Source: Candidatus Methylacidiphilales bacterium
GTDB taxonomy: Bacteria; Verrucomicrobiota; Verrucomicrobiia; Methylacidiphilales; CAZTYG01
NCBI GenBank assembly: GCA_033875315.1
Contig: JANRJG010000007.1
Span: 1-52,270 of the forward strand
Direction of reading: 5' to 3'
DNA: 52,270 nucleotides
The notes beneath the pieces are model-generated. The model saw nothing but the letters and a program-made list of their open reading frames with translations. It did not search any database and was not told the origin of the DNA. The translations under genes were made by a program, and so were the position numbers. Shown piece after piece: positions 1 to 52,270 of the stretch; within the stretch, counting starts at the first letter, position 1; every line of letters begins with the position of its first letter.

Positions 1-67
1 CGATACGGTGGCCTTTTTTACGCGCTGCAATGATCCGCTTCCTTAAATCTGCACTCAATGGGTTCAT
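1..67 (-). CDS. IS630-type transposase, N-terminal stub (runs off window)
   Basis: Reading the minus strand from the ATG at 67 gives 22 residues beginning MNPLSADLRKRIIAARKKGH before the window edge. An S-x-DLRKRII start followed by a basic helix is typical of the helix-turn-helix N terminus of IS630/Tc1-mariner transposases, which cut and paste DNA at TA dinucleotides. The catalytic domain would lie outside the window, so intactness cannot be judged. The adjacent 68-118 could contain the element's inverted repeat, but the partner end is not visible. Family assignment rests on this short N-terminal pattern only. Confidence 0.5.
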   Translation of the reverse strand, partial: MNPLSADLRKRIIAARKKGHRI

Positions 68-203
68 CCCCAGTTTGGTACGGCATCGGACAGGGATTGT
101 ACAGTCTATTGTGCCTATCTAATCCGGAATTGCTCTAGCGCGCGTGCCTCCGTTCCCGTCAGCACGAAAACGCGTTGCTGATTGAATTGGAGAGCCGCTC
201 AAC

Positions 204-230
204 AAAAAGCCCCGGAGGACCGGGGCTTTT
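204..230 (-). terminator. Rho-independent terminator after the aquaporin gene
   Basis: A GC-rich stem (AGCCCCGG / CCGGGGCT, 4-base loop) is flanked by A-runs on the left and T-runs on the right. It lies about 30 bases past the aquaporin stop codon and would work on the minus strand, and possibly in both directions. Confidence 0.8.
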
Positions 231-258
231 GATTGGACGGGCTTTGATGGGTTTCGGA

Positions 259-900
259 TCAGGAAGCCTTGTCCCCGGGGCTGAGGAAGCCGAAGGCCAG
301 GGCGGCGACCGCGCCACCGGCAAACCCGCCCACCAGATGGATCCAGATGTTGGCGAAGCTGTTCAGTCCCAGGGTGGTGATGCCGAGGGCCACGGCCGGA
401 TTGAAGGCGCCGCCGGAATAGCCGCCGAGGGCGAAGGCGCAGGCCACGACGGTGAAGCCGATGGCCAGTCCGTAGAAGGAATTGCCCGCATTGGCCTTGG
501 TCGTGGCCACATTCAGGACCACGAAGGCGATGGCGAAAGCCCCGAAAAATTCCGCCAGCAGGGGGATGAACGGGCCATTGGCAAAGACGATCGGTTCGAT
601 ATCGCCGGGGCAGCCTTTCATGTAGCCCACGACAAAAGCCGCGGCCAGGGCGCCGAGGAACTGCCCGGCCAGGTAGCCGGGGACATCGGAAGCCGGACAT
701 TTGCCCCGCATCCAAACGGCCAGGGTGACAGCCGGATTGAAGTGCGCGCCCGAGACGTGGCCGAGCGCGAAGATCATCACCATCAGGATCGAGCCGATGG
801 CAAGGGGAGGGATGACCCCTTCTCCTCCGTGGATCACGGTGTGTCCGACGGTGGAGACGAGGAAGAAGGTTCCGATGAATTCTGCGAGGTATTTCTTCAT
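259..900 (-). CDS. Aquaporin / MIP-family channel
   Basis: This is a 213-residue, six-helix MIP channel for water or small neutral solutes in the inner membrane. It begins MKKYLAEFIGTFFLV, the usual helix-1 start of the family, so I use the ATG at 900 rather than the longer frame. Both half-helix motifs are visible: HVSGAHFNPAV in loop B and GGAFNPAVALG in loop E. In most aquaporins the second NPA is followed by arginine (NPAR), the selectivity-filter residue; here it is NPAV, so the pore may be atypical. The gene is monocistronic, followed by a strong terminator. Family is certain; substrate is not. Confidence 0.92.
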   Translation of the reverse strand: MKKYLAEFIGTFFLVSTVGHTVIHGGEGVIPPLAIGSILMVMIFALGHVSGAHFNPAVTLAVWMRGKCPASDVPGYLAGQFLGALAAAFVVGYMKGCPGDIEPIVFANGPFIPLLAEFFGAFAIAFVVLNVATTKANAGNSFYGLAIGFTVVACAFALGGYSGGAFNPAVALGITTLGLNSFANIWIHLVGGFAGGAVAALAFGFLSPGDKAS

Positions 901-943
901 GCGTCCGCGAGCATAACGGGGCGGGCGCCGGAGACAACCGGGA

Positions 944-2155
944 TCAGTAGATTTTGGTCGACTCGGTTTCTTCAACCGGACGGACAAGGGCGGTGGAGGT
1001 CAGCGAGACCTTGAAACGGCTGTCGCTGGCCTTGGCTCCCTTGACCGTGACTTTCCAAATGGCGGTGGCCCCGGCTTCCAGGGTGGGCAAGGGGGAAAAC
1101 GTGATGACCCCGCCATTGCTCGTGGCTGTGGTGGCCCCGCCGGCCGAGACAAACATTTCGTTGTCCTCGAGGGTGCAGACGAGGGTGATGTTTTGGTCCG
1201 GGGCCGAGCCCTGGTTGGTGGCGCGGATGGTGTAGGCGGTGGTGCCCCCGACCTCGATGGGATCCGGGGCGTCGGTGACTTCGAGCAAGAGGGCGGACAG
1301 GCCGGTGACCGCAGTTTGGGCCGAGGCGCTGGCGGTGACCGATGCGGCATCGCGCACGGAAGCCTCGGTGCGGACGGTCCGGGTGTTGGCCGGGCGGACC
1401 TCGACCCGCACGGAAGTGGTGGTGTTGGGTCCCATGTCCACGGCGGGCCAGGTGATGAGGTTTTTCACCAACTTCCCGCCATGGGAGGCGGAGACGAAGG
1501 TGCACCCGGAAGTGAGCGGACTGGTCAGGACGACGCCGACAGCCTTGCCCTCGCCCTCGTTGGTGACCGTGATCTCGTAACTGAGGGGGCCGCCCCGGGT
1601 GGTGGAGGCGGGCGCGGTGATGCGGGCCTTGAGTGCGGGCCCGACCACGCGGATTTGGGTGCGCACGTCTTCCGAGCGGCATTCATTGCTGAGGGCACGA
1701 ACGGCCAGGGCGAGCGGACCCAGTTTGGCACTCCGGATGGTGCAGGAGATCACGCGTGTTTCGCCCGGGGCCAGAGGGCCCACGTGGAGGGGTTCCCCTT
1801 TTCCGTTGCCCGGCAGGACGGCGTCGTTGCCCTTGCCCGCTTCGATCCGGACATGGTTCAGGGCGACCCCGCCCGGGTTGGTTGCCGTCAAGGTCAGGGG
1901 GATGTCGGAGCCACGTTCGGCGGATTCCGGCGCGGAAAGCTGCAAGAGCAAAGCCGGTTTGCCCGAGGGATCGGCGACAGTTGGAGCGGAAGGAAGGGGA
2001 GCGGCAGTGGAAAGAGGGGGAGCGGCTTGGGTGTCCGAGGTGCCATTCTGGGTGGAACCCGCCTGGCCTTCCGTAGGCGGGATCTGTTGATGGGCACAGG
2101 CACCGACGAGGACCATAAAACCGACGGCCAGCAGGCTACGGAGGGACTGTTTCAT
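944..2155 (-). CDS. DUF11-repeat lipoprotein
   Basis: This encodes a 403-residue secreted lipoprotein. The start MKQSLRSLLAVG is followed by a hydrophobic stretch and a lipobox LVGAC with the acceptor Cys at residue 20. A Ser/Thr/Pro-rich linker follows, then about three immunoglobulin-like DUF11 (CARDB-like) units marked by phrases such as SYEITVTNEGEG and AYTIRATNQGSAPDQN. DUF11 proteins are cell-surface or periplasmic structural proteins without catalytic residues. It is transcribed away from the SDR gene, with about 130 bases between starts. I use the ATG at 2155 because upstream in-frame codons lack a signal peptide. Role unknown beyond envelope location. Confidence 0.8.
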   Translation of the reverse strand: MKQSLRSLLAVGFMVLVGACAHQQIPPTEGQAGSTQNGTSDTQAAPPLSTAAPLPSAPTVADPSGKPALLLQLSAPESAERGSDIPLTLTATNPGGVALNHVRIEAGKGNDAVLPGNGKGEPLHVGPLAPGETRVISCTIRSAKLGPLALAVRALSNECRSEDVRTQIRVVGPALKARITAPASTTRGGPLSYEITVTNEGEGKAVGVVLTSPLTSGCTFVSASHGGKLVKNLITWPAVDMGPNTTTSVRVEVRPANTRTVRTEASVRDAASVTASASAQTAVTGLSALLLEVTDAPDPIEVGGTTAYTIRATNQGSAPDQNITLVCTLEDNEMFVSAGGATTATSNGGVITFSPLPTLEAGATAIWKVTVKGAKASDSRFKVSLTSTALVRPVEETESTKIY

Positions 2156-2284
2156 GCGTGTGTAAGGTGTTGAGCATAAACCCGGAGGCGAGGCCTTGTC
2201 ACTTTCCAATAAACGGGGGGACTTCCGGGAAAGCCGGGCGATCGTCCACTGGACATGCGGGTGGGGACGGGAGAAGATGGGGCC

Positions 2285-2983
2285 ATGGCCAAAAAAGTCA
2301 TCGCCCTCACCGGGGCCACCCGCGGCTGCGGACGTGCACTGGTCGATTTTTTTGCGGGGGAAGGCCACACGGTTCTGGGGTGCGGCCGCGATGCACGGGC
2401 GCTGGCCGCTTTGAGCGAGGCCCATCCGACCCCCCACGACTTCATGGCGGTGGACCTCCGGGAGGAATCCTCGATCACCCGATGGGCCGGGCAGGTGCTG
2501 GAAAACTATGGCCCCCCGGATCTCCTGATCAACAACGCCGCCGTCATCAACACTTCCGCCCCCCTGTGGCAGGTGCCGGGCCCGGAATTTGAAGCCCTCA
2601 TTGACATCAATGTCAACGGCATGGCCCGCGTGCTCCGCCATTTTCTACCGGCGATGGTGGCCCGGGGTCGCGGGGTGGTGGTCAATTTCAGTTCCGGCTG
2701 GGGTCGGTCCGCCGCGCCCCAGGTGGCGCCTTATTGTGCCAGCAAGTGGGCGGTGGAGGGATTGACCGCGGCCCTGGCCCAGGAATTGCCGGCTGGCATG
2801 GCCGCAGTGGCCCTGAACCCGGGGATCATTGATACCGACATGTTGCGGTCGTGTTTCGAGGACGGGGCCGCGGCCTATCCCGGGCCTGAGGATTGGGTGC
2901 TCGCGGCCGGGCCATTCATCCTCAAGCTTGGCCCACGCGACAACGGTCGCCCGGCCACGGTCCCGGACGTCCCGGCGGAGTGA
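2285..2983 (+). CDS. Short-chain dehydrogenase/reductase (SDR)
   Basis: A classical SDR of 232 residues, using NAD(P)(H) to oxidise or reduce an unknown hydroxyl or carbonyl substrate in the cytoplasm. The Rossmann motif TGATRGCGRA is at residues 9-18, the NNAA stabilising motif near residue 80, the catalytic Ser in NFSSGWG, and the YxxxK pair in YCASK. The C terminus has the usual NPGIIDTDM loop. The ATG at 2285 has a purine-rich GAGAAG upstream and starts directly with the first beta strand. It may be cotranscribed with the FecR gene 51 bases downstream, but no functional link is evident. Substrate is not predictable. Confidence 0.88.
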   Translation: MAKKVIALTGATRGCGRALVDFFAGEGHTVLGCGRDARALAALSEAHPTPHDFMAVDLREESSITRWAGQVLENYGPPDLLINNAAVINTSAPLWQVPGPEFEALIDINVNGMARVLRHFLPAMVARGRGVVVNFSSGWGRSAAPQVAPYCASKWAVEGLTAALAQELPAGMAAVALNPGIIDTDMLRSCFEDGAAAYPGPEDWVLAAGPFILKLGPRDNGRPATVPDVPAE

Positions 2984-3034
2984 TTTATTTCTGGTTCATT
3001 GGATTATTTTTCAATCTGGTGCATCCTAGAGCAT

Positions 3035-4030
3035 ATGAGAACATCCACTTCCGTTCATTGGCCCCTCTTCCTTTTCCTTGGCTTGCTTGCGGCCTCCCTC
3101 CCCATTTCCCATTCCCATGCGCAAACGGCGGACGATCTCGTCGCTTATCAGGCCGCCACACCGTTCAAGGCCTTCCTGGAACCCGACGTGCGGGTGGTTT
3201 CGCCGGGGGCGGTGATTGTCCGTCCGGGGGATTTCGTGCGGGTGGGGGACCGCTATCTGGTGCGCAAGGATGCCGCCCGGGACAAGGCGGAATTGTTCCT
3301 GGAAGTGGTGGCGGAATGGATCGAACCGGTCCGGGCCCCCCAGAATCCCGGGGAAATCCGGGTGGCCTTGGTGGCCGGAACGGTGGAAGCGGCTCCACCC
3401 ACAGACCCGGCAAAGTTTTCTCCGGTTACCGTTGGCACGGTTTTGCCTGCCGGCAGTACCCTTCGTTGTGGCCCGGATAGCCAGGCCGGGGTCACGATCG
3501 GCGAGCGTTCCGCAGCGCGTTTCATCGCCGGCAGCGTGGGCACGCTCAGTTTGGAAGCACCCGCCGGAACAGGGGTGGAGAAGGTGCGCATCAACCTCAA
3601 GTCGGGCGCGGTTTTCAACAAGATCCGTTCGTTCAACAAGAATGTCGACTACCAGGTCCAAACCCCCCAGGCCATCGCCGCGGCCCGGGGCACGGATTTT
3701 GTGGCCGTGGCCCTGCCCACGGTGACCGATGTGTGGATCGCCGAGGGCACGGTGGAATTGATGGATACAACAGGCAAGTCGGTCGGCACGGTGTCGGCCG
3801 AGGAAGCCGGGGCCTTGAAAATCATCCGCTATCCCCAGACTCCGGAACCGGTGGCCAATGCCGAGGCCAACAGTCTGACCATGAGCGTGGCCATGTCGCT
3901 CATTCCGCAGCTCAACCAGAACACCTCGGCCCTGCGGGCGAGGGAAAATCTCAACGCGGAAGATTTCGGTTACCTCCAAGGCGTCCACCGGGTGACCTAC
4001 CTGGTCCGGGCCACCAAGCCCCAGCCCTGA
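3035..4030 (+). CDS. Exported FecR-domain protein
   Basis: A 331-residue protein with a clear signal peptide (hydrophobic core FLFLGLLAASL, cleavage near HSHA-QTAD). The middle contains a FecR fold: a GTVLPAGSTLRCGPDSQAG-type segment, then INLKSGAVFN and the diagnostic QTPQAIAAARGTDF near residue 212. FecR domains usually sense or transduce periplasmic signals to ECF sigma factors. Here there is no neighbouring sigma factor or TonB receptor, and the protein is secreted rather than membrane-anchored, so it probably has a structural or polymer-binding role, as in many Verrucomicrobia. The start at 3035 is chosen for the signal peptide; a longer in-frame start at 2999 exists. Confidence 0.82.
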   Translation: MRTSTSVHWPLFLFLGLLAASLPISHSHAQTADDLVAYQAATPFKAFLEPDVRVVSPGAVIVRPGDFVRVGDRYLVRKDAARDKAELFLEVVAEWIEPVRAPQNPGEIRVALVAGTVEAAPPTDPAKFSPVTVGTVLPAGSTLRCGPDSQAGVTIGERSAARFIAGSVGTLSLEAPAGTGVEKVRINLKSGAVFNKIRSFNKNVDYQVQTPQAIAAARGTDFVAVALPTVTDVWIAEGTVELMDTTGKSVGTVSAEEAGALKIIRYPQTPEPVANAEANSLTMSVAMSLIPQLNQNTSALRARENLNAEDFGYLQGVHRVTYLVRATKPQP

Positions 4031-4039
4031 GGCGGAGGA

Positions 4040-4330
4040 CTACTTCTCTTTTTTGTCGGGAGCGGACGGGCGTACGGCCTGGATCTTGAAGTCTTCCACC
4101 AGGCGCTTGGCGCCGGGGCTGCGGGGGGCCAGGGCGATGAGGTCGCGGCTGATGCTGATCATGGTCTGGTTGATCCGTTGCGCTTCCGGGAGGACTTTCA
4201 CCATCTGCGACCACTGGGCGCCAAGGGCGCTGCGCTGACGCAGGGTCACGAAAAGATCGAAGGAGGAAAACAGCACAAGGGCGGCCAGTACGATGACCAA
4301 GGGCGTGAAGGGGGAATAGTTTTTGTCCAT
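4040..4330 (-). CDS. Small membrane-anchored protein
   Basis: A 96-residue protein with one N-terminal transmembrane helix (about residues 11-28, LVIVLAALVLFSSFDLFV). A mostly helical soluble part and a charged C terminus ending DKKEK follow. It has no recognisable domain. It begins seven bases after the stop of the gene at 4338, which encodes a protein of the same layout, so the two are probably cotranscribed and may form a heteromeric membrane assembly. Its 3' end converges on the FecR gene, with only nine bases between. Confidence 0.7.
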   Translation of the reverse strand: MDKNYSPFTPLVIVLAALVLFSSFDLFVTLRQRSALGAQWSQMVKVLPEAQRINQTMISISRDLIALAPRSPGAKRLVEDFKIQAVRPSAPDKKEK

Positions 4331-4337
4331 AATCAGC

Positions 4338-4676
4338 CTATCTGGAAGGGGAGGGGGTGGAGGTAGGGGTGGCGGAGGCGGGGGCCGCGGTCTGGGGCGT
4401 GCCCGAGGACGGGCTTTTCTTGGGCAGGTTGACCTTCAGGTTGTGTTGCCGGAGCAGATCGTTGAGGTCCGGTTCCCGCTGGGCTTCTTGGGCCAGTCGG
4501 AGCACCAATTCGCGCAGGAGCGGTTCGGCCCGCTGGGCCTGGGTGATGGTGGCCTGCGCGGCCAACATCTTGCCCTGTCGGCTGCTGGTTTCGATGACGA
4601 GGATGATTTTGACGGCCACCAACAGGGCAAACAAGCCGGCCAACACATTCAAAATCAGGAACTGGGTTCGGGACAT
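4338..4676 (-). CDS. Small membrane-anchored protein with Pro/Ser/Thr tail
   Basis: A 112-residue protein starting MSRTQFLILNVLAGLFALL. It has one transmembrane helix (about residues 6-27), a helical segment rich in Gln/Glu/Arg (residues 31-80), and a low-complexity Pro/Ser/Thr/Ala C terminus. The start at 4676 places the helix at the N terminus; a longer frame to 4796 would overlap the divergent TPR gene. It is the upstream partner of the gene at 4040-4330. No known family is recognised. Confidence 0.68.
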   Translation of the reverse strand: MSRTQFLILNVLAGLFALLVAVKIILVIETSSRQGKMLAAQATITQAQRAEPLLRELVLRLAQEAQREPDLNDLLRQHNLKVNLPKKSPSSGTPQTAAPASATPTSTPSPSR

Positions 4677-4769
4677 GAGGGCAGACACTGCCGGGGCTTC
4701 GGTCACACGGCAAGTGCCGTCTTTTGCCCTTGCCGAGAGCATTCTCCTTGCCCACCATGACGGGCTCTT

Positions 4770-5429
4770 ATGGTTCCCGAATCTGAATTCGCCCACGACG
4801 ATCCCCGCGTCATCGATGAGCCCGCTTCATGGCTTGAAAAAAACCAAAGCACCGTCGGTGCCATCGCCGTTCTGGTTTTTCTGGCCGTCGCCGCCGGCGT
4901 TTGGTGGTGGCAGGGGCGCCAAGCCGCCGCCGAGGAAGCCTGCAACCAGCTCGTGCATGCCAGCGAACCCACCGCTTGGAAAAAAATCCTCCAAACCCAT
5001 GCCGACACTCCGGCCGCCCCCTTGGCTTTGATGCGCCTGGCTGGCGCCGCCCGGGAAAAATCGGATTGGAACGAGGCCCTGGCCTACACCGACCAATTCC
5101 TGCGCGATTACCGCAGTCATTCCTTCTATCCCCTGATGCAGCTTTCCCGTGCCGAGACGCTCGAAGCGGCCGGCCGGCTGGACGAAGCCCTGCAGGCCTA
5201 CGAGCTTGTCCACAACGCAAAACCGACCCACCCGTTGCTCGGTGGTGCGGTCCTCGGCATGGCGCGGATTCATCTGGCCAAAAAAGAAACCACGGCGGCG
5301 CGCACGGTACTTTCCGATTATCTGGCCACGGGTCGTGCCGGGGCTTATGCCGCGGAAGTTTCCCAGAAACTCAAGGCCCTTCCCGCCCCCGAGACCGCGC
5401 CGGTGATGTTGGATACGCCCAAGCCCTGA
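4770..5429 (+). CDS. TPR protein with N-terminal membrane anchor (YfgM-like architecture)
   Basis: A 219-residue protein with a short cytoplasmic N terminus, one transmembrane segment (about residues 29-47, VGAIAVLVFLAVAAGVWWW), then alpha-helical tetratricopeptide-type repeats (AYTDQFLRDYRSHSFYPLM; GRLDEALQAYELVHNAKP). This matches the TPR_21/YfgM layout, whose members are periplasmic chaperone-interacting proteins. The repeats are degenerate, so only the architecture is certain. It is divergent from the small membrane gene pair at 4040-4676 and has no obvious partner. Confidence 0.75.
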   Translation: MVPESEFAHDDPRVIDEPASWLEKNQSTVGAIAVLVFLAVAAGVWWWQGRQAAAEEACNQLVHASEPTAWKKILQTHADTPAAPLALMRLAGAAREKSDWNEALAYTDQFLRDYRSHSFYPLMQLSRAETLEAAGRLDEALQAYELVHNAKPTHPLLGGAVLGMARIHLAKKETTAARTVLSDYLATGRAGAYAAEVSQKLKALPAPETAPVMLDTPKP

Positions 5430-5460
5430 GCTCCAAGAGCTGAAGGTGAAGGTGGGAGGG

Positions 5461-5489
5461 AGTCCGGGGAAAGGATTCCCCGGCTACAA
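5461..5489. repeat. Short palindromic repeat, family B copy 1
   Basis: An intergenic palindrome CCGGGGAA-AGG-ATTCCCCGG followed by CTACAA. A near-identical unit in the opposite orientation lies at 7198-7228, so this is a dispersed repeat and not just a terminator. Confidence 0.65.
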
Positions 5490-5512
5490 AAGACGCAGCA
5501 AGGGCCCGGGCC

Positions 5513-5890
5513 TCAAATGTGTTTGGAATCGGTCTCGTCTTTGGCGGTGTAACCACTGTCCTGGCGCTGGTGGTTGACCTGGTTTTTCTTCAGGTAGGCC
5601 TGGTAGACATCCTCCGCGCTCATGCCCAGCACCTGGGCGATGGAGATGAGGAAATGGAAAAGATCGACCACCTCGACCCGGGCGTTTTGCTGGTCGAACT
5701 GTTGGTACTTGGCCCACCACTTCCACGGCACGGAGTCGACGAGTTCAGCCAGCTCCTGGTTCATGGCCCGGGTGTAGTTGAGCACCCACTTGACTTTTTC
5801 TTCTTCGGTCAGGCGGTCGGCGTGCATGCCGATGCGTTGGTTGAGCTGGTCCTGGAGACGGAAGATTTCCTCGAGTTTGTCCGGTTGCAT
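5513..5890 (-). CDS. All-alpha dUTPase-like NTP pyrophosphohydrolase
   Basis: A 125-residue all-helical protein of the dimeric dUTPase / MazG superfamily. Such enzymes hydrolyse dUTP (or related NTPs) to the monophosphate and pyrophosphate, keeping uracil out of DNA. The metal-binding pattern is visible as NQELAELVDSVPWKWW (E-x2-E) and ARVEVVDLFHFLIS (E-x2-D), with the typical tail YLKKNQVNHQRQDSGY. The aromatic WKWW and the N-H-x-R-Q tail point to the dUTPase_2 subgroup rather than a generic MazG. It is divergent from trxB with a 113-base gap. Substrate assignment is by family resemblance. Confidence 0.82.
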   Translation of the reverse strand: MQPDKLEEIFRLQDQLNQRIGMHADRLTEEEKVKWVLNYTRAMNQELAELVDSVPWKWWAKYQQFDQQNARVEVVDLFHFLISIAQVLGMSAEDVYQAYLKKNQVNHQRQDSGYTAKDETDSKHI

Positions 5891-6003
5891 CCCTGTTGTT
5901 TACAGATCCGTCCCCGCTTTGTACAGGTGGAAAAGCACGGCAGGGGGTCTTGCTTTCCCCTTGGCATGGCCCCGCCGGTGACTACATTGCCCCTTCAATA
6001 CCT

Positions 6004-6939
6004 ATGGAAAATGTCGTCATCATTGGGTCGGGCTGTGCGGGTTGGACCGCCGCCGTTTACACCGCACGGGCCAATCTCCAACCCCTCCTCATCACCGGCA
6101 TCCAACCCGGCGGCCTCCTCACCACCACCACCATCGTCGAAAATTTCCCCGGCTTCTCCAAGGGCATTGACGGCAACCAGCTCATGGTCGAGATGCAGGA
6201 ACAGGCCACACGTTTCGGAACGCGCGTCCAATACATGAGCACGGTCGATTCGGTCGACCTTTCCAAACGGCCGTTCACCCTCACCGTCGACAATAAACAA
6301 ATCCAAACCCGCTCGATCATCATCGCCGTCGGGGCCGGCCACCGACACCTCGGCATTCCCGGGGAGCAGCTTCTGGAAAACAAGGGCGTGACCTATTGTG
6401 CCACCTGCGACGGAGCCCTCCCGATGTTCCGCAACCAGCCGCTGGTCGTGGTGGGCGGCGGCGATTCTGCCTGTGAAGAAGCGATGTACCTGACCCGTTT
6501 TGGCTCTGTTGTCTATTTGATCCACCGTCGCGACACCCTGCGGGCGTCGCGCATCATGGCCGAACGCACCCTGGCCAATCCGAAGATACGGCCGGTTTGG
6601 GATTCGGTGGTCGAGGGCATTCTCGATCCGGCCCAGGACCGGGTCACCGGGGTCAAATTGAAGAATCTGAAGTCGGGCGAGATCTCCCTCCTGGAATGCG
6701 CCGGGGTTTTTGTCGCGGTCGGCCATACACCCAACACCCGGATCTTCCAGGGACAACTGGATCTGGACGAGGCCGGATACGTGCGGTTGCACGGCGGGAG
6801 CCGAACCAGTGTGGAAGGGGTCTTTGTCGGCGGCGATTGCGCGGACTCGGTCTACCGCCAGGCGGTGACGGCGGCGGGCATGGGCTGCATGGCCGCAATC
6901 GACTGCGAGCGCTGGCTGGCCGGTTTGACGGATGGTTGA
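6004..6939 (+). CDS. trxB: Thioredoxin-disulfide reductase
   Basis: A 311-residue FAD/NADPH enzyme that reduces oxidised thioredoxin in the cytoplasm. The FAD motif IGSGCAGWTAA is at residues 7-17, followed by QPGGLLTTTT. The redox pair is C132 and C135 in YCATCDGA, the NADPH motif VVGGGDSACEEA is near residues 149-160, and the FAD-closing segment is GGDCADSVYRQAVTAAGMG. Length and domain order match bacterial TrxB. I start at 6004 (MENVVIIG) because a longer frame adds a non-homologous leader. Position 43 is Ile where TrxB usually has Glu (TTTTxVEN), a minor deviation. Confidence 0.95.
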   Translation: MENVVIIGSGCAGWTAAVYTARANLQPLLITGIQPGGLLTTTTIVENFPGFSKGIDGNQLMVEMQEQATRFGTRVQYMSTVDSVDLSKRPFTLTVDNKQIQTRSIIIAVGAGHRHLGIPGEQLLENKGVTYCATCDGALPMFRNQPLVVVGGGDSACEEAMYLTRFGSVVYLIHRRDTLRASRIMAERTLANPKIRPVWDSVVEGILDPAQDRVTGVKLKNLKSGEISLLECAGVFVAVGHTPNTRIFQGQLDLDEAGYVRLHGGSRTSVEGVFVGGDCADSVYRQAVTAAGMGCMAAIDCERWLAGLTDG

Positions 6940-6988
6940 TTGAAAGGCGCCCTGATATCCAATCGCATGGACTGAGCGACACGTTCAA

Positions 6989-7073
6989 CGGGAGGGCGAG
7001 GCTCCTGCCGAGCCGATTTGAGGTCTTTCTCCCTTGGGCGGCTGGGCGGCTCAGCGGGAGCTTCGCCCTCCCG
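6989..7073. repeat. REP-like imperfect palindrome, family A
   Basis: Two 26-base arms (6989-7014 and 7048-7073) are inverted repeats matching at 23 of 26 positions, with a 33-base spacer. The arms begin CGGGAGGGCGA and end GAGCC on one side and mirror this on the other. The element sits between trxB and the repeat protein gene and has no coding capacity. It resembles REP/BIME elements mobilised by RAYT transposases; no RAYT gene is in this window. Confidence 0.75.
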
Positions 7074-7093
7074 TAGGTTAATTTATCGCTCAC

Positions 7094-7207
7094 TCAAAAG
7101 GATTGGGTATGAAGATAGTCTTTACCAGCCCAGTCCATGACCTGGCCCACAGGGATGGGAATCGCCTTCTGCCGTAGCAGATCTTGGAGACTCCGATTGT
7201 AGCCGGG
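7094..7207 (-). pseudogene. C-terminal gene fragment of unknown family
   Basis: On the minus strand an open frame reads FPGYNRSLQDLLRQKAIPIP and continues to HTQSF and a TGA at 7094-7096. It looks protein-like in composition (amphipathic, balanced residues) but has no start codon. It begins inside the family-B palindrome at 7198-7228, as if a larger gene were cut off there. No family recognised; it may be chance. Confidence 0.3.
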
Positions 7208-7228
7208 GAATCATTTCCCCGGAGTTCC
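7198..7228. repeat. Short palindromic repeat, family B copy 2
   Basis: Contains CCGGGGAATCATTTCCCCGG. Its reverse complement shares CTCCGGGGAAA-GATTCCCCGG and then GGCTACAA with the unit at 5461-5489. It marks the broken end of the fragment at 7094-7207. Confidence 0.65.
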
Positions 7229-7259
7229 TACCCAAGGCATGGGGTGGGAAAACAAAAAA

Positions 7260-7283
7260 CCCCGGCGGATTGACCCGCCGGGG
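7260..7283 (-). terminator. Rho-independent terminator of the repeat-protein gene
   Basis: A stem CCCCGGCGG / CCGCCGGGG with a loop of about five bases, flanked by A-run and T-run tracts. It lies about 26 bases beyond the stop codon of the minus-strand gene at 7309-8070. Confidence 0.82.
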
Positions 7284-7308
7284 TTTTGTCTATCCGGAAT
7301 TGGTCGGT

Positions 7309-8070
7309 TCAGACCGCGGCGGCCTGAAGGGCTTTTCTCCAGGAGCCGAAGAAGCGCGGCTTGCAGGCGGCGGCGAAGAGTGCCGGGGCCTTCTGGCGGA
7401 CTTCCCCGCTCTGAAGGCGGACGCCCTGCTGGCGCAGCTCTTGGATGCCCTCGACGATTTGCTCCCGGCTCCAGCGGCGGCGGCGGCGGACGGAATCGTA
7501 GTCGATCCCGGCTTTTTCCACGGCCGTGCCCCAATTGCCGAAGCGGCGGCGGGCGGTGGCGATGAGCGGGTTGGCGGTTTCGTCCATGGTCTTGGAGCTG
7601 AGGTCCGCGCCTTGGTTTTTGAGTTTGCGGATCTCGTCGATGATCGTGCTCTCATCCCAGGAGCGGTAACGATAAATATCCTCCGGAGCCAGGCCGGCCG
7701 CGGTCAGGGCCGACTTCCAGGAACCGAAGTGGTTCGGGCGGATGGCGGCATAGACCATGGAGTTGTATTTGCTCAGCATCATGGAGCGGAAGGAGAGATC
7801 GACGCCCTGTTGGTAAAGTTCCTGGATCTTCTGGACGATGACCGGCTTGGACCAGTTCTGGTATTTGCGGACATCTTCGTAGGCGATTCCAGCGGCGGCG
7901 ACGGCAGCCTGCCAGTTGCCGTAGTAACGGATGCCGGCGGCCAGCAATTCTTGGAAATTCTGGCGGACGAAGTGCGAGTAAAGCGGCTTGTCGGCGGCGT
8001 GCCAGGCTTTGATTTCGTCCATCACGAGGGTGGCGGACCATTTGCGGTTTTTACGTGTACGTGTTTTCAT
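7309..8070 (-). CDS. Four-repeat putative DNA-binding protein (homing-endonuclease-associated repeat type)
   Basis: A 253-residue protein built almost entirely of four tandem units of 56-65 residues. Each starts with a basic residue plus W (KWS, NWS, SWD, RWS) and contains an I-x2-I-x2-L helix. Each ends with a G-N/S-W-x2-A-x3-AG motif (YYGNWQAAVAAAG, HFGSWKSALTAAG, RFGNWGTAVEKAG, FFGSWRKALQAAA). This is the pattern of the homing-endonuclease-associated repeat (HNH_repeat), a small helical DNA-binding unit. No nuclease domain accompanies it. The N terminus is basic (MKTRTRKNRK). The ATG at 8070 has AAGGA upstream. It is monocistronic with a strong terminator and a long AT-rich leader. Function unknown; a nucleoid or sequence-specific binder is plausible. 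Confidence 0.75.
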   Translation of the reverse strand: MKTRTRKNRKWSATLVMDEIKAWHAADKPLYSHFVRQNFQELLAAGIRYYGNWQAAVAAAGIAYEDVRKYQNWSKPVIVQKIQELYQQGVDLSFRSMMLSKYNSMVYAAIRPNHFGSWKSALTAAGLAPEDIYRYRSWDESTIIDEIRKLKNQGADLSSKTMDETANPLIATARRRFGNWGTAVEKAGIDYDSVRRRRRWSREQIVEGIQELRQQGVRLQSGEVRQKAPALFAAACKPRFFGSWRKALQAAAV

Positions 8071-8498
8071 GTTTGGTGTCCTTGGTTGGCTGTTGTGCAT
8101 GGTTTGAGTGAATCCTTCCAACGTGCCATACAGGCGACAGGCATGCAACTTTAATGCCAATCCCCATAATTAAAATTCAAGACTATGATTTGCAGGCACT
8201 TACGTATATTCTTTTCTCTAATATGGAAATATTAAGGGTTCTTTTTTTGAGTGAAGGCATCAAAAAGTAATATTCTGACGCGTCGGATGAGGGGTGGATT
8301 CAGGCGATTCAGCCTTTTTTCAAGGGTTTCTTCCATCAAGGGCGCCTTACGGGAAGGCGGATGAGCACATCGGACGCAGAGGAAGAAAGGGTGTTGGGCG
8401 GCTTATTCTTTTGCGCGCCCCTCGCTGGATCCCTTTTCTCCCCCGTCTGCTGAATCATACCCGGCGACTCTGCGCCATTTCTACGACATCGTTCCGGC
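8071..8498. other. Long AT-rich intergenic region
   Basis: About 430 bases between the GT9 gene stop and the start of the four-repeat protein. The half next to the repeat-protein gene (about 8160-8280) is much more AT-rich than the surroundings and probably holds its promoter; no clear -35/-10 pair can be fixed. A small hairpin (CGCCTT/AAGGCG) lies at 8343-8359. I see no gene here. Confidence 0.4.
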
Positions 8499-9467
8499 TT
8501 ACAAACGGGTCCAGCGCTTCCATATACTGTGGACCCGCTCGACGGACAGGTCGGAGAGACAGGCCATCGGGGTTTCCCAGTTGCAGGTCCGGGATCGGCA
8601 GGGGCGGCAGGGCGGCCCTTCGGTCACCAAGCACTCCCCTTTGGCCGCCACCGGTCCGGTCAGATCCGGATCGGTCGCACCAAAAAGGGTGATGACGGGA
8701 ACATCGAAAAGTGCGGCCAAGTGGGCCGGTCCGGAATCGGTGCCGATGACGGCCCGGGCTCCGGCCAGGAGGGCGAGCAAATCCGGCAACGGGGTCTTTC
8801 CACGCATATCCACCGAGCGGGCCGAAGCGGTCGGAAAAAAAGGCCCGGAACCGACCCACACCACGGTCTCGCCCTCCAGGGCCTGTTCCAGTTTGCGGAA
8901 GGATTCCCATGGCCAGAGTTTGGTCTGCCAGAGGGAGTAGGGATGGAAGACGGTGTACCCTCCGGCCTCCAAGCCCATGGGCAGGGCCTTTTCGGGGCGG
9001 GAAAATGTCAGCGGAGTCACGGCCGTTCCCGGACCGATGATCGAAGCAACCGCTGCCGCGTAGCGATCCACCGCGTGCGTCTGAACGTCGGGCACCCGCC
9101 GATCATAAACCCATTTTGCCCCTTCGCGTGCCGAGGCCAGTCCGACCCGGATTCCCGCCCGGGCCACCCGGGTCATGAGTGCACTGCGGGCCAGCCCTTG
9201 AAGGTCGAGCACCACATCATAGCGATCCCCCCTCAGACCCCGGGCCCAGGCCAGCATTTCCAAGGGCCGGAATCCACCGCGCCAGGCTCTGCGGGGAAAG
9301 GGGATCCGCCGGTCGATATCCGGACAAACCTCCAGCACGGGCAGGTAGTCCGTGTCGACAACCCAGTCCAATTGATGGGCGACCCCGCTGCGTTTCAACC
9401 AAGGGACCACCTTCAAGGCCTGGGCGACATCACCCAGGGCGGTTGGTTTGATGACAAGGATCTTCAT
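8499..9467 (-). CDS. Glycosyltransferase family 9 (heptosyltransferase-like)
   Basis: A 322-residue GT-B enzyme resembling ADP-heptose:LPS heptosyltransferases (WaaC/WaaF/RfaF). These add heptose or another sugar to lipopolysaccharide core at the cytoplasmic face. The N terminus MKILVIKPTALGDVAQAL is the family start, VVLDLQG follows near residue 90, and the nucleotide-sugar-binding region contains GTDSGPAHLAALFDVP and LFGATDP. The C terminus has four cysteines (PPCRPCRSRTC...), common in this family. It is the last gene of the operon starting at the acylphosphatase. The exact sugar and acceptor cannot be told. Confidence 0.85.
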   Translation of the reverse strand: MKILVIKPTALGDVAQALKVVPWLKRSGVAHQLDWVVDTDYLPVLEVCPDIDRRIPFPRRAWRGGFRPLEMLAWARGLRGDRYDVVLDLQGLARSALMTRVARAGIRVGLASAREGAKWVYDRRVPDVQTHAVDRYAAAVASIIGPGTAVTPLTFSRPEKALPMGLEAGGYTVFHPYSLWQTKLWPWESFRKLEQALEGETVVWVGSGPFFPTASARSVDMRGKTPLPDLLALLAGARAVIGTDSGPAHLAALFDVPVITLFGATDPDLTGPVAAKGECLVTEGPPCRPCRSRTCNWETPMACLSDLSVERVHSIWKRWTRL

Positions 9468-9503
9468 GCCCTGCGCGAGCGGGATGGTCCGCCCGTCCGA
9501 CGG

Positions 9504-10226
9504 TCAGACGGCATTGGCCAGCCGCTCGGCCAGCCGTTCGGGCAGGCCGGCCTTGAGGATTTTTTCCTGCGCGCGCGCCAAGTCATACGGCACCCGCCGC
9601 AGGTCAATGGTATGGGTCTCGGAGTCGTAGATGGCGTAGGCCGCGCGCCAGTCTCCGTCGCGGGGCTGGCCGACGGACCCGCAGTTGATGAAATACTTCT
9701 TGTCCTCCTGGAGACTGAGCTTGCGGTAGAAACACTCGTGGGTCGTGCCATCGTGGATGAAGGCGTTGGGCACATGCGTGTGGCCGAAAAAGCAGAGGTG
9801 GGTGCGCTGGTAAACGAAGCTTTCCTCGGCTTCCTGCGAGCTGAAGACGTAGATCCAGCGGGCCGGGCCGTCGAGAGAGGAATGGACGATGGCGAAATCG
9901 CCGACATTGCGCTGCATGGGCAGGGTGCGCAGGTAGCGTTTCTGCTCCTCATTCAGGCTGTCGCGGGTGTGCTTCATCGAGATATAGGCCAGTTCGCTGA
10001 AGTGCTCGATGTTCCGGTCCTCGGAGGCTTCTTCATCGTGGTTGCCCTTGACCACCGGACAGCCCAGGGAACGGACCATCTCGAGGCATTCGGCCGGGTT
10101 GGCGTTGTAGCCCACGATGTCGCCCAAGCACACGAGCTGGTTGAGCTTCTGAACCTGCATGTCGTCCAGCACCGCTTCCAGGGCTTCCTGGTTGCTGTGG
10201 ATATCGGCGAAGATCCCGTAGCGCAT
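9504..10226 (-). CDS. Calcineurin-like metallophosphoesterase
   Basis: A 240-residue phosphoesterase with all metal-ligand motifs: ADIHSN at residues 7-12, GDIVGYNANP near 35, GNHDEE near 61, a VHSSL motif, and FGHTHVP near 145. The fold resembles YfcE/ApaH-type enzymes that hydrolyse phosphodiesters or dinucleoside polyphosphates in the cytoplasm. It lies 36 bases upstream of GT9 and 13 bases downstream of the TPR membrane gene in the same operon. Substrate unknown. Confidence 0.87.
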   Translation of the reverse strand: MRYGIFADIHSNQEALEAVLDDMQVQKLNQLVCLGDIVGYNANPAECLEMVRSLGCPVVKGNHDEEASEDRNIEHFSELAYISMKHTRDSLNEEQKRYLRTLPMQRNVGDFAIVHSSLDGPARWIYVFSSQEAEESFVYQRTHLCFFGHTHVPNAFIHDGTTHECFYRKLSLQEDKKYFINCGSVGQPRDGDWRAAYAIYDSETHTIDLRRVPYDLARAQEKILKAGLPERLAERLANAV

Positions 10227-10239
10227 GCGTGGGTGGAAA

Positions 10240-11061
10240 CTACGGGTTAAAAACCCGTTTGTCAGCCGGGATATTCAACTCGCGCTCGAGGGCGCGCATT
10301 TGTTGTTCGATTTTTGGCCATTGCCGCGGAGTGCCCGGCGGGTGTTCGGCGGAGCTGTGCCAGAGGGTGAGCCAGTAGTCGTAGGCTTCCTGTTTGCGTC
10401 CGGCTTTCTCGAGCATGTAGCCGACGAAGCGTTCGGCAAAGCTCGGGGCGCCCGGGCGCTCGGCCGCCAGGCGGTAGCAGCGGGCGGCCGCCTCGTAGTC
10501 CTGCAGCCGTTGTTGGTACAATTCCCCCAGGCGCATGTAGAGCTGGGGTTTTTCCGGGATGGCCAACAGGCCCCGTTCCAGCATGACCCTTCCTGCCTCG
10601 ATCCAACGACGGGACTCGCGGTTGCGCTGGCCGTCGCTTTGGCCCGCGGCCGCGTATTTTTCCGCCGCGACGCTGGCATTCCAGGCCAGATGCCAGGCCC
10701 CGTTCTCCCAGAAGAAAAGCACCCGGGGTTGGAGCAGGACGGCGAATTCCGCCAGGGTGCGGACGCGGGTCCATTGTTGTTCTTCCCATGCTCCCGTTAG
10801 GGAAATCCAGACAAAATTGGCCGCCAGCCCCCGGAAGCCGCCCAGCGCGGCCAGGGTCAGTCCCTGGCCCAGACTGTCCCGGAGTTCAAACGAGATCGGC
10901 GGCGTGTCCCCATACATGATCTGGCGGCGGCGCAGGCCCATTTGCTCCTCCCAGGGCAGCTTGACCGCGCCCCAGGCCAGGAGCAGGAGGATGGCGATTC
11001 CGGTCCTGGTCCGGTTCCACCCCCACGGCCACCGCCCCGGCCACATCCCCATCCAATTCAC
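10240..11061 (-). CDS. Membrane-anchored TPR protein of an ABC exporter operon
   Basis: A 273-residue protein with one N-terminal transmembrane helix (about residues 20-33, GIAILLLLAWGAVK) and a largely helical soluble part with TPR-like units (PEKPQLYMRLGELYQQRLQD and the next unit). Its ATG overlaps the end of the ABC permease gene by four bases, implying translational coupling. A role in assembling or feeding the ABC exporter is inferred from this coupling only. No close family recognised. Confidence 0.75.
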   Translation of the reverse strand: MNWMGMWPGRWPWGWNRTRTGIAILLLLAWGAVKLPWEEQMGLRRRQIMYGDTPPISFELRDSLGQGLTLAALGGFRGLAANFVWISLTGAWEEQQWTRVRTLAEFAVLLQPRVLFFWENGAWHLAWNASVAAEKYAAAGQSDGQRNRESRRWIEAGRVMLERGLLAIPEKPQLYMRLGELYQQRLQDYEAAARCYRLAAERPGAPSFAERFVGYMLEKAGRKQEAYDYWLTLWHSSAEHPPGTPRQWPKIEQQMRALERELNIPADKRVFNP

Positions 11062-11930
11062 AGTTCGCGCTCCTCAAAGACCAGTCCGGCCACGGCCATG
11101 ATCACCACCACGTAAAAGAAGGAATAGAGCAGGATGGGCGCGGAGTCGGCCCAGTGGACCGGGTTGCCCGCGATGATCTCATCAATGAGGTTGTAGGCCT
11201 GGAAGTCGGGCACCAACCAGGAAACCACCACCAAGACCCCCTGTTTCAGAAAGCCGGAGGAAGCCTCCTCGTGCAGCCACAACTGCCGGGCCACGGCCTG
11301 CAGATGGCCGGCAAAGTAGATCATCAACGTGGTGGAGACAATGAAGATGGTCGAGGTGGCGATGGTGGAAAAAAAGACCGAGATGGCCGCCGTCACGGCC
11401 AACTTGCACCAGACCAGGGCGACCGCCTGGATCATCCCGGGGTCGCGCGACTGGGCCCGCACGGCATCGATCATGCGTTGTTGCCCCTCATCCAGCGGTC
11501 CGGAGGCCCCGGCCAGGATGTCGCCGGTGACCCGGGCCTCCTTCCAGAACAACACCCCGCAGAATACCGCCGACATGATGCCGACAATCAGGGTCAGCAA
11601 CAGGAGCAGGCCGAGGTATTTGCCCAGAACGAATTCGAAGCGGTGCACCGGTTTGCTCAGCGTGGTGTAGAGCGTGCGGCGTTCGATTTCGGCCGGAATC
11701 AGCTGGGCCGCGCCCATGAGGGCGACCAACAAGCCGCTGATGCTGATGACGGCGTAGGCCAGATCCTTGAGGAATTTGAATTCCTCCTGGAACGAAAACT
11801 GGGTGAAGAAGTCGCTTCCGCCCAGGAGGACCAGGCTGAAAAGAAGGACGATGTTGAGCGTTTTTTGGCGCAGGGCTTCGGTGAGGGTGATGCGGGCGAT
11901 GGCGCCGATGGCATTGAGGGAACGGTTCAT
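11058..11930 (-). CDS. ABC-2 type transporter permease
   Basis: A 290-residue inner-membrane permease with about six hydrophobic helices. It starts with the typical cytoplasmic segment IARITLTEALRQKTLN and contains IPAEIERRTLYTTLSKPVHR, a phrase of the NosY/GldF-like ABC-2 group. It pairs with the ATPase encoded upstream (four-base overlap at 11927-11930). The export substrate is unknown. Confidence 0.87.
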   Translation of the reverse strand: MNRSLNAIGAIARITLTEALRQKTLNIVLLFSLVLLGGSDFFTQFSFQEEFKFLKDLAYAVISISGLLVALMGAAQLIPAEIERRTLYTTLSKPVHRFEFVLGKYLGLLLLLTLIVGIMSAVFCGVLFWKEARVTGDILAGASGPLDEGQQRMIDAVRAQSRDPGMIQAVALVWCKLAVTAAISVFFSTIATSTIFIVSTTLMIYFAGHLQAVARQLWLHEEASSGFLKQGVLVVVSWLVPDFQAYNLIDEIIAGNPVHWADSAPILLYSFFYVVVIMAVAGLVFEEREL

Positions 11931-12811
11931 ACGGGCTCCTGGTCCTTGCCGGGCAGGACCCGGATGAAAAAATCCTCCAGGGACATGCGCGGGCGGGAGA
12001 CGCTGACCTCCGGGTGGCCTTCCTGGCGGAGCAACTCCAGCACCCGGGCCTGGGTTTCCGGTCGGAGGCCCCGCACCCGCAGGGTGGTTTCCTCGGGCAC
12101 CACCAGCAGTTCGTCCAGGCGGCCCTCGCGCAGCTTCCGGCCTTGGTGCAGGATGGCCACGCGGTCGGCCACCTCCTCCACCTGCTCCAGGAGGTGGGAG
12201 GAAAAGATGACGGTTTTCCCGCGACGCTTGAGCAGGAGCATGAGGTCGCGGATTTCGCGCGAGCCCACCGGGTCGACGCCCGCGGTGGGTTCATCGAGCA
12301 GCAGGAGGTCGGGATCGTGCAACAGGGCCTGGGCCAGTCCGATGCGCTGGAGCATGCCCTTGGAATACGTGCGCAACCGGCGTTCGCCCGCCTGGCCGAG
12401 CCCGACCAGTTCGATCAACTCCGCGATTCTCCCTCGCAACGGGTCTCCCCCCATACCACACAGTCGCCCGTAGTAGGCCAGGACTTCGCGTCCGGAAAGG
12501 AACTGGGGGAAGTAGGGGTTTTCCGGCAGGAAGCCGAGCCGCCGGCGCGCAGCCATCGAGCCCGCACGGTGGCCGAAAACCGTGGCCGCGCCGCGCGAGG
12601 GTCGTGCCAGGCCGAGGAGGAGTTTCATGGTCGTGCTTTTGCCCGAGCCGTTCGGACCGAGAAGGCCGAAGATTTCCCCTTGGCGGATATCGAGGTCCAG
12701 GTCCTCCAGGGCGAGGAGGTTGCCCCTGCGCCAGTGCAGCGGGTAGATCTTGGTCAGCTTCTCGACCCGGACGGCGGGGATGGGGGGCAGGGGGGTGGGG
12801 TCCATATTCAA
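11927..12811 (-). CDS. ABC transporter ATP-binding protein
   Basis: A 294-residue ATPase with Walker A GPNGSGKST (residues 52-60), the Q-loop region PENPYFPQFLSGREVLAYYG, signature YSKGMLQR, Walker B LLLLDEPTAGVDP and switch His in FSSHLLEQ. A C-terminal extension of about 60 residues carries a regulatory ferredoxin-like segment, common in CcmA/DrrA-type exporters. It energises the permease encoded next, and overlaps the acylphosphatase stop by four bases. Confidence 0.92.
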   Translation of the reverse strand: MNMDPTPLPPIPAVRVEKLTKIYPLHWRRGNLLALEDLDLDIRQGEIFGLLGPNGSGKSTTMKLLLGLARPSRGAATVFGHRAGSMAARRRLGFLPENPYFPQFLSGREVLAYYGRLCGMGGDPLRGRIAELIELVGLGQAGERRLRTYSKGMLQRIGLAQALLHDPDLLLLDEPTAGVDPVGSREIRDLMLLLKRRGKTVIFSSHLLEQVEEVADRVAILHQGRKLREGRLDELLVVPEETTLRVRGLRPETQARVLELLRQEGHPEVSVSRPRMSLEDFFIRVLPGKDQEPV

Positions 12812-13095
12812 GATCCGCTCCCATTCAGGATGGAGAAGCCGCGCAAACTTGGATCGACCGGGATGTCATATCCCTCGATTTCGCGGATGAAACCCTTGAG
12901 GTGGCTTTTGCGCACCGCCTCGAGCAGGGCGGCCATTTCCGACTCCTCGCCCTGGACCTGGAGCTCGACCCGGCCGTCGGGGAGGTTGCGCACCGTGCCT
13001 GTGACCTCGAAGCCCGCACTGAGCTGCTTGACGGAGTAGCGGAATCCGACCCCTTGGACCCGGCCGGTGTAGAACAAACGCTGGGCTTTCTCCAT
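12808..13095 (-). CDS. acyP: Acylphosphatase
   Basis: A 95-residue enzyme that hydrolyses acyl phosphates such as carbamoyl or 1,3-bisphosphoglyceroyl phosphate. The catalytic loop GRVQGVGFRYSV is present, with its Arg and the later Asn in VRNLPDGRVELQVQG. The length matches the family. An alternative ATG at 13116 would add seven residues (MCIEIFT). It heads the six-gene minus-strand operon. The divergent CNB gene starts only about 30-50 bases away, so the two promoters must overlap coding sequence. Confidence 0.92.
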   Translation of the reverse strand: MEKAQRLFYTGRVQGVGFRYSVKQLSAGFEVTGTVRNLPDGRVELQVQGEESEMAALLEAVRKSHLKGFIREIEGYDIPVDPSLRGFSILNGSGS

Positions 13096-13144
13096 GGTGA
13101 AAATCTCGATGCACATTTTCCGATTCTCAAGTACATTCCTCGGC

Positions 13145-13645
13145 ATGGCCATCCACTTCAGCGACATCTCCCGCATGAGCCTGTTCCGCGGGTTCAATGA
13201 AAACTTCATCCAGTTGCTCGACCTTTTCTTCCGCGAGGCCAATTACAAGGCGGGTGCGGTTCTGGTGCAGGAGGGTCAACTGCAGCGGCATTTCTACATG
13301 CTGGTCGCGGGGGAAGTGGCCGTCAACCGCCAGGTCAACGGGGCCGACGTCCAGTTGGACATCCTGCCCGCCGGACAGTACTTCGGCGAGATGAACCTCT
13401 TCGACCCCGGGGTGGCCACGGCCAGCGTCGTGGCCCTGACGCCGGTGCGCACCCTGGAGATTTCCAACGACAAATTCCGCAGTTTCATGACCCACAAGCC
13501 GGAGCTGGCGGCGGACTTCACCTTCCAACTGGCCGAAACCATCGTCAAGCGCTTCCGTACCTCCACCGATCTGCTGACCGAGGAATTGTCGCGTCCGGAG
13601 AAGATCGATCTGGCCCGGCGCATCGACCGCGGCCCGGTGGCGTGA
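13145..13645 (+). CDS. Stand-alone cyclic-nucleotide-binding-domain protein
   Basis: A 166-residue protein with a single cNMP-binding beta-roll: VLVQEGQLQRHFYMLVAGEV, then LPAGQYFGEMNLFDPGVATA at the phosphate-binding cassette and a helical C terminus. No helix-turn-helix follows, so it is not a CRP/FNR regulator; it resembles the small CNB proteins that bind partner proteins. The cassette has GEMNLF rather than the classical GExAL-x(6)-RxA, and there is Thr-Ala-Ser where the ligand Arg usually sits, so cyclic nucleotide binding is doubtful. ATG 13145 is chosen; ATG 13175 is possible. Confidence 0.82.
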   Translation: MAIHFSDISRMSLFRGFNENFIQLLDLFFREANYKAGAVLVQEGQLQRHFYMLVAGEVAVNRQVNGADVQLDILPAGQYFGEMNLFDPGVATASVVALTPVRTLEISNDKFRSFMTHKPELAADFTFQLAETIVKRFRTSTDLLTEELSRPEKIDLARRIDRGPVA

Positions 13646-13716
13646 GAGGATTTCATAGGTAAAAATCCTTCAATCCGGGCTTGTGCTCCCCCGGGGACAT
13701 GCCATAAACAAACACC

Positions 13717-14004
13717 ATGGCAGCTAAAAAAACCGCAAAAAAGAAATCCGCACGCAAACCTAACGCCGCTTTCATGAAGCCCGTTCAACCCGACGATGTC
13801 CTTTCGGCCGTGGTCGGCGCCAAGCCGCTCCCCCGCACCGAGCTCACCAAGAAGCTCTGGGACTACATCAAGAAGAACGGACTCCAGGACAAGAAGGTCA
13901 GAACCCAGATCAACGCCGACGACAAGCTCAAGGCCGTCTTCGGTGGCAAGAAGTCCGTTTCGATGTTCGAAATGACCAAGCTCGTTTCGAAGCACCTGAA
14001 ATAA
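13717..14004 (+). CDS. SWIB/MDM2-domain protein
   Basis: A 95-residue protein with a Lys/Ala-rich basic N terminus (residues 1-14, histone-H1-like) and one SWIB domain. The domain runs from VLSAVVGAKPLPRTELTKKLW through WDYIKKNGLQDKKVRTQINAD to MFEMTKLVSKHLK. SWIB domains are eukaryote-like chromatin modules; in bacteria they occur mainly in the PVC group, especially Chlamydiae and Verrucomicrobia, and are presumed to act on DNA or topoisomerase. The gene is monocistronic with a strong terminator, suggesting good expression. Confidence 0.9.
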   Translation: MAAKKTAKKKSARKPNAAFMKPVQPDDVLSAVVGAKPLPRTELTKKLWDYIKKNGLQDKKVRTQINADDKLKAVFGGKKSVSMFEMTKLVSKHLK

Positions 14005-14023
14005 GTCACGTCTTCTTACCCGA

Positions 14024-14061
14024 AAAACCCGAAGGCCCCATCCGGTGCCTTCGGGTTTTTA
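14024..14061 (+). terminator. Rho-independent terminator after the SWIB gene
   Basis: AAAAACCCGAAGGC pairs with GCCTTCGGGTTTTT around a loop of about ten bases, 20 bases after the SWIB stop codon. It also bounds the right-hand end of the defence operon. Confidence 0.88.
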
Positions 14062-14112
14062 TTTTTCCGAACGCAGTGGATGTCCCCCTCGGCCAGACCC
14101 ACAGCTTCAAGC

Positions 14113-15114
14113 TCAGGGGCTGTGGACTTGGTCTCTGATCGTCAGTCCCGATGAAACTATCTCAGACCAAGACGGCAAGGTTTCGTTGCTGCGCTTCCAG
14201 CGCTTTTCGAACAGGGATAACTCCCGTCGCCGGTAGCCCCAGCGGTCGCCGTTGCGCATAGCGTAAAAAACGTGTTTCCCCTTGCCTGCACCACAGGCTT
14301 CGGCATCCACGATTCCAATGACCTTTGCAGCCCAGCGGTGGGTCCCGGGCTTGTGCCAATCCCAGGATGAATCGCGCCAAGCAAAATCGATGGCGTCAAA
14401 AGCCTGGGGTCCCAGAAGGCGGGTGCCGAAGCGAAGACCCCGGCGGGTGACTGCGTCGGCTTGGGAGAAGCGAAGTTGGCCGTCTTTCCATTTTCCGAGA
14501 TGCCAGAGAATCTGCGGCCTCCCGCCTTCCAGCACATAGACCAATCGCCCATAGGGAGTGCAGCCCCACTGTCCGACCATTTGACTGGAATGAACCAGGG
14601 GTGTGGGTTCAACATTTTGTAGGATAAAGCCGTCCGATGTGCGGGTCGCTTGCAGGAGGGAAAATTGAATTTTATAGGCCGCGAACTTTCGGTTGAGAAA
14701 CTCAATGCCATGACAGGAATGGGGGTCAAACTTCGGAGCGACCAGCAGGATGCGCCGGTAATTGGAAATTCCCCTGAGACTGGTTTTGAATAATCGTTTG
14801 AATGACCGGTAGAATTCAAGCAGGCCCCCGGGAAAATCCTCAGCCAGAACATCGGCTGTAACCCCCTCAAACTGGGAAAGATACTCCAGGGCTTGTCCGA
14901 TGATCGAACGCGGGGTGGGTTCATTTTTGATCTCCAGAATGACCAGACCTCCTTTACGATCCAAGCAGACCAGATCGGCCACGCGCTGGATGGCGGACTC
15001 TTGTCGGACGACGAAAAGGCGCTCACGAGAAGGAAGGATCGGATTCTTAATAAACCATTGTTCGAAGTCGCGTTCCTTCCAACTCAGTTCGGAATACATG
15101 CTTCGGCGTTTCAT
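14113..15114 (-). CDS. NucS/DUF91-like PD-(D/E)xK nuclease-domain protein
   Basis: A 333-residue protein whose first 110 residues carry a PD-(D/E)xK core: ESAIQRVADLVCLDRKGGLV then ILEIKNEPTPRSIIGQALEYL, giving D-x(n)-E-x-K followed by a Q/A helix. This matches the DUF91/NucS-like endonuclease group. The C-terminal 200 residues are not recognised. Its ATG overlaps the DUF488 stop codon by four bases, so it is the last gene of the operon. A role as DNA-cleaving effector or repair nuclease is inferred from the domain and location. Confidence 0.7.
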   Translation of the reverse strand: MKRRSMYSELSWKERDFEQWFIKNPILPSRERLFVVRQESAIQRVADLVCLDRKGGLVILEIKNEPTPRSIIGQALEYLSQFEGVTADVLAEDFPGGLLEFYRSFKRLFKTSLRGISNYRRILLVAPKFDPHSCHGIEFLNRKFAAYKIQFSLLQATRTSDGFILQNVEPTPLVHSSQMVGQWGCTPYGRLVYVLEGGRPQILWHLGKWKDGQLRFSQADAVTRRGLRFGTRLLGPQAFDAIDFAWRDSSWDWHKPGTHRWAAKVIGIVDAEACGAGKGKHVFYAMRNGDRWGYRRRELSLFEKRWKRSNETLPSWSEIVSSGLTIRDQVHSP

Positions 15115-15518
15115 AATTTGCCATCCAGAATCTTCTTAAGGACGTGGCGGTGGCAGTGGGGTTGGTCAGGAGGACAATGGCACATGAGGGTAACCGGACC
15201 CCGTTTAGCGAGTGCTTGGAGTAGTCGGAGAGTGAACTTCTGACCGTGGTTCTTGATCAACGGGTTCCGTCGATCGATGGAGCCCCCTTCAAAGAGCTCT
15301 CTGCGGTAACGACGGCTAAACGCGGCCCAGGTGAGTTGGCCTGCCTGGAAACTGCGGAGGAGGGATTCGCTCGGCCCCAGATTGGCCATCCAGGCGTGGT
15401 AACGGCGGGAGGGCAGGCCGCGGCCGCGGATGCGGGTGGCCAGGATGCGGAGGCCGTCCTTCTTCGTCTCAATCGGCGAATAAACGGATTTGGTTTTGAT
15501 CATGATGAACGCAGGCAT
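15111..15518 (-). CDS. DUF488 family protein
   Basis: A 135-residue protein with the DUF488 layout: an N-terminal IRGRGLPSRRYHAWMANLGPS, the GQLTWAAFSRRYRREL helix and a C-terminal MCHCPPDQPHCHRHVL with Cys and His residues. DUF488 proteins are of unproved function and often occur in defence and restriction contexts. The ATG at 15518 overlaps the upstream TAA as TAATG, so translation is coupled; an internal ATG at 15503 is also possible and would fit the family start better. Confidence 0.75.
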   Translation of the reverse strand: MPAFIMIKTKSVYSPIETKKDGLRILATRIRGRGLPSRRYHAWMANLGPSESLLRSFQAGQLTWAAFSRRYRRELFEGGSIDRRNPLIKNHGQKFTLRLLQALAKRGPVTLMCHCPPDQPHCHRHVLKKILDGKL

Positions 15519-16771
15519 TATGCTTTGTATCGACGCGGAGAGATCATGATGTAGCTGCCGGATGTGGGTGATGATTCCTTGACCGCTTTCTCGAAATTAC
15601 TCATCGGACGCTCCTGCCTTGGCTGCAAATCCGTGACCAACCGCCAAGGTTGGTCCTCAGACTGATTGGTTGGATTCCTAGGTAGAAAGCTTTTGTCCTC
15701 TGCCGCAAGCCGCAATGGCTCCTCATCCGAATAAACGGGATCCCATGAATCACGTTCCGAATCGAAGGAGTATCTGTACTTTTGCTTCATGGGCGAAAGC
15801 ACTTGCACTCGCACTTGCTGCATGCCTGGTTGAGCTATGGGCCTGAATGGATTAGGTGCACGGAGTAACTTGGGATCTGTTTTACTGACGACATGCCAAT
15901 CCGCTTCTAGCTCCCGTCCTCCTTGTCGTAACTCAAGGCCCACCACTTTGCACATCAGCGAGGCTCTCGCCTGATCCAGTTGAAGGAGTCCCGCATCCGG
16001 AGTCGCTGTTTTGGAGTCAAAAACATAAAAATGCACTTCGGCCGAAAGGGTGCTCACCTCCCCCAAATTCGCAGGCACCTCGAAATAGATAATCTCGCCC
16101 ACTCTTGGCAAGACACTGTCTGTTTTAGCAGAAAGAACTACAATGGTCTTGCGGGCTTCTCCATCCGAGGGCATATCTTTGACCTTCGTTCTCAGGCCCT
16201 CGACAAACTGGAGCGTCCACCAGCTCAGCGCATCCTTCATATGTGGCGAGTAAATGGCAGACTGAGATTTGGCGGAATGGATATGATTTCGAATGGATTG
16301 AAATTCAGGATCATTGGAGTGGCCATCCAGTAAAACGGAAGCCTCCCCGTTCAGTCCCAGAAGGGCAAAGCCAGTGACGTTGTTTGAGCCCACAAACGCA
16401 CATGACGTTCCGTTGGCCATATCCATGAGGTAAATCTTGCTGTGCAGCATCGGACGGTACCGGTGAAAAGGATTTTTTTTGCCGGAAGATGGGCAGGTGT
16501 GGCCCAAATGCACGTAGAGATTATTGGGGCTAACTCCAATCGATAGGAGATCGTCCAAAGCAGAGAAAGCTTGGTGAGTTCCCGAGCCTACAATAAGCAT
16601 CCCGAGCTTGTGCGGAGATTTTTTGATGGGCTCACAGATCGCGTTTACACCTTCGACAGTGATAAAACCTGAGACAATCGAAGCTGAAACACATTGCTCA
16701 AGTCGATCGCGGATGAGCGACGCAATCTCATGCTGCGGCTCTTCGAATAGAATCTTCGCACTGATGCTCAT
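15518..16771 (-). CDS. Phospholipase D-like nuclease-domain protein
   Basis: A 417-residue protein with an N-terminal PLD fold. The catalytic-type motif is YRPMLHSKIYLMD followed by FVGSNNVTGFALLGLNGEAS, i.e. H-x-K-x(4)-D then the GSxN region (about residues 108-145). Only one complete HKD motif is seen, as in dimeric PLD nucleases such as BfiI/Nuc. The C-terminal 230 residues are not recognised. It overlaps the DUF488 start and follows the degenerate PLD gene after 150 bases. Likely a DNA-acting effector of the operon (inference). Confidence 0.78.
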   Translation of the reverse strand: MSISAKILFEEPQHEIASLIRDRLEQCVSASIVSGFITVEGVNAICEPIKKSPHKLGMLIVGSGTHQAFSALDDLLSIGVSPNNLYVHLGHTCPSSGKKNPFHRYRPMLHSKIYLMDMANGTSCAFVGSNNVTGFALLGLNGEASVLLDGHSNDPEFQSIRNHIHSAKSQSAIYSPHMKDALSWWTLQFVEGLRTKVKDMPSDGEARKTIVVLSAKTDSVLPRVGEIIYFEVPANLGEVSTLSAEVHFYVFDSKTATPDAGLLQLDQARASLMCKVVGLELRQGGRELEADWHVVSKTDPKLLRAPNPFRPIAQPGMQQVRVQVLSPMKQKYRYSFDSERDSWDPVYSDEEPLRLAAEDKSFLPRNPTNQSEDQPWRLVTDLQPRQERPMSNFEKAVKESSPTSGSYIMISPRRYKA

Positions 16772-16921
16772 AGGTTTGAATCTCTAGTTGGTGGAGATTT
16801 TTTGAAGATGCAGACAGATGAGGTTGCGCGATGTGTTCCAAGGGCGTCCGGCTAGGTGGTCCGTCGATGCGGATTAACTGAAATCCGGAACAAGTGGCTC
16901 ATCTTCATGAAGGGCGTGGAT

Positions 16922-18190
16922 CTATTCTGATTCTTTGGATTCGCCGGCGGCTTTGAAGTCATGGAAGGGTTGGTCCCAGTCGATCCTCGGAAAGGCTGCT
17001 TTCACCGATCCGAGGAAGTCTGGGTGGTTCAGGGTCTCGAAGGTCACATCTTTGTAGCGTTCTTCGAGGACCATGCTGCGGACCAAGTCCTTCGCGGAGG
17101 GGAAGACTTTATCCATGACTTCCTCGATCCACTCACGGATGGAGGTTTCGTCCGTGTTTGGCTGGAGCAGACTGCCGAGCAGGGCGTCAGGCGGGTTCGC
17201 TTTAGCCAGCGGGAGGTAGTAGTCCACCACCTGTTTCTTCGATTCGTCGAGCTTGGCCTGAAGTTCGGTTTCCACTTTCTTCTGGTGGGCAGCCAGCTTG
17301 GTGCGCAATTCGCCGATTCGCTTTGTGAGGTGCGGTTTGGCCGACTTCAGGACGACGCGGCCATGGTCCTTCCCGAGTGAGGGGGTGAAGTTTTTGCGAA
17401 TCTCGTTCAGTTCATCCTCCAGAGCCTTGGAAGACATGGAACTGTCTTTTTCAATGAGATCGAAGGTGGTCTTGAGCTTGCCTTCGAGGTCTTTGGACGC
17501 ACCCAAGTTCTGGAGTTCTTTCGGAATCCGCACACGGTGGCGTTGCACGGCGGCCCCGGTGAGCGAGAGTTCGACGTATTGCAAATAGGGCTCAAAGACA
17601 CGGACCTGGCGGACGAGATCAAACTTCACTGGAGGCGCGGTGGAGATGGCCTTCTTCACCTGGTCAACGTGCTCAGCGGTCACGGGCTGCTCACTGATTT
17701 CCAGAGGTATGGAGTGGATCCGGGAGACTTCCTCAGCTGTGGTCGCAGAGGTGATCGCTTCCTGCCGGGCAGCGGGTGAAAGCCGCAGCAGCATGTCGTG
17801 GACTTGCGCCTCGATGAGACGGATGGCATTGGGCGTTTCCTCGCTTTGAGGCTCCGCTTCCAAGTAGAGTGCGGTGGGCGTGTAGACCCAGCCTCCGTCA
17901 TCCACGATGAGTACGGCGCAGCGAAACCCGGGCGAGAGGATGGGTTGGATACCGGCCTTGCGCAGGGTCTCAACGGCTTCCAGAGTGCCGTAGCCCATCC
18001 GCAGAGTGTGTTCGCTGAAATCCAGGCTGACGGAAAGTGTGATGCCGGGTGATCTGGACTTGACGGCAGCGAGCGCGGCGGCGGGAGCATCATGAATACC
18101 GGGTGCGGCGTAGCATATGCGCGTTCTTGCACGGGCAATGTGTGCGGCGATCCTCGTCGAGGAAAGCGAGGAGAATAGGGAAGTGCTCAT
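16922..18190 (-). CDS. PLD-fold protein without catalytic motif
   Basis: A 422-residue protein. Residues 12-110 look like a PLD fold (IARARTRICYAAPGIHD ... AALAAVKSRSPGITLSV ... LRKAGIQPILSPGFRCAVLIVDDGG). At the place where an HxK motif would be, it has FRCAVLIVDD, so it is probably a binding rather than cleaving domain. The centre and C terminus are highly charged and helical (IGELRTKLAAHQKKVETEL), likely a coiled coil. Its ATG overlaps the end of the 58-aa gene (ATGA). Possibly a scaffold or sensor in the operon. Confidence 0.7.
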   Translation of the reverse strand: MSTSLFSSLSSTRIAAHIARARTRICYAAPGIHDAPAAALAAVKSRSPGITLSVSLDFSEHTLRMGYGTLEAVETLRKAGIQPILSPGFRCAVLIVDDGGWVYTPTALYLEAEPQSEETPNAIRLIEAQVHDMLLRLSPAARQEAITSATTAEEVSRIHSIPLEISEQPVTAEHVDQVKKAISTAPPVKFDLVRQVRVFEPYLQYVELSLTGAAVQRHRVRIPKELQNLGASKDLEGKLKTTFDLIEKDSSMSSKALEDELNEIRKNFTPSLGKDHGRVVLKSAKPHLTKRIGELRTKLAAHQKKVETELQAKLDESKKQVVDYYLPLAKANPPDALLGSLLQPNTDETSIREWIEEVMDKVFPSAKDLVRSMVLEERYKDVTFETLNHPDFLGSVKAAFPRIDWDQPFHDFKAAGESKESE

Positions 18191-18363
18191 GCTGGGTCGG
18201 CGATCATACAGACGGTGTCTAAGGTCTGATATTCATTGAAAGCGATTCGGGCTGGGCTTTTAGTGCCTGTCTTCTGGAAATCCAGCGACGGCCCCGTCGG
18301 CACGCACTTGGAAGCACGGATAATCTCATGCAGGAAATGGGAGGGGATGGGGTCGGGTTTCAT
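18187..18363 (-). CDS. 58-aa protein sharing a C-terminal motif with the methylase
   Basis: A small gene bounded by two four-base overlaps: its ATG overlaps the GIY-YIG stop (ATGA at 18360-18363) and its TGA overlaps the next start. It starts MKPDPIPSHFLHEIIRAS and ends with YQTLDTVCMIADPA. The last 20 residues match the end of the 1301-aa methylase (LQTLDTVRIIEGKA, preceded by RIA in both). The matching DNA is also recognisable, including GACGGTGTC on the plus strand at both sites. It may be a remnant of a duplicated methylase end or a docking peptide; both overlaps argue that it is translated. Confidence 0.62.
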   Translation of the reverse strand: MKPDPIPSHFLHEIIRASKCVPTGPSLDFQKTGTKSPARIAFNEYQTLDTVCMIADPA

Positions 18364-18950
18364 CTTTCAGATTTGATGTTGAACGGCGGGTTGTATTTTG
18401 CCCAGAGGTTGACCTCGATCATCTCGCGATTGGCAAATTCTTCGTCTTTGTCCAAGATTCGATAGCAGATCAAAGCCTCTTGTTCCATGAGGCGGACCGC
18501 TTCTTCGCGGGAGTTACAAACGCCGCATTTCTTAAGGTTGTGCTGCACTTGCCCGCCCGTGTTTTTCTTGGCACCAGAAAAATGCCACTGAAAGCGTTGC
18601 GACAGATTGCTCGTTTTTCCCACATAGAGAACGGCCCACTGTCTTCCATTCAACTCGATCGGATTGGGACAAAATTTGAAAAGGATCTTTCTGGGGACGT
18701 TTAGTATGGAAGGTCCATCCACGTCTATTGTTCTCGACCTCTTGAAATACTTGGCGGGAAGCAGAAAAGCATAGTTTCCACCCACCTCCCATAGCTCGGA
18801 AATTTCAGTCTTTTCCCATTTGCGATTGGAAGATCCGCGTGGCCGTAATTCCGAGCACGTAAATATCTTCCATTTACCAGCGTTCGGAAACGACTCTATG
18901 GCGTCTTTGATTTCCTTTAAATCCAGTTTGGAAGTTGTTGGCTCTGGCAT
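18360..18950 (-). CDS. GIY-YIG nuclease-like protein
   Basis: A 196-residue protein with a C-terminal GIY-YIG domain. It has WAVLYVGKTSNLSQRFQWHF at residues 105-124 (the YVG variant with conserved Arg119), Glu residues in RLMEQEALI, and the closing YNPPFNIK near 187-193. The N-terminal 95 residues are unassigned. GIY-YIG enzymes cut DNA with one metal ion and occur in homing endonucleases and restriction enzymes (Eco29kI). It begins nine bases after the ATPase stop. Likely one of the nucleases of the operon. Confidence 0.8.
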   Translation of the reverse strand: MPEPTTSKLDLKEIKDAIESFPNAGKWKIFTCSELRPRGSSNRKWEKTEISELWEVGGNYAFLLPAKYFKRSRTIDVDGPSILNVPRKILFKFCPNPIELNGRQWAVLYVGKTSNLSQRFQWHFSGAKKNTGGQVQHNLKKCGVCNSREEAVRLMEQEALICYRILDKDEEFANREMIEVNLWAKYNPPFNIKSER

Positions 18951-18959
18951 AATTCTGAC

Positions 18960-20564
18960 TCAAGGTGTTTTTGTAATTTTAGGAAATTGGTGGTCGTGGA
19001 CTTTTTTTACAGTAGTGAGCGCCCCGGCGACTTCCGATGCGACTAAACCTGACGAACCAGCGTGGCTCAGTTTGTTAAGAACAGTGGATCTCATCACATC
19101 GACCTCCTTCTCCAATCCAGCGGGCACCAAGTCAGGAACCACGCTCCCCTTAGCGCGTTGCGCCTCACGTTCACGTTGACGATGCAAAATACCGTCCCAT
19201 AACACACCCGCAGCGATTTTGTCCGCATCCGATTTAAAGGGGACGGGGATGCCGTGATTTTCGCATATTAGTCGAAGTTTCCACTCGAAAGCCGACCGGG
19301 CGTAAACTGCGGCCGCTTTTAGGTCGTTGTTGGCTAGGTGAGTCTTCGCGCGACTCAAGTCCGACTCCGCAGCTCGTAGCTTGGGGATGAGGTGCCCGGT
19401 GTCTTCGTCGGCAAAGAGTTCTCTGTGCAACCAGCCGTCCTTTTCCCGCAAATGGCCGCGCGCCAAATCGAACCAGACACGATCGTGGGTGAGCAGGATG
19501 ATCTGGTAGTGTTTGAATGCACTGCTCGTCAGGATCTTCAAGACGGGCACTCGGTTTTGGAGTTCGAGGCCAATTAGGGCATCGTCGAGGACGAGGAAGC
19601 GTGGATATGCGGGATTAGTATAGTCGTTGTCCGATAGCCAGACGCCGGCGAGAAACAGGCAGGTCGCCAAGGCTGATAGGCGGGCCTCGTTGAGGAACTG
19701 ATGATGGTTCGTTAACGACTTGCCGCGAAACTTGATCTCGGGCCGTAGCTCCGCGCCTTGAAGTTCCAACGAGCTTTTCTCCCAAGCCAAAGAGATGGGG
19801 TTAAAGGTGATTTCGAGGCTGTGATTCTCGAAGTAATTCAAGAACTCGGTGAGTTTGGTTTGGAGCTCGGGGAGTTTGGCGTTGAAGGCCTGATTGAAGG
19901 CTTGAGTGGCAGCGTTGGCTCGGCGAAGCGAGTTCTTGTAGCGCGATGTTGGTCGGGTTTCCCAGACTCGCCGCATCAGCTCGCCGAGCGTCGTCTCTCC
20001 GCCTCCAGCTACCGTCACACGTGCGCCCGCTAGGACAACGAGAGAAACAAGGTCAAAGAGCTGGGCGTCCAAACCCTTCGATTCGTTGCCGTAAATTGTG
20101 GCATGGACTGCCGGGCCACGCGCTGAGCGAGAAAGCGGACTGGTGAGGAGATGTGTCCGCAGCATCGCGCGGTAATCGACCAGTCCGGCACGGCGGGCTG
20201 CGTCCACGAGCAGGGCGCGTAGTTCCTTGGAGATCGGTGCCGTTGCCGGGTCCTTGGGTACCGGAAGGGGATGGCCGTCCGCCACATCCCAGTGGAAGGC
20301 GTGATCGTGCGCAGCGCCGGCGGCATCCGTGCCCTGGATCTGAAGCAGCACGCTCGGAGTGCGCGTCTCCGGCGAGAAGTGGTTGCGGTGTTGGGTGATG
20401 TCGTCGCCCCGCTCTTCGAAGAAGCGCTTCAGGGCGAAAAAAATGGAGGATTTGCCGGAGCCGTTCTCACCGTGGAGCAAAAGATTCTTGCCGCCATCGA
20501 GGTCGAGCTCGAAAGGTTCATCGAAGGCCCGAAATCCCTGAAGACTGATCCTCGTGATCTTCAT
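18960..20564 (-). CDS. SMC/RecF-like AAA ATPase
   Basis: A 534-residue ATPase with MKITRISLQGFRAFDEPFEL at the N terminus and Walker A GENGSGKSS (residues 32-40), as in SMC/RecF/OLD proteins. A central helical part is followed by a Walker B-like RFLVLDDALIGLE (near residue 330) and a LLTHDRVWFD switch His. The C-terminal 130 residues (AAAVYARSAFEWKLRLICEN ... STVLNKLSHAG) resemble a HEPN-like helical bundle. It is coupled to YaaC 12 bases upstream. The ATPase may load or regulate nucleases of this operon (inference). Confidence 0.85.
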   Translation of the reverse strand: MKITRISLQGFRAFDEPFELDLDGGKNLLLHGENGSGKSSIFFALKRFFEERGDDITQHRNHFSPETRTPSVLLQIQGTDAAGAAHDHAFHWDVADGHPLPVPKDPATAPISKELRALLVDAARRAGLVDYRAMLRTHLLTSPLSRSARGPAVHATIYGNESKGLDAQLFDLVSLVVLAGARVTVAGGGETTLGELMRRVWETRPTSRYKNSLRRANAATQAFNQAFNAKLPELQTKLTEFLNYFENHSLEITFNPISLAWEKSSLELQGAELRPEIKFRGKSLTNHHQFLNEARLSALATCLFLAGVWLSDNDYTNPAYPRFLVLDDALIGLELQNRVPVLKILTSSAFKHYQIILLTHDRVWFDLARGHLREKDGWLHRELFADEDTGHLIPKLRAAESDLSRAKTHLANNDLKAAAVYARSAFEWKLRLICENHGIPVPFKSDADKIAAGVLWDGILHRQREREAQRAKGSVVPDLVPAGLEKEVDVMRSTVLNKLSHAGSSGLVASEVAGALTTVKKVHDHQFPKITKTP

Positions 20565-20576
20565 GCCGAGCTCCTC

Positions 20577-21689
20577 TTACGTCTCGAAGTAGGAGATTTC
20601 GCTCCGGGTGATCTGGCTGATCATGAGAATGACAAACTGTTTCGGGGCGATCTGGAGAAACTCATCGATAACCCACCGGTATTTCTTGGTGACCAGCTTG
20701 TCGAAATCGTAGGGACGGTAGCGGACGATGGAACCGAGGTAGAACATGATCGCGTAAAGCACAGCAACCTGCGGCAGGGTGTTCTCACGCTCGAACATAA
20801 CGTAGTGCAGGCTGCCGCGCGGCAGAACGAGCGTGCGAATCTTCGGCCCCACTTCCTTCTGGAGTGCAGGCAGCTCGTCTGAACTCCACCGGGTAAATGG
20901 CCGGTGAGTGCTCTCGAAGCAATGCCCGGCCATCTCCTCACCCGTATCGCCGGGGGTGACAGCCTTGAAGACAGGATCCAACTGCTTCCTCAATTCGTCG
21001 AACTTGACCGTGTCGTTGAAGTCCTCTTTGAGCAGAAAGAATCGCAGCCACAATTCGCCGCCTTTGCCGCCAGTGGCGTTGTGCTCAAGAAACTGCGGCT
21101 CGCGCAGCTTGATGAAATGGGAGTCCTCTTCAAAGGCCTTCATGAAGGCGCGATGAATTCCAAGCACCTGCCGCAGCAACGATTTGACCGACATCTTGTT
21201 CTCGCCCGCCGCGAGAGGCTGGCCTACGGCTTTGCACAGGTTCGGAAAGATTTGGTAGCGCCCGGAACCGCTGGTCAAAGCACCCCAGGCCGAGATTGTC
21301 TGCTTGTTCAATGACAGATAGCCTTCCTTGTTCTCCGCCGGGTCGCTAATCCCATGCATCCCGCCGGCGAGATTGTCCACGGCGTCGTCTCTCACAAGTA
21401 GCGTCTTGGTGAGATTCAGGAAACAGTAATACCAGAGCAGCGGGGCCGCATCCCGGTTCGCTTTTCGCGCTGTCTCGTAAAAGCTCCGGGCCTGTTCCAA
21501 GTAGGCGAGCGCATACCGGCTCTTGTTGTCGGGGAACTCGTTCTTGATGTAGAACTCGGCGTAGCTCCACGGTTCTTGCAGCGGGACCGAGTTCTGACCC
21601 GCGTAGTCGGTGGGGAAGAGACAGAACGGAACACGCGCCCCATGCACGGTCATTGGCGTTCCGTCCGTCCGTTGTTCAGTCAGTCTCAT
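20577..21689 (-). CDS. YaaC-like protein
   Basis: A 370-residue protein similar in layout to the YaaC family: an N-terminal WSYAEFYIKNEFPDNKSRYA, a long helix pair with LEQARSFYETARKAN, LLWYYCFLNLTKTLL, then a C-terminal FYLGSIVRYRPYDFDKLV and FLQIAPKQFVILMISQI. YaaC proteins have no known activity and turn up next to defence genes. Its ATG overlaps the methylase stop by four bases. Family assignment is by pattern memory, not a search. Confidence 0.72.
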   Translation of the reverse strand: MRLTEQRTDGTPMTVHGARVPFCLFPTDYAGQNSVPLQEPWSYAEFYIKNEFPDNKSRYALAYLEQARSFYETARKANRDAAPLLWYYCFLNLTKTLLVRDDAVDNLAGGMHGISDPAENKEGYLSLNKQTISAWGALTSGSGRYQIFPNLCKAVGQPLAAGENKMSVKSLLRQVLGIHRAFMKAFEEDSHFIKLREPQFLEHNATGGKGGELWLRFFLLKEDFNDTVKFDELRKQLDPVFKAVTPGDTGEEMAGHCFESTHRPFTRWSSDELPALQKEVGPKIRTLVLPRGSLHYVMFERENTLPQVAVLYAIMFYLGSIVRYRPYDFDKLVTKKYRWVIDEFLQIAPKQFVILMISQITRSEISYFET

Positions 21690-24600
21690 GCCTTGCCTTC
21701 GATGATCCGGACGGTGTCCAAGGTTTGGAGTTTATCGAGGGCGATACGGATGGGGTGGGCTCCGTCGTGGAGTTCTTCGAATTTCTGGCGGAGCTTGGGG
21801 AGGCGGTCCTGCTCCGGGATTTGGGTGACATCGGGGAGGTCGGCTTGGGCGACGAGGTCAAAAAGGCGCAGGCTGGCGGCGTGCAGCTCCTCCGGGAAAT
21901 ACAGCTCATACACCAACCCGTTCAACACCCGCTCCCAATACGCCAACATCAACGGGTCCCGCGTCGTTTGCGCAGAGGGGTTGGCGGCGAAGTGCCCGTT
22001 CAGGAGTGTCAGCACATCGACCAAAACTATTACTACGTCCGCTTCGCGGTCGGTGGCCGAAGCGATTGGGATAAGTTTGAGATATTCGCCCTTAATCTTC
22101 GGGAACGTCTTGCGGTCATCTCTAAATCGATTGGTCCAGAAAAACCGCACGCACGGGGAATTGATGATGGCGAGAAGAAGGCGTGATGTTCTTTGTGCTT
22201 CCTGCTGTTGGAGTGGGTAAATCATGAACGCTGTGTTGAGGACAGCGTGTCCGTGCCGGTCGAGTCCACCTTCCGGGTATTCGCCAATCTGTCGGACAAG
22301 CACTTTGTCCTTCGCGGAGTGAACGGCCTCGTCCCAGCACCCTCCGCGCTTGGCCGTGCGATTGAAGTAACAATACAGCCCGCCGTGGGTGACTGCGAAT
22401 CTCCGAATGTCGCGTCCAGTTACGCATGGGCGGTGAAAACGAGTCATGTGCTTCTTCTGGGCCTCCCCATCGATCACGTCTCCGGGGAAATGCTTCCGAT
22501 CCCGAAGCTGCATCCCAAAGTTTACGGTGGCAAAGTCCCCAAGAACCTTTCGTCCACCCTGAATTTTTTCGAGAACAGCCCCAGCATTGCTATCGCTTGG
22601 CGGCACAAGCAGCCCGTGCCCCTCGCGGAGCGAACGCTGCTCGATGGCTGAAATCAGTTCCAAACTTAGGTCTCCCGACGAAATCGCTCCTTTGTAGAAC
22701 GCAACCTTCCCGCTCTCCATTGCCCCTCGTGAAAGGACGAACACCCAGTTGTTCACACTCGCTTGGAAGACGTTTTCCTCGAAACTCAAAAACTCTCTGA
22801 GTTGCGTTTCTCTGAATAGAAACTGCCGAAGGGTGGAGCAGTAGTTGTTTGTGGCGAAATTGGATGGCGTAATGAACGCAAGGGAGCCACCGCCCTTTAG
22901 CAGTTTAACGCTTCGCTCTATGAACAAGTGGTAGAGATCAATTTTGTAGGAGGCGACTTCGTAGGTGTCGCGATACAATCTCAAGAGTTTGTCGTCGCGC
23001 ATCCCATCTTGAATCAGAACATACGGTGGGTTGCCGATGACGACATCGAAGCCGCTATCGATTTCTCGGGGGGCGCTGGCGGTGAGTTCGCCCTGGCCTC
23101 CTGCTTCGTTGATTAGGGTGATGTTGCCGAGTAAAGTAGCCAGAGCCTTCCCGTCGAACTTCACCCTGCCAACAGGAAGGCCAAACATCCACTCTGAATC
23201 AAAAAAGGGGGCAAACCTGTTTTGATCGTAGGGGTCCCAAGCAGCCATCATTTTTGCTGCGTCTCCGGGGAGTCCCACTCGCTTGAGCAAATCATGAAGT
23301 TCTCGACGTATTGCCGCATCCTCATCCCGGAGGCGGCGTTTATTGCGAGGGTCACGAGCATTGAAATGCTCATGCCGCACACGGGTCAATTCCACCTTCA
23401 GGCGGTTGTGCTCCGCATAGTCCTCAGGGCGGGCATCATCGAACAAGCCACCCTGCCGCTCTTTGGGTTTGGGCAAGGGTGTCAGTGTATCTGCAGCAAC
23501 CAAGCGGGTCTCTAGGTTAGGTAGTGGGCGGACGCCAAGGTTAGAGGCCGAGGGCTCGACCTTCTGGTCCACGACAAGGGAAATAAAGAAACGAAGTTTC
23601 GCGATCTGGGTGGCGACGGGCTGGATGTCCACGCCATAGATGCAGTTCTCGATGAGGTAGAGTTTCCTAGCGAAATCTAGGGCGTGGTAGCGAGTGTCGA
23701 AGGATTTCTCGATGTCGGCGATACGGGCGTCGCATGCGGCAATCTCCTCGGCCTTGGCCCCGGCCTCTTGCAGGAGTCCCTGGTAGCGGCGGGCCTCAGT
23801 GAGGCGGTCGCGTTTCCAGGATTCGTTGTTGGGGTCTAGTTTCTGGAGTAGATCGACGAGGCGGTGGAGGGCGCCCATGGGAAAGGCCCCAGAGCCGCAG
23901 GCAGGGTCGAGGATTTTGACCCGACCGATGGCGGCGATGAGGGCATCGCGGGTATCGGGCTTGATTTCCTTGAGGGTGGCCTTGTTGGAGAAGAGGTCGT
24001 CCAGGGCGCCCTTGCAGCGGGGCACCTGAGTGGCTAGGTAGGACTTGAGGGCCTCATCCACCATGTAGCTGACGATCTCGCGCGGGGTGTAGAAAGCGCC
24101 GAAGGCTTTCCTCGCGGTGGTGCGGGTGTCCTCGTTATAGGAGGCGAGAAGGTTTTCGAAGACCTTGCCGAGCAATTCGGGATCGAGGGCGATTTCCTCC
24201 TCCAGCGGGGTGTTTTCCTCGATGGTGAACTTGTAGCGGGAGAGGATTTCGATGAGGCCTCGGACAGTCGCTTTTTTCGAGCGGGCCGACTTTTTGTCCT
24301 CCTCGCCGTAGTCCTTGGAAAGATTCACCGGACGCGGGGGTCCGAAGAAGAGGTCGTTGGGTAGATGACAGGTCAGCTTGGGATTATCGGAGAAGCCGTC
24401 GAGGATGGTGTTGTCGGTCTTCTTGCCAGTTTTGTCATCAAGGCAGTCAAAAAGACCTCCATTGAGGAAAGGAACCCGTGTGGATAGCGCGGTCCAGTCG
24501 GATACCTTTTTGAATGCATCCTCATAACGCCAAAGGTTGGTGATTCCGAAGTTGGGGTCGTAGCGCTCGCCTTCCTTTTTTTTCTCCCGGAATCCGCGTT

Positions 24601-25591
24601 GTTCAGGCGGCATATTGAGGGTGCCAAAGAAGAGGTTTTGCAGGATGGCGTGGTAGTAGGCGGGCGAGGAGTCGGGTTTCTTGGGATCGCGGGAGGGATG
24701 GAAATCTTTGAGCAGGTCTTGAAGGCAGTGCTCGCGGAAGAGATCGGAGGGGATAAGGCGTTTCTCAACGAGGAACCACGTGAAGATGACGCGGGTGAGG
24801 AGGCGGATGAGGAAGAGGGATTTCTCCTGCTCGGTGTCACAGTGGAGCGGGAGGCGAATGGTGCCGTCTTCGACTTGGTGGTGGGCCCAGAAATACCAGT
24901 CAGCGATCTCTTGGTAGAACTTATTCGAAAGCGCGTAGGAGCCGAGGCGCTTCTGCCAGGCTTCATGCAGGGAAACGAAGCTGTGGAAACAGAAGTCTTC
25001 TGCGAGATGGGGAATGGAAAAATCCTGGAGGATTTCCAGATGGGCGCGGATGGGGTCGTTGAAGGCGATGTCCTTGATGAGGGTGACTTTTTCGAGGACG
25101 TCCTTGGATGTGTCGCGCTTGTGGAGGCGGCGGTGGATGATGCCAAGGGAGATCCGTTCTCCGTGCCGGAGCAAGACCAAGGCGGGCATGGGCAGAGGCT
25201 TGTTGATGGCGCGGACCAGGGTAGAGAGGGCCGTGCGGGTGTAATCCCCCGGAGGCAACTCGGCGGCGAAAAACAAATATGACTCGATGCGCGTGTCCTG
25301 GACCTTCCGTGGGTCGTCGTGCATCTCCTGCTGACGGGTCAATTCCGTTTCGGTGAGCTGGAAGAGGAGATGGAAGCCACTGAGTGTAGCGAGGGCTTCG
25401 TTGTCTCGATCGGTCAAGCGATTGCCGGGGTCCAACTGTGCGCGGAATGTTTCCACTGATGCCAGGGGAAGCGTGCGCTCGGAGGCGTAGCCAAGGACGC
25501 CAAAGAAGCGGCGGGCGGCGTCGGCCAGGGGCACCGACGCGAAATCCCGGAGGGCGGCTTCGATTTGGGGGCGGAGGTCGGTGGAGGGCAT
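21686..25591 (-). CDS. Eco57I-type N6-adenine DNA methyltransferase, 1301 aa
   Basis: A very large methylase. SAM motif I is ILDPACGSGAFPMGAL near residue 560 and the catalytic NPPY is in FDVVIGNPPYVLIQDG near residue 850. A helical domain (AFGAFYTPREIVSYMVDEAL) precedes motif I, and a C-terminal specificity-type region follows. The N-terminal 500 residues include VTLIKDIAFNDPIRAHLEIL and no clear nuclease motif. This is the Eco57I/type IIG class, as in BREX PglX-like and helicase-linked methylases. It probably marks self DNA while the partners attack unmodified DNA. It ends with the QTLDTV motif shared with the 58-aa gene. Confidence 0.85.
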   Translation of the reverse strand: MPSTDLRPQIEAALRDFASVPLADAARRFFGVLGYASERTLPLASVETFRAQLDPGNRLTDRDNEALATLSGFHLLFQLTETELTRQQEMHDDPRKVQDTRIESYLFFAAELPPGDYTRTALSTLVRAINKPLPMPALVLLRHGERISLGIIHRRLHKRDTSKDVLEKVTLIKDIAFNDPIRAHLEILQDFSIPHLAEDFCFHSFVSLHEAWQKRLGSYALSNKFYQEIADWYFWAHHQVEDGTIRLPLHCDTEQEKSLFLIRLLTRVIFTWFLVEKRLIPSDLFREHCLQDLLKDFHPSRDPKKPDSSPAYYHAILQNLFFGTLNMPPEQRGFREKKKEGERYDPNFGITNLWRYEDAFKKVSDWTALSTRVPFLNGGLFDCLDDKTGKKTDNTILDGFSDNPKLTCHLPNDLFFGPPRPVNLSKDYGEEDKKSARSKKATVRGLIEILSRYKFTIEENTPLEEEIALDPELLGKVFENLLASYNEDTRTTARKAFGAFYTPREIVSYMVDEALKSYLATQVPRCKGALDDLFSNKATLKEIKPDTRDALIAAIGRVKILDPACGSGAFPMGALHRLVDLLQKLDPNNESWKRDRLTEARRYQGLLQEAGAKAEEIAACDARIADIEKSFDTRYHALDFARKLYLIENCIYGVDIQPVATQIAKLRFFISLVVDQKVEPSASNLGVRPLPNLETRLVAADTLTPLPKPKERQGGLFDDARPEDYAEHNRLKVELTRVRHEHFNARDPRNKRRLRDEDAAIRRELHDLLKRVGLPGDAAKMMAAWDPYDQNRFAPFFDSEWMFGLPVGRVKFDGKALATLLGNITLINEAGGQGELTASAPREIDSGFDVVIGNPPYVLIQDGMRDDKLLRLYRDTYEVASYKIDLYHLFIERSVKLLKGGGSLAFITPSNFATNNYCSTLRQFLFRETQLREFLSFEENVFQASVNNWVFVLSRGAMESGKVAFYKGAISSGDLSLELISAIEQRSLREGHGLLVPPSDSNAGAVLEKIQGGRKVLGDFATVNFGMQLRDRKHFPGDVIDGEAQKKHMTRFHRPCVTGRDIRRFAVTHGGLYCYFNRTAKRGGCWDEAVHSAKDKVLVRQIGEYPEGGLDRHGHAVLNTAFMIYPLQQQEAQRTSRLLLAIINSPCVRFFWTNRFRDDRKTFPKIKGEYLKLIPIASATDREADVVIVLVDVLTLLNGHFAANPSAQTTRDPLMLAYWERVLNGLVYELYFPEELHAASLRLFDLVAQADLPDVTQIPEQDRLPKLRQKFEELHDGAHPIRIALDKLQTLDTVRIIEGKA

Positions 25592-25644
25592 GGGGGGGGA
25601 AGAAGTTTTAAGTCTAAAGAATTAAGGTTTATGTTGGGCTAATT

Positions 25645-26541
25645 TCAGAGGGGGTCGTCTTCAGGGAATTCGATGCCGACTTCGGCGAGTTTCAGGGCGG
25701 CCCAACTGCCCCTGCGGGCCAGGGAGATGTAGGGATCGATCACCGCCAATTCGCCGGTTTCTTCCATGCGCACCACGTTCTCATCGTGGAGGTCGTGGGA
25801 CAAGACTCCGGTGTGGGGTTCGTAGTAGGCGAAGTAGCCATCATCGATGGTGTCGCCGTATTTGAGTTGAACCGGGGCAAAGCCGATTGCCGCCATCAAG
25901 TCGTTGATTTCTTCCTTGGTGACGGGTGGTTTTTCCATGTCGATGCGGACATGGGGTTGGGAAAGGACCGGGGCCAGGTCCTTGGATTTAGGATGGATGG
26001 AAAAACCTTCAAGGCGGTAGGCGGTTTCCGGGAAGAGTAGGTTGTGCAGGCGCATGCGGACGAGGTATTCGCCCAGCAGGCTGTCATTGACCCCATGGTA
26101 GAGGCGCTTGAACCAACGGTTGGTGGTTTCGTCAAAGTAAACGTGGTGTTCGGCGCCCCCCAGTTGTTCCTGGGCAGACCAGCGTGCGGTGAAGTCATCA
26201 TGGTCCCAGATAAAACCCTGAGACTCCGCCCATATACGGAGGGCTTTACGTCCGGCCCGGTCCACCGGGCGGAGGCGGCTCAATGAGACAAGAGATTCCG
26301 GGAGCTTTGGGATTTCAGAAAACGGTAGCCCTTGAGCGCCTGAGCGGTAGTGGTGGTCCGCTGTGTTGAAATTGAGGCCACCGTGGCTTTCTTGGAGATC
26401 CGTGGGTGATTCGAGGCCAGCACGAAGGAAAGCTTCGATGATTTTTTCGACGGGGTGGCCTGCATAACGTCCCTTTAGCCTAAGTTCAAGGGCCTGACGG
26501 GTCAAGTTCGGCCCTTGGGGTGCGTCAATACCCTCATTCAT
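25645..26541 (-). CDS. Protein-kinase-fold protein (polyvalent-kinase-like)
   Basis: A 298-residue protein. Its last part has HDLHDENVVRMEETGELAVI followed by DPYISLARRG, a pattern equal to H-x-D-x(4)-N and the metal-binding D of kinase folds. Similar HDLHxxNV...IDP modules are known as polyvalent protein kinase domains in phage and plasmid proteins. The N-terminal half has HVYFDETTNRWFKRLYHG, fitting an N-lobe with its Lys. The start at 26541 is preceded by GGAATAAGGGT; an upstream in-frame ATG at 26643 is less likely. It may be a regulator or antitoxin-like partner within the operon. Confidence 0.65.
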   Translation of the reverse strand: MNEGIDAPQGPNLTRQALELRLKGRYAGHPVEKIIEAFLRAGLESPTDLQESHGGLNFNTADHHYRSGAQGLPFSEIPKLPESLVSLSRLRPVDRAGRKALRIWAESQGFIWDHDDFTARWSAQEQLGGAEHHVYFDETTNRWFKRLYHGVNDSLLGEYLVRMRLHNLLFPETAYRLEGFSIHPKSKDLAPVLSQPHVRIDMEKPPVTKEEINDLMAAIGFAPVQLKYGDTIDDGYFAYYEPHTGVLSHDLHDENVVRMEETGELAVIDPYISLARRGSWAALKLAEVGIEFPEDDPL

Positions 26542-26569
26542 ACCCTTATTCCGAGTTACTACCCTTATT
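26529..26569. promoter_or_regulatory. Three tandem AATAAGGGTA repeats at the kinase-like gene start
   Basis: On the minus strand, AATAAGGGTA occurs at 26560-26569 and 26541-26550, and the variant AATGAGGGTA at 26529-26538. The repeats overlap the kinase-like start codon, spaced 19 and 12 bases apart. They could be operator repeats, a structured translation-control site, or a local expansion. Nothing else in the window has this repeat. Confidence 0.45.
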
Positions 26570-26673
26570 CCCCCGGTAGGTCCAGCGGGCACCGAGGTCT
26601 TTTCCCTGACATAAATGCCAAATGCAGCCCATGGGCAGGGCAAGACGAAGCAGGCGTTGATTGCGGAAGGATT

Positions 26674-29600
26674 TCATGGGTTCTGGATCACCAGCCAAGT
26701 GACGAGTTCGAGGTCGTCGCCATCGGCGCCGGGGGTTTCAGAGGCCGTGGGCAGGACGGCCCCTCGGCTGGAAAGGAGACTGGTGGCGGCGCGTTTTTGG
26801 AAGGTGCGCGTGATGCCAGCGACGGCTTTTTTGGCGAGATCGGAGTAGAGGCCCATGTCGGTCCCGTTTTTTGTGCGGGTGTCGAAAAGTTCGCAAAGTT
26901 GGTCGTGGGCGGAAGTCTGGCCCGCGGCGAGTTCCCGGAAAAGCTGGAGGATGGCTTTGGGGGCAGCAAAGGAATACTGGATGTCCCCGCTCTCCAGGAC
27001 ATAGACGAGGAAGTAGGGGTGGAGTGGGTTGATCTTCTCGGAGTCTTCGGCTTTCCCGCCTTTCCCGCAATGCCGGAAGCAGAAGATCACGCCGGGGTGG
27101 CATTTAGGAAGTGACGAATCGACCGGCACGACGGCGTAAAGGCCGGACTCGGCACGCTGGAGGGCATCCTCATTGGCCTTGAGGTAATCGAGCAGGTCCA
27201 GACGGAAATCATCGAGGGAGAAGTCGGCCAGGGTGACGCCTTCGTCATTGAGGTCTTCCAGATCGAACACTTCTTCCTGGAGGCGTTTGAGTTGCTTGTT
27301 GCGATAGTTGAGGTCGGCAGAAATGAGTTCGTCCACTTGCTCGGTGTTGAGAAGGTTGTCTTCGGCCGAGGCGGTGAGATCGACAAGGGCCATGCGGGAC
27401 TCGACGCGTTCCTTGACCTTGAGGTAGGCGTTGAGGTCCTTGGTGGGCCAGAAATTGACCAGCCGGACGCGGTGGTGGCGGGAGCCGATGCGGTCGATGC
27501 GGCCGAAGCGCTGGATGATGCGGACGGGATTCCAATGGATGTCGTAGTTGATGAGGAAATTGCAGTCCTGGAGGTTCTGGCCCTCGCTGATGCAATCGGT
27601 GGCGATGAGGAGGTCAATCTCCGGCCCGGCACCCTGGGCGCGGGACTTGGAACGGGGGGAGAAGTTCCGGAGGATGGACTCGAAGTCGTTCAGCCCGGTG
27701 GAGGTGCGGGTTTCGGTGCCGGCGACGAGGGCGGTTTCCACGCCGAAGGTGTCCTTGGCCCAGGCCGCGAGTTCGCCGTGGAGGTAGCGGGCGGTGTCGG
27801 CAAAGGCAGTGAAGAGGATGACCTTCCGGATCGGCTCTCCTTCCTTGTTGAGATCCGGGTTGGTGAAGTGCGCGGTGAGGAGCGTCTTGACGGTCTGGAG
27901 TTTCTGGTCGCGCGCCGGCTTGATCGGCTTGGCTTCGTCGCAAAGGTACTGGAGCTGGGTGCGGTCCTCGTTGAGCGCTTTGCGCCACTTGGGGATGTCG
28001 ATATGGCCGAGGTGAATGCGGTGGCGTCCGCCGATCTTGAAGGCTTCGGGATCGGTTTCCCCGTCGTCCACATCGTCGACCTCGGGTTCGACCACGTCGA
28101 AATCGATCTCGGGATGGGCATCACGGTGCTCCTCAAATGCGGCCAGTTTGGTTTCCAGCTTGGTGATTTTATCGAGCGTGCGCTGGAGGGTGAGGCGGAA
28201 GGAATCGATGGAGGACTCGAGGCGCTTGAGGAAGTTCACCTTCATCATGGCGATGAGGATGCGTTCGCGGCCTTCCTGGTTGAAGTTGCCGATCTTGCGC
28301 TCATAGGCGGCGTGGGTTTCGGCGGGCAGGTCTTTGCGGAGGTGGGCGCTCGGGTGGTAGAGTGCGAGGTTCAGCTTGGAAATCTCCGCATCGAGCTGCT
28401 GGAAGGTGGGGAACCTGCCGAGGGTATCGATCTCGGGGTATTCGGAATGCGGTTTCTCGCGGTGGGGGAAGCCGCCGAGGTGCTCCATCTCGGCCTTGTA
28501 GTGACGCTCGATCTGGCGGCGGCTGCGGGCGATGCTGAGGGCATCCAGGAGGGTGAAGAGGTCGCCGCCGAGCTTGAGGAGGAGTTCCTTGCTGCTGCGC
28601 TGGTCGGCGGGGAGCTTGGCCCAGCGGGTGAACTCGGCCTGGGCTTTGCGGGTGGTCTCGAAGATGCTGGGGATTTCGAGGTTCTTCTCGAAGGCGCGGT
28701 CGGCGGCGGCGTTGGCTGATCGCTCGCGCCGGGCGACATCGCCGCCTGCGATGAAGCTGATCTGGTTGCGGAGGTCGGCGAGGTAATTGTTGACCGGGGT
28801 GGCCGAGAGCAGGAGGACGTGGCTGCGGATGCCCTTCTGGATGATGTCCTGCATCAGGCGCTCGTAGCGGGTGCGGCGTGGCCTGCCGTCCGGCGTTTCC
28901 GTGCCGACGGCATTGTTGCGGAAGTTGTGGGATTCGTCGATGACGATGAGATCGTAATTGGAGGGGAGACTGGCGAGATCGATCGGTCCTCGCTGGCCCT
29001 TGGTGAAGCTGAGGTCGGTGTGGGCGAGAATGTGGTAATTGAAACGGTCCTTGGCGAGGATGTTGTCGGCGGAACCATGGGCGAGCCAACAGTTCCAGTT
29101 GTTCCAGAGTTTTTTCGGGCAGAGAACCAGGATGCTGGAGCCGCGATCTTGGTAATACTTGATGACCGCGAGGGCTTCGAAGGTCTTCCCGAGCCCGACG
29201 CTGTCGGCGAGGATGCAGCCCCGGTAATCGCGCAGGCGGCGGATGGCTCCACGGACCCCGTCTTTTTGGAAGGAAAAGAGTTTCTGCCAGATTTGGCTGT
29301 CGAAGAGGTTGGTTTTGTCCAACTGGAGATCGGCGTCGGTGTTTTCGTCCAGGAATCGACGGAAAACGTGGTAGAGGGTCAGATAGTAAATGAACTGCGG
29401 CGATTGGTTGCCGTAGAGGCGTTCCAGATGTTTGAGGACCTCATCCTTCACGTCCGCCACCTGGGCGCTATCATTCCAAAGTGCATCAAACCAGGCGAGC
29501 AGGTCCTTCCGGTCGTAGGTGGAGTCGAGGATGATGTTCAGTTCGGTGTTGTTGCGGGTGGGGGAAAGGCCGAGGCCCGGGACGGTGAAATTGCTGCTGC

Positions 29601-30024
29601 CGAGTATGGCCTGAGCCTCATTCCCTTTTTCAGGGAGCACATGGTACATCTTTCCGTGCAGGAATCCGGATTGGACTACGGAACGGATTTCGACCTGCTG
29701 TCGAATCCAATCCGCGCAGGCGCGGGCTTGGGGGCGTTGCTGCAGGGCATTGCCGATGCTCAGTCCGTTTTCGGTCAATCGGAAGTGCTTGGAATCGGCC
29801 TTGTCCGCGTCGACCAAGGACACGAAGGAGGGTTCACCAAAGAGAAAACGGAGCTTGCCGGCCTGCTCGAGCACATCGCGCAGGGCATAGTAGGCGTGAA
29901 CAGTGAAATACGCGGAGACGAAGGAAAGTCGTGAGCCGGGATGGATGGCCTGCCGTAGAAAGTCTGCGGCAGATCCCCGCGTCTGGTTGTCGCGGAGGTT
30001 GGAGTGGTTCGGGGGCGTGGACAT
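26674..30024 (-). CDS. PLD-SNF2 family helicase/translocase, 1116 aa
   Basis: A fusion of an N-terminal PLD nuclease-like domain and a full SNF2 helicase. In the PLD part, FLHGKMYHVLPEKG is near residue 125 and AILGSSNFTVPGLG follows (HxK then GSSN). In the helicase, motif I is LADSVGLGKT (about 275), motif II VIDESHNF (about 361), motif III LLSATPVNN, motif V IATDCISEGQNLQ and motif VI QRFGRIDRIGSRH (about 845). Such PLD-SNF2 proteins drive ATP-dependent translocation in restriction-like systems. It is the first gene of the operon, starting 433 bases from the tRNA-Gly. Confidence 0.9.
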   Translation of the reverse strand: MSTPPNHSNLRDNQTRGSAADFLRQAIHPGSRLSFVSAYFTVHAYYALRDVLEQAGKLRFLFGEPSFVSLVDADKADSKHFRLTENGLSIGNALQQRPQARACADWIRQQVEIRSVVQSGFLHGKMYHVLPEKGNEAQAILGSSNFTVPGLGLSPTRNNTELNIILDSTYDRKDLLAWFDALWNDSAQVADVKDEVLKHLERLYGNQSPQFIYYLTLYHVFRRFLDENTDADLQLDKTNLFDSQIWQKLFSFQKDGVRGAIRRLRDYRGCILADSVGLGKTFEALAVIKYYQDRGSSILVLCPKKLWNNWNCWLAHGSADNILAKDRFNYHILAHTDLSFTKGQRGPIDLASLPSNYDLIVIDESHNFRNNAVGTETPDGRPRRTRYERLMQDIIQKGIRSHVLLLSATPVNNYLADLRNQISFIAGGDVARRERSANAAADRAFEKNLEIPSIFETTRKAQAEFTRWAKLPADQRSSKELLLKLGGDLFTLLDALSIARSRRQIERHYKAEMEHLGGFPHREKPHSEYPEIDTLGRFPTFQQLDAEISKLNLALYHPSAHLRKDLPAETHAAYERKIGNFNQEGRERILIAMMKVNFLKRLESSIDSFRLTLQRTLDKITKLETKLAAFEEHRDAHPEIDFDVVEPEVDDVDDGETDPEAFKIGGRHRIHLGHIDIPKWRKALNEDRTQLQYLCDEAKPIKPARDQKLQTVKTLLTAHFTNPDLNKEGEPIRKVILFTAFADTARYLHGELAAWAKDTFGVETALVAGTETRTSTGLNDFESILRNFSPRSKSRAQGAGPEIDLLIATDCISEGQNLQDCNFLINYDIHWNPVRIIQRFGRIDRIGSRHHRVRLVNFWPTKDLNAYLKVKERVESRMALVDLTASAEDNLLNTEQVDELISADLNYRNKQLKRLQEEVFDLEDLNDEGVTLADFSLDDFRLDLLDYLKANEDALQRAESGLYAVVPVDSSLPKCHPGVIFCFRHCGKGGKAEDSEKINPLHPYFLVYVLESGDIQYSFAAPKAILQLFRELAAGQTSAHDQLCELFDTRTKNGTDMGLYSDLAKKAVAGITRTFQKRAATSLLSSRGAVLPTASETPGADGDDLELVTWLVIQNP

Positions 30025-30128
30025 TTACTTGAGCAAGAAGCCTGTAGGTTAAGTCCCTACACTAGTTTTCCAAGCTTTCCTTGGCTGTATTGGTTTGCTT
30101 GTGACGAAGGTGGTCTGCCCACTGGGAT

Positions 30129-30235
30129 AGCAGTCTCGCTTCGGGGTTAGCGAGGGTTGTATTTCTTTTAGGCCTGCGGCGATCCGTCTTCGCTGGAAGC
30201 TACGACGCGATCAAAAAAATAGAAAAATGCGGCGA
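30129..30235. repeat. Direct repeat copy A (about 105 bp) near tRNA-Gly
   Basis: Shares about 90% identity by eye with 30359-30464, including GGCCTGCGGCGATCCGTCTT and AAATAGAAAAATGCGGCGA. The copies are 230 bases apart. This copy has no tRNA gene at its end, but is followed by GGGAATCGAA at about 30269-30278, which resembles the T-arm of the tRNA-Gly. Confidence 0.7.
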
Positions 30236-30283
30236 TCCGCCGTCGCCGAGGCTATGGCGGGACAGGAAGGGAATCGAATTATT

Positions 30284-30383
30284 CTTGGGCTTTGCCCAAG
30301 GCTCTGCGGAGCGGTCCTTCGGACCATGGCCACTTCGTTTTACGTTCGCTTGGCGAATGGCAGGCTCGCTTCGGATCAGCGAG
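30284..30383. other. Run of consecutive short hairpins
   Basis: Five perfect stem-loops follow one another: CTTGGGC-TTT-GCCCAAG (30284-30300), GCTC-TGCG-GAGC (30301-30312), GGTCC-TTC-GGACC (30313-30325), TTCGC-TTG-GCGAA (30345-30357) and CTCGCT-TCGGATC-AGCGAG (30365-30383). No gene is seen here. It could be a structured RNA, a processing region, or eroded repeat DNA. Confidence 0.5.
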
Positions 30384-30464
30384 GGTTGTTTTACCTTTAG
30401 GCCTGCGGCGATCCGTCTTCGCTAGTAGCTACGACGCGATCAAAAAAATAGAAAAATGCGGCGA
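30359..30464. repeat. Direct repeat copy B, overlapping the tRNA-Gly 3' end
   Basis: The second copy of the 105-bp repeat. Its last eight bases (30457-30464) are the 3' end of tRNA-Gly, and copy A ends with the same TGCGGCGA. A direct repeat including a tRNA 3' end is what integrase-mediated insertion leaves as attachment sites; tandem duplication is the alternative. Confidence 0.6.
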
Positions 30465-30527
30465 GAGGGAATCGAACCCTCGCTTCTAGCTTGGAAGGCT
30501 AGAGTCCTACCATTAAACGACCGCCGC
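30457..30527 (-). tRNA. tRNA-Gly (anticodon TCC)
   Basis: The reverse complement gives a full 71-nt cloverleaf: 7-bp acceptor stem beginning GCGGCGG, D-arm with TTTAATGGTAGGAC, anticodon loop CTTCCAA, and T-arm with GGTTCGATTCC. The discriminator base is A and CCA is not encoded. It lies 14 bases from tRNA-Arg in the same direction. Confidence 0.95.
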
Positions 30528-30541
30528 GAAAACTTGGCCTG

Positions 30542-30615
30542 CGCACCCGAAAGGACTCGAACCTTTAACCTTCTGATCCGTAGTCAGATGCTCTATCCAA
30601 TTGAGCTACGGGTGC
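30542..30615 (-). tRNA. tRNA-Arg (anticodon ACG)
   Basis: The reverse complement forms a 74-nt cloverleaf: acceptor GCACCCG/CGGGTGC, D-arm GCTCAATTGGATAGAGC, anticodon stem TCTGA/TCAGA with loop CTACGGA, and T-arm GGTTCGAGTCC. The wobble A of ACG is normally edited to inosine by TadA. CCA is not encoded. Confidence 0.95.
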
Positions 30616-30820
30616 CGAATCGAGCCTGAAAGATTAATGAAACCGGCCCGAGGGCGCAACCCCGAATTTGGGCATGTCCGTCATGGGGTAAACCGCAGGG
30701 CTCCTGGGATATTCCCCGGTCCTGGTGGCTTGGCAGGCTTGGCACGGCCGGAAAGCGAAGGACCTGGCAAAAGGGTTTCGGGTTTCAACTGGGATTTTAC
30801 ATCGCCTTCGCCCGTGTTTA

Positions 30821-32359
30821 ATGTCGAGGATGTTGTGCGTGGATGGGCCATTGACCAAAAAGACCGGCCTCGATGGGGTTCTGGTTTTTTGTCTGGTTCT
30901 GGTCTTTTTGGGACAGGGTTTTGATTTGGGCCGTCGGATCGTCTGGACGGCCTGGGACAGTCACTACACCGCGGAGCGCAGCCGACAAGTGGGGGTGTCG
31001 GGGGATCTCTTGGACATCCGTCAGAATGGTTATTCCGATCAAGCCAAACCGCCCCTGCATTATGGGCTGACGGCCATGGCCCTGGGGTGGATTCCCGATC
31101 CCGAGTCCGCCCTGATTTTTTGGCCGCTGGTTTTCGGCGCGGCGGTCTTGCTCTTGTCGTGGGTTCTGGCCCGACAGGTCATGCCCGGGAACAGGACGGC
31201 AGCCTGGCTGGCGGTGGTCCTGCTGGCCTCGCATTTTGTTTTTCTGCATTCTTCTTCTACTGCGCTGTTAGATACCGGGATGACAGCTTTCCTGCTCTTG
31301 ACCGTGGTGGGTTATGAAGGGGCGCGGCGATATCCCTTGTATTGGTGGCTGGTTTGGCTGGGAATCGCCCTGGGGTTTGTCCACAAGCTGCCGCTGGGAT
31401 TGCTCTATCTGGCTTTGGCTGTGGGGGTCGAAAGGTTTTGCGGGCGGGAAATCCCCCGGCGCGGACCTCATTTTGTCTGGGCCAGACTGCTGGGGGTCGG
31501 GTTGGCGCTGGCCTGGTTGCTCTACCAAGTGTTGCGGCATGGCCTGCCCTTTCTCCGTTACTTCTATTCCACCCAGATGGTGGAGCGGATCATCTCGGAG
31601 AAGCCCGATCGTTGGCAGAGTTTCTGCCTGACGGTCTGGCATTTCTTTCAATCCGGACCTTTGCTGGTGGTTTTGCCGCTGGCGGCGTTGGTTTATTGGG
31701 GGTGGCAGCGTGGGAGGGCCGCCGGCCGGGACTTGAGTGCGACGGCGTTATGGGCTTTCGGTTGTTCTGTTTTTGTTTTGGTGTTCCTGCCGGGTATGGA
31801 CAGGTACCTGCTGGCGGCCATGCCGTTTTTAGCCGTTCATGCGGCGGGATTTTGGGCCGACCTCTCACCACGTTTCCGTTTGTCCCGGGTCCTGTGGGTG
31901 GGCCTGGTTGTGGTGTTGGCTTTGGGCTATGCGGGTGTGTGCCGTCAGGCATTTTTGGAGGCACCGCCGGAGAAAAATCGGAGCATCCGGATGCATTCCG
32001 AAAGCTCGGCCGACCTGGGACGCGCGGTCCGCCGGCTTCGCACGGCGGATTGGCCGGTCGTGGTCTTGGGAGCCGGTCAGCTACCCAGCTATTGCGTTTC
32101 GGCTTTGGCCTTCCACACGGCCTCACCAGATCCCTTGCACTTTTGGGAAGTCGACGGGCAAGGAAGGCATCTCACGGAGATTCCGGGTTCTTTACTCGAG
32201 CCCGGCCGGGAAGTTTTATTGGTGGATATCGGTGGGTCAGGTGGGCCGGGAGGGCCCGCCGGGTTCGAGTCGATCGAGCTTTTGCAGGCGATCGGCCCCG
32301 ATCGTATTTTCCGGGCGAAGCTGGGCCGGACCGTTCCTTACCGCATGTTTCACTTTTGA
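30821..32359 (+). CDS. GT39-type membrane glycosyltransferase (ArnT/PMT-like)
   Basis: A 512-residue multi-spanning protein with about 10-12 hydrophobic helices. The N-terminal WDSHYTAERSRQ carries a D/E pair in the first periplasmic loop, the catalytic region of ArnT/PMT GT-C enzymes that transfer sugars from polyprenyl phosphates. Further support comes from SDQAKPPLHYGLTAMALG, which has the KPPL motif of the family. The C-terminal third is soluble and periplasmic. The start is uncertain between ATG 30821 and ATG 30830; neither has a convincing ribosome-binding site. It converges on the second GT39 gene. The sugar is unknown. Confidence 0.82.
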   Translation: MSRMLCVDGPLTKKTGLDGVLVFCLVLVFLGQGFDLGRRIVWTAWDSHYTAERSRQVGVSGDLLDIRQNGYSDQAKPPLHYGLTAMALGWIPDPESALIFWPLVFGAAVLLLSWVLARQVMPGNRTAAWLAVVLLASHFVFLHSSSTALLDTGMTAFLLLTVVGYEGARRYPLYWWLVWLGIALGFVHKLPLGLLYLALAVGVERFCGREIPRRGPHFVWARLLGVGLALAWLLYQVLRHGLPFLRYFYSTQMVERIISEKPDRWQSFCLTVWHFFQSGPLLVVLPLAALVYWGWQRGRAAGRDLSATALWAFGCSVFVLVFLPGMDRYLLAAMPFLAVHAAGFWADLSPRFRLSRVLWVGLVVVLALGYAGVCRQAFLEAPPEKNRSIRMHSESSADLGRAVRRLRTADWPVVVLGAGQLPSYCVSALAFHTASPDPLHFWEVDGQGRHLTEIPGSLLEPGREVLLVDIGGSGGPGGPAGFESIELLQAIGPDRIFRAKLGRTVPYRMFHF

Positions 32360-32368
32360 TCGCAAAAA

Positions 32369-32420
32369 GCCGCCAGGCGATCTCTGAACAAGTGATCAGG
32401 TGATCAAGCGGTCTGGCGGC
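32369..32420 (-). terminator. Terminator between the convergent glycosyltransferases
   Basis: GCCGCCAG (32369-32376) pairs with CTGGCGGC (32413-32420), with a 36-base loop containing a smaller GATCA inverted repeat. On the minus strand the stem is followed by a T-run, so it terminates the gene at 32431-34206. Confidence 0.6.
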
Positions 32421-32430
32421 CAGGTTGCTG

Positions 32431-34206
32431 TCAGCGGTTGTGCAGGACCACGCGGGTGCCGCTGCGGGCGAAGGGTTCCATGTCCGCCGGGAATCCCAGC
32501 AGGGCCCGCCATTCCTCCAGTGTGGTTTCTTCGGCAATGAGAAAGACCTCGCCCGATTTCCAGGCTTCGGCCACACCCGCGCGGTCGAGGTAGAGTTCCC
32601 TCCCGATCTTCAGGCTGCGGGTGGCGTATTCGTATTCCACCGGGACATTGACCCAGTGGACGGGCCGGTCGAGGTAGAAGAAGAGGCTGGAGGCCAGATT
32701 GGGGTAACCGTCGTAGATGACTTTGGCGTCCCGGCCGGCGCGCTCACGAATCGATCGGGCGGAGTTTTCCAGGGAGAAGTATTCCTCCTTCACGGAGAAT
32801 CCCTGGACCATCATGAGGTAGGGGACGATCATGGTGGCGGCCAGGGCCATGCCCGCGGCTGGCAATTGGCGCCGGAAGGAAAGGAAGGCGGCCACCGTGC
32901 CGCCCACGGCCAGACTGAGGCCGGTGTTTTTGAGGAGGGGGAAGAATTCCTTCCAGGCACCGAGGGAAAATCCCTGGAGTGCGGTCCAGAGGTGGTCCCG
33001 TTCGACGATGGGCAGGATGTTCACGTGGAGGTCGTCCTGAACCGTGCCCAGCCAGAGGGCGGCGACCACCCCGATCAGGCCGGCGAGGGCGATGAGGCTG
33101 AAAGGCAGGATGAAATACCAACGGGAGATGCGGTAGGGGGCCAGCCAGGGCGTGGCCAGGAGAACGGCCACGGCACCCCAGGAGGACATGGTGTAGTAGT
33201 CCTGCCGGGCGGAAAAGCAGGTGGTGACGAAGGTGAAGGCAAACCAGAGGAGAAGGTAGTGGTGAGAGAAGGTGAAGGCCTCGTTGGATTCCCGGCGGTG
33301 CTTCTGCCAGAGGGCCAGGGCGGCGGGCAGGAACATCATGCCGGGCATGAGCATGAAGAAGTGTTGGAGGATGTAGACCAGGAGGTCGACCTGGTTGGAA
33401 CTGGGGGGCCAGCGTTTGTCGATGGCGTGGCCGATCTGTTCGTTGACCAGATGGTCGAGGAGGAACCCGGGGTAGCGGACTTCGACGGCCAGATACCAGG
33501 GAAGCAGCAGGAGGAAAAAGACCGTGATGCCCCAGGGATGGAGCAGGCCGCGCCAGAAGGGGCGGGAGGGCTTGGACACCAGGGCCATGACGGCGGCGGC
33601 ACCCAGGGGCCAGAGGGCGGCGTGCAGGCCCTTGGTCAGGCAGCCCAACCCCATGAAGATCCAGGCGGCCAAAAACCAATGCCTTGCCTGGTCCGGCCGC
33701 CATTTGGCCCGGAGGAAGGCCCAGACCGTCAGGGTGACGAAGAAGGCCATGAACGGTTCCGGCATGATGACGTGGGAGAAGACCATGAAGCCGATGGCGC
33801 TTCCCAACATCATGCTGGAGTAAAGGCCGAAGTCCGGGCCTCCGACACGTTTGCCGAGGAGGTAGACAGCCAGGAGCCAGGCCGCGGTGGCCAGGGCCTG
33901 GGGCAGGCGGGCGGCGAATTCGTTGACCCCGAAGAGCTTCACGGAAACCATCATGGTCCAGTAGACCAGCGGGGGTTTCTGGAACCGGGGGACCCCGTTG
34001 TTGGTCGGGATCAACCAGTCCTGGCGCTGGAGCATCTCGCGGGCCGCCCCGGCGTACTGGCCCTCGGTTTCGTCGTAGATGACCGGGTGGAAGCAACCGA
34101 CCACCAGAATGAACAGCAACACCGCGGCCAGAAGAAGGAAGCGGCGGAAGTCGGACGGATCAGGCCAGAAGGATGAGATGGAGCGGGAAAGAAAGGTGGC
34201 GTTCAT
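32431..34206 (-). CDS. GT39-type membrane glycosyltransferase (ArnT-like)
   Basis: A 591-residue GT-C enzyme. It has VIYDETEGQYAGAAREML in the first periplasmic loop (catalytic Asp/Glu), RFQKPPLVYWTMM (the KPPL motif) and AARLPQALATAAW, the classical ArnT order. About 11 transmembrane helices are followed by a C-terminal periplasmic domain. These enzymes transfer sugars such as aminoarabinose from undecaprenyl phosphate to lipid A or proteins. The start at 34206 (MNATFLSRS) is chosen because the upstream frame overlaps the divergent exported gene. The acceptor and sugar cannot be told. Confidence 0.88.
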   Translation of the reverse strand: MNATFLSRSISSFWPDPSDFRRFLLLAAVLLFILVVGCFHPVIYDETEGQYAGAAREMLQRQDWLIPTNNGVPRFQKPPLVYWTMMVSVKLFGVNEFAARLPQALATAAWLLAVYLLGKRVGGPDFGLYSSMMLGSAIGFMVFSHVIMPEPFMAFFVTLTVWAFLRAKWRPDQARHWFLAAWIFMGLGCLTKGLHAALWPLGAAAVMALVSKPSRPFWRGLLHPWGITVFFLLLLPWYLAVEVRYPGFLLDHLVNEQIGHAIDKRWPPSSNQVDLLVYILQHFFMLMPGMMFLPAALALWQKHRRESNEAFTFSHHYLLLWFAFTFVTTCFSARQDYYTMSSWGAVAVLLATPWLAPYRISRWYFILPFSLIALAGLIGVVAALWLGTVQDDLHVNILPIVERDHLWTALQGFSLGAWKEFFPLLKNTGLSLAVGGTVAAFLSFRRQLPAAGMALAATMIVPYLMMVQGFSVKEEYFSLENSARSIRERAGRDAKVIYDGYPNLASSLFFYLDRPVHWVNVPVEYEYATRSLKIGRELYLDRAGVAEAWKSGEVFLIAEETTLEEWRALLGFPADMEPFARSGTRVVLHNR

Positions 34207-34294
34207 GAATGGGAGCGGAACGGTCTGCCAGAATTTGCCGGCGAGCACAACCGCAACATTGACCTTCGGGACATTTGCCCTAAGAGAATCGGAC

Positions 34295-35320
34295 ATGCGT
34301 TTCATTCCCATTTTTCTGGTGCTGTCGGCAATCCTGGCCGCGACCGGGGCCAGTCGTCTGGCGGCTGCGGATGCCCTGGACGAAATCCAGCGTTACTCCG
34401 GCATCCGCAATGTGGATCCGGCCAAATTGGCGGCGGGCCAAATCGTGGGAACCCGTATCCCCGCCGAGGGTTCGGATCTGACCATATCCGTCGAAACCCT
34501 TTATGCCCTGCCCCTGACTCCGGAGCAGGCGGTGCGTCGCATGGTTGACAGCGATTCCGCCACCCAGGCCCAGGCCAGTGAAACCCTCGATCTGGAGGGG
34601 CATTTCCCCGTCCGGGTTCCGGCCCAGGAAGCCGATTTTGCCCGCTTGGTCATCTCCCCAGAAGACGGTCTCGGCCGGGCCCTGATCAAGGCCAGTGCCA
34701 GTGGGAGTGGGCTGAATTTGAATGCGGTTGAGGCCAAGCTGCTGGCCGATGCGCCGGACCCCGCCTCCCTTTCCGGGGCTTGGAGAAAAATGCTCGCCGA
34801 ACGGGCGCGGACCTTCCAATCACGGGGATGGGTCGGCAGCCCGGCCTACGACAACGGTGGACGCGGGTTCAACATGCACCAGGAAATGGTCCGTCTGCTC
34901 AAGGCCCAGCCCGCCCTCCTGGAGCGTTTCAAAGACAGCATCGGCGCGGCCATGACCGCCAAACTGGCCCCCGGCATGGAAACCCCGTCTTATTATTGGG
35001 AAACGTCCCGAATCCAAGGCGACCGGACCTTCACCCTGGCCGCCGTCTTCAACCGTCGCTTGGAGGATGGTTCCTTCCAAGTGGTGGAGCCGACGTACTA
35101 CGTCAGTTCGAAGTATTACACCTCGCTCATCCTCTATGAGGTCCGCCCGGCGGTCTTCAACGGTGTGCCGCACAGCGTGGTCTGGCGGGGGGATTTCGTC
35201 ATCACCCCCTCGATCAATTTCCTCAAGGGCATCGAGCGCATTGCCGCGGAAAACATCACCCTCATCGAGGTGAAGAAATCGGTCCAGTCGTTCATCGAGG
35301 AATGCCGCACGGCCAAGTAG
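34295..35320 (+). CDS. Exported protein of unknown family
   Basis: A 341-residue protein with an N-terminal signal peptide (FLVLSAILAATGASRLAAA-DALDEI). The mature part is mixed alpha/beta, with FNMHQEMVRLLKAQPALLER and a conserved-looking tail TPSINFLKGIERIAAENITL. It is divergent from the GT39 gene with 88 bases between starts, and is the last chromosomal gene before the transposon-like region. No domain is recognised. The ATG at 34295 is chosen for the signal peptide. Confidence 0.72.
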   Translation: MRFIPIFLVLSAILAATGASRLAAADALDEIQRYSGIRNVDPAKLAAGQIVGTRIPAEGSDLTISVETLYALPLTPEQAVRRMVDSDSATQAQASETLDLEGHFPVRVPAQEADFARLVISPEDGLGRALIKASASGSGLNLNAVEAKLLADAPDPASLSGAWRKMLAERARTFQSRGWVGSPAYDNGGRGFNMHQEMVRLLKAQPALLERFKDSIGAAMTAKLAPGMETPSYYWETSRIQGDRTFTLAAVFNRRLEDGSFQVVEPTYYVSSKYYTSLILYEVRPAVFNGVPHSVVWRGDFVITPSINFLKGIERIAAENITLIEVKKSVQSFIEECRTAK

Positions 35321-35489
35321 CCGCGGCAGCTTTCGGTTTCGCAAAAGCTTCAGCGATTTAAAAAATTGCCATAGCCCATATTAGAACTGGCTTGCCGAGC
35401 CGTCTTGTCTCGCCGTAACGGGTGAAGGCGGAAGCTTACAGACGGATCCAAGAAGCCCGACTTCGTCCCGCATCCTGCGGGACTACGTC
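35321..35489. other. Intergenic flank with small palindrome
   Basis: Contains a hairpin TCCCGCA-TCC-TGCGGGA at about 35466-35482 framed by ACAGACG ... CGTCTGT. Phrases such as CTTGTCTCGCCGTAACGGGT look like repeat-family DNA. It separates the chromosomal gene from the proposed transposon end; no gene seen. Confidence 0.4.
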
Positions 35490-35561
35490 TGTATGCGGAC
35501 CTGATAAGTGAACTCAAGTCGGACGCATAAATGAACTAAACTTGGTCAGATTAGTGATAAT
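35490..35561 (+). promoter_or_regulatory. Candidate transposon left end with transposase-binding repeats
   Basis: Starts TGTATGCGGAC, as Tn7/Mu-class ends start TGT. Two clear direct repeats follow, GATAAGTGAACT (35503-35514) and CATAAATGAACT (35526-35537), 23 bases apart. A weaker third copy ATTAGTGATAAT lies at 35550-35561. Regularly spaced 20-24-base sites at a TGT terminus are the hallmark of TnsB/TniA-bound ends. The matching right end was not found in the window, so the boundary is an inference. Confidence 0.5.
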
Positions 35562-35591
35562 TTACCTCTGAAGGCCGGGTTCACTGTACCC

Positions 35592-36560
35592 CTAGTCAGT
35601 TTCCATTTTTACTGCGTCGGGGTTGGATTTATTGATGGTAAGTCTGGCATAAACCGCACCAGTATCCGGGTGTCTTAGCACTTTTGTATTCGCTGAAATT
35701 ACGGGCTCACAACCCCACGGGTTCCATGCCGATATCCCCTTTTGGGCCGCACAGTCCAGATATTGTTGGTCCATAGTCAGAACAATGGGTTTGATGCCTT
35801 TGGGTAGTTTCGTGGCGTAAGCGCACAACACATAGGCGTCTGCACCCTTCCTGTTTCGGGAACTGTTAAAGGCAGCCAGCTTATAAGCTGAGAACGGCGG
35901 AGGCACGATATCCACCATTGCTTGCAGTGCCGAATTCAAATCGTCCAATCGCCGCGACTGACATTGTTTAAGATCTGCGATTGACCTGAATAACTGATCG
36001 TAATCCGGTGTTAGAAGCTTAATTTCTCCACACGCGATAGCCCTTCGCAAAAGGGTGCGGCATCCATCTGAAGTGGAAACCGGCTTTGTCAGCAGGGCAT
36101 ACAACAATATTTTGGATTCTACCAGAAACACATAACTTTGACTTTTTCTGGGTATATACTGCGTCTGCGCCGTTATGGGAGCATGATCCTTTCCTTCCAA
36201 ATTCAGTTCTGATCCAATTCCAAACCATTCGGCGTACCCTATTCGTGCTGGACGAGTAGCACAAAAACTCAACGCAGCACTGATACACTTGGCGCCAGGC
36301 ACCCCGAGCGTTTTTACAAGTGTATCCAACTGCGAACAGAAGTCCGGATCCGTGCGCATGTTGATGGCTTGGGCGCCCCCCTGCTTGGGAATATGAGCTG
36401 CTATAACACCCAACCTGCCCTGAGGCGTGGCAGGGATTGATGCGAGGAATAGGTTTGTCTTTTCCACGCAGGTCTTGATCAAACGGCTATTTGTTAAGTT
36501 TTCCCCCAGGGCCTTTCGCGCAAGGGGCAAAGCTGTCTTATGAAGCCTGTATGTAGTCAT
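35592..36560 (-). CDS. PIN-like-domain protein near transposon end
   Basis: A 322-residue protein starting MTTYRLHKTALPLARKALG. Its middle and C terminus resemble a PIN nuclease fold: YVFLVESKILLYALLTKPV (normally V-D-T-N-xLLYAL; here E-S-K), a central ADAYVLCAYATKLP and a late LTMDQQYLDCAAQKGI (T-x-D motif). The first catalytic Asp is replaced by Glu, so activity is uncertain. GC is lower than in the flanking chromosome. It is divergent from the transposase operon, with about 30 bases between, and lies just inside the proposed left end. A regulatory or cargo role is possible. Confidence 0.55.
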   Translation of the reverse strand: MTTYRLHKTALPLARKALGENLTNSRLIKTCVEKTNLFLASIPATPQGRLGVIAAHIPKQGGAQAINMRTDPDFCSQLDTLVKTLGVPGAKCISAALSFCATRPARIGYAEWFGIGSELNLEGKDHAPITAQTQYIPRKSQSYVFLVESKILLYALLTKPVSTSDGCRTLLRRAIACGEIKLLTPDYDQLFRSIADLKQCQSRRLDDLNSALQAMVDIVPPPFSAYKLAAFNSSRNRKGADAYVLCAYATKLPKGIKPIVLTMDQQYLDCAAQKGISAWNPWGCEPVISANTKVLRHPDTGAVYARLTINKSNPDAVKMETD

Positions 36561-36592
36561 CTGAGGGCATAAATAAGCCAACGTAAGCCATT

Positions 36593-37770
36593 TTGGAAGA
36601 ATTTTACAGGACAGGTCCCGAGAGCCTTTTACCCTGCGTGAAACGAGATACATCTCAACCCGAAGACCTCGCCCAGAAATTCAAGGCCGCCTGCGCCAGC
36701 GCCAAGGCGCGGCTGCACTACGGCATTGCCCAGATTCACGAGCAATTGCAGCAGCTTTGCCCTGGCGAGCCTATTACAACGGAAGCGTTGTTTCGAAACT
36801 GCCTGGCAATCCTTTCTGACAGAGTCTCCTTTAGCAAAGTCTATCGCGTGCAGAAACGCATCGAGGTTATTGCCAAATCTGGGCGCACCCCGCTGATCAC
36901 GGATTTTATCGAAAAAAGGGGCACCTATGACCGTGGCGGTAAAAGAATCCCGGACGAGACTTTTTTGAAAGCATGGCTTATTGCGGAAACCATGCGTCGG
37001 CGAAAAAACGGAACCATGAGAACGGTTGCAGAAAAGATCCTCAGGGGCCTGTTGAAGCCTGGTCAACGTATGGTGTCTGCGAGGTCGGTAAGACGAAGAA
37101 TACGGAAAATACTCATGGACCCTAAATACGCACAATTGCTGCAGAACAAGATCGAAAAGGAATTACCCAAATTGCCCGGTAATAACATGATCCCGGGGGA
37201 ACACTGGGCCACGGACACCTACGCTTTAAACATCAAAGCGTTGGATTATCGAGGAGGCCAGGGCGAGCTGAAGGTCACGGAAATAGTAGACATAGGCAGC
37301 CTCTGTGTACTTTCGGCGGTCGTCACTGTCGGCGAACCCAATGTGCAGGCTGTTGTGCTTGCCCTACTTATGGCCATGGAGCCTTTACCCTTGTTTGAAT
37401 ACCGCTTGATTCCCAAATCCCTCCGAACTGATAGGGGTTCCGTTTTTACTTCAAGGGAATTCCAGGCTCGACTAGCCGCGATGGGTATTATGCATTCCTG
37501 ACGCCGGCCCATTGTCCCCGTGCCAACTCTGCCTCAGAGAAAAGCCATAAAAGGACTCTGGGACAGTTGCACTTTGCGCATGACCCATTAAAGGAAAGCC
37601 GCGACCAACGTCAGTCCAGCCTCAATGAAGTCCTTGGCGATAAACCGATGCACACCCAGCTTATCCTCGAATCATTGGAGGCGACAATTCTTCAACTAAA
37701 TTTGAGACCAACAAGCAAATTCGGGGGGGTGTCTCCGGCACGGGTTCTTTTGAATCAAATCAAATCATGA
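36593..37770 (+). pseudogene. DDE transposase (Mu/TnsB/TniA type), frameshifted, module 1
   Basis: The first frame encodes 302 residues from TTG 36593 (or GTG 36638). It has helical DNA-binding regions and an rve core with HWATDTYAL (D208) and SLRTDRGSVF (D280), then stops at TGA 37499. The -1 frame continues TPAHCPRANSASEKSHKRTL, carrying the catalytic Glu, to TGA 37768-37770. Joining the frames by a -1 step gives exactly the D-35-E spacing of the second transposase, so one base was lost or a frameshift is needed. No classical slippery heptamer is seen, so a pseudogene is the default call. It heads the plus-strand transposition operon. Confidence 0.72.
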
Positions 37771-38237
37771 AAAATTCCGCCAATTTCTTGGGTGTGCTCC
37801 AGAATTCTTTAATCTCGATGCAAGTGCCCGTCAAGGCCCACCGAATCGGCTTGCTTGGAAATGCCGTGCAATATGTGGTCCCTAAGCATATTGCCGGCGA
37901 TGTGACGATAAACCAACCCGCATGGTGGCAGTCCGTTCAGCATTTCGGCCCCATCCTTGAGGCTTCTGTTGGACAGCATGTCTTTCTAATCGTTAACATC
38001 AGATCTCAGGACGATCCCGAACTGAAAAAAGTCACGCCTGACTATTTGGAAGACTGGAAATACTGGCGCAAGCGGCAGGGGCTTGTCGTTTTTGCCCATC
38101 GCCGGGACCTGCCCGTAACCCACGAGGGTGGCTTCACAAGGCCTGGCAGGAGTGAGCCGGCGGCTAAACCAGCGGAAGTCTCCAAGACCAAGAAGCGGGC
38201 ACCCAAAACACGCAAACTCAAAAAGGCAAAGGTTTAA
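37767..38237 (+). CDS. 156-aa protein coupled to the module 1 transposase
   Basis: It begins by a four-base ATGA overlap with the transposase's second-frame stop, so translation is coupled to that frame. Residues 20-115 look like mixed beta strands (VPVKAHRIGLLGNAVQYVVP, GQHVFLIVNIRS), and the tail is Lys/Ala/Pro-rich and basic. It may be the detached C-terminal beta-barrel and tail of the transposase, which in TnsB/MuA contacts the ATPase. This is inferred from position; no family is recognised. Confidence 0.6.
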   Translation: MKNSANFLGVLQNSLISMQVPVKAHRIGLLGNAVQYVVPKHIAGDVTINQPAWWQSVQHFGPILEASVGQHVFLIVNIRSQDDPELKKVTPDYLEDWKYWRKRQGLVVFAHRRDLPVTHEGGFTRPGRSEPAAKPAEVSKTKKRAPKTRKLKKAKV

Positions 38238-38241
38238 CGCC

Positions 38242-39000
38242 ATGGACATCATAATCACCAGTTTAGTCGAGGACACCCTAAGGTATGCCCGGAGCATCTA
38301 TGGCTCAGGGTGTATGGGTCAGGTGGTGGGTGCTATCGATGCGGGCAAGACCACGGCCATGCTCTATGCGCAGAAAAAGCTGGAGACCCAACACAAGGAT
38401 CCCGTCATCTGGGTGCGGGGTTGCTCGGATACTCCACGTATATATATGCTCCACGAGCTGTTCCGAGCCATTTCAGGGCGGGATTCCGACAGAATGTCCA
38501 TGAATCCGTCGGATATGTTGAGGAGAATTGTTTCTGCCGGTCAAAAGTGCGGGTGCAAGTTGATCATAGTCGATTTTCACAGTCTGGTCATGGAGCCAAC
38601 CGTATTCGAGTTGCTTGAGGTGATGGATTGTTTTCGTCAAGCCCAGGTTCCCGTGGGAATGCTCGTAGCATCCATGCAAATTCGCCAGGGTATGATGCCC
38701 TTTGCGAACAGCTACGCGGGGAACACGCTCCTGCGAGCGCCATTGTTTTCGTCTCAATACTCAACACGGCGCGAAATTGCCAGCGTGCTTCGTGCCGTTA
38801 GTGGGAATTTTTCGGGTTTCTGTGCCCGTGTGGACCATCAGGAGGCAGATGCCCTGCAGGTACTCCAGAAGCTCATTGAAGCAACCGAGGGTGCCATGGG
38901 TCGGGTCATTCGACTCGCCGGGCCTGCCGCAGAAGGAAAAGTAGCACTCTCCAATCGGGAGGTGTTGGCTCTGGTTACTAAGGGCGCCGAACCGTTTTGA
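38242..39000 (+). CDS. TnsC/TniB-like AAA ATPase, module 1
   Basis: A 252-residue ATPase starting MDIIITSLVEDTLRYARSIY. The P-loop is GAIDAGKTT (residues 30-38), and a Walker B-like LIIVDFHSL has Asp111 but His where Glu is usual. A sensor-like region VPVGMLVASMQIRQG follows. TnsC/TniB proteins form filaments on target DNA and recruit the transposase. It is four bases downstream of the 156-aa gene. The weak Walker B may mean altered ATP hydrolysis. Confidence 0.68.
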   Translation: MDIIITSLVEDTLRYARSIYGSGCMGQVVGAIDAGKTTAMLYAQKKLETQHKDPVIWVRGCSDTPRIYMLHELFRAISGRDSDRMSMNPSDMLRRIVSAGQKCGCKLIIVDFHSLVMEPTVFELLEVMDCFRQAQVPVGMLVASMQIRQGMMPFANSYAGNTLLRAPLFSSQYSTRREIASVLRAVSGNFSGFCARVDHQEADALQVLQKLIEATEGAMGRVIRLAGPAAEGKVALSNREVLALVTKGAEPF

Positions 39001-39030
39001 GGCCTGCTTGCGGGAGTTATCTCCCCAAGC

Positions 39031-40140
39031 ATGATTCCCTACCTCACGTTCCCCATTAACCAGAAAGATTGGAATTCCTCTAATCCAACCCCATTGGTGG
39101 ACACCCTCAATGCCGCCATGTTTGGGACCTATGGCCTCTCGTTATGCCGCTTCCTCGATGTGGTGTTGCCGACTTCTGCGCCCGGACGGGCGCATGTCGC
39201 AGCCAGCGCACAGGCGGTGCAATACGCCAAGCGGTTATTCGAACTGTGTCCCCATGCCCTGCTGGGGCTGAGGCCGGATGACAAGCAGACCATGTTGCTG
39301 GTTTGGGCTTCCTTGCCGGGTGCTGTGATTGCTCATCGGAACTTGTCTGACAAAAGTTGGTTCTTTAAGCCGGTCACCCCTTCTTTGGCGTTGCCAGTTC
39401 TGCGCGAACGTGAGGACCAGGCCGAGGCTATGGCCCACGCACTGGCTTTCGGACGCCCCCGGGCGGGGCTTTTTGATAGGAAGCCGCTGACCCGAGACTG
39501 GCTGGGTAAACCGGAGCGTGTGTGGAGAGGGTTCCCCACTGGGGTTTCCTTTTTCGACCAAGATGGTGATCTGGGGAAACTGGTGACAATCGAAAGGCTG
39601 TCCGTTTTTGGAGGGGATGCCTGCGCGGATCGGATTGTTTACGCCTGCATCAACAGAAACAAACAGGGTTGTCAGTTTAATGAGGGATTGGAGCGCCTGC
39701 TCAGAACTTTTGCCCAAAACCGAATGGTCTGTCCCACCCTGCCGGAGATTGTGCCCTATTGGATCGGCAGTATCCTGCGGACTGTCCATCCGCTGCATTT
39801 CTTCTCCCGGGCCGGGGTGGCCGCAGAGGCCCGCCGCCTGTTCAGCGATTGTCCCGAGGCCCTTCTGTCCTTCGACCTCAAGTCTCCTGCCGTGGCAACT
39901 CTCTTCCTGGCCGCATGCGGGAATGGATTGAAGATCACCGAAGGCGATGGGGTGCGGCATGTAAGGGGTGCGCGACTCAACCCAAAACAGGCGGACCGCA
40001 CTATCCGTGCGGCCCTTGCATCCGCCCAGATCATGGGATGGAGGGGCAAGCGACTGCAGGCTCGCCTGGCAATGATCTCACCTCTCGTGGGTCGGTGGAT
40101 GCGGGATGGAGTTGTGTGGCCTACCGAGGTGGGAACGTAA
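39031..40140 (+). CDS. 369-aa transposition-operon protein of unknown family
   Basis: A largely helical 369-residue protein lying between the module 1 ATPase and the module 2 transposase. That is the position of tniQ/tnsD target selectors in related elements. It lacks the Cys-pair zinc motif and conserved N terminus of TniQ, so I do not call it TniQ. A basic C terminus (RLNPKQADRTIRAALASAQI, GWRGKRLQARLAM) could bind DNA. A target-selection role is a guess from position. Confidence 0.6.
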   Translation: MIPYLTFPINQKDWNSSNPTPLVDTLNAAMFGTYGLSLCRFLDVVLPTSAPGRAHVAASAQAVQYAKRLFELCPHALLGLRPDDKQTMLLVWASLPGAVIAHRNLSDKSWFFKPVTPSLALPVLREREDQAEAMAHALAFGRPRAGLFDRKPLTRDWLGKPERVWRGFPTGVSFFDQDGDLGKLVTIERLSVFGGDACADRIVYACINRNKQGCQFNEGLERLLRTFAQNRMVCPTLPEIVPYWIGSILRTVHPLHFFSRAGVAAEARRLFSDCPEALLSFDLKSPAVATLFLAACGNGLKITEGDGVRHVRGARLNPKQADRTIRAALASAQIMGWRGKRLQARLAMISPLVGRWMRDGVVWPTEVGT

Positions 40141-40174
40141 CCGATCTAGTGGCACCTATCTTTGGGTCAACAAA

Positions 40175-41650
40175 ATGAAAAACTGCCTGATTCCTGCCGA
40201 TGAAGTCGAACATGTCGCCCGCCGTCGATCGCTGGTTTCAGCGTATCGCCAATCGGGCTTGAAATTGGTCCCGTTTGCAAAAAGTCGGGGTGTTTCCGCT
40301 GCTACCTTATGGCGTTGGAATCGCCGGGCCGGCAGTTTGAATGACCCAGAGTTTTTTGTTGATAAACGCAAGAAGGGGCGTGAGGGCTCAAAGTCCCGGA
40401 TGGATCGACGCGCTCTTGCCTGGGCTCTCTGCCTCCTCGAGGCCCATCCCGAAGCCAAGCTCACCGCTATTCATGCTCGGGTTTGCGAAAAGTGCGTCCA
40501 GGAAAACTGGGGTTCTCCGGGCTACAGGCAGCTTTGTCGTGCCTTGTCCAACCTGCCCCAGGACATGCGCGTCATGCTGCGGGAAGGGGAGAGAAGGGCC
40601 TTCGAACAGGCCAGTCTCGTCGCACGCATTGAACAGGGTTACCCGAACGAGTTGTGGCAAATGGACTTCACTGAAATCCCTTTCTGGATTCGTGATATGG
40701 CCACGGGCGAATTGTACAAGCCCTTTATGACGGCCGCTATCGACTCCTTCTCCCGGGCCTGCGTGGGGGTCCGTATCCATCGTCAAGCGCCCGATACGAA
40801 CGAGAGTCTCATTTGCCTACATACCTGCATGTCTGCCAAAGGTGACGAAAGGTTGCCCTTCTTCGGTGTTCCCAAACGCCTGCGCTCTGACCATGGCTCG
40901 GTTTATGAATCAACCGACTTCCTTGACACCCTCCTTCGCCTGGATGTCATCTGGGATCCCGCTCCCAAATCCTGCCCCTCGGCCAATGGTAAAATTGAGC
41001 GTTGGTTCCAGACTTTCACCAATGGTCTGATCACCACACTCCAGGGCCACGCCAACCAGTTCCGGGGCCTGTCCCGGGCCAAAGAATCGGCCCTGCCTTC
41101 GACCCACTTTGAGAAGTTGGTTTGGGATTACATCCGCCGCTACAACCACACACGCCATTCCAGCATCGGATGCACCCCCTTCGAACGCTGGGTCAATCAC
41201 CTTGGCGACGCCAAAGGGTTGAACATCGACGCCTCGGAAATTTCCCTGGCCATCCGGGTCCGCAAGGAAATGACCGTCGAGCGGGACGGCATCGCCCTGT
41301 GGGGCCGTCACTTCTCCTCGGAAGCCTTGGTGGGTCTGGTGGGTGAAAAAGTCATTGTTCGTCTGCCCGTGGAAGGCACCGCCGAGAACATCGAGTGCTA
41401 CACCCTTTCTGGCACACTCATCGGCCTGCTCACCCCGGTCGAGGGCGATAGTGACCTCGCCGCCCGCATTAATTCCGAACGCCTGTCCCGCACCCATGCG
41501 ATCCACGATCTGGCGCGTGTTCTCCGCGAACAATCCCCGGGCCTGCGCCCGGCATCCCGAATTCCCACCGCACCCGCTGACGACAATGGTCCCTCGGTAT
41601 CTGAGGGTCGCATCCAACCCAGTGAACCCCTTCCCCAGGAGGAATCATGA
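40175..41650 (+). CDS. DDE transposase (Mu/TniA/TnsB type), module 2
   Basis: An intact 491-residue transposase. Residues 15-50 contain a helix-turn-helix (LVPFAKSRGVSAATLWRWNR). The rve core has WQMDFTEIPF (D164), RSDHGSVYES (D239) and SANGKIERWFQTF (E275), i.e. D-x35-E. A C-terminal beta-barrel (about residues 370-440) and a Pro-rich tail follow. This cut-and-paste or replicative enzyme binds transposon ends. Its stop overlaps the ATPase start by four bases. I start at ATG 40175. Confidence 0.85.
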   Translation: MKNCLIPADEVEHVARRRSLVSAYRQSGLKLVPFAKSRGVSAATLWRWNRRAGSLNDPEFFVDKRKKGREGSKSRMDRRALAWALCLLEAHPEAKLTAIHARVCEKCVQENWGSPGYRQLCRALSNLPQDMRVMLREGERRAFEQASLVARIEQGYPNELWQMDFTEIPFWIRDMATGELYKPFMTAAIDSFSRACVGVRIHRQAPDTNESLICLHTCMSAKGDERLPFFGVPKRLRSDHGSVYESTDFLDTLLRLDVIWDPAPKSCPSANGKIERWFQTFTNGLITTLQGHANQFRGLSRAKESALPSTHFEKLVWDYIRRYNHTRHSSIGCTPFERWVNHLGDAKGLNIDASEISLAIRVRKEMTVERDGIALWGRHFSSEALVGLVGEKVIVRLPVEGTAENIECYTLSGTLIGLLTPVEGDSDLAARINSERLSRTHAIHDLARVLREQSPGLRPASRIPTAPADDNGPSVSEGRIQPSEPLPQEES

Positions 41651-42426
41651 ACCCGAATTTGAAGCTGCCCTCCATTGCCACCGAATCCATCGAACGCGCT
41701 ACCCAACTGCTCTCGGACTGCGTTACCACCGGGTCCCTCGGTGTCCTCACCGGACCCAACGGTTCCGGAAAAACCGAGGCCCTCAAGGCCTTGGTCGGTC
41801 GCTACCCTAAAATTGGGACCAAGGGAACGGCCCTGTATTTCCGGTGCTGCCTGCTCAAGAGCCACACCCGTGGACTCAAGGATTTGGCAGAGGCCATGGG
41901 GCGCAAGCTCTTCTCCGGATCCAATTCGACGGGATCAGTCCAGTTCGCCATCCGCACCTGCATCCATGAAATGGAACGCCAAGACATCACCGCCCTCTTT
42001 CTGGACGATGCAGACCTCTGGTCCCACGAAGTCCTGGAAAATGTGGTCGCTTTGCGCGACAAGGCCCACGAGAAGGGCTGGCCTCTGGTCATCATCCTTG
42101 CCGGCGCATCCAATCCGGATAACTGGCTTGGGCGTGTGGCCTCGGCTCGCAGCCGTACCCTCAAAGTCGAGGTCTTTCATGACCTTGATCCCGGTGAGAT
42201 GCTGGGAGTCCTTCGCTCCTGGAACCCGGTCTTTGAGGTATTCGCCCAGGCCGTGGCCGAAGGCGAAAAAAAGGCCGAAAAGTGCGCCCGCACGATCCAT
42301 TCCCACACCAAGGGGAACATGCGCCGGTTGTCCTACTTTGCCCTGCTCTACGCCGCCCACGCCGGGGAGGCTCCCGTTTCCCCGGAAACCCTGGAAAAGG
42401 TCCTGCCCCACCTCAGCGCCGCGTGA
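41647..42426 (+). CDS. TnsC/TniB-like AAA ATPase, module 2
   Basis: A 259-residue AAA ATPase with Walker A GPNGSGKT (residues 36-43), Walker B TALFLDDADLW (Asp120), a sensor-type VIILAGASNPDNW and a C-terminal helical lid. The layout is that of transposition regulators (TnsC, TniB, MuB, IstB-like). It is coupled on both sides: ATGA with the transposase and GTGA with the next gene. It presumably selects target DNA and activates the module 2 transposase. Confidence 0.82.
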   Translation: MNPNLKLPSIATESIERATQLLSDCVTTGSLGVLTGPNGSGKTEALKALVGRYPKIGTKGTALYFRCCLLKSHTRGLKDLAEAMGRKLFSGSNSTGSVQFAIRTCIHEMERQDITALFLDDADLWSHEVLENVVALRDKAHEKGWPLVIILAGASNPDNWLGRVASARSRTLKVEVFHDLDPGEMLGVLRSWNPVFEVFAQAVAEGEKKAEKCARTIHSHTKGNMRRLSYFALLYAAHAGEAPVSPETLEKVLPHLSAA

Positions 42427-43214
42427 AACCCCGTAGCAAATTTGCACCCCGCACGGTTCGTACGAGCGAAAAGGCCAAGCTTCTGGCTGCCGTGGGTGAC
42501 CTGGTGGCCAAGATGGGGCGGCCGGTGTGCTCAGACGACCTGCGGAGCCACTTGAACACCATGGAGGACCAAGAGCGGGTTCCCTTCTTTGCCCAATGTT
42601 GGGGGCAGGTCCTACTCAAGGCTGCCCGGCCAAGACCGGAGCCCTTCCCCTACCTCCGGTGTCTGGGAAAGATCGGAAACAGGGCCTATTACGCCCTGGA
42701 GGACACCCAGGAGCTGCGTTTGGCCCTGGGGAGGCACAAGGACACCCTCCGGGCCAAAGTAGGGGCCTCCTGGCGGCTGGCTGAAGCCATCACCAACCTG
42801 ATTGGAACCCCCTATGAGGCCCAGGCCCGCAATGCGGCAGCCGGGTTTGTGCAGGAATTTGGTCCCCTCTCCACCCTCGATGAACGCCTAGCAGGGCAGG
42901 TAGAGGAAGCCAGGAAGTGGGTGGTGGGGCCGTTTGTGGCCCGGGAGCCCTCGGATTGGATCACGCGGAAAGAGGCCCTGGCTTTGCTAAAGGAGGCTGC
43001 CACTCGTTGCCTGGGCCCGGATGAAGCCTCCCAAATCAAATATCAGAAAATCCTCACGGCTTGGCAATGGCCCCAGTCGGAATTGTTTATGCGGAAAGGG
43101 CTTCGTTATTCCCGGAGTCAAATCGCTTGCGTGGCCAAAACCAAATGGGGCCACGGCGACGATGGCGGGTTGGCTCTCGGTGCCGCAGTTGCCATCTCTA
43201 GGTATTCGTATTGA
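42423..43214 (+). CDS. 263-aa third protein of the module 2 operon
   Basis: It starts at a GTG (42423) overlapping the ATPase stop as GTGA. The N-terminal 45 residues are basic (KPRSKFAPRTVRTSEKAK), and the next part (LLAAVGDLVAKMGRPVCSDD through ALEDTQ) looks like a winged-helix domain. A further helical region (residues 100-240) follows. No family is recognised. Being in the operon, it is a candidate accessory or target-selecting factor; the alternative is a regulator of transposition. Confidence 0.65.
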   Translation: MKPRSKFAPRTVRTSEKAKLLAAVGDLVAKMGRPVCSDDLRSHLNTMEDQERVPFFAQCWGQVLLKAARPRPEPFPYLRCLGKIGNRAYYALEDTQELRLALGRHKDTLRAKVGASWRLAEAITNLIGTPYEAQARNAAAGFVQEFGPLSTLDERLAGQVEEARKWVVGPFVAREPSDWITRKEALALLKEAATRCLGPDEASQIKYQKILTAWQWPQSELFMRKGLRYSRSQIACVAKTKWGHGDDGGLALGAAVAISRYSY

Positions 43215-43270
43215 TAGCCCAAGCCGATACATAGCCCCCCCCTCTATCTTAGGCATAGAAAGGATACCCC

Positions 43271-43363
43271 ATGAACGATGACGTCTTTGCCTATATTTTG
43301 ATCGTGTCGATCATCTGCCTTATTATTGCGGTTCTGTTGGCGCACATTGGTGTGCTGTCCTAG
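43271..43363 (+). CDS. 30-aa single-TM small protein
   Basis: An ATG eight bases after a good AAAGGA ribosome-binding site encodes MNDDVFAYILIVSIICLIIA plus ten more residues, one long hydrophobic helix. It is 56 bases past the module 2 operon. Its end overlaps the convergent minus-strand gene by about 40 bases, which lowers confidence. A membrane peptide or toxin-like product is possible. Confidence 0.42.
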   Translation: MNDDVFAYILIVSIICLIIAVLLAHIGVLS

Positions 43364-43957
43364 TAGTCAAGCTTGCGTCGCCCTGGCTGAGCAGATATTG
43401 CTTGGTCAGGGCTGTCAGCGCTAAACAGGTCTTTTGGGTTGATATGCCCGCATTCTTGTCTGATTCGGCGGCTTTCAGTGCAGGCCATAGATCTGAAGCT
43501 TCCAGTAGCCCCTGGATTCGCGTTTCGAGGTTTTGATCGCTGCTATCGAATCTCTCCAGAAGTGCCGATGCCAAGGCTATTCTGTAGGCACCTGTCCGCC
43601 GCTCGCTTCTCAATCGGGCCATGACCAAACCGCAGACAACGTAAACGGCTACTGTAACTGCCAGGATAACAAAAACAACAGTGTCCAATGTTGGAAAGGT
43701 TTTTGTTTGGGCTGCCTTTTCATCAGTGACGCGCAGACTCCATTGACGGTCAAGTTTTTTGCCTGAGATTTCAGTAGGGGTTGCTACAGCAATCCAAGGA
43801 CCTGAAGTCGAAGTCCTGTATGTTGGCAGAACCGTAGTCAAACTTGCGCAAACTGCCAAAAACAATGCTATATAGGTTATAATATTTTCGGAAGATCGAT
43901 GACATTCCAATGGACGGCACGCGATTTCACAAAACTTTCTAGTGTATTCCTCTATAT
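43323..43957 (-). pseudogene. Membrane protein gene, 5' end removed by IS3 insertion
   Basis: The minus-strand frame runs open from the IS3 terminus with no methionine before two transmembrane segments (IITYIALFLAVCASLTTVL and VVFVILAVTVAVYVVCGLVM). A charged cytoplasmic C terminus with MARLRSERRTGAYRIAL follows. The frame enters the IS, so the true start was lost when the IS inserted. About 200 residues remain. No family is recognised; the two-TM plus soluble-tail layout resembles membrane sensors or effectors. Confidence 0.5.
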
Positions 43958-44398
43958 TGACCTGACCCCTAAAAAACAGACATTTTGAAAAGAGAGTTCT
44001 GGTCCTGTAGAAGGAACAGAACGAAATGAAGAGAAGCAAATTCAGCGAAGAACAGGTGGTGGGCATCCTACGGGAGGGAGCCGGAATGAGCGTCAAGGCG
44101 GTCTGCGCCAAACACAACATCAGCGAGCCGACCTACTACAAGTGGAAGAAGCAGTATGGGGGCCTGGAAGTGTCCGACGTGCGGACGATGCGTGCCATGG
44201 CCGAAGAGAACGCCCGGCTCAAACGAATCATCGCGGACTTGGTCGTGCAGAACGACATCTTGAAGGTGGTGAACGCAAAAAAATGGTGAGCCCTTCGACC
44301 AAGCGAAGGGCCGTGCGCATGGTGGTGGAAGAAGGCTGGGGACGGAAGGCCCCGGCCTGCCGGGCGCTTGGACTGTGCCGGGCCAGCTTCTATGTGGA
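43958..44398 (+). mobile_element. IS3-family insertion sequence, 3' part missing
   Basis: The element begins TGACCTGACCCCTAAAAAAC, an IS3-type terminus. OrfA is complete, and OrfB is in the expected next frame but stops resembling a transposase after about 38 codons (near 44395). No right terminus is seen. The element therefore lost its right part. Confidence 0.7.
44026..44289 (+). CDS. IS3-family transposase OrfA
   Basis: An 87-residue protein with the Tnp_1 helix-turn-helix: KRSKFSEEQVVGILREG then SVKAVCAKHNISEPTYYKWK, followed by a leucine-zipper-like helix ENARLKRIIADLVVQNDIL. OrfA binds the IS ends and normally fuses to OrfB by a -1 frameshift on an A-run; GCAAAAAAATGG at its 3' end fits such a site. 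Without a complete OrfB the element cannot move by itself. Confidence 0.85.
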   Translation: MKRSKFSEEQVVGILREGAGMSVKAVCAKHNISEPTYYKWKKQYGGLEVSDVRTMRAMAEENARLKRIIADLVVQNDILKVVNAKKW

Positions 44399-44465
44399 AA
44401 GCCAGGTCTGTGTGGAGATGTTCACGGCCGGTCAGCGTGGTGCTGGGGTCATGATCGATGAGTAG
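44283..44465 (+). pseudogene. IS3 OrfB fragment
   Basis: The -1 frame after the A-run starts MVSPSTKRRAVRMVVEEGWG and continues ACRALGLCRASFY, the N terminus of IS3 OrfB. It then reads unrelated sequence to a TAG at about 44465. The integrase core with its DDE residues is missing. Confidence 0.7.
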
Positions 44466-44504
44466 ACGACAGGACCTAGTGCGTAACAATTTGTCGTCTT
44501 TTTT
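44465..44504 (+). terminator. Possible plus-strand terminator
   Basis: GACGACA (44465-44471) pairs with TGTCGTC (44492-44498), followed by six T residues. The 20-base loop is long. It lies between the IS fragment and the end of the Fic gene. Confidence 0.45.
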
Positions 44505-44517
44505 GTCCTCGTCAGTC

Positions 44518-45222
44518 TTATTTCTGCTCCTGTTGGCGCAGGATTTCTGCACGCTTCTTTTGCCATTCTGTTTCGAAATTCTCGTCAAGCTTTGGGGTCA
44601 CTTTCCGGCTCAATTCCTTCTCGGGCCAGTTCGGAACTTCCAACCCTCCCCTTCGCAGGATCATACTTGCCAAGGGGTAGGGGTTTCCTTCATATGCTGC
44701 CTGAAGAAACGGCTTCAGGCTCTCGCTCATCAGAGGGGATCTCTCCTGTGGTCCATAAATGGCCTGGATTTGTGCTTCCAGAAGCACCGCTGATGTTCTT
44801 GTATTCCCATCCCGGAAAGGGTGAATGCTTCGAATAGACCCATGCAGTGTGGCGAGTGCAAGCGCGTATCCAGGCGGGTCACACTGACTGATGTCTACTT
44901 CGTATTTTTGGCAACACTCTTCCAAGGCCCCTTCGATTTTGGATGCATCAGCGCCGACCCTACCCTTGTCGAAAGTAACAGTTTCATCCCTGCTTCTGAA
45001 TTCCCCGGCCCACGTATGAATTTTGTAAAAGATTGCATAATGAATGGATTTGATCAGTGCCGGAATGACGGCCAGGGATTGGGACGTCACAAGCGTCTTA
45101 AGCGCTCTGGTCATCCCCTCTTGGTAAGCCTGTTCGTAGGCCTCAATATCCTTAATATCCGGCTTCAGGCCCAACCCCTGAAGTTTGTTCCATGGCGTGC
45201 CCGTGGACTCTTGCTTTCCCAT
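44518..45222 (-). CDS. Fic/Doc family protein
   Basis: A 234-residue Fic protein. The motif HPFRDGNTRTS (near residue 136) matches HPF-x-[DE]-GN-x-R, with the catalytic His and the phosphate-binding loop. Fic enzymes transfer AMP or related groups to proteins. A leading FYKIHTWAGEFRSRD is the usual preceding helix and flap. The C terminus is charged. No adjacent antitoxin with a clear inhibitory (S/T)xxxE(G/N) motif was found. It is monocistronic on the minus strand and fits defence or toxin cargo. Confidence 0.88.
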   Translation of the reverse strand: MGKQESTGTPWNKLQGLGLKPDIKDIEAYEQAYQEGMTRALKTLVTSQSLAVIPALIKSIHYAIFYKIHTWAGEFRSRDETVTFDKGRVGADASKIEGALEECCQKYEVDISQCDPPGYALALATLHGSIRSIHPFRDGNTRTSAVLLEAQIQAIYGPQERSPLMSESLKPFLQAAYEGNPYPLASMILRRGGLEVPNWPEKELSRKVTPKLDENFETEWQKKRAEILRQQEQK

Positions 45223-45245
45223 ACGGAGAACACTATACTCAGGTA

Positions 45246-45536
45246 ATGGAAGATGGAAAACACTCCATACAGGATTATCTCACGCGAACTGCCGTGACTG
45301 TTCAGGCGCTCTCTGCTCAGGGAGGCTTCAAAACCTCTTTCGCCTCGGCCCTCAAGGCAGTAACTGCTGTTGAGACCGATTGCTTACTGGGGGCAGTACA
45401 TCCATCGATTGCACCTCTCATGAATGCGCTGAAACAGGCGCAAGAGCGCGAAAAACGCTTGGGTCTGCGTCCCTGTTTATTGTCCTCAAATCTTTCGTCA
45501 ACGATGCAGGCGAACACTTCCTTCCCCAGGATTTAG
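45246..45536 (+). CDS. Small hypothetical protein divergent from Fic
   Basis: A 96-residue frame starting MEDGKHSIQDYLTRTAVTVQ, 23 bases from the divergent Fic start. It is helical and polar with LMNALKQAQEREKRLG, and has no recognised domain. It could be an antitoxin-like partner of Fic or a chance frame; the ribosome-binding site is weak. Confidence 0.4.
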   Translation: MEDGKHSIQDYLTRTAVTVQALSAQGGFKTSFASALKAVTAVETDCLLGAVHPSIAPLMNALKQAQEREKRLGLRPCLLSSNLSSTMQANTSFPRI

Positions 45537-45602
45537 GGGATGTTATACCTCGGCCACCTACGGTGGCCCCCTAAGAAGACCCCGGTCAAGTAAGTGCCAT
45601 CG

Positions 45603-46367
45603 TCAGGTCCTATTGATTAGTCCATGCGTCTCGAAGTCGTAGGGCTTGCCTCCGGCCAGAAGCAGGGCGCAGTAACCCTGTCGGGCCCCAGGCACTGACA
45701 GCAGCAATTCCTTCAAGTGTGGTGGCCCAGCCAGGTGCAGCGGTGTATTGCCCTCGCGGTCAACGGCAAATGGACTGGCACCCGAATCCAGGAGGCAGGT
45801 CACCCCCTCGGTGTTCGCGCGATGTGCGGCAATGTGCAGCGCTGTTCTCCCATACGAATCCGGCAGGTTCAAGTCGGCGCCGCATCTAGCAAAGACCTCT
45901 ACCATGGCCGTAAGTTGCACCCCAAAATGAAAGACCTCATGCAGGGGTGCGGCACCCGTGTAGTTGCGAAGTCCCAGGTTGGCTCCACTCTCGGCCAGAG
46001 CCGCCAGGCATCCCACAGCCCCAAGGCGTGCGGCCCAGTGGGCCGGTGTGTCGCCTGCCATGTCTTTTGCATTGAGGTTTGCGCCTGCTGCCACCAGCAC
46101 TTTGAGGCATTCGGTCTTGTGGCACGAGGCGGCCTCATGAAGTGCTGTCTGGCGCTGTTGGTTGCGTCCGTTCACATCCGCACCCTGTTCCAGCAGCCAA
46201 CGAACCGACTCCACGTAACCAAGGTACGTCACCCACATCAGTGGAGTGTTCCCATATTCATTCTTCTCCTCAATCGGGTGTCCCTGGGCCAGCAGCCTCT
46301 GGGCTTCATCGAACTCGCGGTTGGCAACGGCCAGGCAAAAGTCAGAGACTACCGTTTCGTTGTTCAT
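45603..46367 (-). CDS. Ankyrin-repeat protein
   Basis: A 254-residue protein with about six ankyrin repeats from residue 38 onwards (GNTPLMWVTYLGYVESVRWL, QTALHEAASCHKTECLKVLV, GDTPAHWAARLG, AAPLHEVFHFG, RTALHIAAHRAN, GNTPLHLAGPPHL). The repeats form a binding surface for another protein. It is the last gene of the four-gene operon, and its ATG overlaps the TM gene's stop by four bases. A sensor or immunity-type partner is inferred. Confidence 0.85.
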   Translation of the reverse strand: MNNETVVSDFCLAVANREFDEAQRLLAQGHPIEEKNEYGNTPLMWVTYLGYVESVRWLLEQGADVNGRNQQRQTALHEAASCHKTECLKVLVAAGANLNAKDMAGDTPAHWAARLGAVGCLAALAESGANLGLRNYTGAAPLHEVFHFGVQLTAMVEVFARCGADLNLPDSYGRTALHIAAHRANTEGVTCLLDSGASPFAVDREGNTPLHLAGPPHLKELLLSVPGARQGYCALLLAGGKPYDFETHGLINRT

Positions 46368-46531
46368 CGCTTCTTTTCCCCATTACTCTTGTCCTGTTTA
46401 CTTCGGCGTCCCGAAAGAATGAGAAAGGTGAGTGCCGCGAAGTACACCACAAAAAATGTGTATGGGTATTCGTTGAACAAAGCCACAACCGCGTCGTTGA
46501 AACTTTCATACCCGATGAATTCAATCTTCAC
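46364..46531 (-). CDS. 55-aa single-TM protein
   Basis: It starts at a GTG (46531) preceded by an excellent GGAGGG at six bases, inside the end of the upstream gene. A polar N terminus (KIEFIGYESFNDAVVALF) is followed by one transmembrane helix (TFFVVYFAALTFLILSG) and a polybasic C-terminal tail (RRSKQDKSNGEKKR). The layout is that of small membrane effectors in defence operons. Both ends overlap neighbours, so the reading is well supported. Confidence 0.65.
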   Translation of the reverse strand: MKIEFIGYESFNDAVVALFNEYPYTFFVVYFAALTFLILSGRRSKQDKSNGEKKR

Positions 46532-46799
46532 GCAAGCCCTCCATCTCCTTCGGCTCGGGCACCTCGTGAGCCACGGGCAGCCACGCCTGCATGCCTGGGG
46601 CCAGAATACGCACCTTCTCCCATGGCCAATCAGCGACAATCTCATCGAAGCTTGACCTCTCCATCCCCCGCACGTTCTCTAGGTCCACCAGCACGCTCTG
46701 CCCCATATCCAAGTTGCGCCGAATTTTCGCGCGGATTGTGCGGATGACCTTGGGGGACTGGAACGCGCAGTTCCAGCGGTTCAGACACAACCTCACCAT
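46521..46799 (-). CDS. 92-aa STAS-like protein
   Basis: A 92-residue protein with DMGQSVLVDLENVRGMERSS followed by FDEIVADWPWEKVRILAPGM, which looks like the small STAS-like (DUF4325-type) fold: beta strand, conserved aspartate, helix. It overlaps the ATPase stop by seven bases. In known cases such modules occur with histidine-kinase-like ATPases in defence loci. Assignment is by pattern only. Confidence 0.5.
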   Translation of the reverse strand: MVRLCLNRWNCAFQSPKVIRTIRAKIRRNLDMGQSVLVDLENVRGMERSSFDEIVADWPWEKVRILAPGMQAWLPVAHEVPEPKEMEGLRED

Positions 46800-48397
46800 T
46801 CGAACTCCTCTGGTGCTTCAGACTTCGGATTCCAAAGCGCCCACTCCACGGCAAAGTCGCGCAGGGACGCGATTGCGTGCAACATGCGTTCACCCAGCCC
46901 TGCTTCGGCATATTCGCTCTGGCATAGGGCGATCTCTACCTCGAGTTGGATCAAGAGGCCGGCAATCAGCCCAAAGTTGCTCTCGTGTCCGAAAAGATCG
47001 TCCTGGCTGACCTTTGGATTCCAATACTCCTCCAGAGACCACGCGATGCAGCGGAGCAGGCAAACCAGCCCCCCATCGGGAGCTGCCTGGGTCGGCTTGC
47101 CGTAAAGCGCATTCTCACCGTTCTCCAGGAGAATTTCTTTCACCCTCGCATGCCAAAGCAGGCTGCGTAGGCTGCTGCATGCTTTCAGGGCGGCACGACG
47201 CACCAGGGTTGGGTTTTGCGTGGCCACAATCGCAGGCGCCCACCCAGCAGGCTTGGCAGGCGTGTTTGGGCCCGCACCGTGCACGGGTGGTGTGGCGGGT
47301 TTCGGCGGTTGAGCTTCTTGTGGGTGCGGAACAGGCGAAGGGGTCGGAGCGTTGGCGGCGGCCAGTAATTGCGCAGATAGACTGTCAGGCTTTTGGGAGG
47401 GCGACTTCGATCCGGACGCACCTTTGATCCACGGCGCGCCGTTCTTGTCGGGTGTGGCTGCCGGGGCATCCACCGCACCGGGGGTTGCGGGGGAAGGGCT
47501 TCGGGTGAGCCTGAAGGGCTTCAAAAGCGGAATGTCTTTCTCCACGGCGCTTGCGGCCAGGCCCAGACAGTAGCTTTCAAACCACCGCATGCCTTGGTCC
47601 GAAGCGCCTGCCGCTTTTGCCAGTCGCTGAATCTCCGAACCGGTGATTTTCTTTCCTTTACCCTTGAAGGCAGAGTGGATTTGGATGATCCCTCTCGCAT
47701 ACTCCTCCTCAGTCGGGGGCTCGATCATGACCACGTCAGCAGCAAACCTGGAAGCAATCTCCGGGGGCAACCCCTGACCGTTGACCTTGCGCGAATAGTG
47801 GGGGACCTCCAGCTCGACTGGATCCCCGATGGCAAAGCCGACCTGCGGCCGACTCGCTGCAGCAACCTCGTCCTTTTGCTGGGTGGCCAGTTGTTGGAAG
47901 GCACCCGCTCCGACAATGAATGTATTCGCCAAGCGGGCGATATGTTCATCCGTCCAGCCGCATCCCTTGAGACGTCCGTCACCATCCAGGAGGGCCAGCA
48001 CCTCCCCAAAAACGCCCAGTGCCCAGGACGAGCCATAGGCCGATGAGATCGGCACCGTTTTGTCGATCTCGTCCAAGTAGAGCATTTTGTGCGTTCGCGC
48101 CTCGGAACCGAGGAAGGCCGCGATGGTGGTGAGAGAGGAGGGTTGGGTGGCTGCCCCCCAGGGAACCCAGCTATTGCAAGCGATGGTGATCATCCCAAGG
48201 CCCATCTCTTCGGCAAAGCGGCGGACAACTTCAGTTTTGCCGACGCCAGTGGGGCCGACGATTAGGCTGTGGGTTCGGACTTTCACGCTCCCAATCTGGG
48301 GCATGAGGCATTTGACGGCGAAGTTTCGCTGAAGCGAATTGAGGGCGGCTGCTTGGCTGGCAGTGGAAATGCCAACCTCTTTCTGGGGGACGGACAT
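46793..48397 (-). CDS. ClpX/HslU-like AAA+ ATPase with long C-terminal extension
   Basis: A 534-residue AAA+ protein. Walker A is GPTGVGKTE (residues 48-56), Walker B MLYLDEIDK (near 108) and sensor 1 NTFIVGAGAFQQL, the ClpX/HslU sequence type. There is no zinc-binding N domain and no obvious pore loop for a protease partner. A Pro/Ala/Ser-rich linker (about residues 305-390) leads to a helical C-terminal domain. It is the first gene of the four-gene operon with the STAS-like, TM and ankyrin genes. A remodelling or sensing ATPase role is inferred. Confidence 0.82.
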   Translation of the reverse strand: MSVPQKEVGISTASQAAALNSLQRNFAVKCLMPQIGSVKVRTHSLIVGPTGVGKTEVVRRFAEEMGLGMITIACNSWVPWGAATQPSSLTTIAAFLGSEARTHKMLYLDEIDKTVPISSAYGSSWALGVFGEVLALLDGDGRLKGCGWTDEHIARLANTFIVGAGAFQQLATQQKDEVAAASRPQVGFAIGDPVELEVPHYSRKVNGQGLPPEIASRFAADVVMIEPPTEEEYARGIIQIHSAFKGKGKKITGSEIQRLAKAAGASDQGMRWFESYCLGLAASAVEKDIPLLKPFRLTRSPSPATPGAVDAPAATPDKNGAPWIKGASGSKSPSQKPDSLSAQLLAAANAPTPSPVPHPQEAQPPKPATPPVHGAGPNTPAKPAGWAPAIVATQNPTLVRRAALKACSSLRSLLWHARVKEILLENGENALYGKPTQAAPDGGLVCLLRCIAWSLEEYWNPKVSQDDLFGHESNFGLIAGLLIQLEVEIALCQSEYAEAGLGERMLHAIASLRDFAVEWALWNPKSEAPEEFEW

Positions 48398-48424
48398 AAG
48401 TCTCCTAGGAACATTTTTGTGGAA

Positions 48425-48626
48425 CCCACCGGTAATGGTGGGAGGTGCAAGCGCGGGGAAGCTCTCCCTTACGGGAGAGCAGCGGGTATGGTGACCCGGG
48501 AGACAATGGTGCGCAGGCAGTTCATGGAGACGACCAACAAGGTATTACTAGAGTCTGGTTTGCCAAGTCAAATTTTGTAGGCAGCGATTTGGATTCCACT
48601 TGCTCTAACCCAAAGTAAGCAAGTGG
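48425..48626. other. Intergenic region with three hairpins
   Basis: Three stems are seen: CCCACC/GGTGGG (48425-48442), GCTCTCCC-TTAC-GGGAGAGC (48461-48480) and CCACTTGCT/AGCAAGTGG with a 13-base loop (48596-48626). The whole 48398-48817 gap has no gene. It lies between divergent genes and may hold their promoters, a small RNA, or an old element end. Confidence 0.45.
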
Positions 48627-48817
48627 CGGGGATATTCGGCCATGAGTACTCACCCGTCTGGCCATGGATATCGTGATTTTCGACTGCTTGCTCTCGCCGC
48701 CTATGGCCGACGCTTCGGGACTTTTGGGGGAGCTTACGTTAAGGGGTGCCTCTGTTTTGATGGCAGTTTTGTAAAGCTCTCCTTGCGCCTTTTGAACGAA
48801 AGGACATATGGAGCGTC

Positions 48818-49543
48818 ATGAAACACATGCAGTCAGCTTGGGGACGTTTAATGGCTCGTTGGTCAGCCCTCATTAAAAAGCTTGGCAGAAGGGTGGCCCA
48901 TGTCTTGGCTTCGTTTCATATGTCTAGCTGTTTCGTCGTCTCTCATAATGGCAAGACCTTTAGGGTGGGGCTTCTATTTACCACCCCTTTTCAATTCAAA
49001 AAAGCAGTCGTAGAGGGGCTGGGAAAGATCGGCTGCCCTAGCGGCGGAAAAGTTGCTGGCGCGGTCATTTCCGGGAACTTGGAATCCTTCATCAACCAAG
49101 CTTTAGAAGACAATACGATGTGTGAGGAGAAGGTTGTTCGAGATTTATTAGGTAGCTTGATAGCCGAGTCGCCGGATTGGGAATACCTATTTAAGGTCCT
49201 CGCTCGTCACCCCTATACATCCAAGGGCATTCTGGCGTCATGTTTGCTATCATTTCGCAAAGAAGGTCCGGAAGTTGAGTGTGAAGTGGCTCTGAGGCTT
49301 GGTCAAATTCTTGCCCCTGATGTCATGAGTAGTGTGGCCTCTAGCGTCGGGAGTTCAGTGTCCGCTCATGCGCTTACTTTGATGCAAAATAGTCAGCCTG
49401 AATGTCACTGGGTTAAGGCCCTATTGTCCGCACATAAGACAAATAATGCCTCCCTGTCGGCAAATGTCCCTGGATATGCCCTTAAGAAGCACCCAAACAG
49501 TGGCCGTGGAGGTAGATATTTAGGTGATGATCAGGGCCGTTGA
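48818..49543 (+). CDS. Hypothetical protein, 241 aa
   Basis: A 241-residue protein with a good GGAG just upstream of ATG 48818. The basic N terminus (RLMARWSALIKKLGRRVAHV) is amphipathic, and the middle is helical with a Ser-rich stretch (SSVASSVGSSVSAHAL). No domain is recognised. It is of lower GC and flanked by divergent defence-like operons, so it is probably element cargo. Confidence 0.55.
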   Translation: MKHMQSAWGRLMARWSALIKKLGRRVAHVLASFHMSSCFVVSHNGKTFRVGLLFTTPFQFKKAVVEGLGKIGCPSGGKVAGAVISGNLESFINQALEDNTMCEEKVVRDLLGSLIAESPDWEYLFKVLARHPYTSKGILASCLLSFRKEGPEVECEVALRLGQILAPDVMSSVASSVGSSVSAHALTLMQNSQPECHWVKALLSAHKTNNASLSANVPGYALKKHPNSGRGGRYLGDDQGR

Positions 49544-49750
49544 TTTTCTGGATACAAGCTGACTTTAGCGCGGTGCGAGTTCTCCGATTGGTATTTCCGA
49601 GAGGACTTGGTTTTTAGCCCAGATATATCTGGTTCATGACGGTTCCTTGGTGAATGGGTCAGAGGAATGTTCCCCATGACGGGCTTGGACGGTCTTCCAC
49701 AAGGTATAATCGACTTTGGGACGTTGGGCGCGGCTTTTACAAGGAAAGTC

Positions 49751-50338
49751 TTACGCCGGGCTGCTTGGAGCGGAAGAACCTGCGACATATTGCTGGGCCT
49801 GCATGGTTTCTTCTGTGGAATTATTTAAATTCTTCAACGCTCCCCCACATGAAAGCACACGATACCAACACCAACCGGTTGCACCTGCGGAAAAGAAATT
49901 GATCAACAGCGCGGCCAAGAGCATCCATCGAGCGCGCTCGCAAATAATACCCATATCCATATTGTTCGTTGCGGGGGCTGGAGTTCCCGAGTTAGCGGCT
50001 GTATCAACGGCCCTTGCTGTGCTTGGCGTAACCACATCTTGCCAATGGAAAAATGAGACTACAGATATACACGTTATTGCTAGGCAAAAGTAGCCTAGCG
50101 GTAACAGGTGTATATATTTCCATGCGGCGTAGTTTCGTTTGATGCTGTGCGTGTATTTTTCCGCTAATGCCGATGTTTGTCCGGTCCCAGAGTTCTTTTT
50201 GATTGAGGCCAGCTTGACGTCCGCGCTTTCATACTCATCTTTCAGACGCTTCTCCGAGGCGGTTCGGAGCACATTGAGAACGGTGTAGGTTGCGCCAAAG
50301 AGGCTTAACAATAGTGCCACCAAAGAATAAATCGGCAT
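49751..50338 (-). CDS. Multi-TM protein paired with the PLD-fold-like protein
   Basis: A 195-residue membrane protein with about three helices: PIYSLVALLLSLFGATYTVL at the N terminus, LLPLGYFCLAITCISVVSF in the middle, and MLLAALLINFFSAGATGWCW near the end. A soluble loop between the first two helices is charged. It lies 17 bases after the gene at 50356-50994 in the same direction, so they form an operon. A membrane effector of a two-gene system is possible. Confidence 0.7.
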   Translation of the reverse strand: MPIYSLVALLLSLFGATYTVLNVLRTASEKRLKDEYESADVKLASIKKNSGTGQTSALAEKYTHSIKRNYAAWKYIHLLPLGYFCLAITCISVVSFFHWQDVVTPSTARAVDTAANSGTPAPATNNMDMGIICERARWMLLAALLINFFSAGATGWCWYRVLSCGGALKNLNNSTEETMQAQQYVAGSSAPSSPA

Positions 50339-50355
50339 CCCCGCTTCCCTCTCCC

Positions 50356-50994
50356 TTACGCCTGGGCTGTGTTATCAGGTGTGGCTGTTGTTTCGTGCAG
50401 GACTTTCCAAACTGCATCAAAGCGATCTTCGTAAAACTTTGCCGTGCTCGCATTGTTGAAAGACACTTTGGCTTTGATTGCGTCGATGGGTGTGTTTTGC
50501 TGTAGCCTCACGTGTGGTTTTTCGACCCGGGCCATAATCGAATCACAGACAATAAAGTGCTCCACTTGGTCTTCGTTCCGGGCTTGCGCAGACGAAACTT
50601 GCAGAGTGCCAGCGTATTTCTTTTGGGCTGCGGCCAAGAAAGCCGGGATCTCCGTTCCGACAACCAAGATCCGAATTTTTCCATTTGCAGCATGGAGACG
50701 CTCGAATGCCTTGGTGAAGGCATCTTGCAGTGTTTCAAGGAAGTAAGTACATCCCCCTGAGAGCATGCGCACTGTTTTGCTAGAGCGATCCAGCATGATC
50801 TCGTTGAGTATCAAGGCGTCCATATACGAGTCATTGTCGAACTCCGTCCGGATTTTCTCGTCGATCATCTGGTTGATGACCTTGCGCAGCGCCGAATTCG
50901 ATACAATGCTCTCGTGATGTTCGTACCACACTTTGACAGAGCCAATGTTGATTGGATGAGAAGGTGTTGCAGGTGCTGTGTGTGTGGCAGACAT
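50356..50994 (-). CDS. PLD-fold/sensor-like protein
   Basis: A 212-residue protein starting MSATHTAPATPSHPINIGSV. Residues 100-200 have EHFIVCDSIMARVEKPH then KAKVSFNNASTAKFYEDRF and WKVL, resembling the C-terminal strand-helix part of PLD-like or receiver-type folds that lack the catalytic HKD. It may be a sensor for the membrane protein encoded next. No catalytic motif is seen; assignment is weak. Confidence 0.55.
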   Translation of the reverse strand: MSATHTAPATPSHPINIGSVKVWYEHHESIVSNSALRKVINQMIDEKIRTEFDNDSYMDALILNEIMLDRSSKTVRMLSGGCTYFLETLQDAFTKAFERLHAANGKIRILVVGTEIPAFLAAAQKKYAGTLQVSSAQARNEDQVEHFIVCDSIMARVEKPHVRLQQNTPIDAIKAKVSFNNASTAKFYEDRFDAVWKVLHETTATPDNTAQA

Positions 50995-51255
50995 TTGAGG
51001 TTTGGGCTAAATTATCCAACCTGCACAAAACAGTGTAGCTTGGACGAGGGATGTTGCAAGATCAGCATTGTAGGTCAAGCCGATACCGGGCCTGGCTCCG
51101 GGGTGGTAGAGGCCAACTGGAGGAGGGGCGAGTGTTGCATTTGCGTGACGGCTCCTAGTTATGCTTGAGAGCCTTGCTATCAGGGTCCCAAGACCTTTGC
51201 CACACAAATTGTATATCCCGGCCATTGCCCCTTTGGGAGCGGTAAAGCGAGGGGG

Positions 51256-51543
51256 TTAATTGCCCCGCTTGTCCCCTCTCTGCAAAATCGGCAGGTGCGC
51301 CTTCATTTCCCGGGGTTCGGGAAATAGCTGTTCCATGGTGACCCCAAGCACTTGGGCGATTACCTTTAGTTCGTAATCCTTCAGCGACCGTTGCCGTAGC
51401 TCGATGGCGGCCAGGGTTTGCTGGTCAAGGTCCAGGCCGACCAGTTGCAGTTTGAGCACAAAGGCCTGTTGGCTGGCATAGCCCTTCTTGACTCGTAGAG
51501 CCCTGATCTTGGGCCCGGCGGCGTTGACGAATCGGTCACCCAC
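51256..51543 (-). CDS. XRE-family helix-turn-helix regulator
   Basis: A 95-residue regulator: AAGPKIRALRVKKGYASQQA and LDQQTLAAIELRQRSLKDYE form the Cro/CI-type helix-turn-helix, followed by LKVIAQVLGVTMEQLFPEP, the usual last helix. No sensor domain follows. It is divergent from the exported gene at 51840 and likely controls nearby element genes; a perfect palindrome CCCGTA-T-TACGGG lies at 51699-51711 in the gap and could be an operator (inference). Confidence 0.82.
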   Translation of the reverse strand: MGDRFVNAAGPKIRALRVKKGYASQQAFVLKLQLVGLDLDQQTLAAIELRQRSLKDYELKVIAQVLGVTMEQLFPEPREMKAHLPILQRGDKRGN

Positions 51544-51839
51544 AGCCCAGAGCTTGAAGAAAATCGTCCCCTCATTTCACAACAGGGTTTGTAATCCGCC
51601 GTTTTTTTGCCACAGTCCGGCTAGTTGCAGGCCGTTCTGCGGTCTCTGCGACCATTCCGCCTCCCTCAAGGGGTCGAGGCGCGCGCCAACGGATGGTGCC
51701 CGTATTACGGGTGGCCACCCGCATGGCCGTGTCATAAGAATGTCACGGAGTCCACCAATGGATGTAATAACATCAGGTTATTCACAAAGACCCCTGTTAG
51801 GTATAGACAATAAACGGAATCCGCTTTAGTCACGGGAAC

Positions 51840-52270
51840 ATGATGAGAAATTCGGGAAAACTGTCCGGCACTCTTCTGATTGTGTTGGCCGGGTTTTCTA
51901 TGACTGTCGGTTTGGTGTGTGCACAATCGTCGGATGCCGCCAAACCTTCCGAAGTCCCTCCTGGGGATGAGTTCTACGAGGAAGCAGTGGATTGGTGCCC
52001 TTGGCCGGACTTCATCAATATCATCTGCTTCCCAGAAGCAGGATACGCCTACATCAACTTCATCAAGTTTTCCGTGGAGGAAAACGGCAGTTACTTCGGA
52101 GATTTTCCCGTCCTCTGCACCATACCGGGCCTGGATAAGTTGCCCGCCTCGGGTTGGATCTATGATCCCAAGACGGGCTATTCCTGTTGGATTTCCGTGG
52201 AGGTGGGCAATGGAAAGCTGGACTTGGACAATTATGGGCTCATTCCCACGGCTGCACGGCAACTGAAACA
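51840..52270 (+). CDS. Exported protein, truncated at window end
   Basis: An open frame from ATG 51840 (or 51843) runs off the window after about 143 residues. A signal peptide (LSGTLLIVLAGFSMTVGLVCA-QSSD) precedes a mature region rich in aromatic residues and four cysteines (DWCPWPDFINIICF, VLCTIPGL, YSCWIS). GGGA lies shortly upstream. No family is recognised. Confidence 0.7.
   Translation, partial: MMRNSGKLSGTLLIVLAGFSMTVGLVCAQSSDAAKPSEVPPGDEFYEEAVDWCPWPDFINIICFPEAGYAYINFIKFSVEENGSYFGDFPVLCTIPGLDKLPASGWIYDPKTGYSCWISVEVGNGKLDLDNYGLIPTAARQLK

Follow-up and report, generated by a model that had tools for sequence, protein, structure and literature searches.

The window analysed here, 52,270 nucleotides long, is a whole contig (G000:C7) of a genome of 3.15 Mb in 42 contigs. 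Its plus strand carries, at 36593-43214, a cassette of genes in the order DDE1 (broken), ATPase1, U369, DDE2, ATPase2 and U263, in which the first two genes are referred to as module 1 and DDE2 with ATPase2 as module 2. The initial annotation had placed two DDE transposases and two TnsC-like ATPases in this stretch, and profile matches located all four there, the ATPases being of TnsC/MuB-like type. The features of the cassette and its surroundings are as follows (G002, G014 and G127 are genomes with related elements, described below).

35490..35549, plus strand: tentative left-end candidate, TGTATGCGGACC, then two similar 16-bp sites at 35504 and 35527
35592..36653, minus strand: divergent gene, 353 aa (322 aa if the start is 36560); divergent genes also in G002 and G014
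36593..37501, plus strand: DDE1 first part, 302 aa, with the catalytic Asp residues (rve, 2.8e-6; phrog_310, 1e-18)
37498..37770, plus strand: DDE1 continuation in the -1 frame, carrying the catalytic Glu (joint alignment with the intact G002 DDE1; triad alignment)
37767..38237, plus strand: probable DDE1 C-terminal part (156-aa ORF), opening at an ATGA overlap (z 3.7; length; position)
38242..39000, plus strand: ATPase1, 252 aa (match to the ATPase2 profile, 3e-12; z 7.4 against G002)
39031..40140, plus strand: U369, two-repeat protein (homologues in G002, 339 aa, and G014, 170 aa with a single repeat)
40175..41650, plus strand: DDE2, 491 aa, triad D164, D239, E275 (phrog_310, 1e-45; ShCAST TnsB, 3.5e-34)
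41647..42426, plus strand: ATPase2, 259 aa, Walker A GPNGSGKT, Walker B LFLDDAD (AAA_22; ShTnsC, 7e-5)
42423..43214, plus strand: U263, N-terminal winged-helix-like domain (follows ATPase2 in 7 of 7 elements)
44026-44289: partial IS3-like orfA, probable cargo
44518-45222, minus strand: Fic protein, probable cargo
45603-46367, minus strand: ankyrin-repeat protein, probable cargo
46793..48397, minus strand: AAA protein, 534 aa, probably also part of the element (AAA / AAA_2; homologues in G014 and G127)

Both transposases contain the RNase H-like integrase core (rve) according to Pfam, to which DDE2 adds a Mu C-terminal domain (PF09299, 2.7e-6); no Pfam match to the latter was obtained in DDE1 of G002 or G014. 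U369 sits between the modules in the same-strand run, where gaps are short or genes overlap. The absence of TniQ, also claimed in the initial annotation, was confirmed by Pfam, which gave no TniQ match in any cassette protein, U369 and U263 included, and found TniQ elsewhere in this genome by the same search. TnsA likewise had no match among the cassette proteins and is present in another element of the genome. These two tests place the cassette outside the Tn7 family. In contrast to the TniQ-free cassette, a conventional TnsA-TnsB-TnsC-TniQ set lies in the same genome at 7070-11906 of locus L019 (G000:C27). No resolvase was recognised within 36593-43214, which is probably only a part of the element. 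The divergent gene had no family match and no significant pairwise similarity to the divergent genes of G002 and G014; a PIN-domain identity considered for it was dropped for lack of profile or pairwise support.

The DDE1 frame in the window runs into a TGA (37499-37501) immediately ahead of the position of the catalytic Glu, and DDE1-homologous sequence (LTPAHCPRANSASEK...) continues gap-free at about 37498 in the -1 frame and runs on to 37770, where the ATGA overlap opens the 156-aa ORF. Read through, DDE1 aligned with the intact 520-aa DDE1 of G002:C77 at z 11.7. The similarity of the 156-aa ORF to the C-terminal part of the G002 protein was modest (z 3.7; equalled by 2 of 400 shuffles), and the DDE1 pieces together with this ORF sum to 548 aa, as compared with 520 aa in the intact protein. 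Because of the summed length and the C-terminal match, the 156-aa ORF is, as far as the alignments tell, most likely the C-terminal part of a frameshifted DDE1, and its interpretation as an independent factor was rejected. The three proteins of unknown family counted previously are therefore reduced to two, U369 and U263. Window DDE1 is spread over three frames, and DDE1 is unbroken in G002 and G014. The split points to a recent break or an assembly error; programmed -1 frameshifting is less likely, as no canonical slippery heptamer was seen by eye near 37490-37501. A real mutation is weakly favoured because the other long genes of the window are unbroken, and the copy in the window may be inactive. 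For ATPase1, the most likely start is the ATG at 38242 and not 38128.

To follow the cassette in other genomes, a DDE2 profile was run against 62 genomes of the order and against samples of 384 genomes from the class and 388 from the phylum. It returned seven strong elements in five genomes, one each in the window genome, G002, G014 and G085, and three in G127. Within the order all three DDE2 elements also have module 1, each in a different family; these are the three tandem elements known. In G002:C77 (L123), one strand carries DDE1, ATPase1, the 339-aa U369 homologue, DDE2, ATPase2 and the start of U263, which is cut by the contig end. This gene order is that of the window, with a divergent gene upstream of DDE1 in both, and the cassette proteins of the two elements share only 16-40% identity. 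The G014 element is rearranged, having ATPase1 and DDE1 on the opposite strand, with a divergent gene beside DDE1, followed by a 357-aa gene, the 170-aa U369-related protein, DDE2, ATPase2 and U263. ATPase1 and U369 are unbroken open frames in all three. A DDE1 profile built from these same three genomes found true DDE1 across the class (384 genomes) only in the window genome, G002 and G014, always with DDE2; the next matches were DDE2 proteins, and DDE1 is so diverged that distant DDE1 proteins could escape this profile. Viral contigs gave distant relatives of DDE2 only, and none of ATPase2. Thus the co-occurrence check called for by the initial annotation, which had held that modules found only apart would speak for chance nesting, ended with module 1 found solely with module 2, in three families of the order.

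We then compared the catalytic residues and built trees. The D-D-E triad is aligned and kept in every DDE1 and every DDE2, the Glu of window DDE1 lying beyond the frameshift. Walker A is kept in all ATPases of both types. The Walker B glutamate is absent from ATPase1 in three of three cases (IIVDFH in the window, VILDYA and VILTNC), and the Walker B of ATPase2 reads DE in six of seven proteins and DD in one, that of the window. The two modules are strongly diverged, as described earlier, and triads and Walker A are preserved at branch lengths near 2 substitutions per site. Window and G002 DDE1 grouped together (88), as did window and G002 DDE2 (100), so the DDE1-DDE2 pair most likely predates the split between these two elements. 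The DDE1 of G014, which has a long branch, was placed beside the DDE2 clade (87) and not firmly with the other two DDE1 proteins; module 1 may therefore have had more than one origin. The ATPase tree was poorly resolved.

Element ends were sought in G014 as TG...CA inverted ends with target duplications. In narrow intergenic windows there was one end-pair match, at 35972-56124 (20,153 bp), with the ends TGTAGCTAATCATAATAC and TGTAGCCGCTCATTATAT (TGTAGC...GCTACA) and a perfect 7-bp target duplication, GGGCTTA. This pair was equalled in 0 of 300 shuffles of the same regions; its location counts in the argument, because an unrestricted 50-kb scan equalled the score in 1 of 5 shuffles. A 25-bp subterminal site at 35982 and 36005 (plus strand) and at 56034 and 56090 (minus strand) provides the four top sites in the 50 kb. 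Between these ends lie both modules, U263, cargo and the AAA protein, and no second end pair was seen in G014. Ends are delimited in this one element. Because of the recurrence in three families and the single end pair in G014, we conclude that this is a real two-transposase element, in which both modules belong together and their pairing is conserved. The suggestion that two elements are nested is not upheld.

In the window, the two 16-bp sites of the left-end candidate are 13/16 alike, a pair that is not significant alone because 14 of 100 shuffles also give two such sites; in a search of the window's own genome both exact copies fell at this candidate (35490..35549). No partner beyond chance was found for it, either as TG/CA pairs with 4-8-bp duplications or by aligning the candidate to 43.2-52.3 kb together with a pattern search of the genome, and the right end may lie past the contig end at 52270. 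As to an empty site, different genes occupy the tRNA-Glu/ftsY locus in G016, and the flanks of the G014 element, once joined, had no uninterrupted match in the genus of G014. There are hints that insertion is linked to tRNA genes: a tRNA 3' end lies about 27 bp from the element in G014 and within 152 bp in G002, where by eye a TGT stands 24 bp from it. Against such a link, the tRNA is on opposite sides of the G014 and G002 elements, and the flank of the tRNA-Ser at the G014 site varies among relatives of G014. The homologous tRNA-Ser locus of G048:C1 (97244-101506) contains an integrase-like stretch, and the tRNA end is repeated there at a distance of 4 kb, an arrangement resembling an integrase-driven island.

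Homologues of the window AAA protein (46793-48397) lie inside the G014 ends and, in all three elements of G127, immediately follow U263, and this placement makes it probably an element component. Since its homologues belong to related elements, the window element probably reaches beyond 43214; the extent given by the initial annotation, 36593-43214, thus holds for the core cassette and is probably not the limit of the element. The stretch to the right of the cassette, 43323-46367, is probable cargo. To its left, a defence-type island (14113-30024, minus strand) adjoins tRNA-Gly and tRNA-Arg at 30457-30615 and encodes a 1116-aa HKD/Snf2 helicase (PADLOC C3a139, 1e-120), a 1301-aa type IIG restriction-methyltransferase-like protein, an AAA protein like LmuB/AriA and a PDC-S11-like protein.

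The internal repeat of U369 scored z 3.9 in the window and z 6.6 in the G002 homologue, the first repeats of the two proteins matched each other at z 5.0, and the single-repeat 170-aa protein of G014 resembles U369 by way of the G002 protein (z 4.7). The AlphaFold model of U369 was too poor for a structure search (mean pLDDT 46); it displays in each half helices, a beta hairpin and a helix. U369 is possibly built of two tandem winged-helix-like units, with which the weak model is compatible without being proof. U263 is conserved after ATPase2 in all seven elements, and its model is good (pLDDT 84). The first 95 residues aligned with winged helices at Z about 6, which are middling values; Foldseek gave no significant match for U263, and the modelled likeness may be just a common arrangement. 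Neither the G002 339-aa protein nor the G085 U263 had a match in plasmids.

Module 1 and U369 are missing from the four sister elements outside the order, of which G085 has one and G127 three. Giant proteins stand next to their single DDE2-ATPase2-U263 modules:

L013, 12686-16609: giant protein
L015, 8996-12907: giant protein
L016, 11351-14839, minus strand: giant protein
L017, 4695-8615, minus strand: giant protein

These proteins, 1162-1307 aa in length, adjoin DDE2, and those of them that were scanned had no Pfam or PADLOC match. Near their C-terminus they show the tyrosine-recombinase motifs R, K, HxxR, GH and Y, with Tyr in place of the first His in G085. Tyrosine-recombinase-type target selectors have been described in TnsF of Tn6022, a tyrosine-recombinase-derived protein, and in the Tsy transposon (PMC10293859), and on this precedent the giant proteins are candidate target selectors. 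They differ from TnsF and Tsy in their great length and in the absence of TniQ, with catalytic motifs kept, and the tandem cassettes have no such adjoining protein. Module 1 and U369 occupy the slot that the giant protein has in the sister elements, which suggests, by analogy, that they could do a targeting or resolution job comparable to that of the giant protein. A separate fragment in G127:C129 (L017, 15879-16238, minus strand) matches the C-terminal part of U263 (6e-11) and is perhaps the remains of another element copy.

Among known systems, Tn552 has, as here, a two-gene core (a 480-aa DDE protein and a 271-aa ATPase) with the same domain order and without TnsA or TniQ; DDE2 (491 aa) and ATPase2 (259 aa) are of corresponding size, and in a plasmid search with DDE2 it ranked among the top matches (26% identity over 87%), while ATPase2 had no plasmid match at 1e-5. 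However, Tn552 has one transposase-ATPase pair beside serine recombinase genes, as opposed to two pairs, U369 and U263. The best solved relatives are type V-K CAST and Tn5053-type elements (ShCAST TnsB for DDE2, ShTnsC for ATPase2), also without TnsA, but these use TniQ, with Cas12k in addition in CAST, and lack the second pair. MuA- and MuB-type PHROG families match both modules; phage Mu, however, has one module, and the flanking genes examined included no recognisable phage structural genes. The best analogy for two different transposase subunits is the heteromeric TnsA + TnsB of Tn7, in which TnsA is an unrelated nuclease, whereas here another DDE protein is proposed for that role. In the literature searched, DDE/AAA+ elements carry a single transposase-ATPase pair; no open-access source among the results describes two TnsB-TnsC-type pairs in one element, which is weak evidence of novelty.

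Collectively, our results are best read as a DDE/AAA+ transposon of the MuAB, TnsBC and Tn552 type with two diverged core modules forming a heteromeric transposase-regulator system, a reading to which we assign a probability of about 0.5. It takes up the proposal in the initial annotation of a heteromeric two-transposase system without TniQ, which the recurrence in three families supports. DDE1 and DDE2 would share a single heteromeric transpososome, in which DDE2 would be the principal enzyme for binding the ends and transferring strands, and DDE1 would add a second catalytic subunit serving the remaining end or strand. ATPase1 would bind ATP without hydrolysing it and co-assemble with ATPase2 on target DNA in a stable, non-cycling form, and U369 and U263 would bind DNA as accessory factors that, instead of TniQ, help to choose the target or to regulate the reaction. 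In the related IstB, a Walker B E-to-Q mutant kept its fold and oligomeric state and stabilised the transpososome (PMC11208146). The heteromeric reading is favoured because of the recurrence, the shared ends in G014, the kept triads and the loss of the Walker B glutamate in ATPase1 only. Weighing against it are the frameshift in window DDE1, the loose placement of G014 DDE1 in the tree, the small number of tandem elements (three) and the delimitation of ends in a single one of them. More tentatively, we can envisage a specific design in which two distinct catalytic DDE subunits, as separate enzymes for each end or strand, work with a mixed AAA+ collar having one non-hydrolysing subunit type, without TnsA and TniQ and possibly aimed beside tRNA genes.

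Alternatively, module 1 might do no chemistry and serve as a target selector or immunity regulator, with DDE1 binding DNA, ATPase1 as a stable platform and U369 reading the target, and with cutting and joining left to DDE2 and ATPase2. Its place in the slot of the sister tyrosine-recombinase-like protein, with TnsF as precedent (PMC10293859), the missing Walker B Glu of ATPase1 and the broken DDE1 of the window would all fit; we nevertheless think it unlikely, as a D-D-E triad kept in three very diverged DDE1 proteins argues for retained catalysis. The frameshift and the Walker B loss could also mark module 1 as the decaying remnant of an ancient duplication that no longer has a role. This is improbable given that DDE1 is unbroken in G002 and G014, that ATPase1 and U369 are open in every tandem element, and that triads and Walker A have survived at such branch lengths. 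Two functionally independent modules within one element, each with its own ends or pathway, would explain why each module has a transposase and an ATPase and why the two are so diverged, but we judge this quite improbable too: G014 showed no second end pair, the two modules form a single same-strand run with U369 in the middle and its genes closely spaced or overlapping, and the Walker B Glu is missing from ATPase1. That two unrelated elements are nested by chance, for which the divergence and the frequent clustering of mobile elements could be cited, is highly improbable and was rejected on the recurrence in three families, with the same order in two, the shared ends in one and module 1 never alone.

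If the heteromeric reading is true, paralogous cores with a naturally Walker-B-defective regulator would constitute a natural experiment on ATP hydrolysis in TnsC/MuB-type proteins, with respect to target immunity, assembly and disassembly, and the element would represent a new route to end- or strand-specific heteromers. The accessory families U369 and U263, together with the giant tyrosine-recombinase-like partners, are candidate target selectors outside TniQ.
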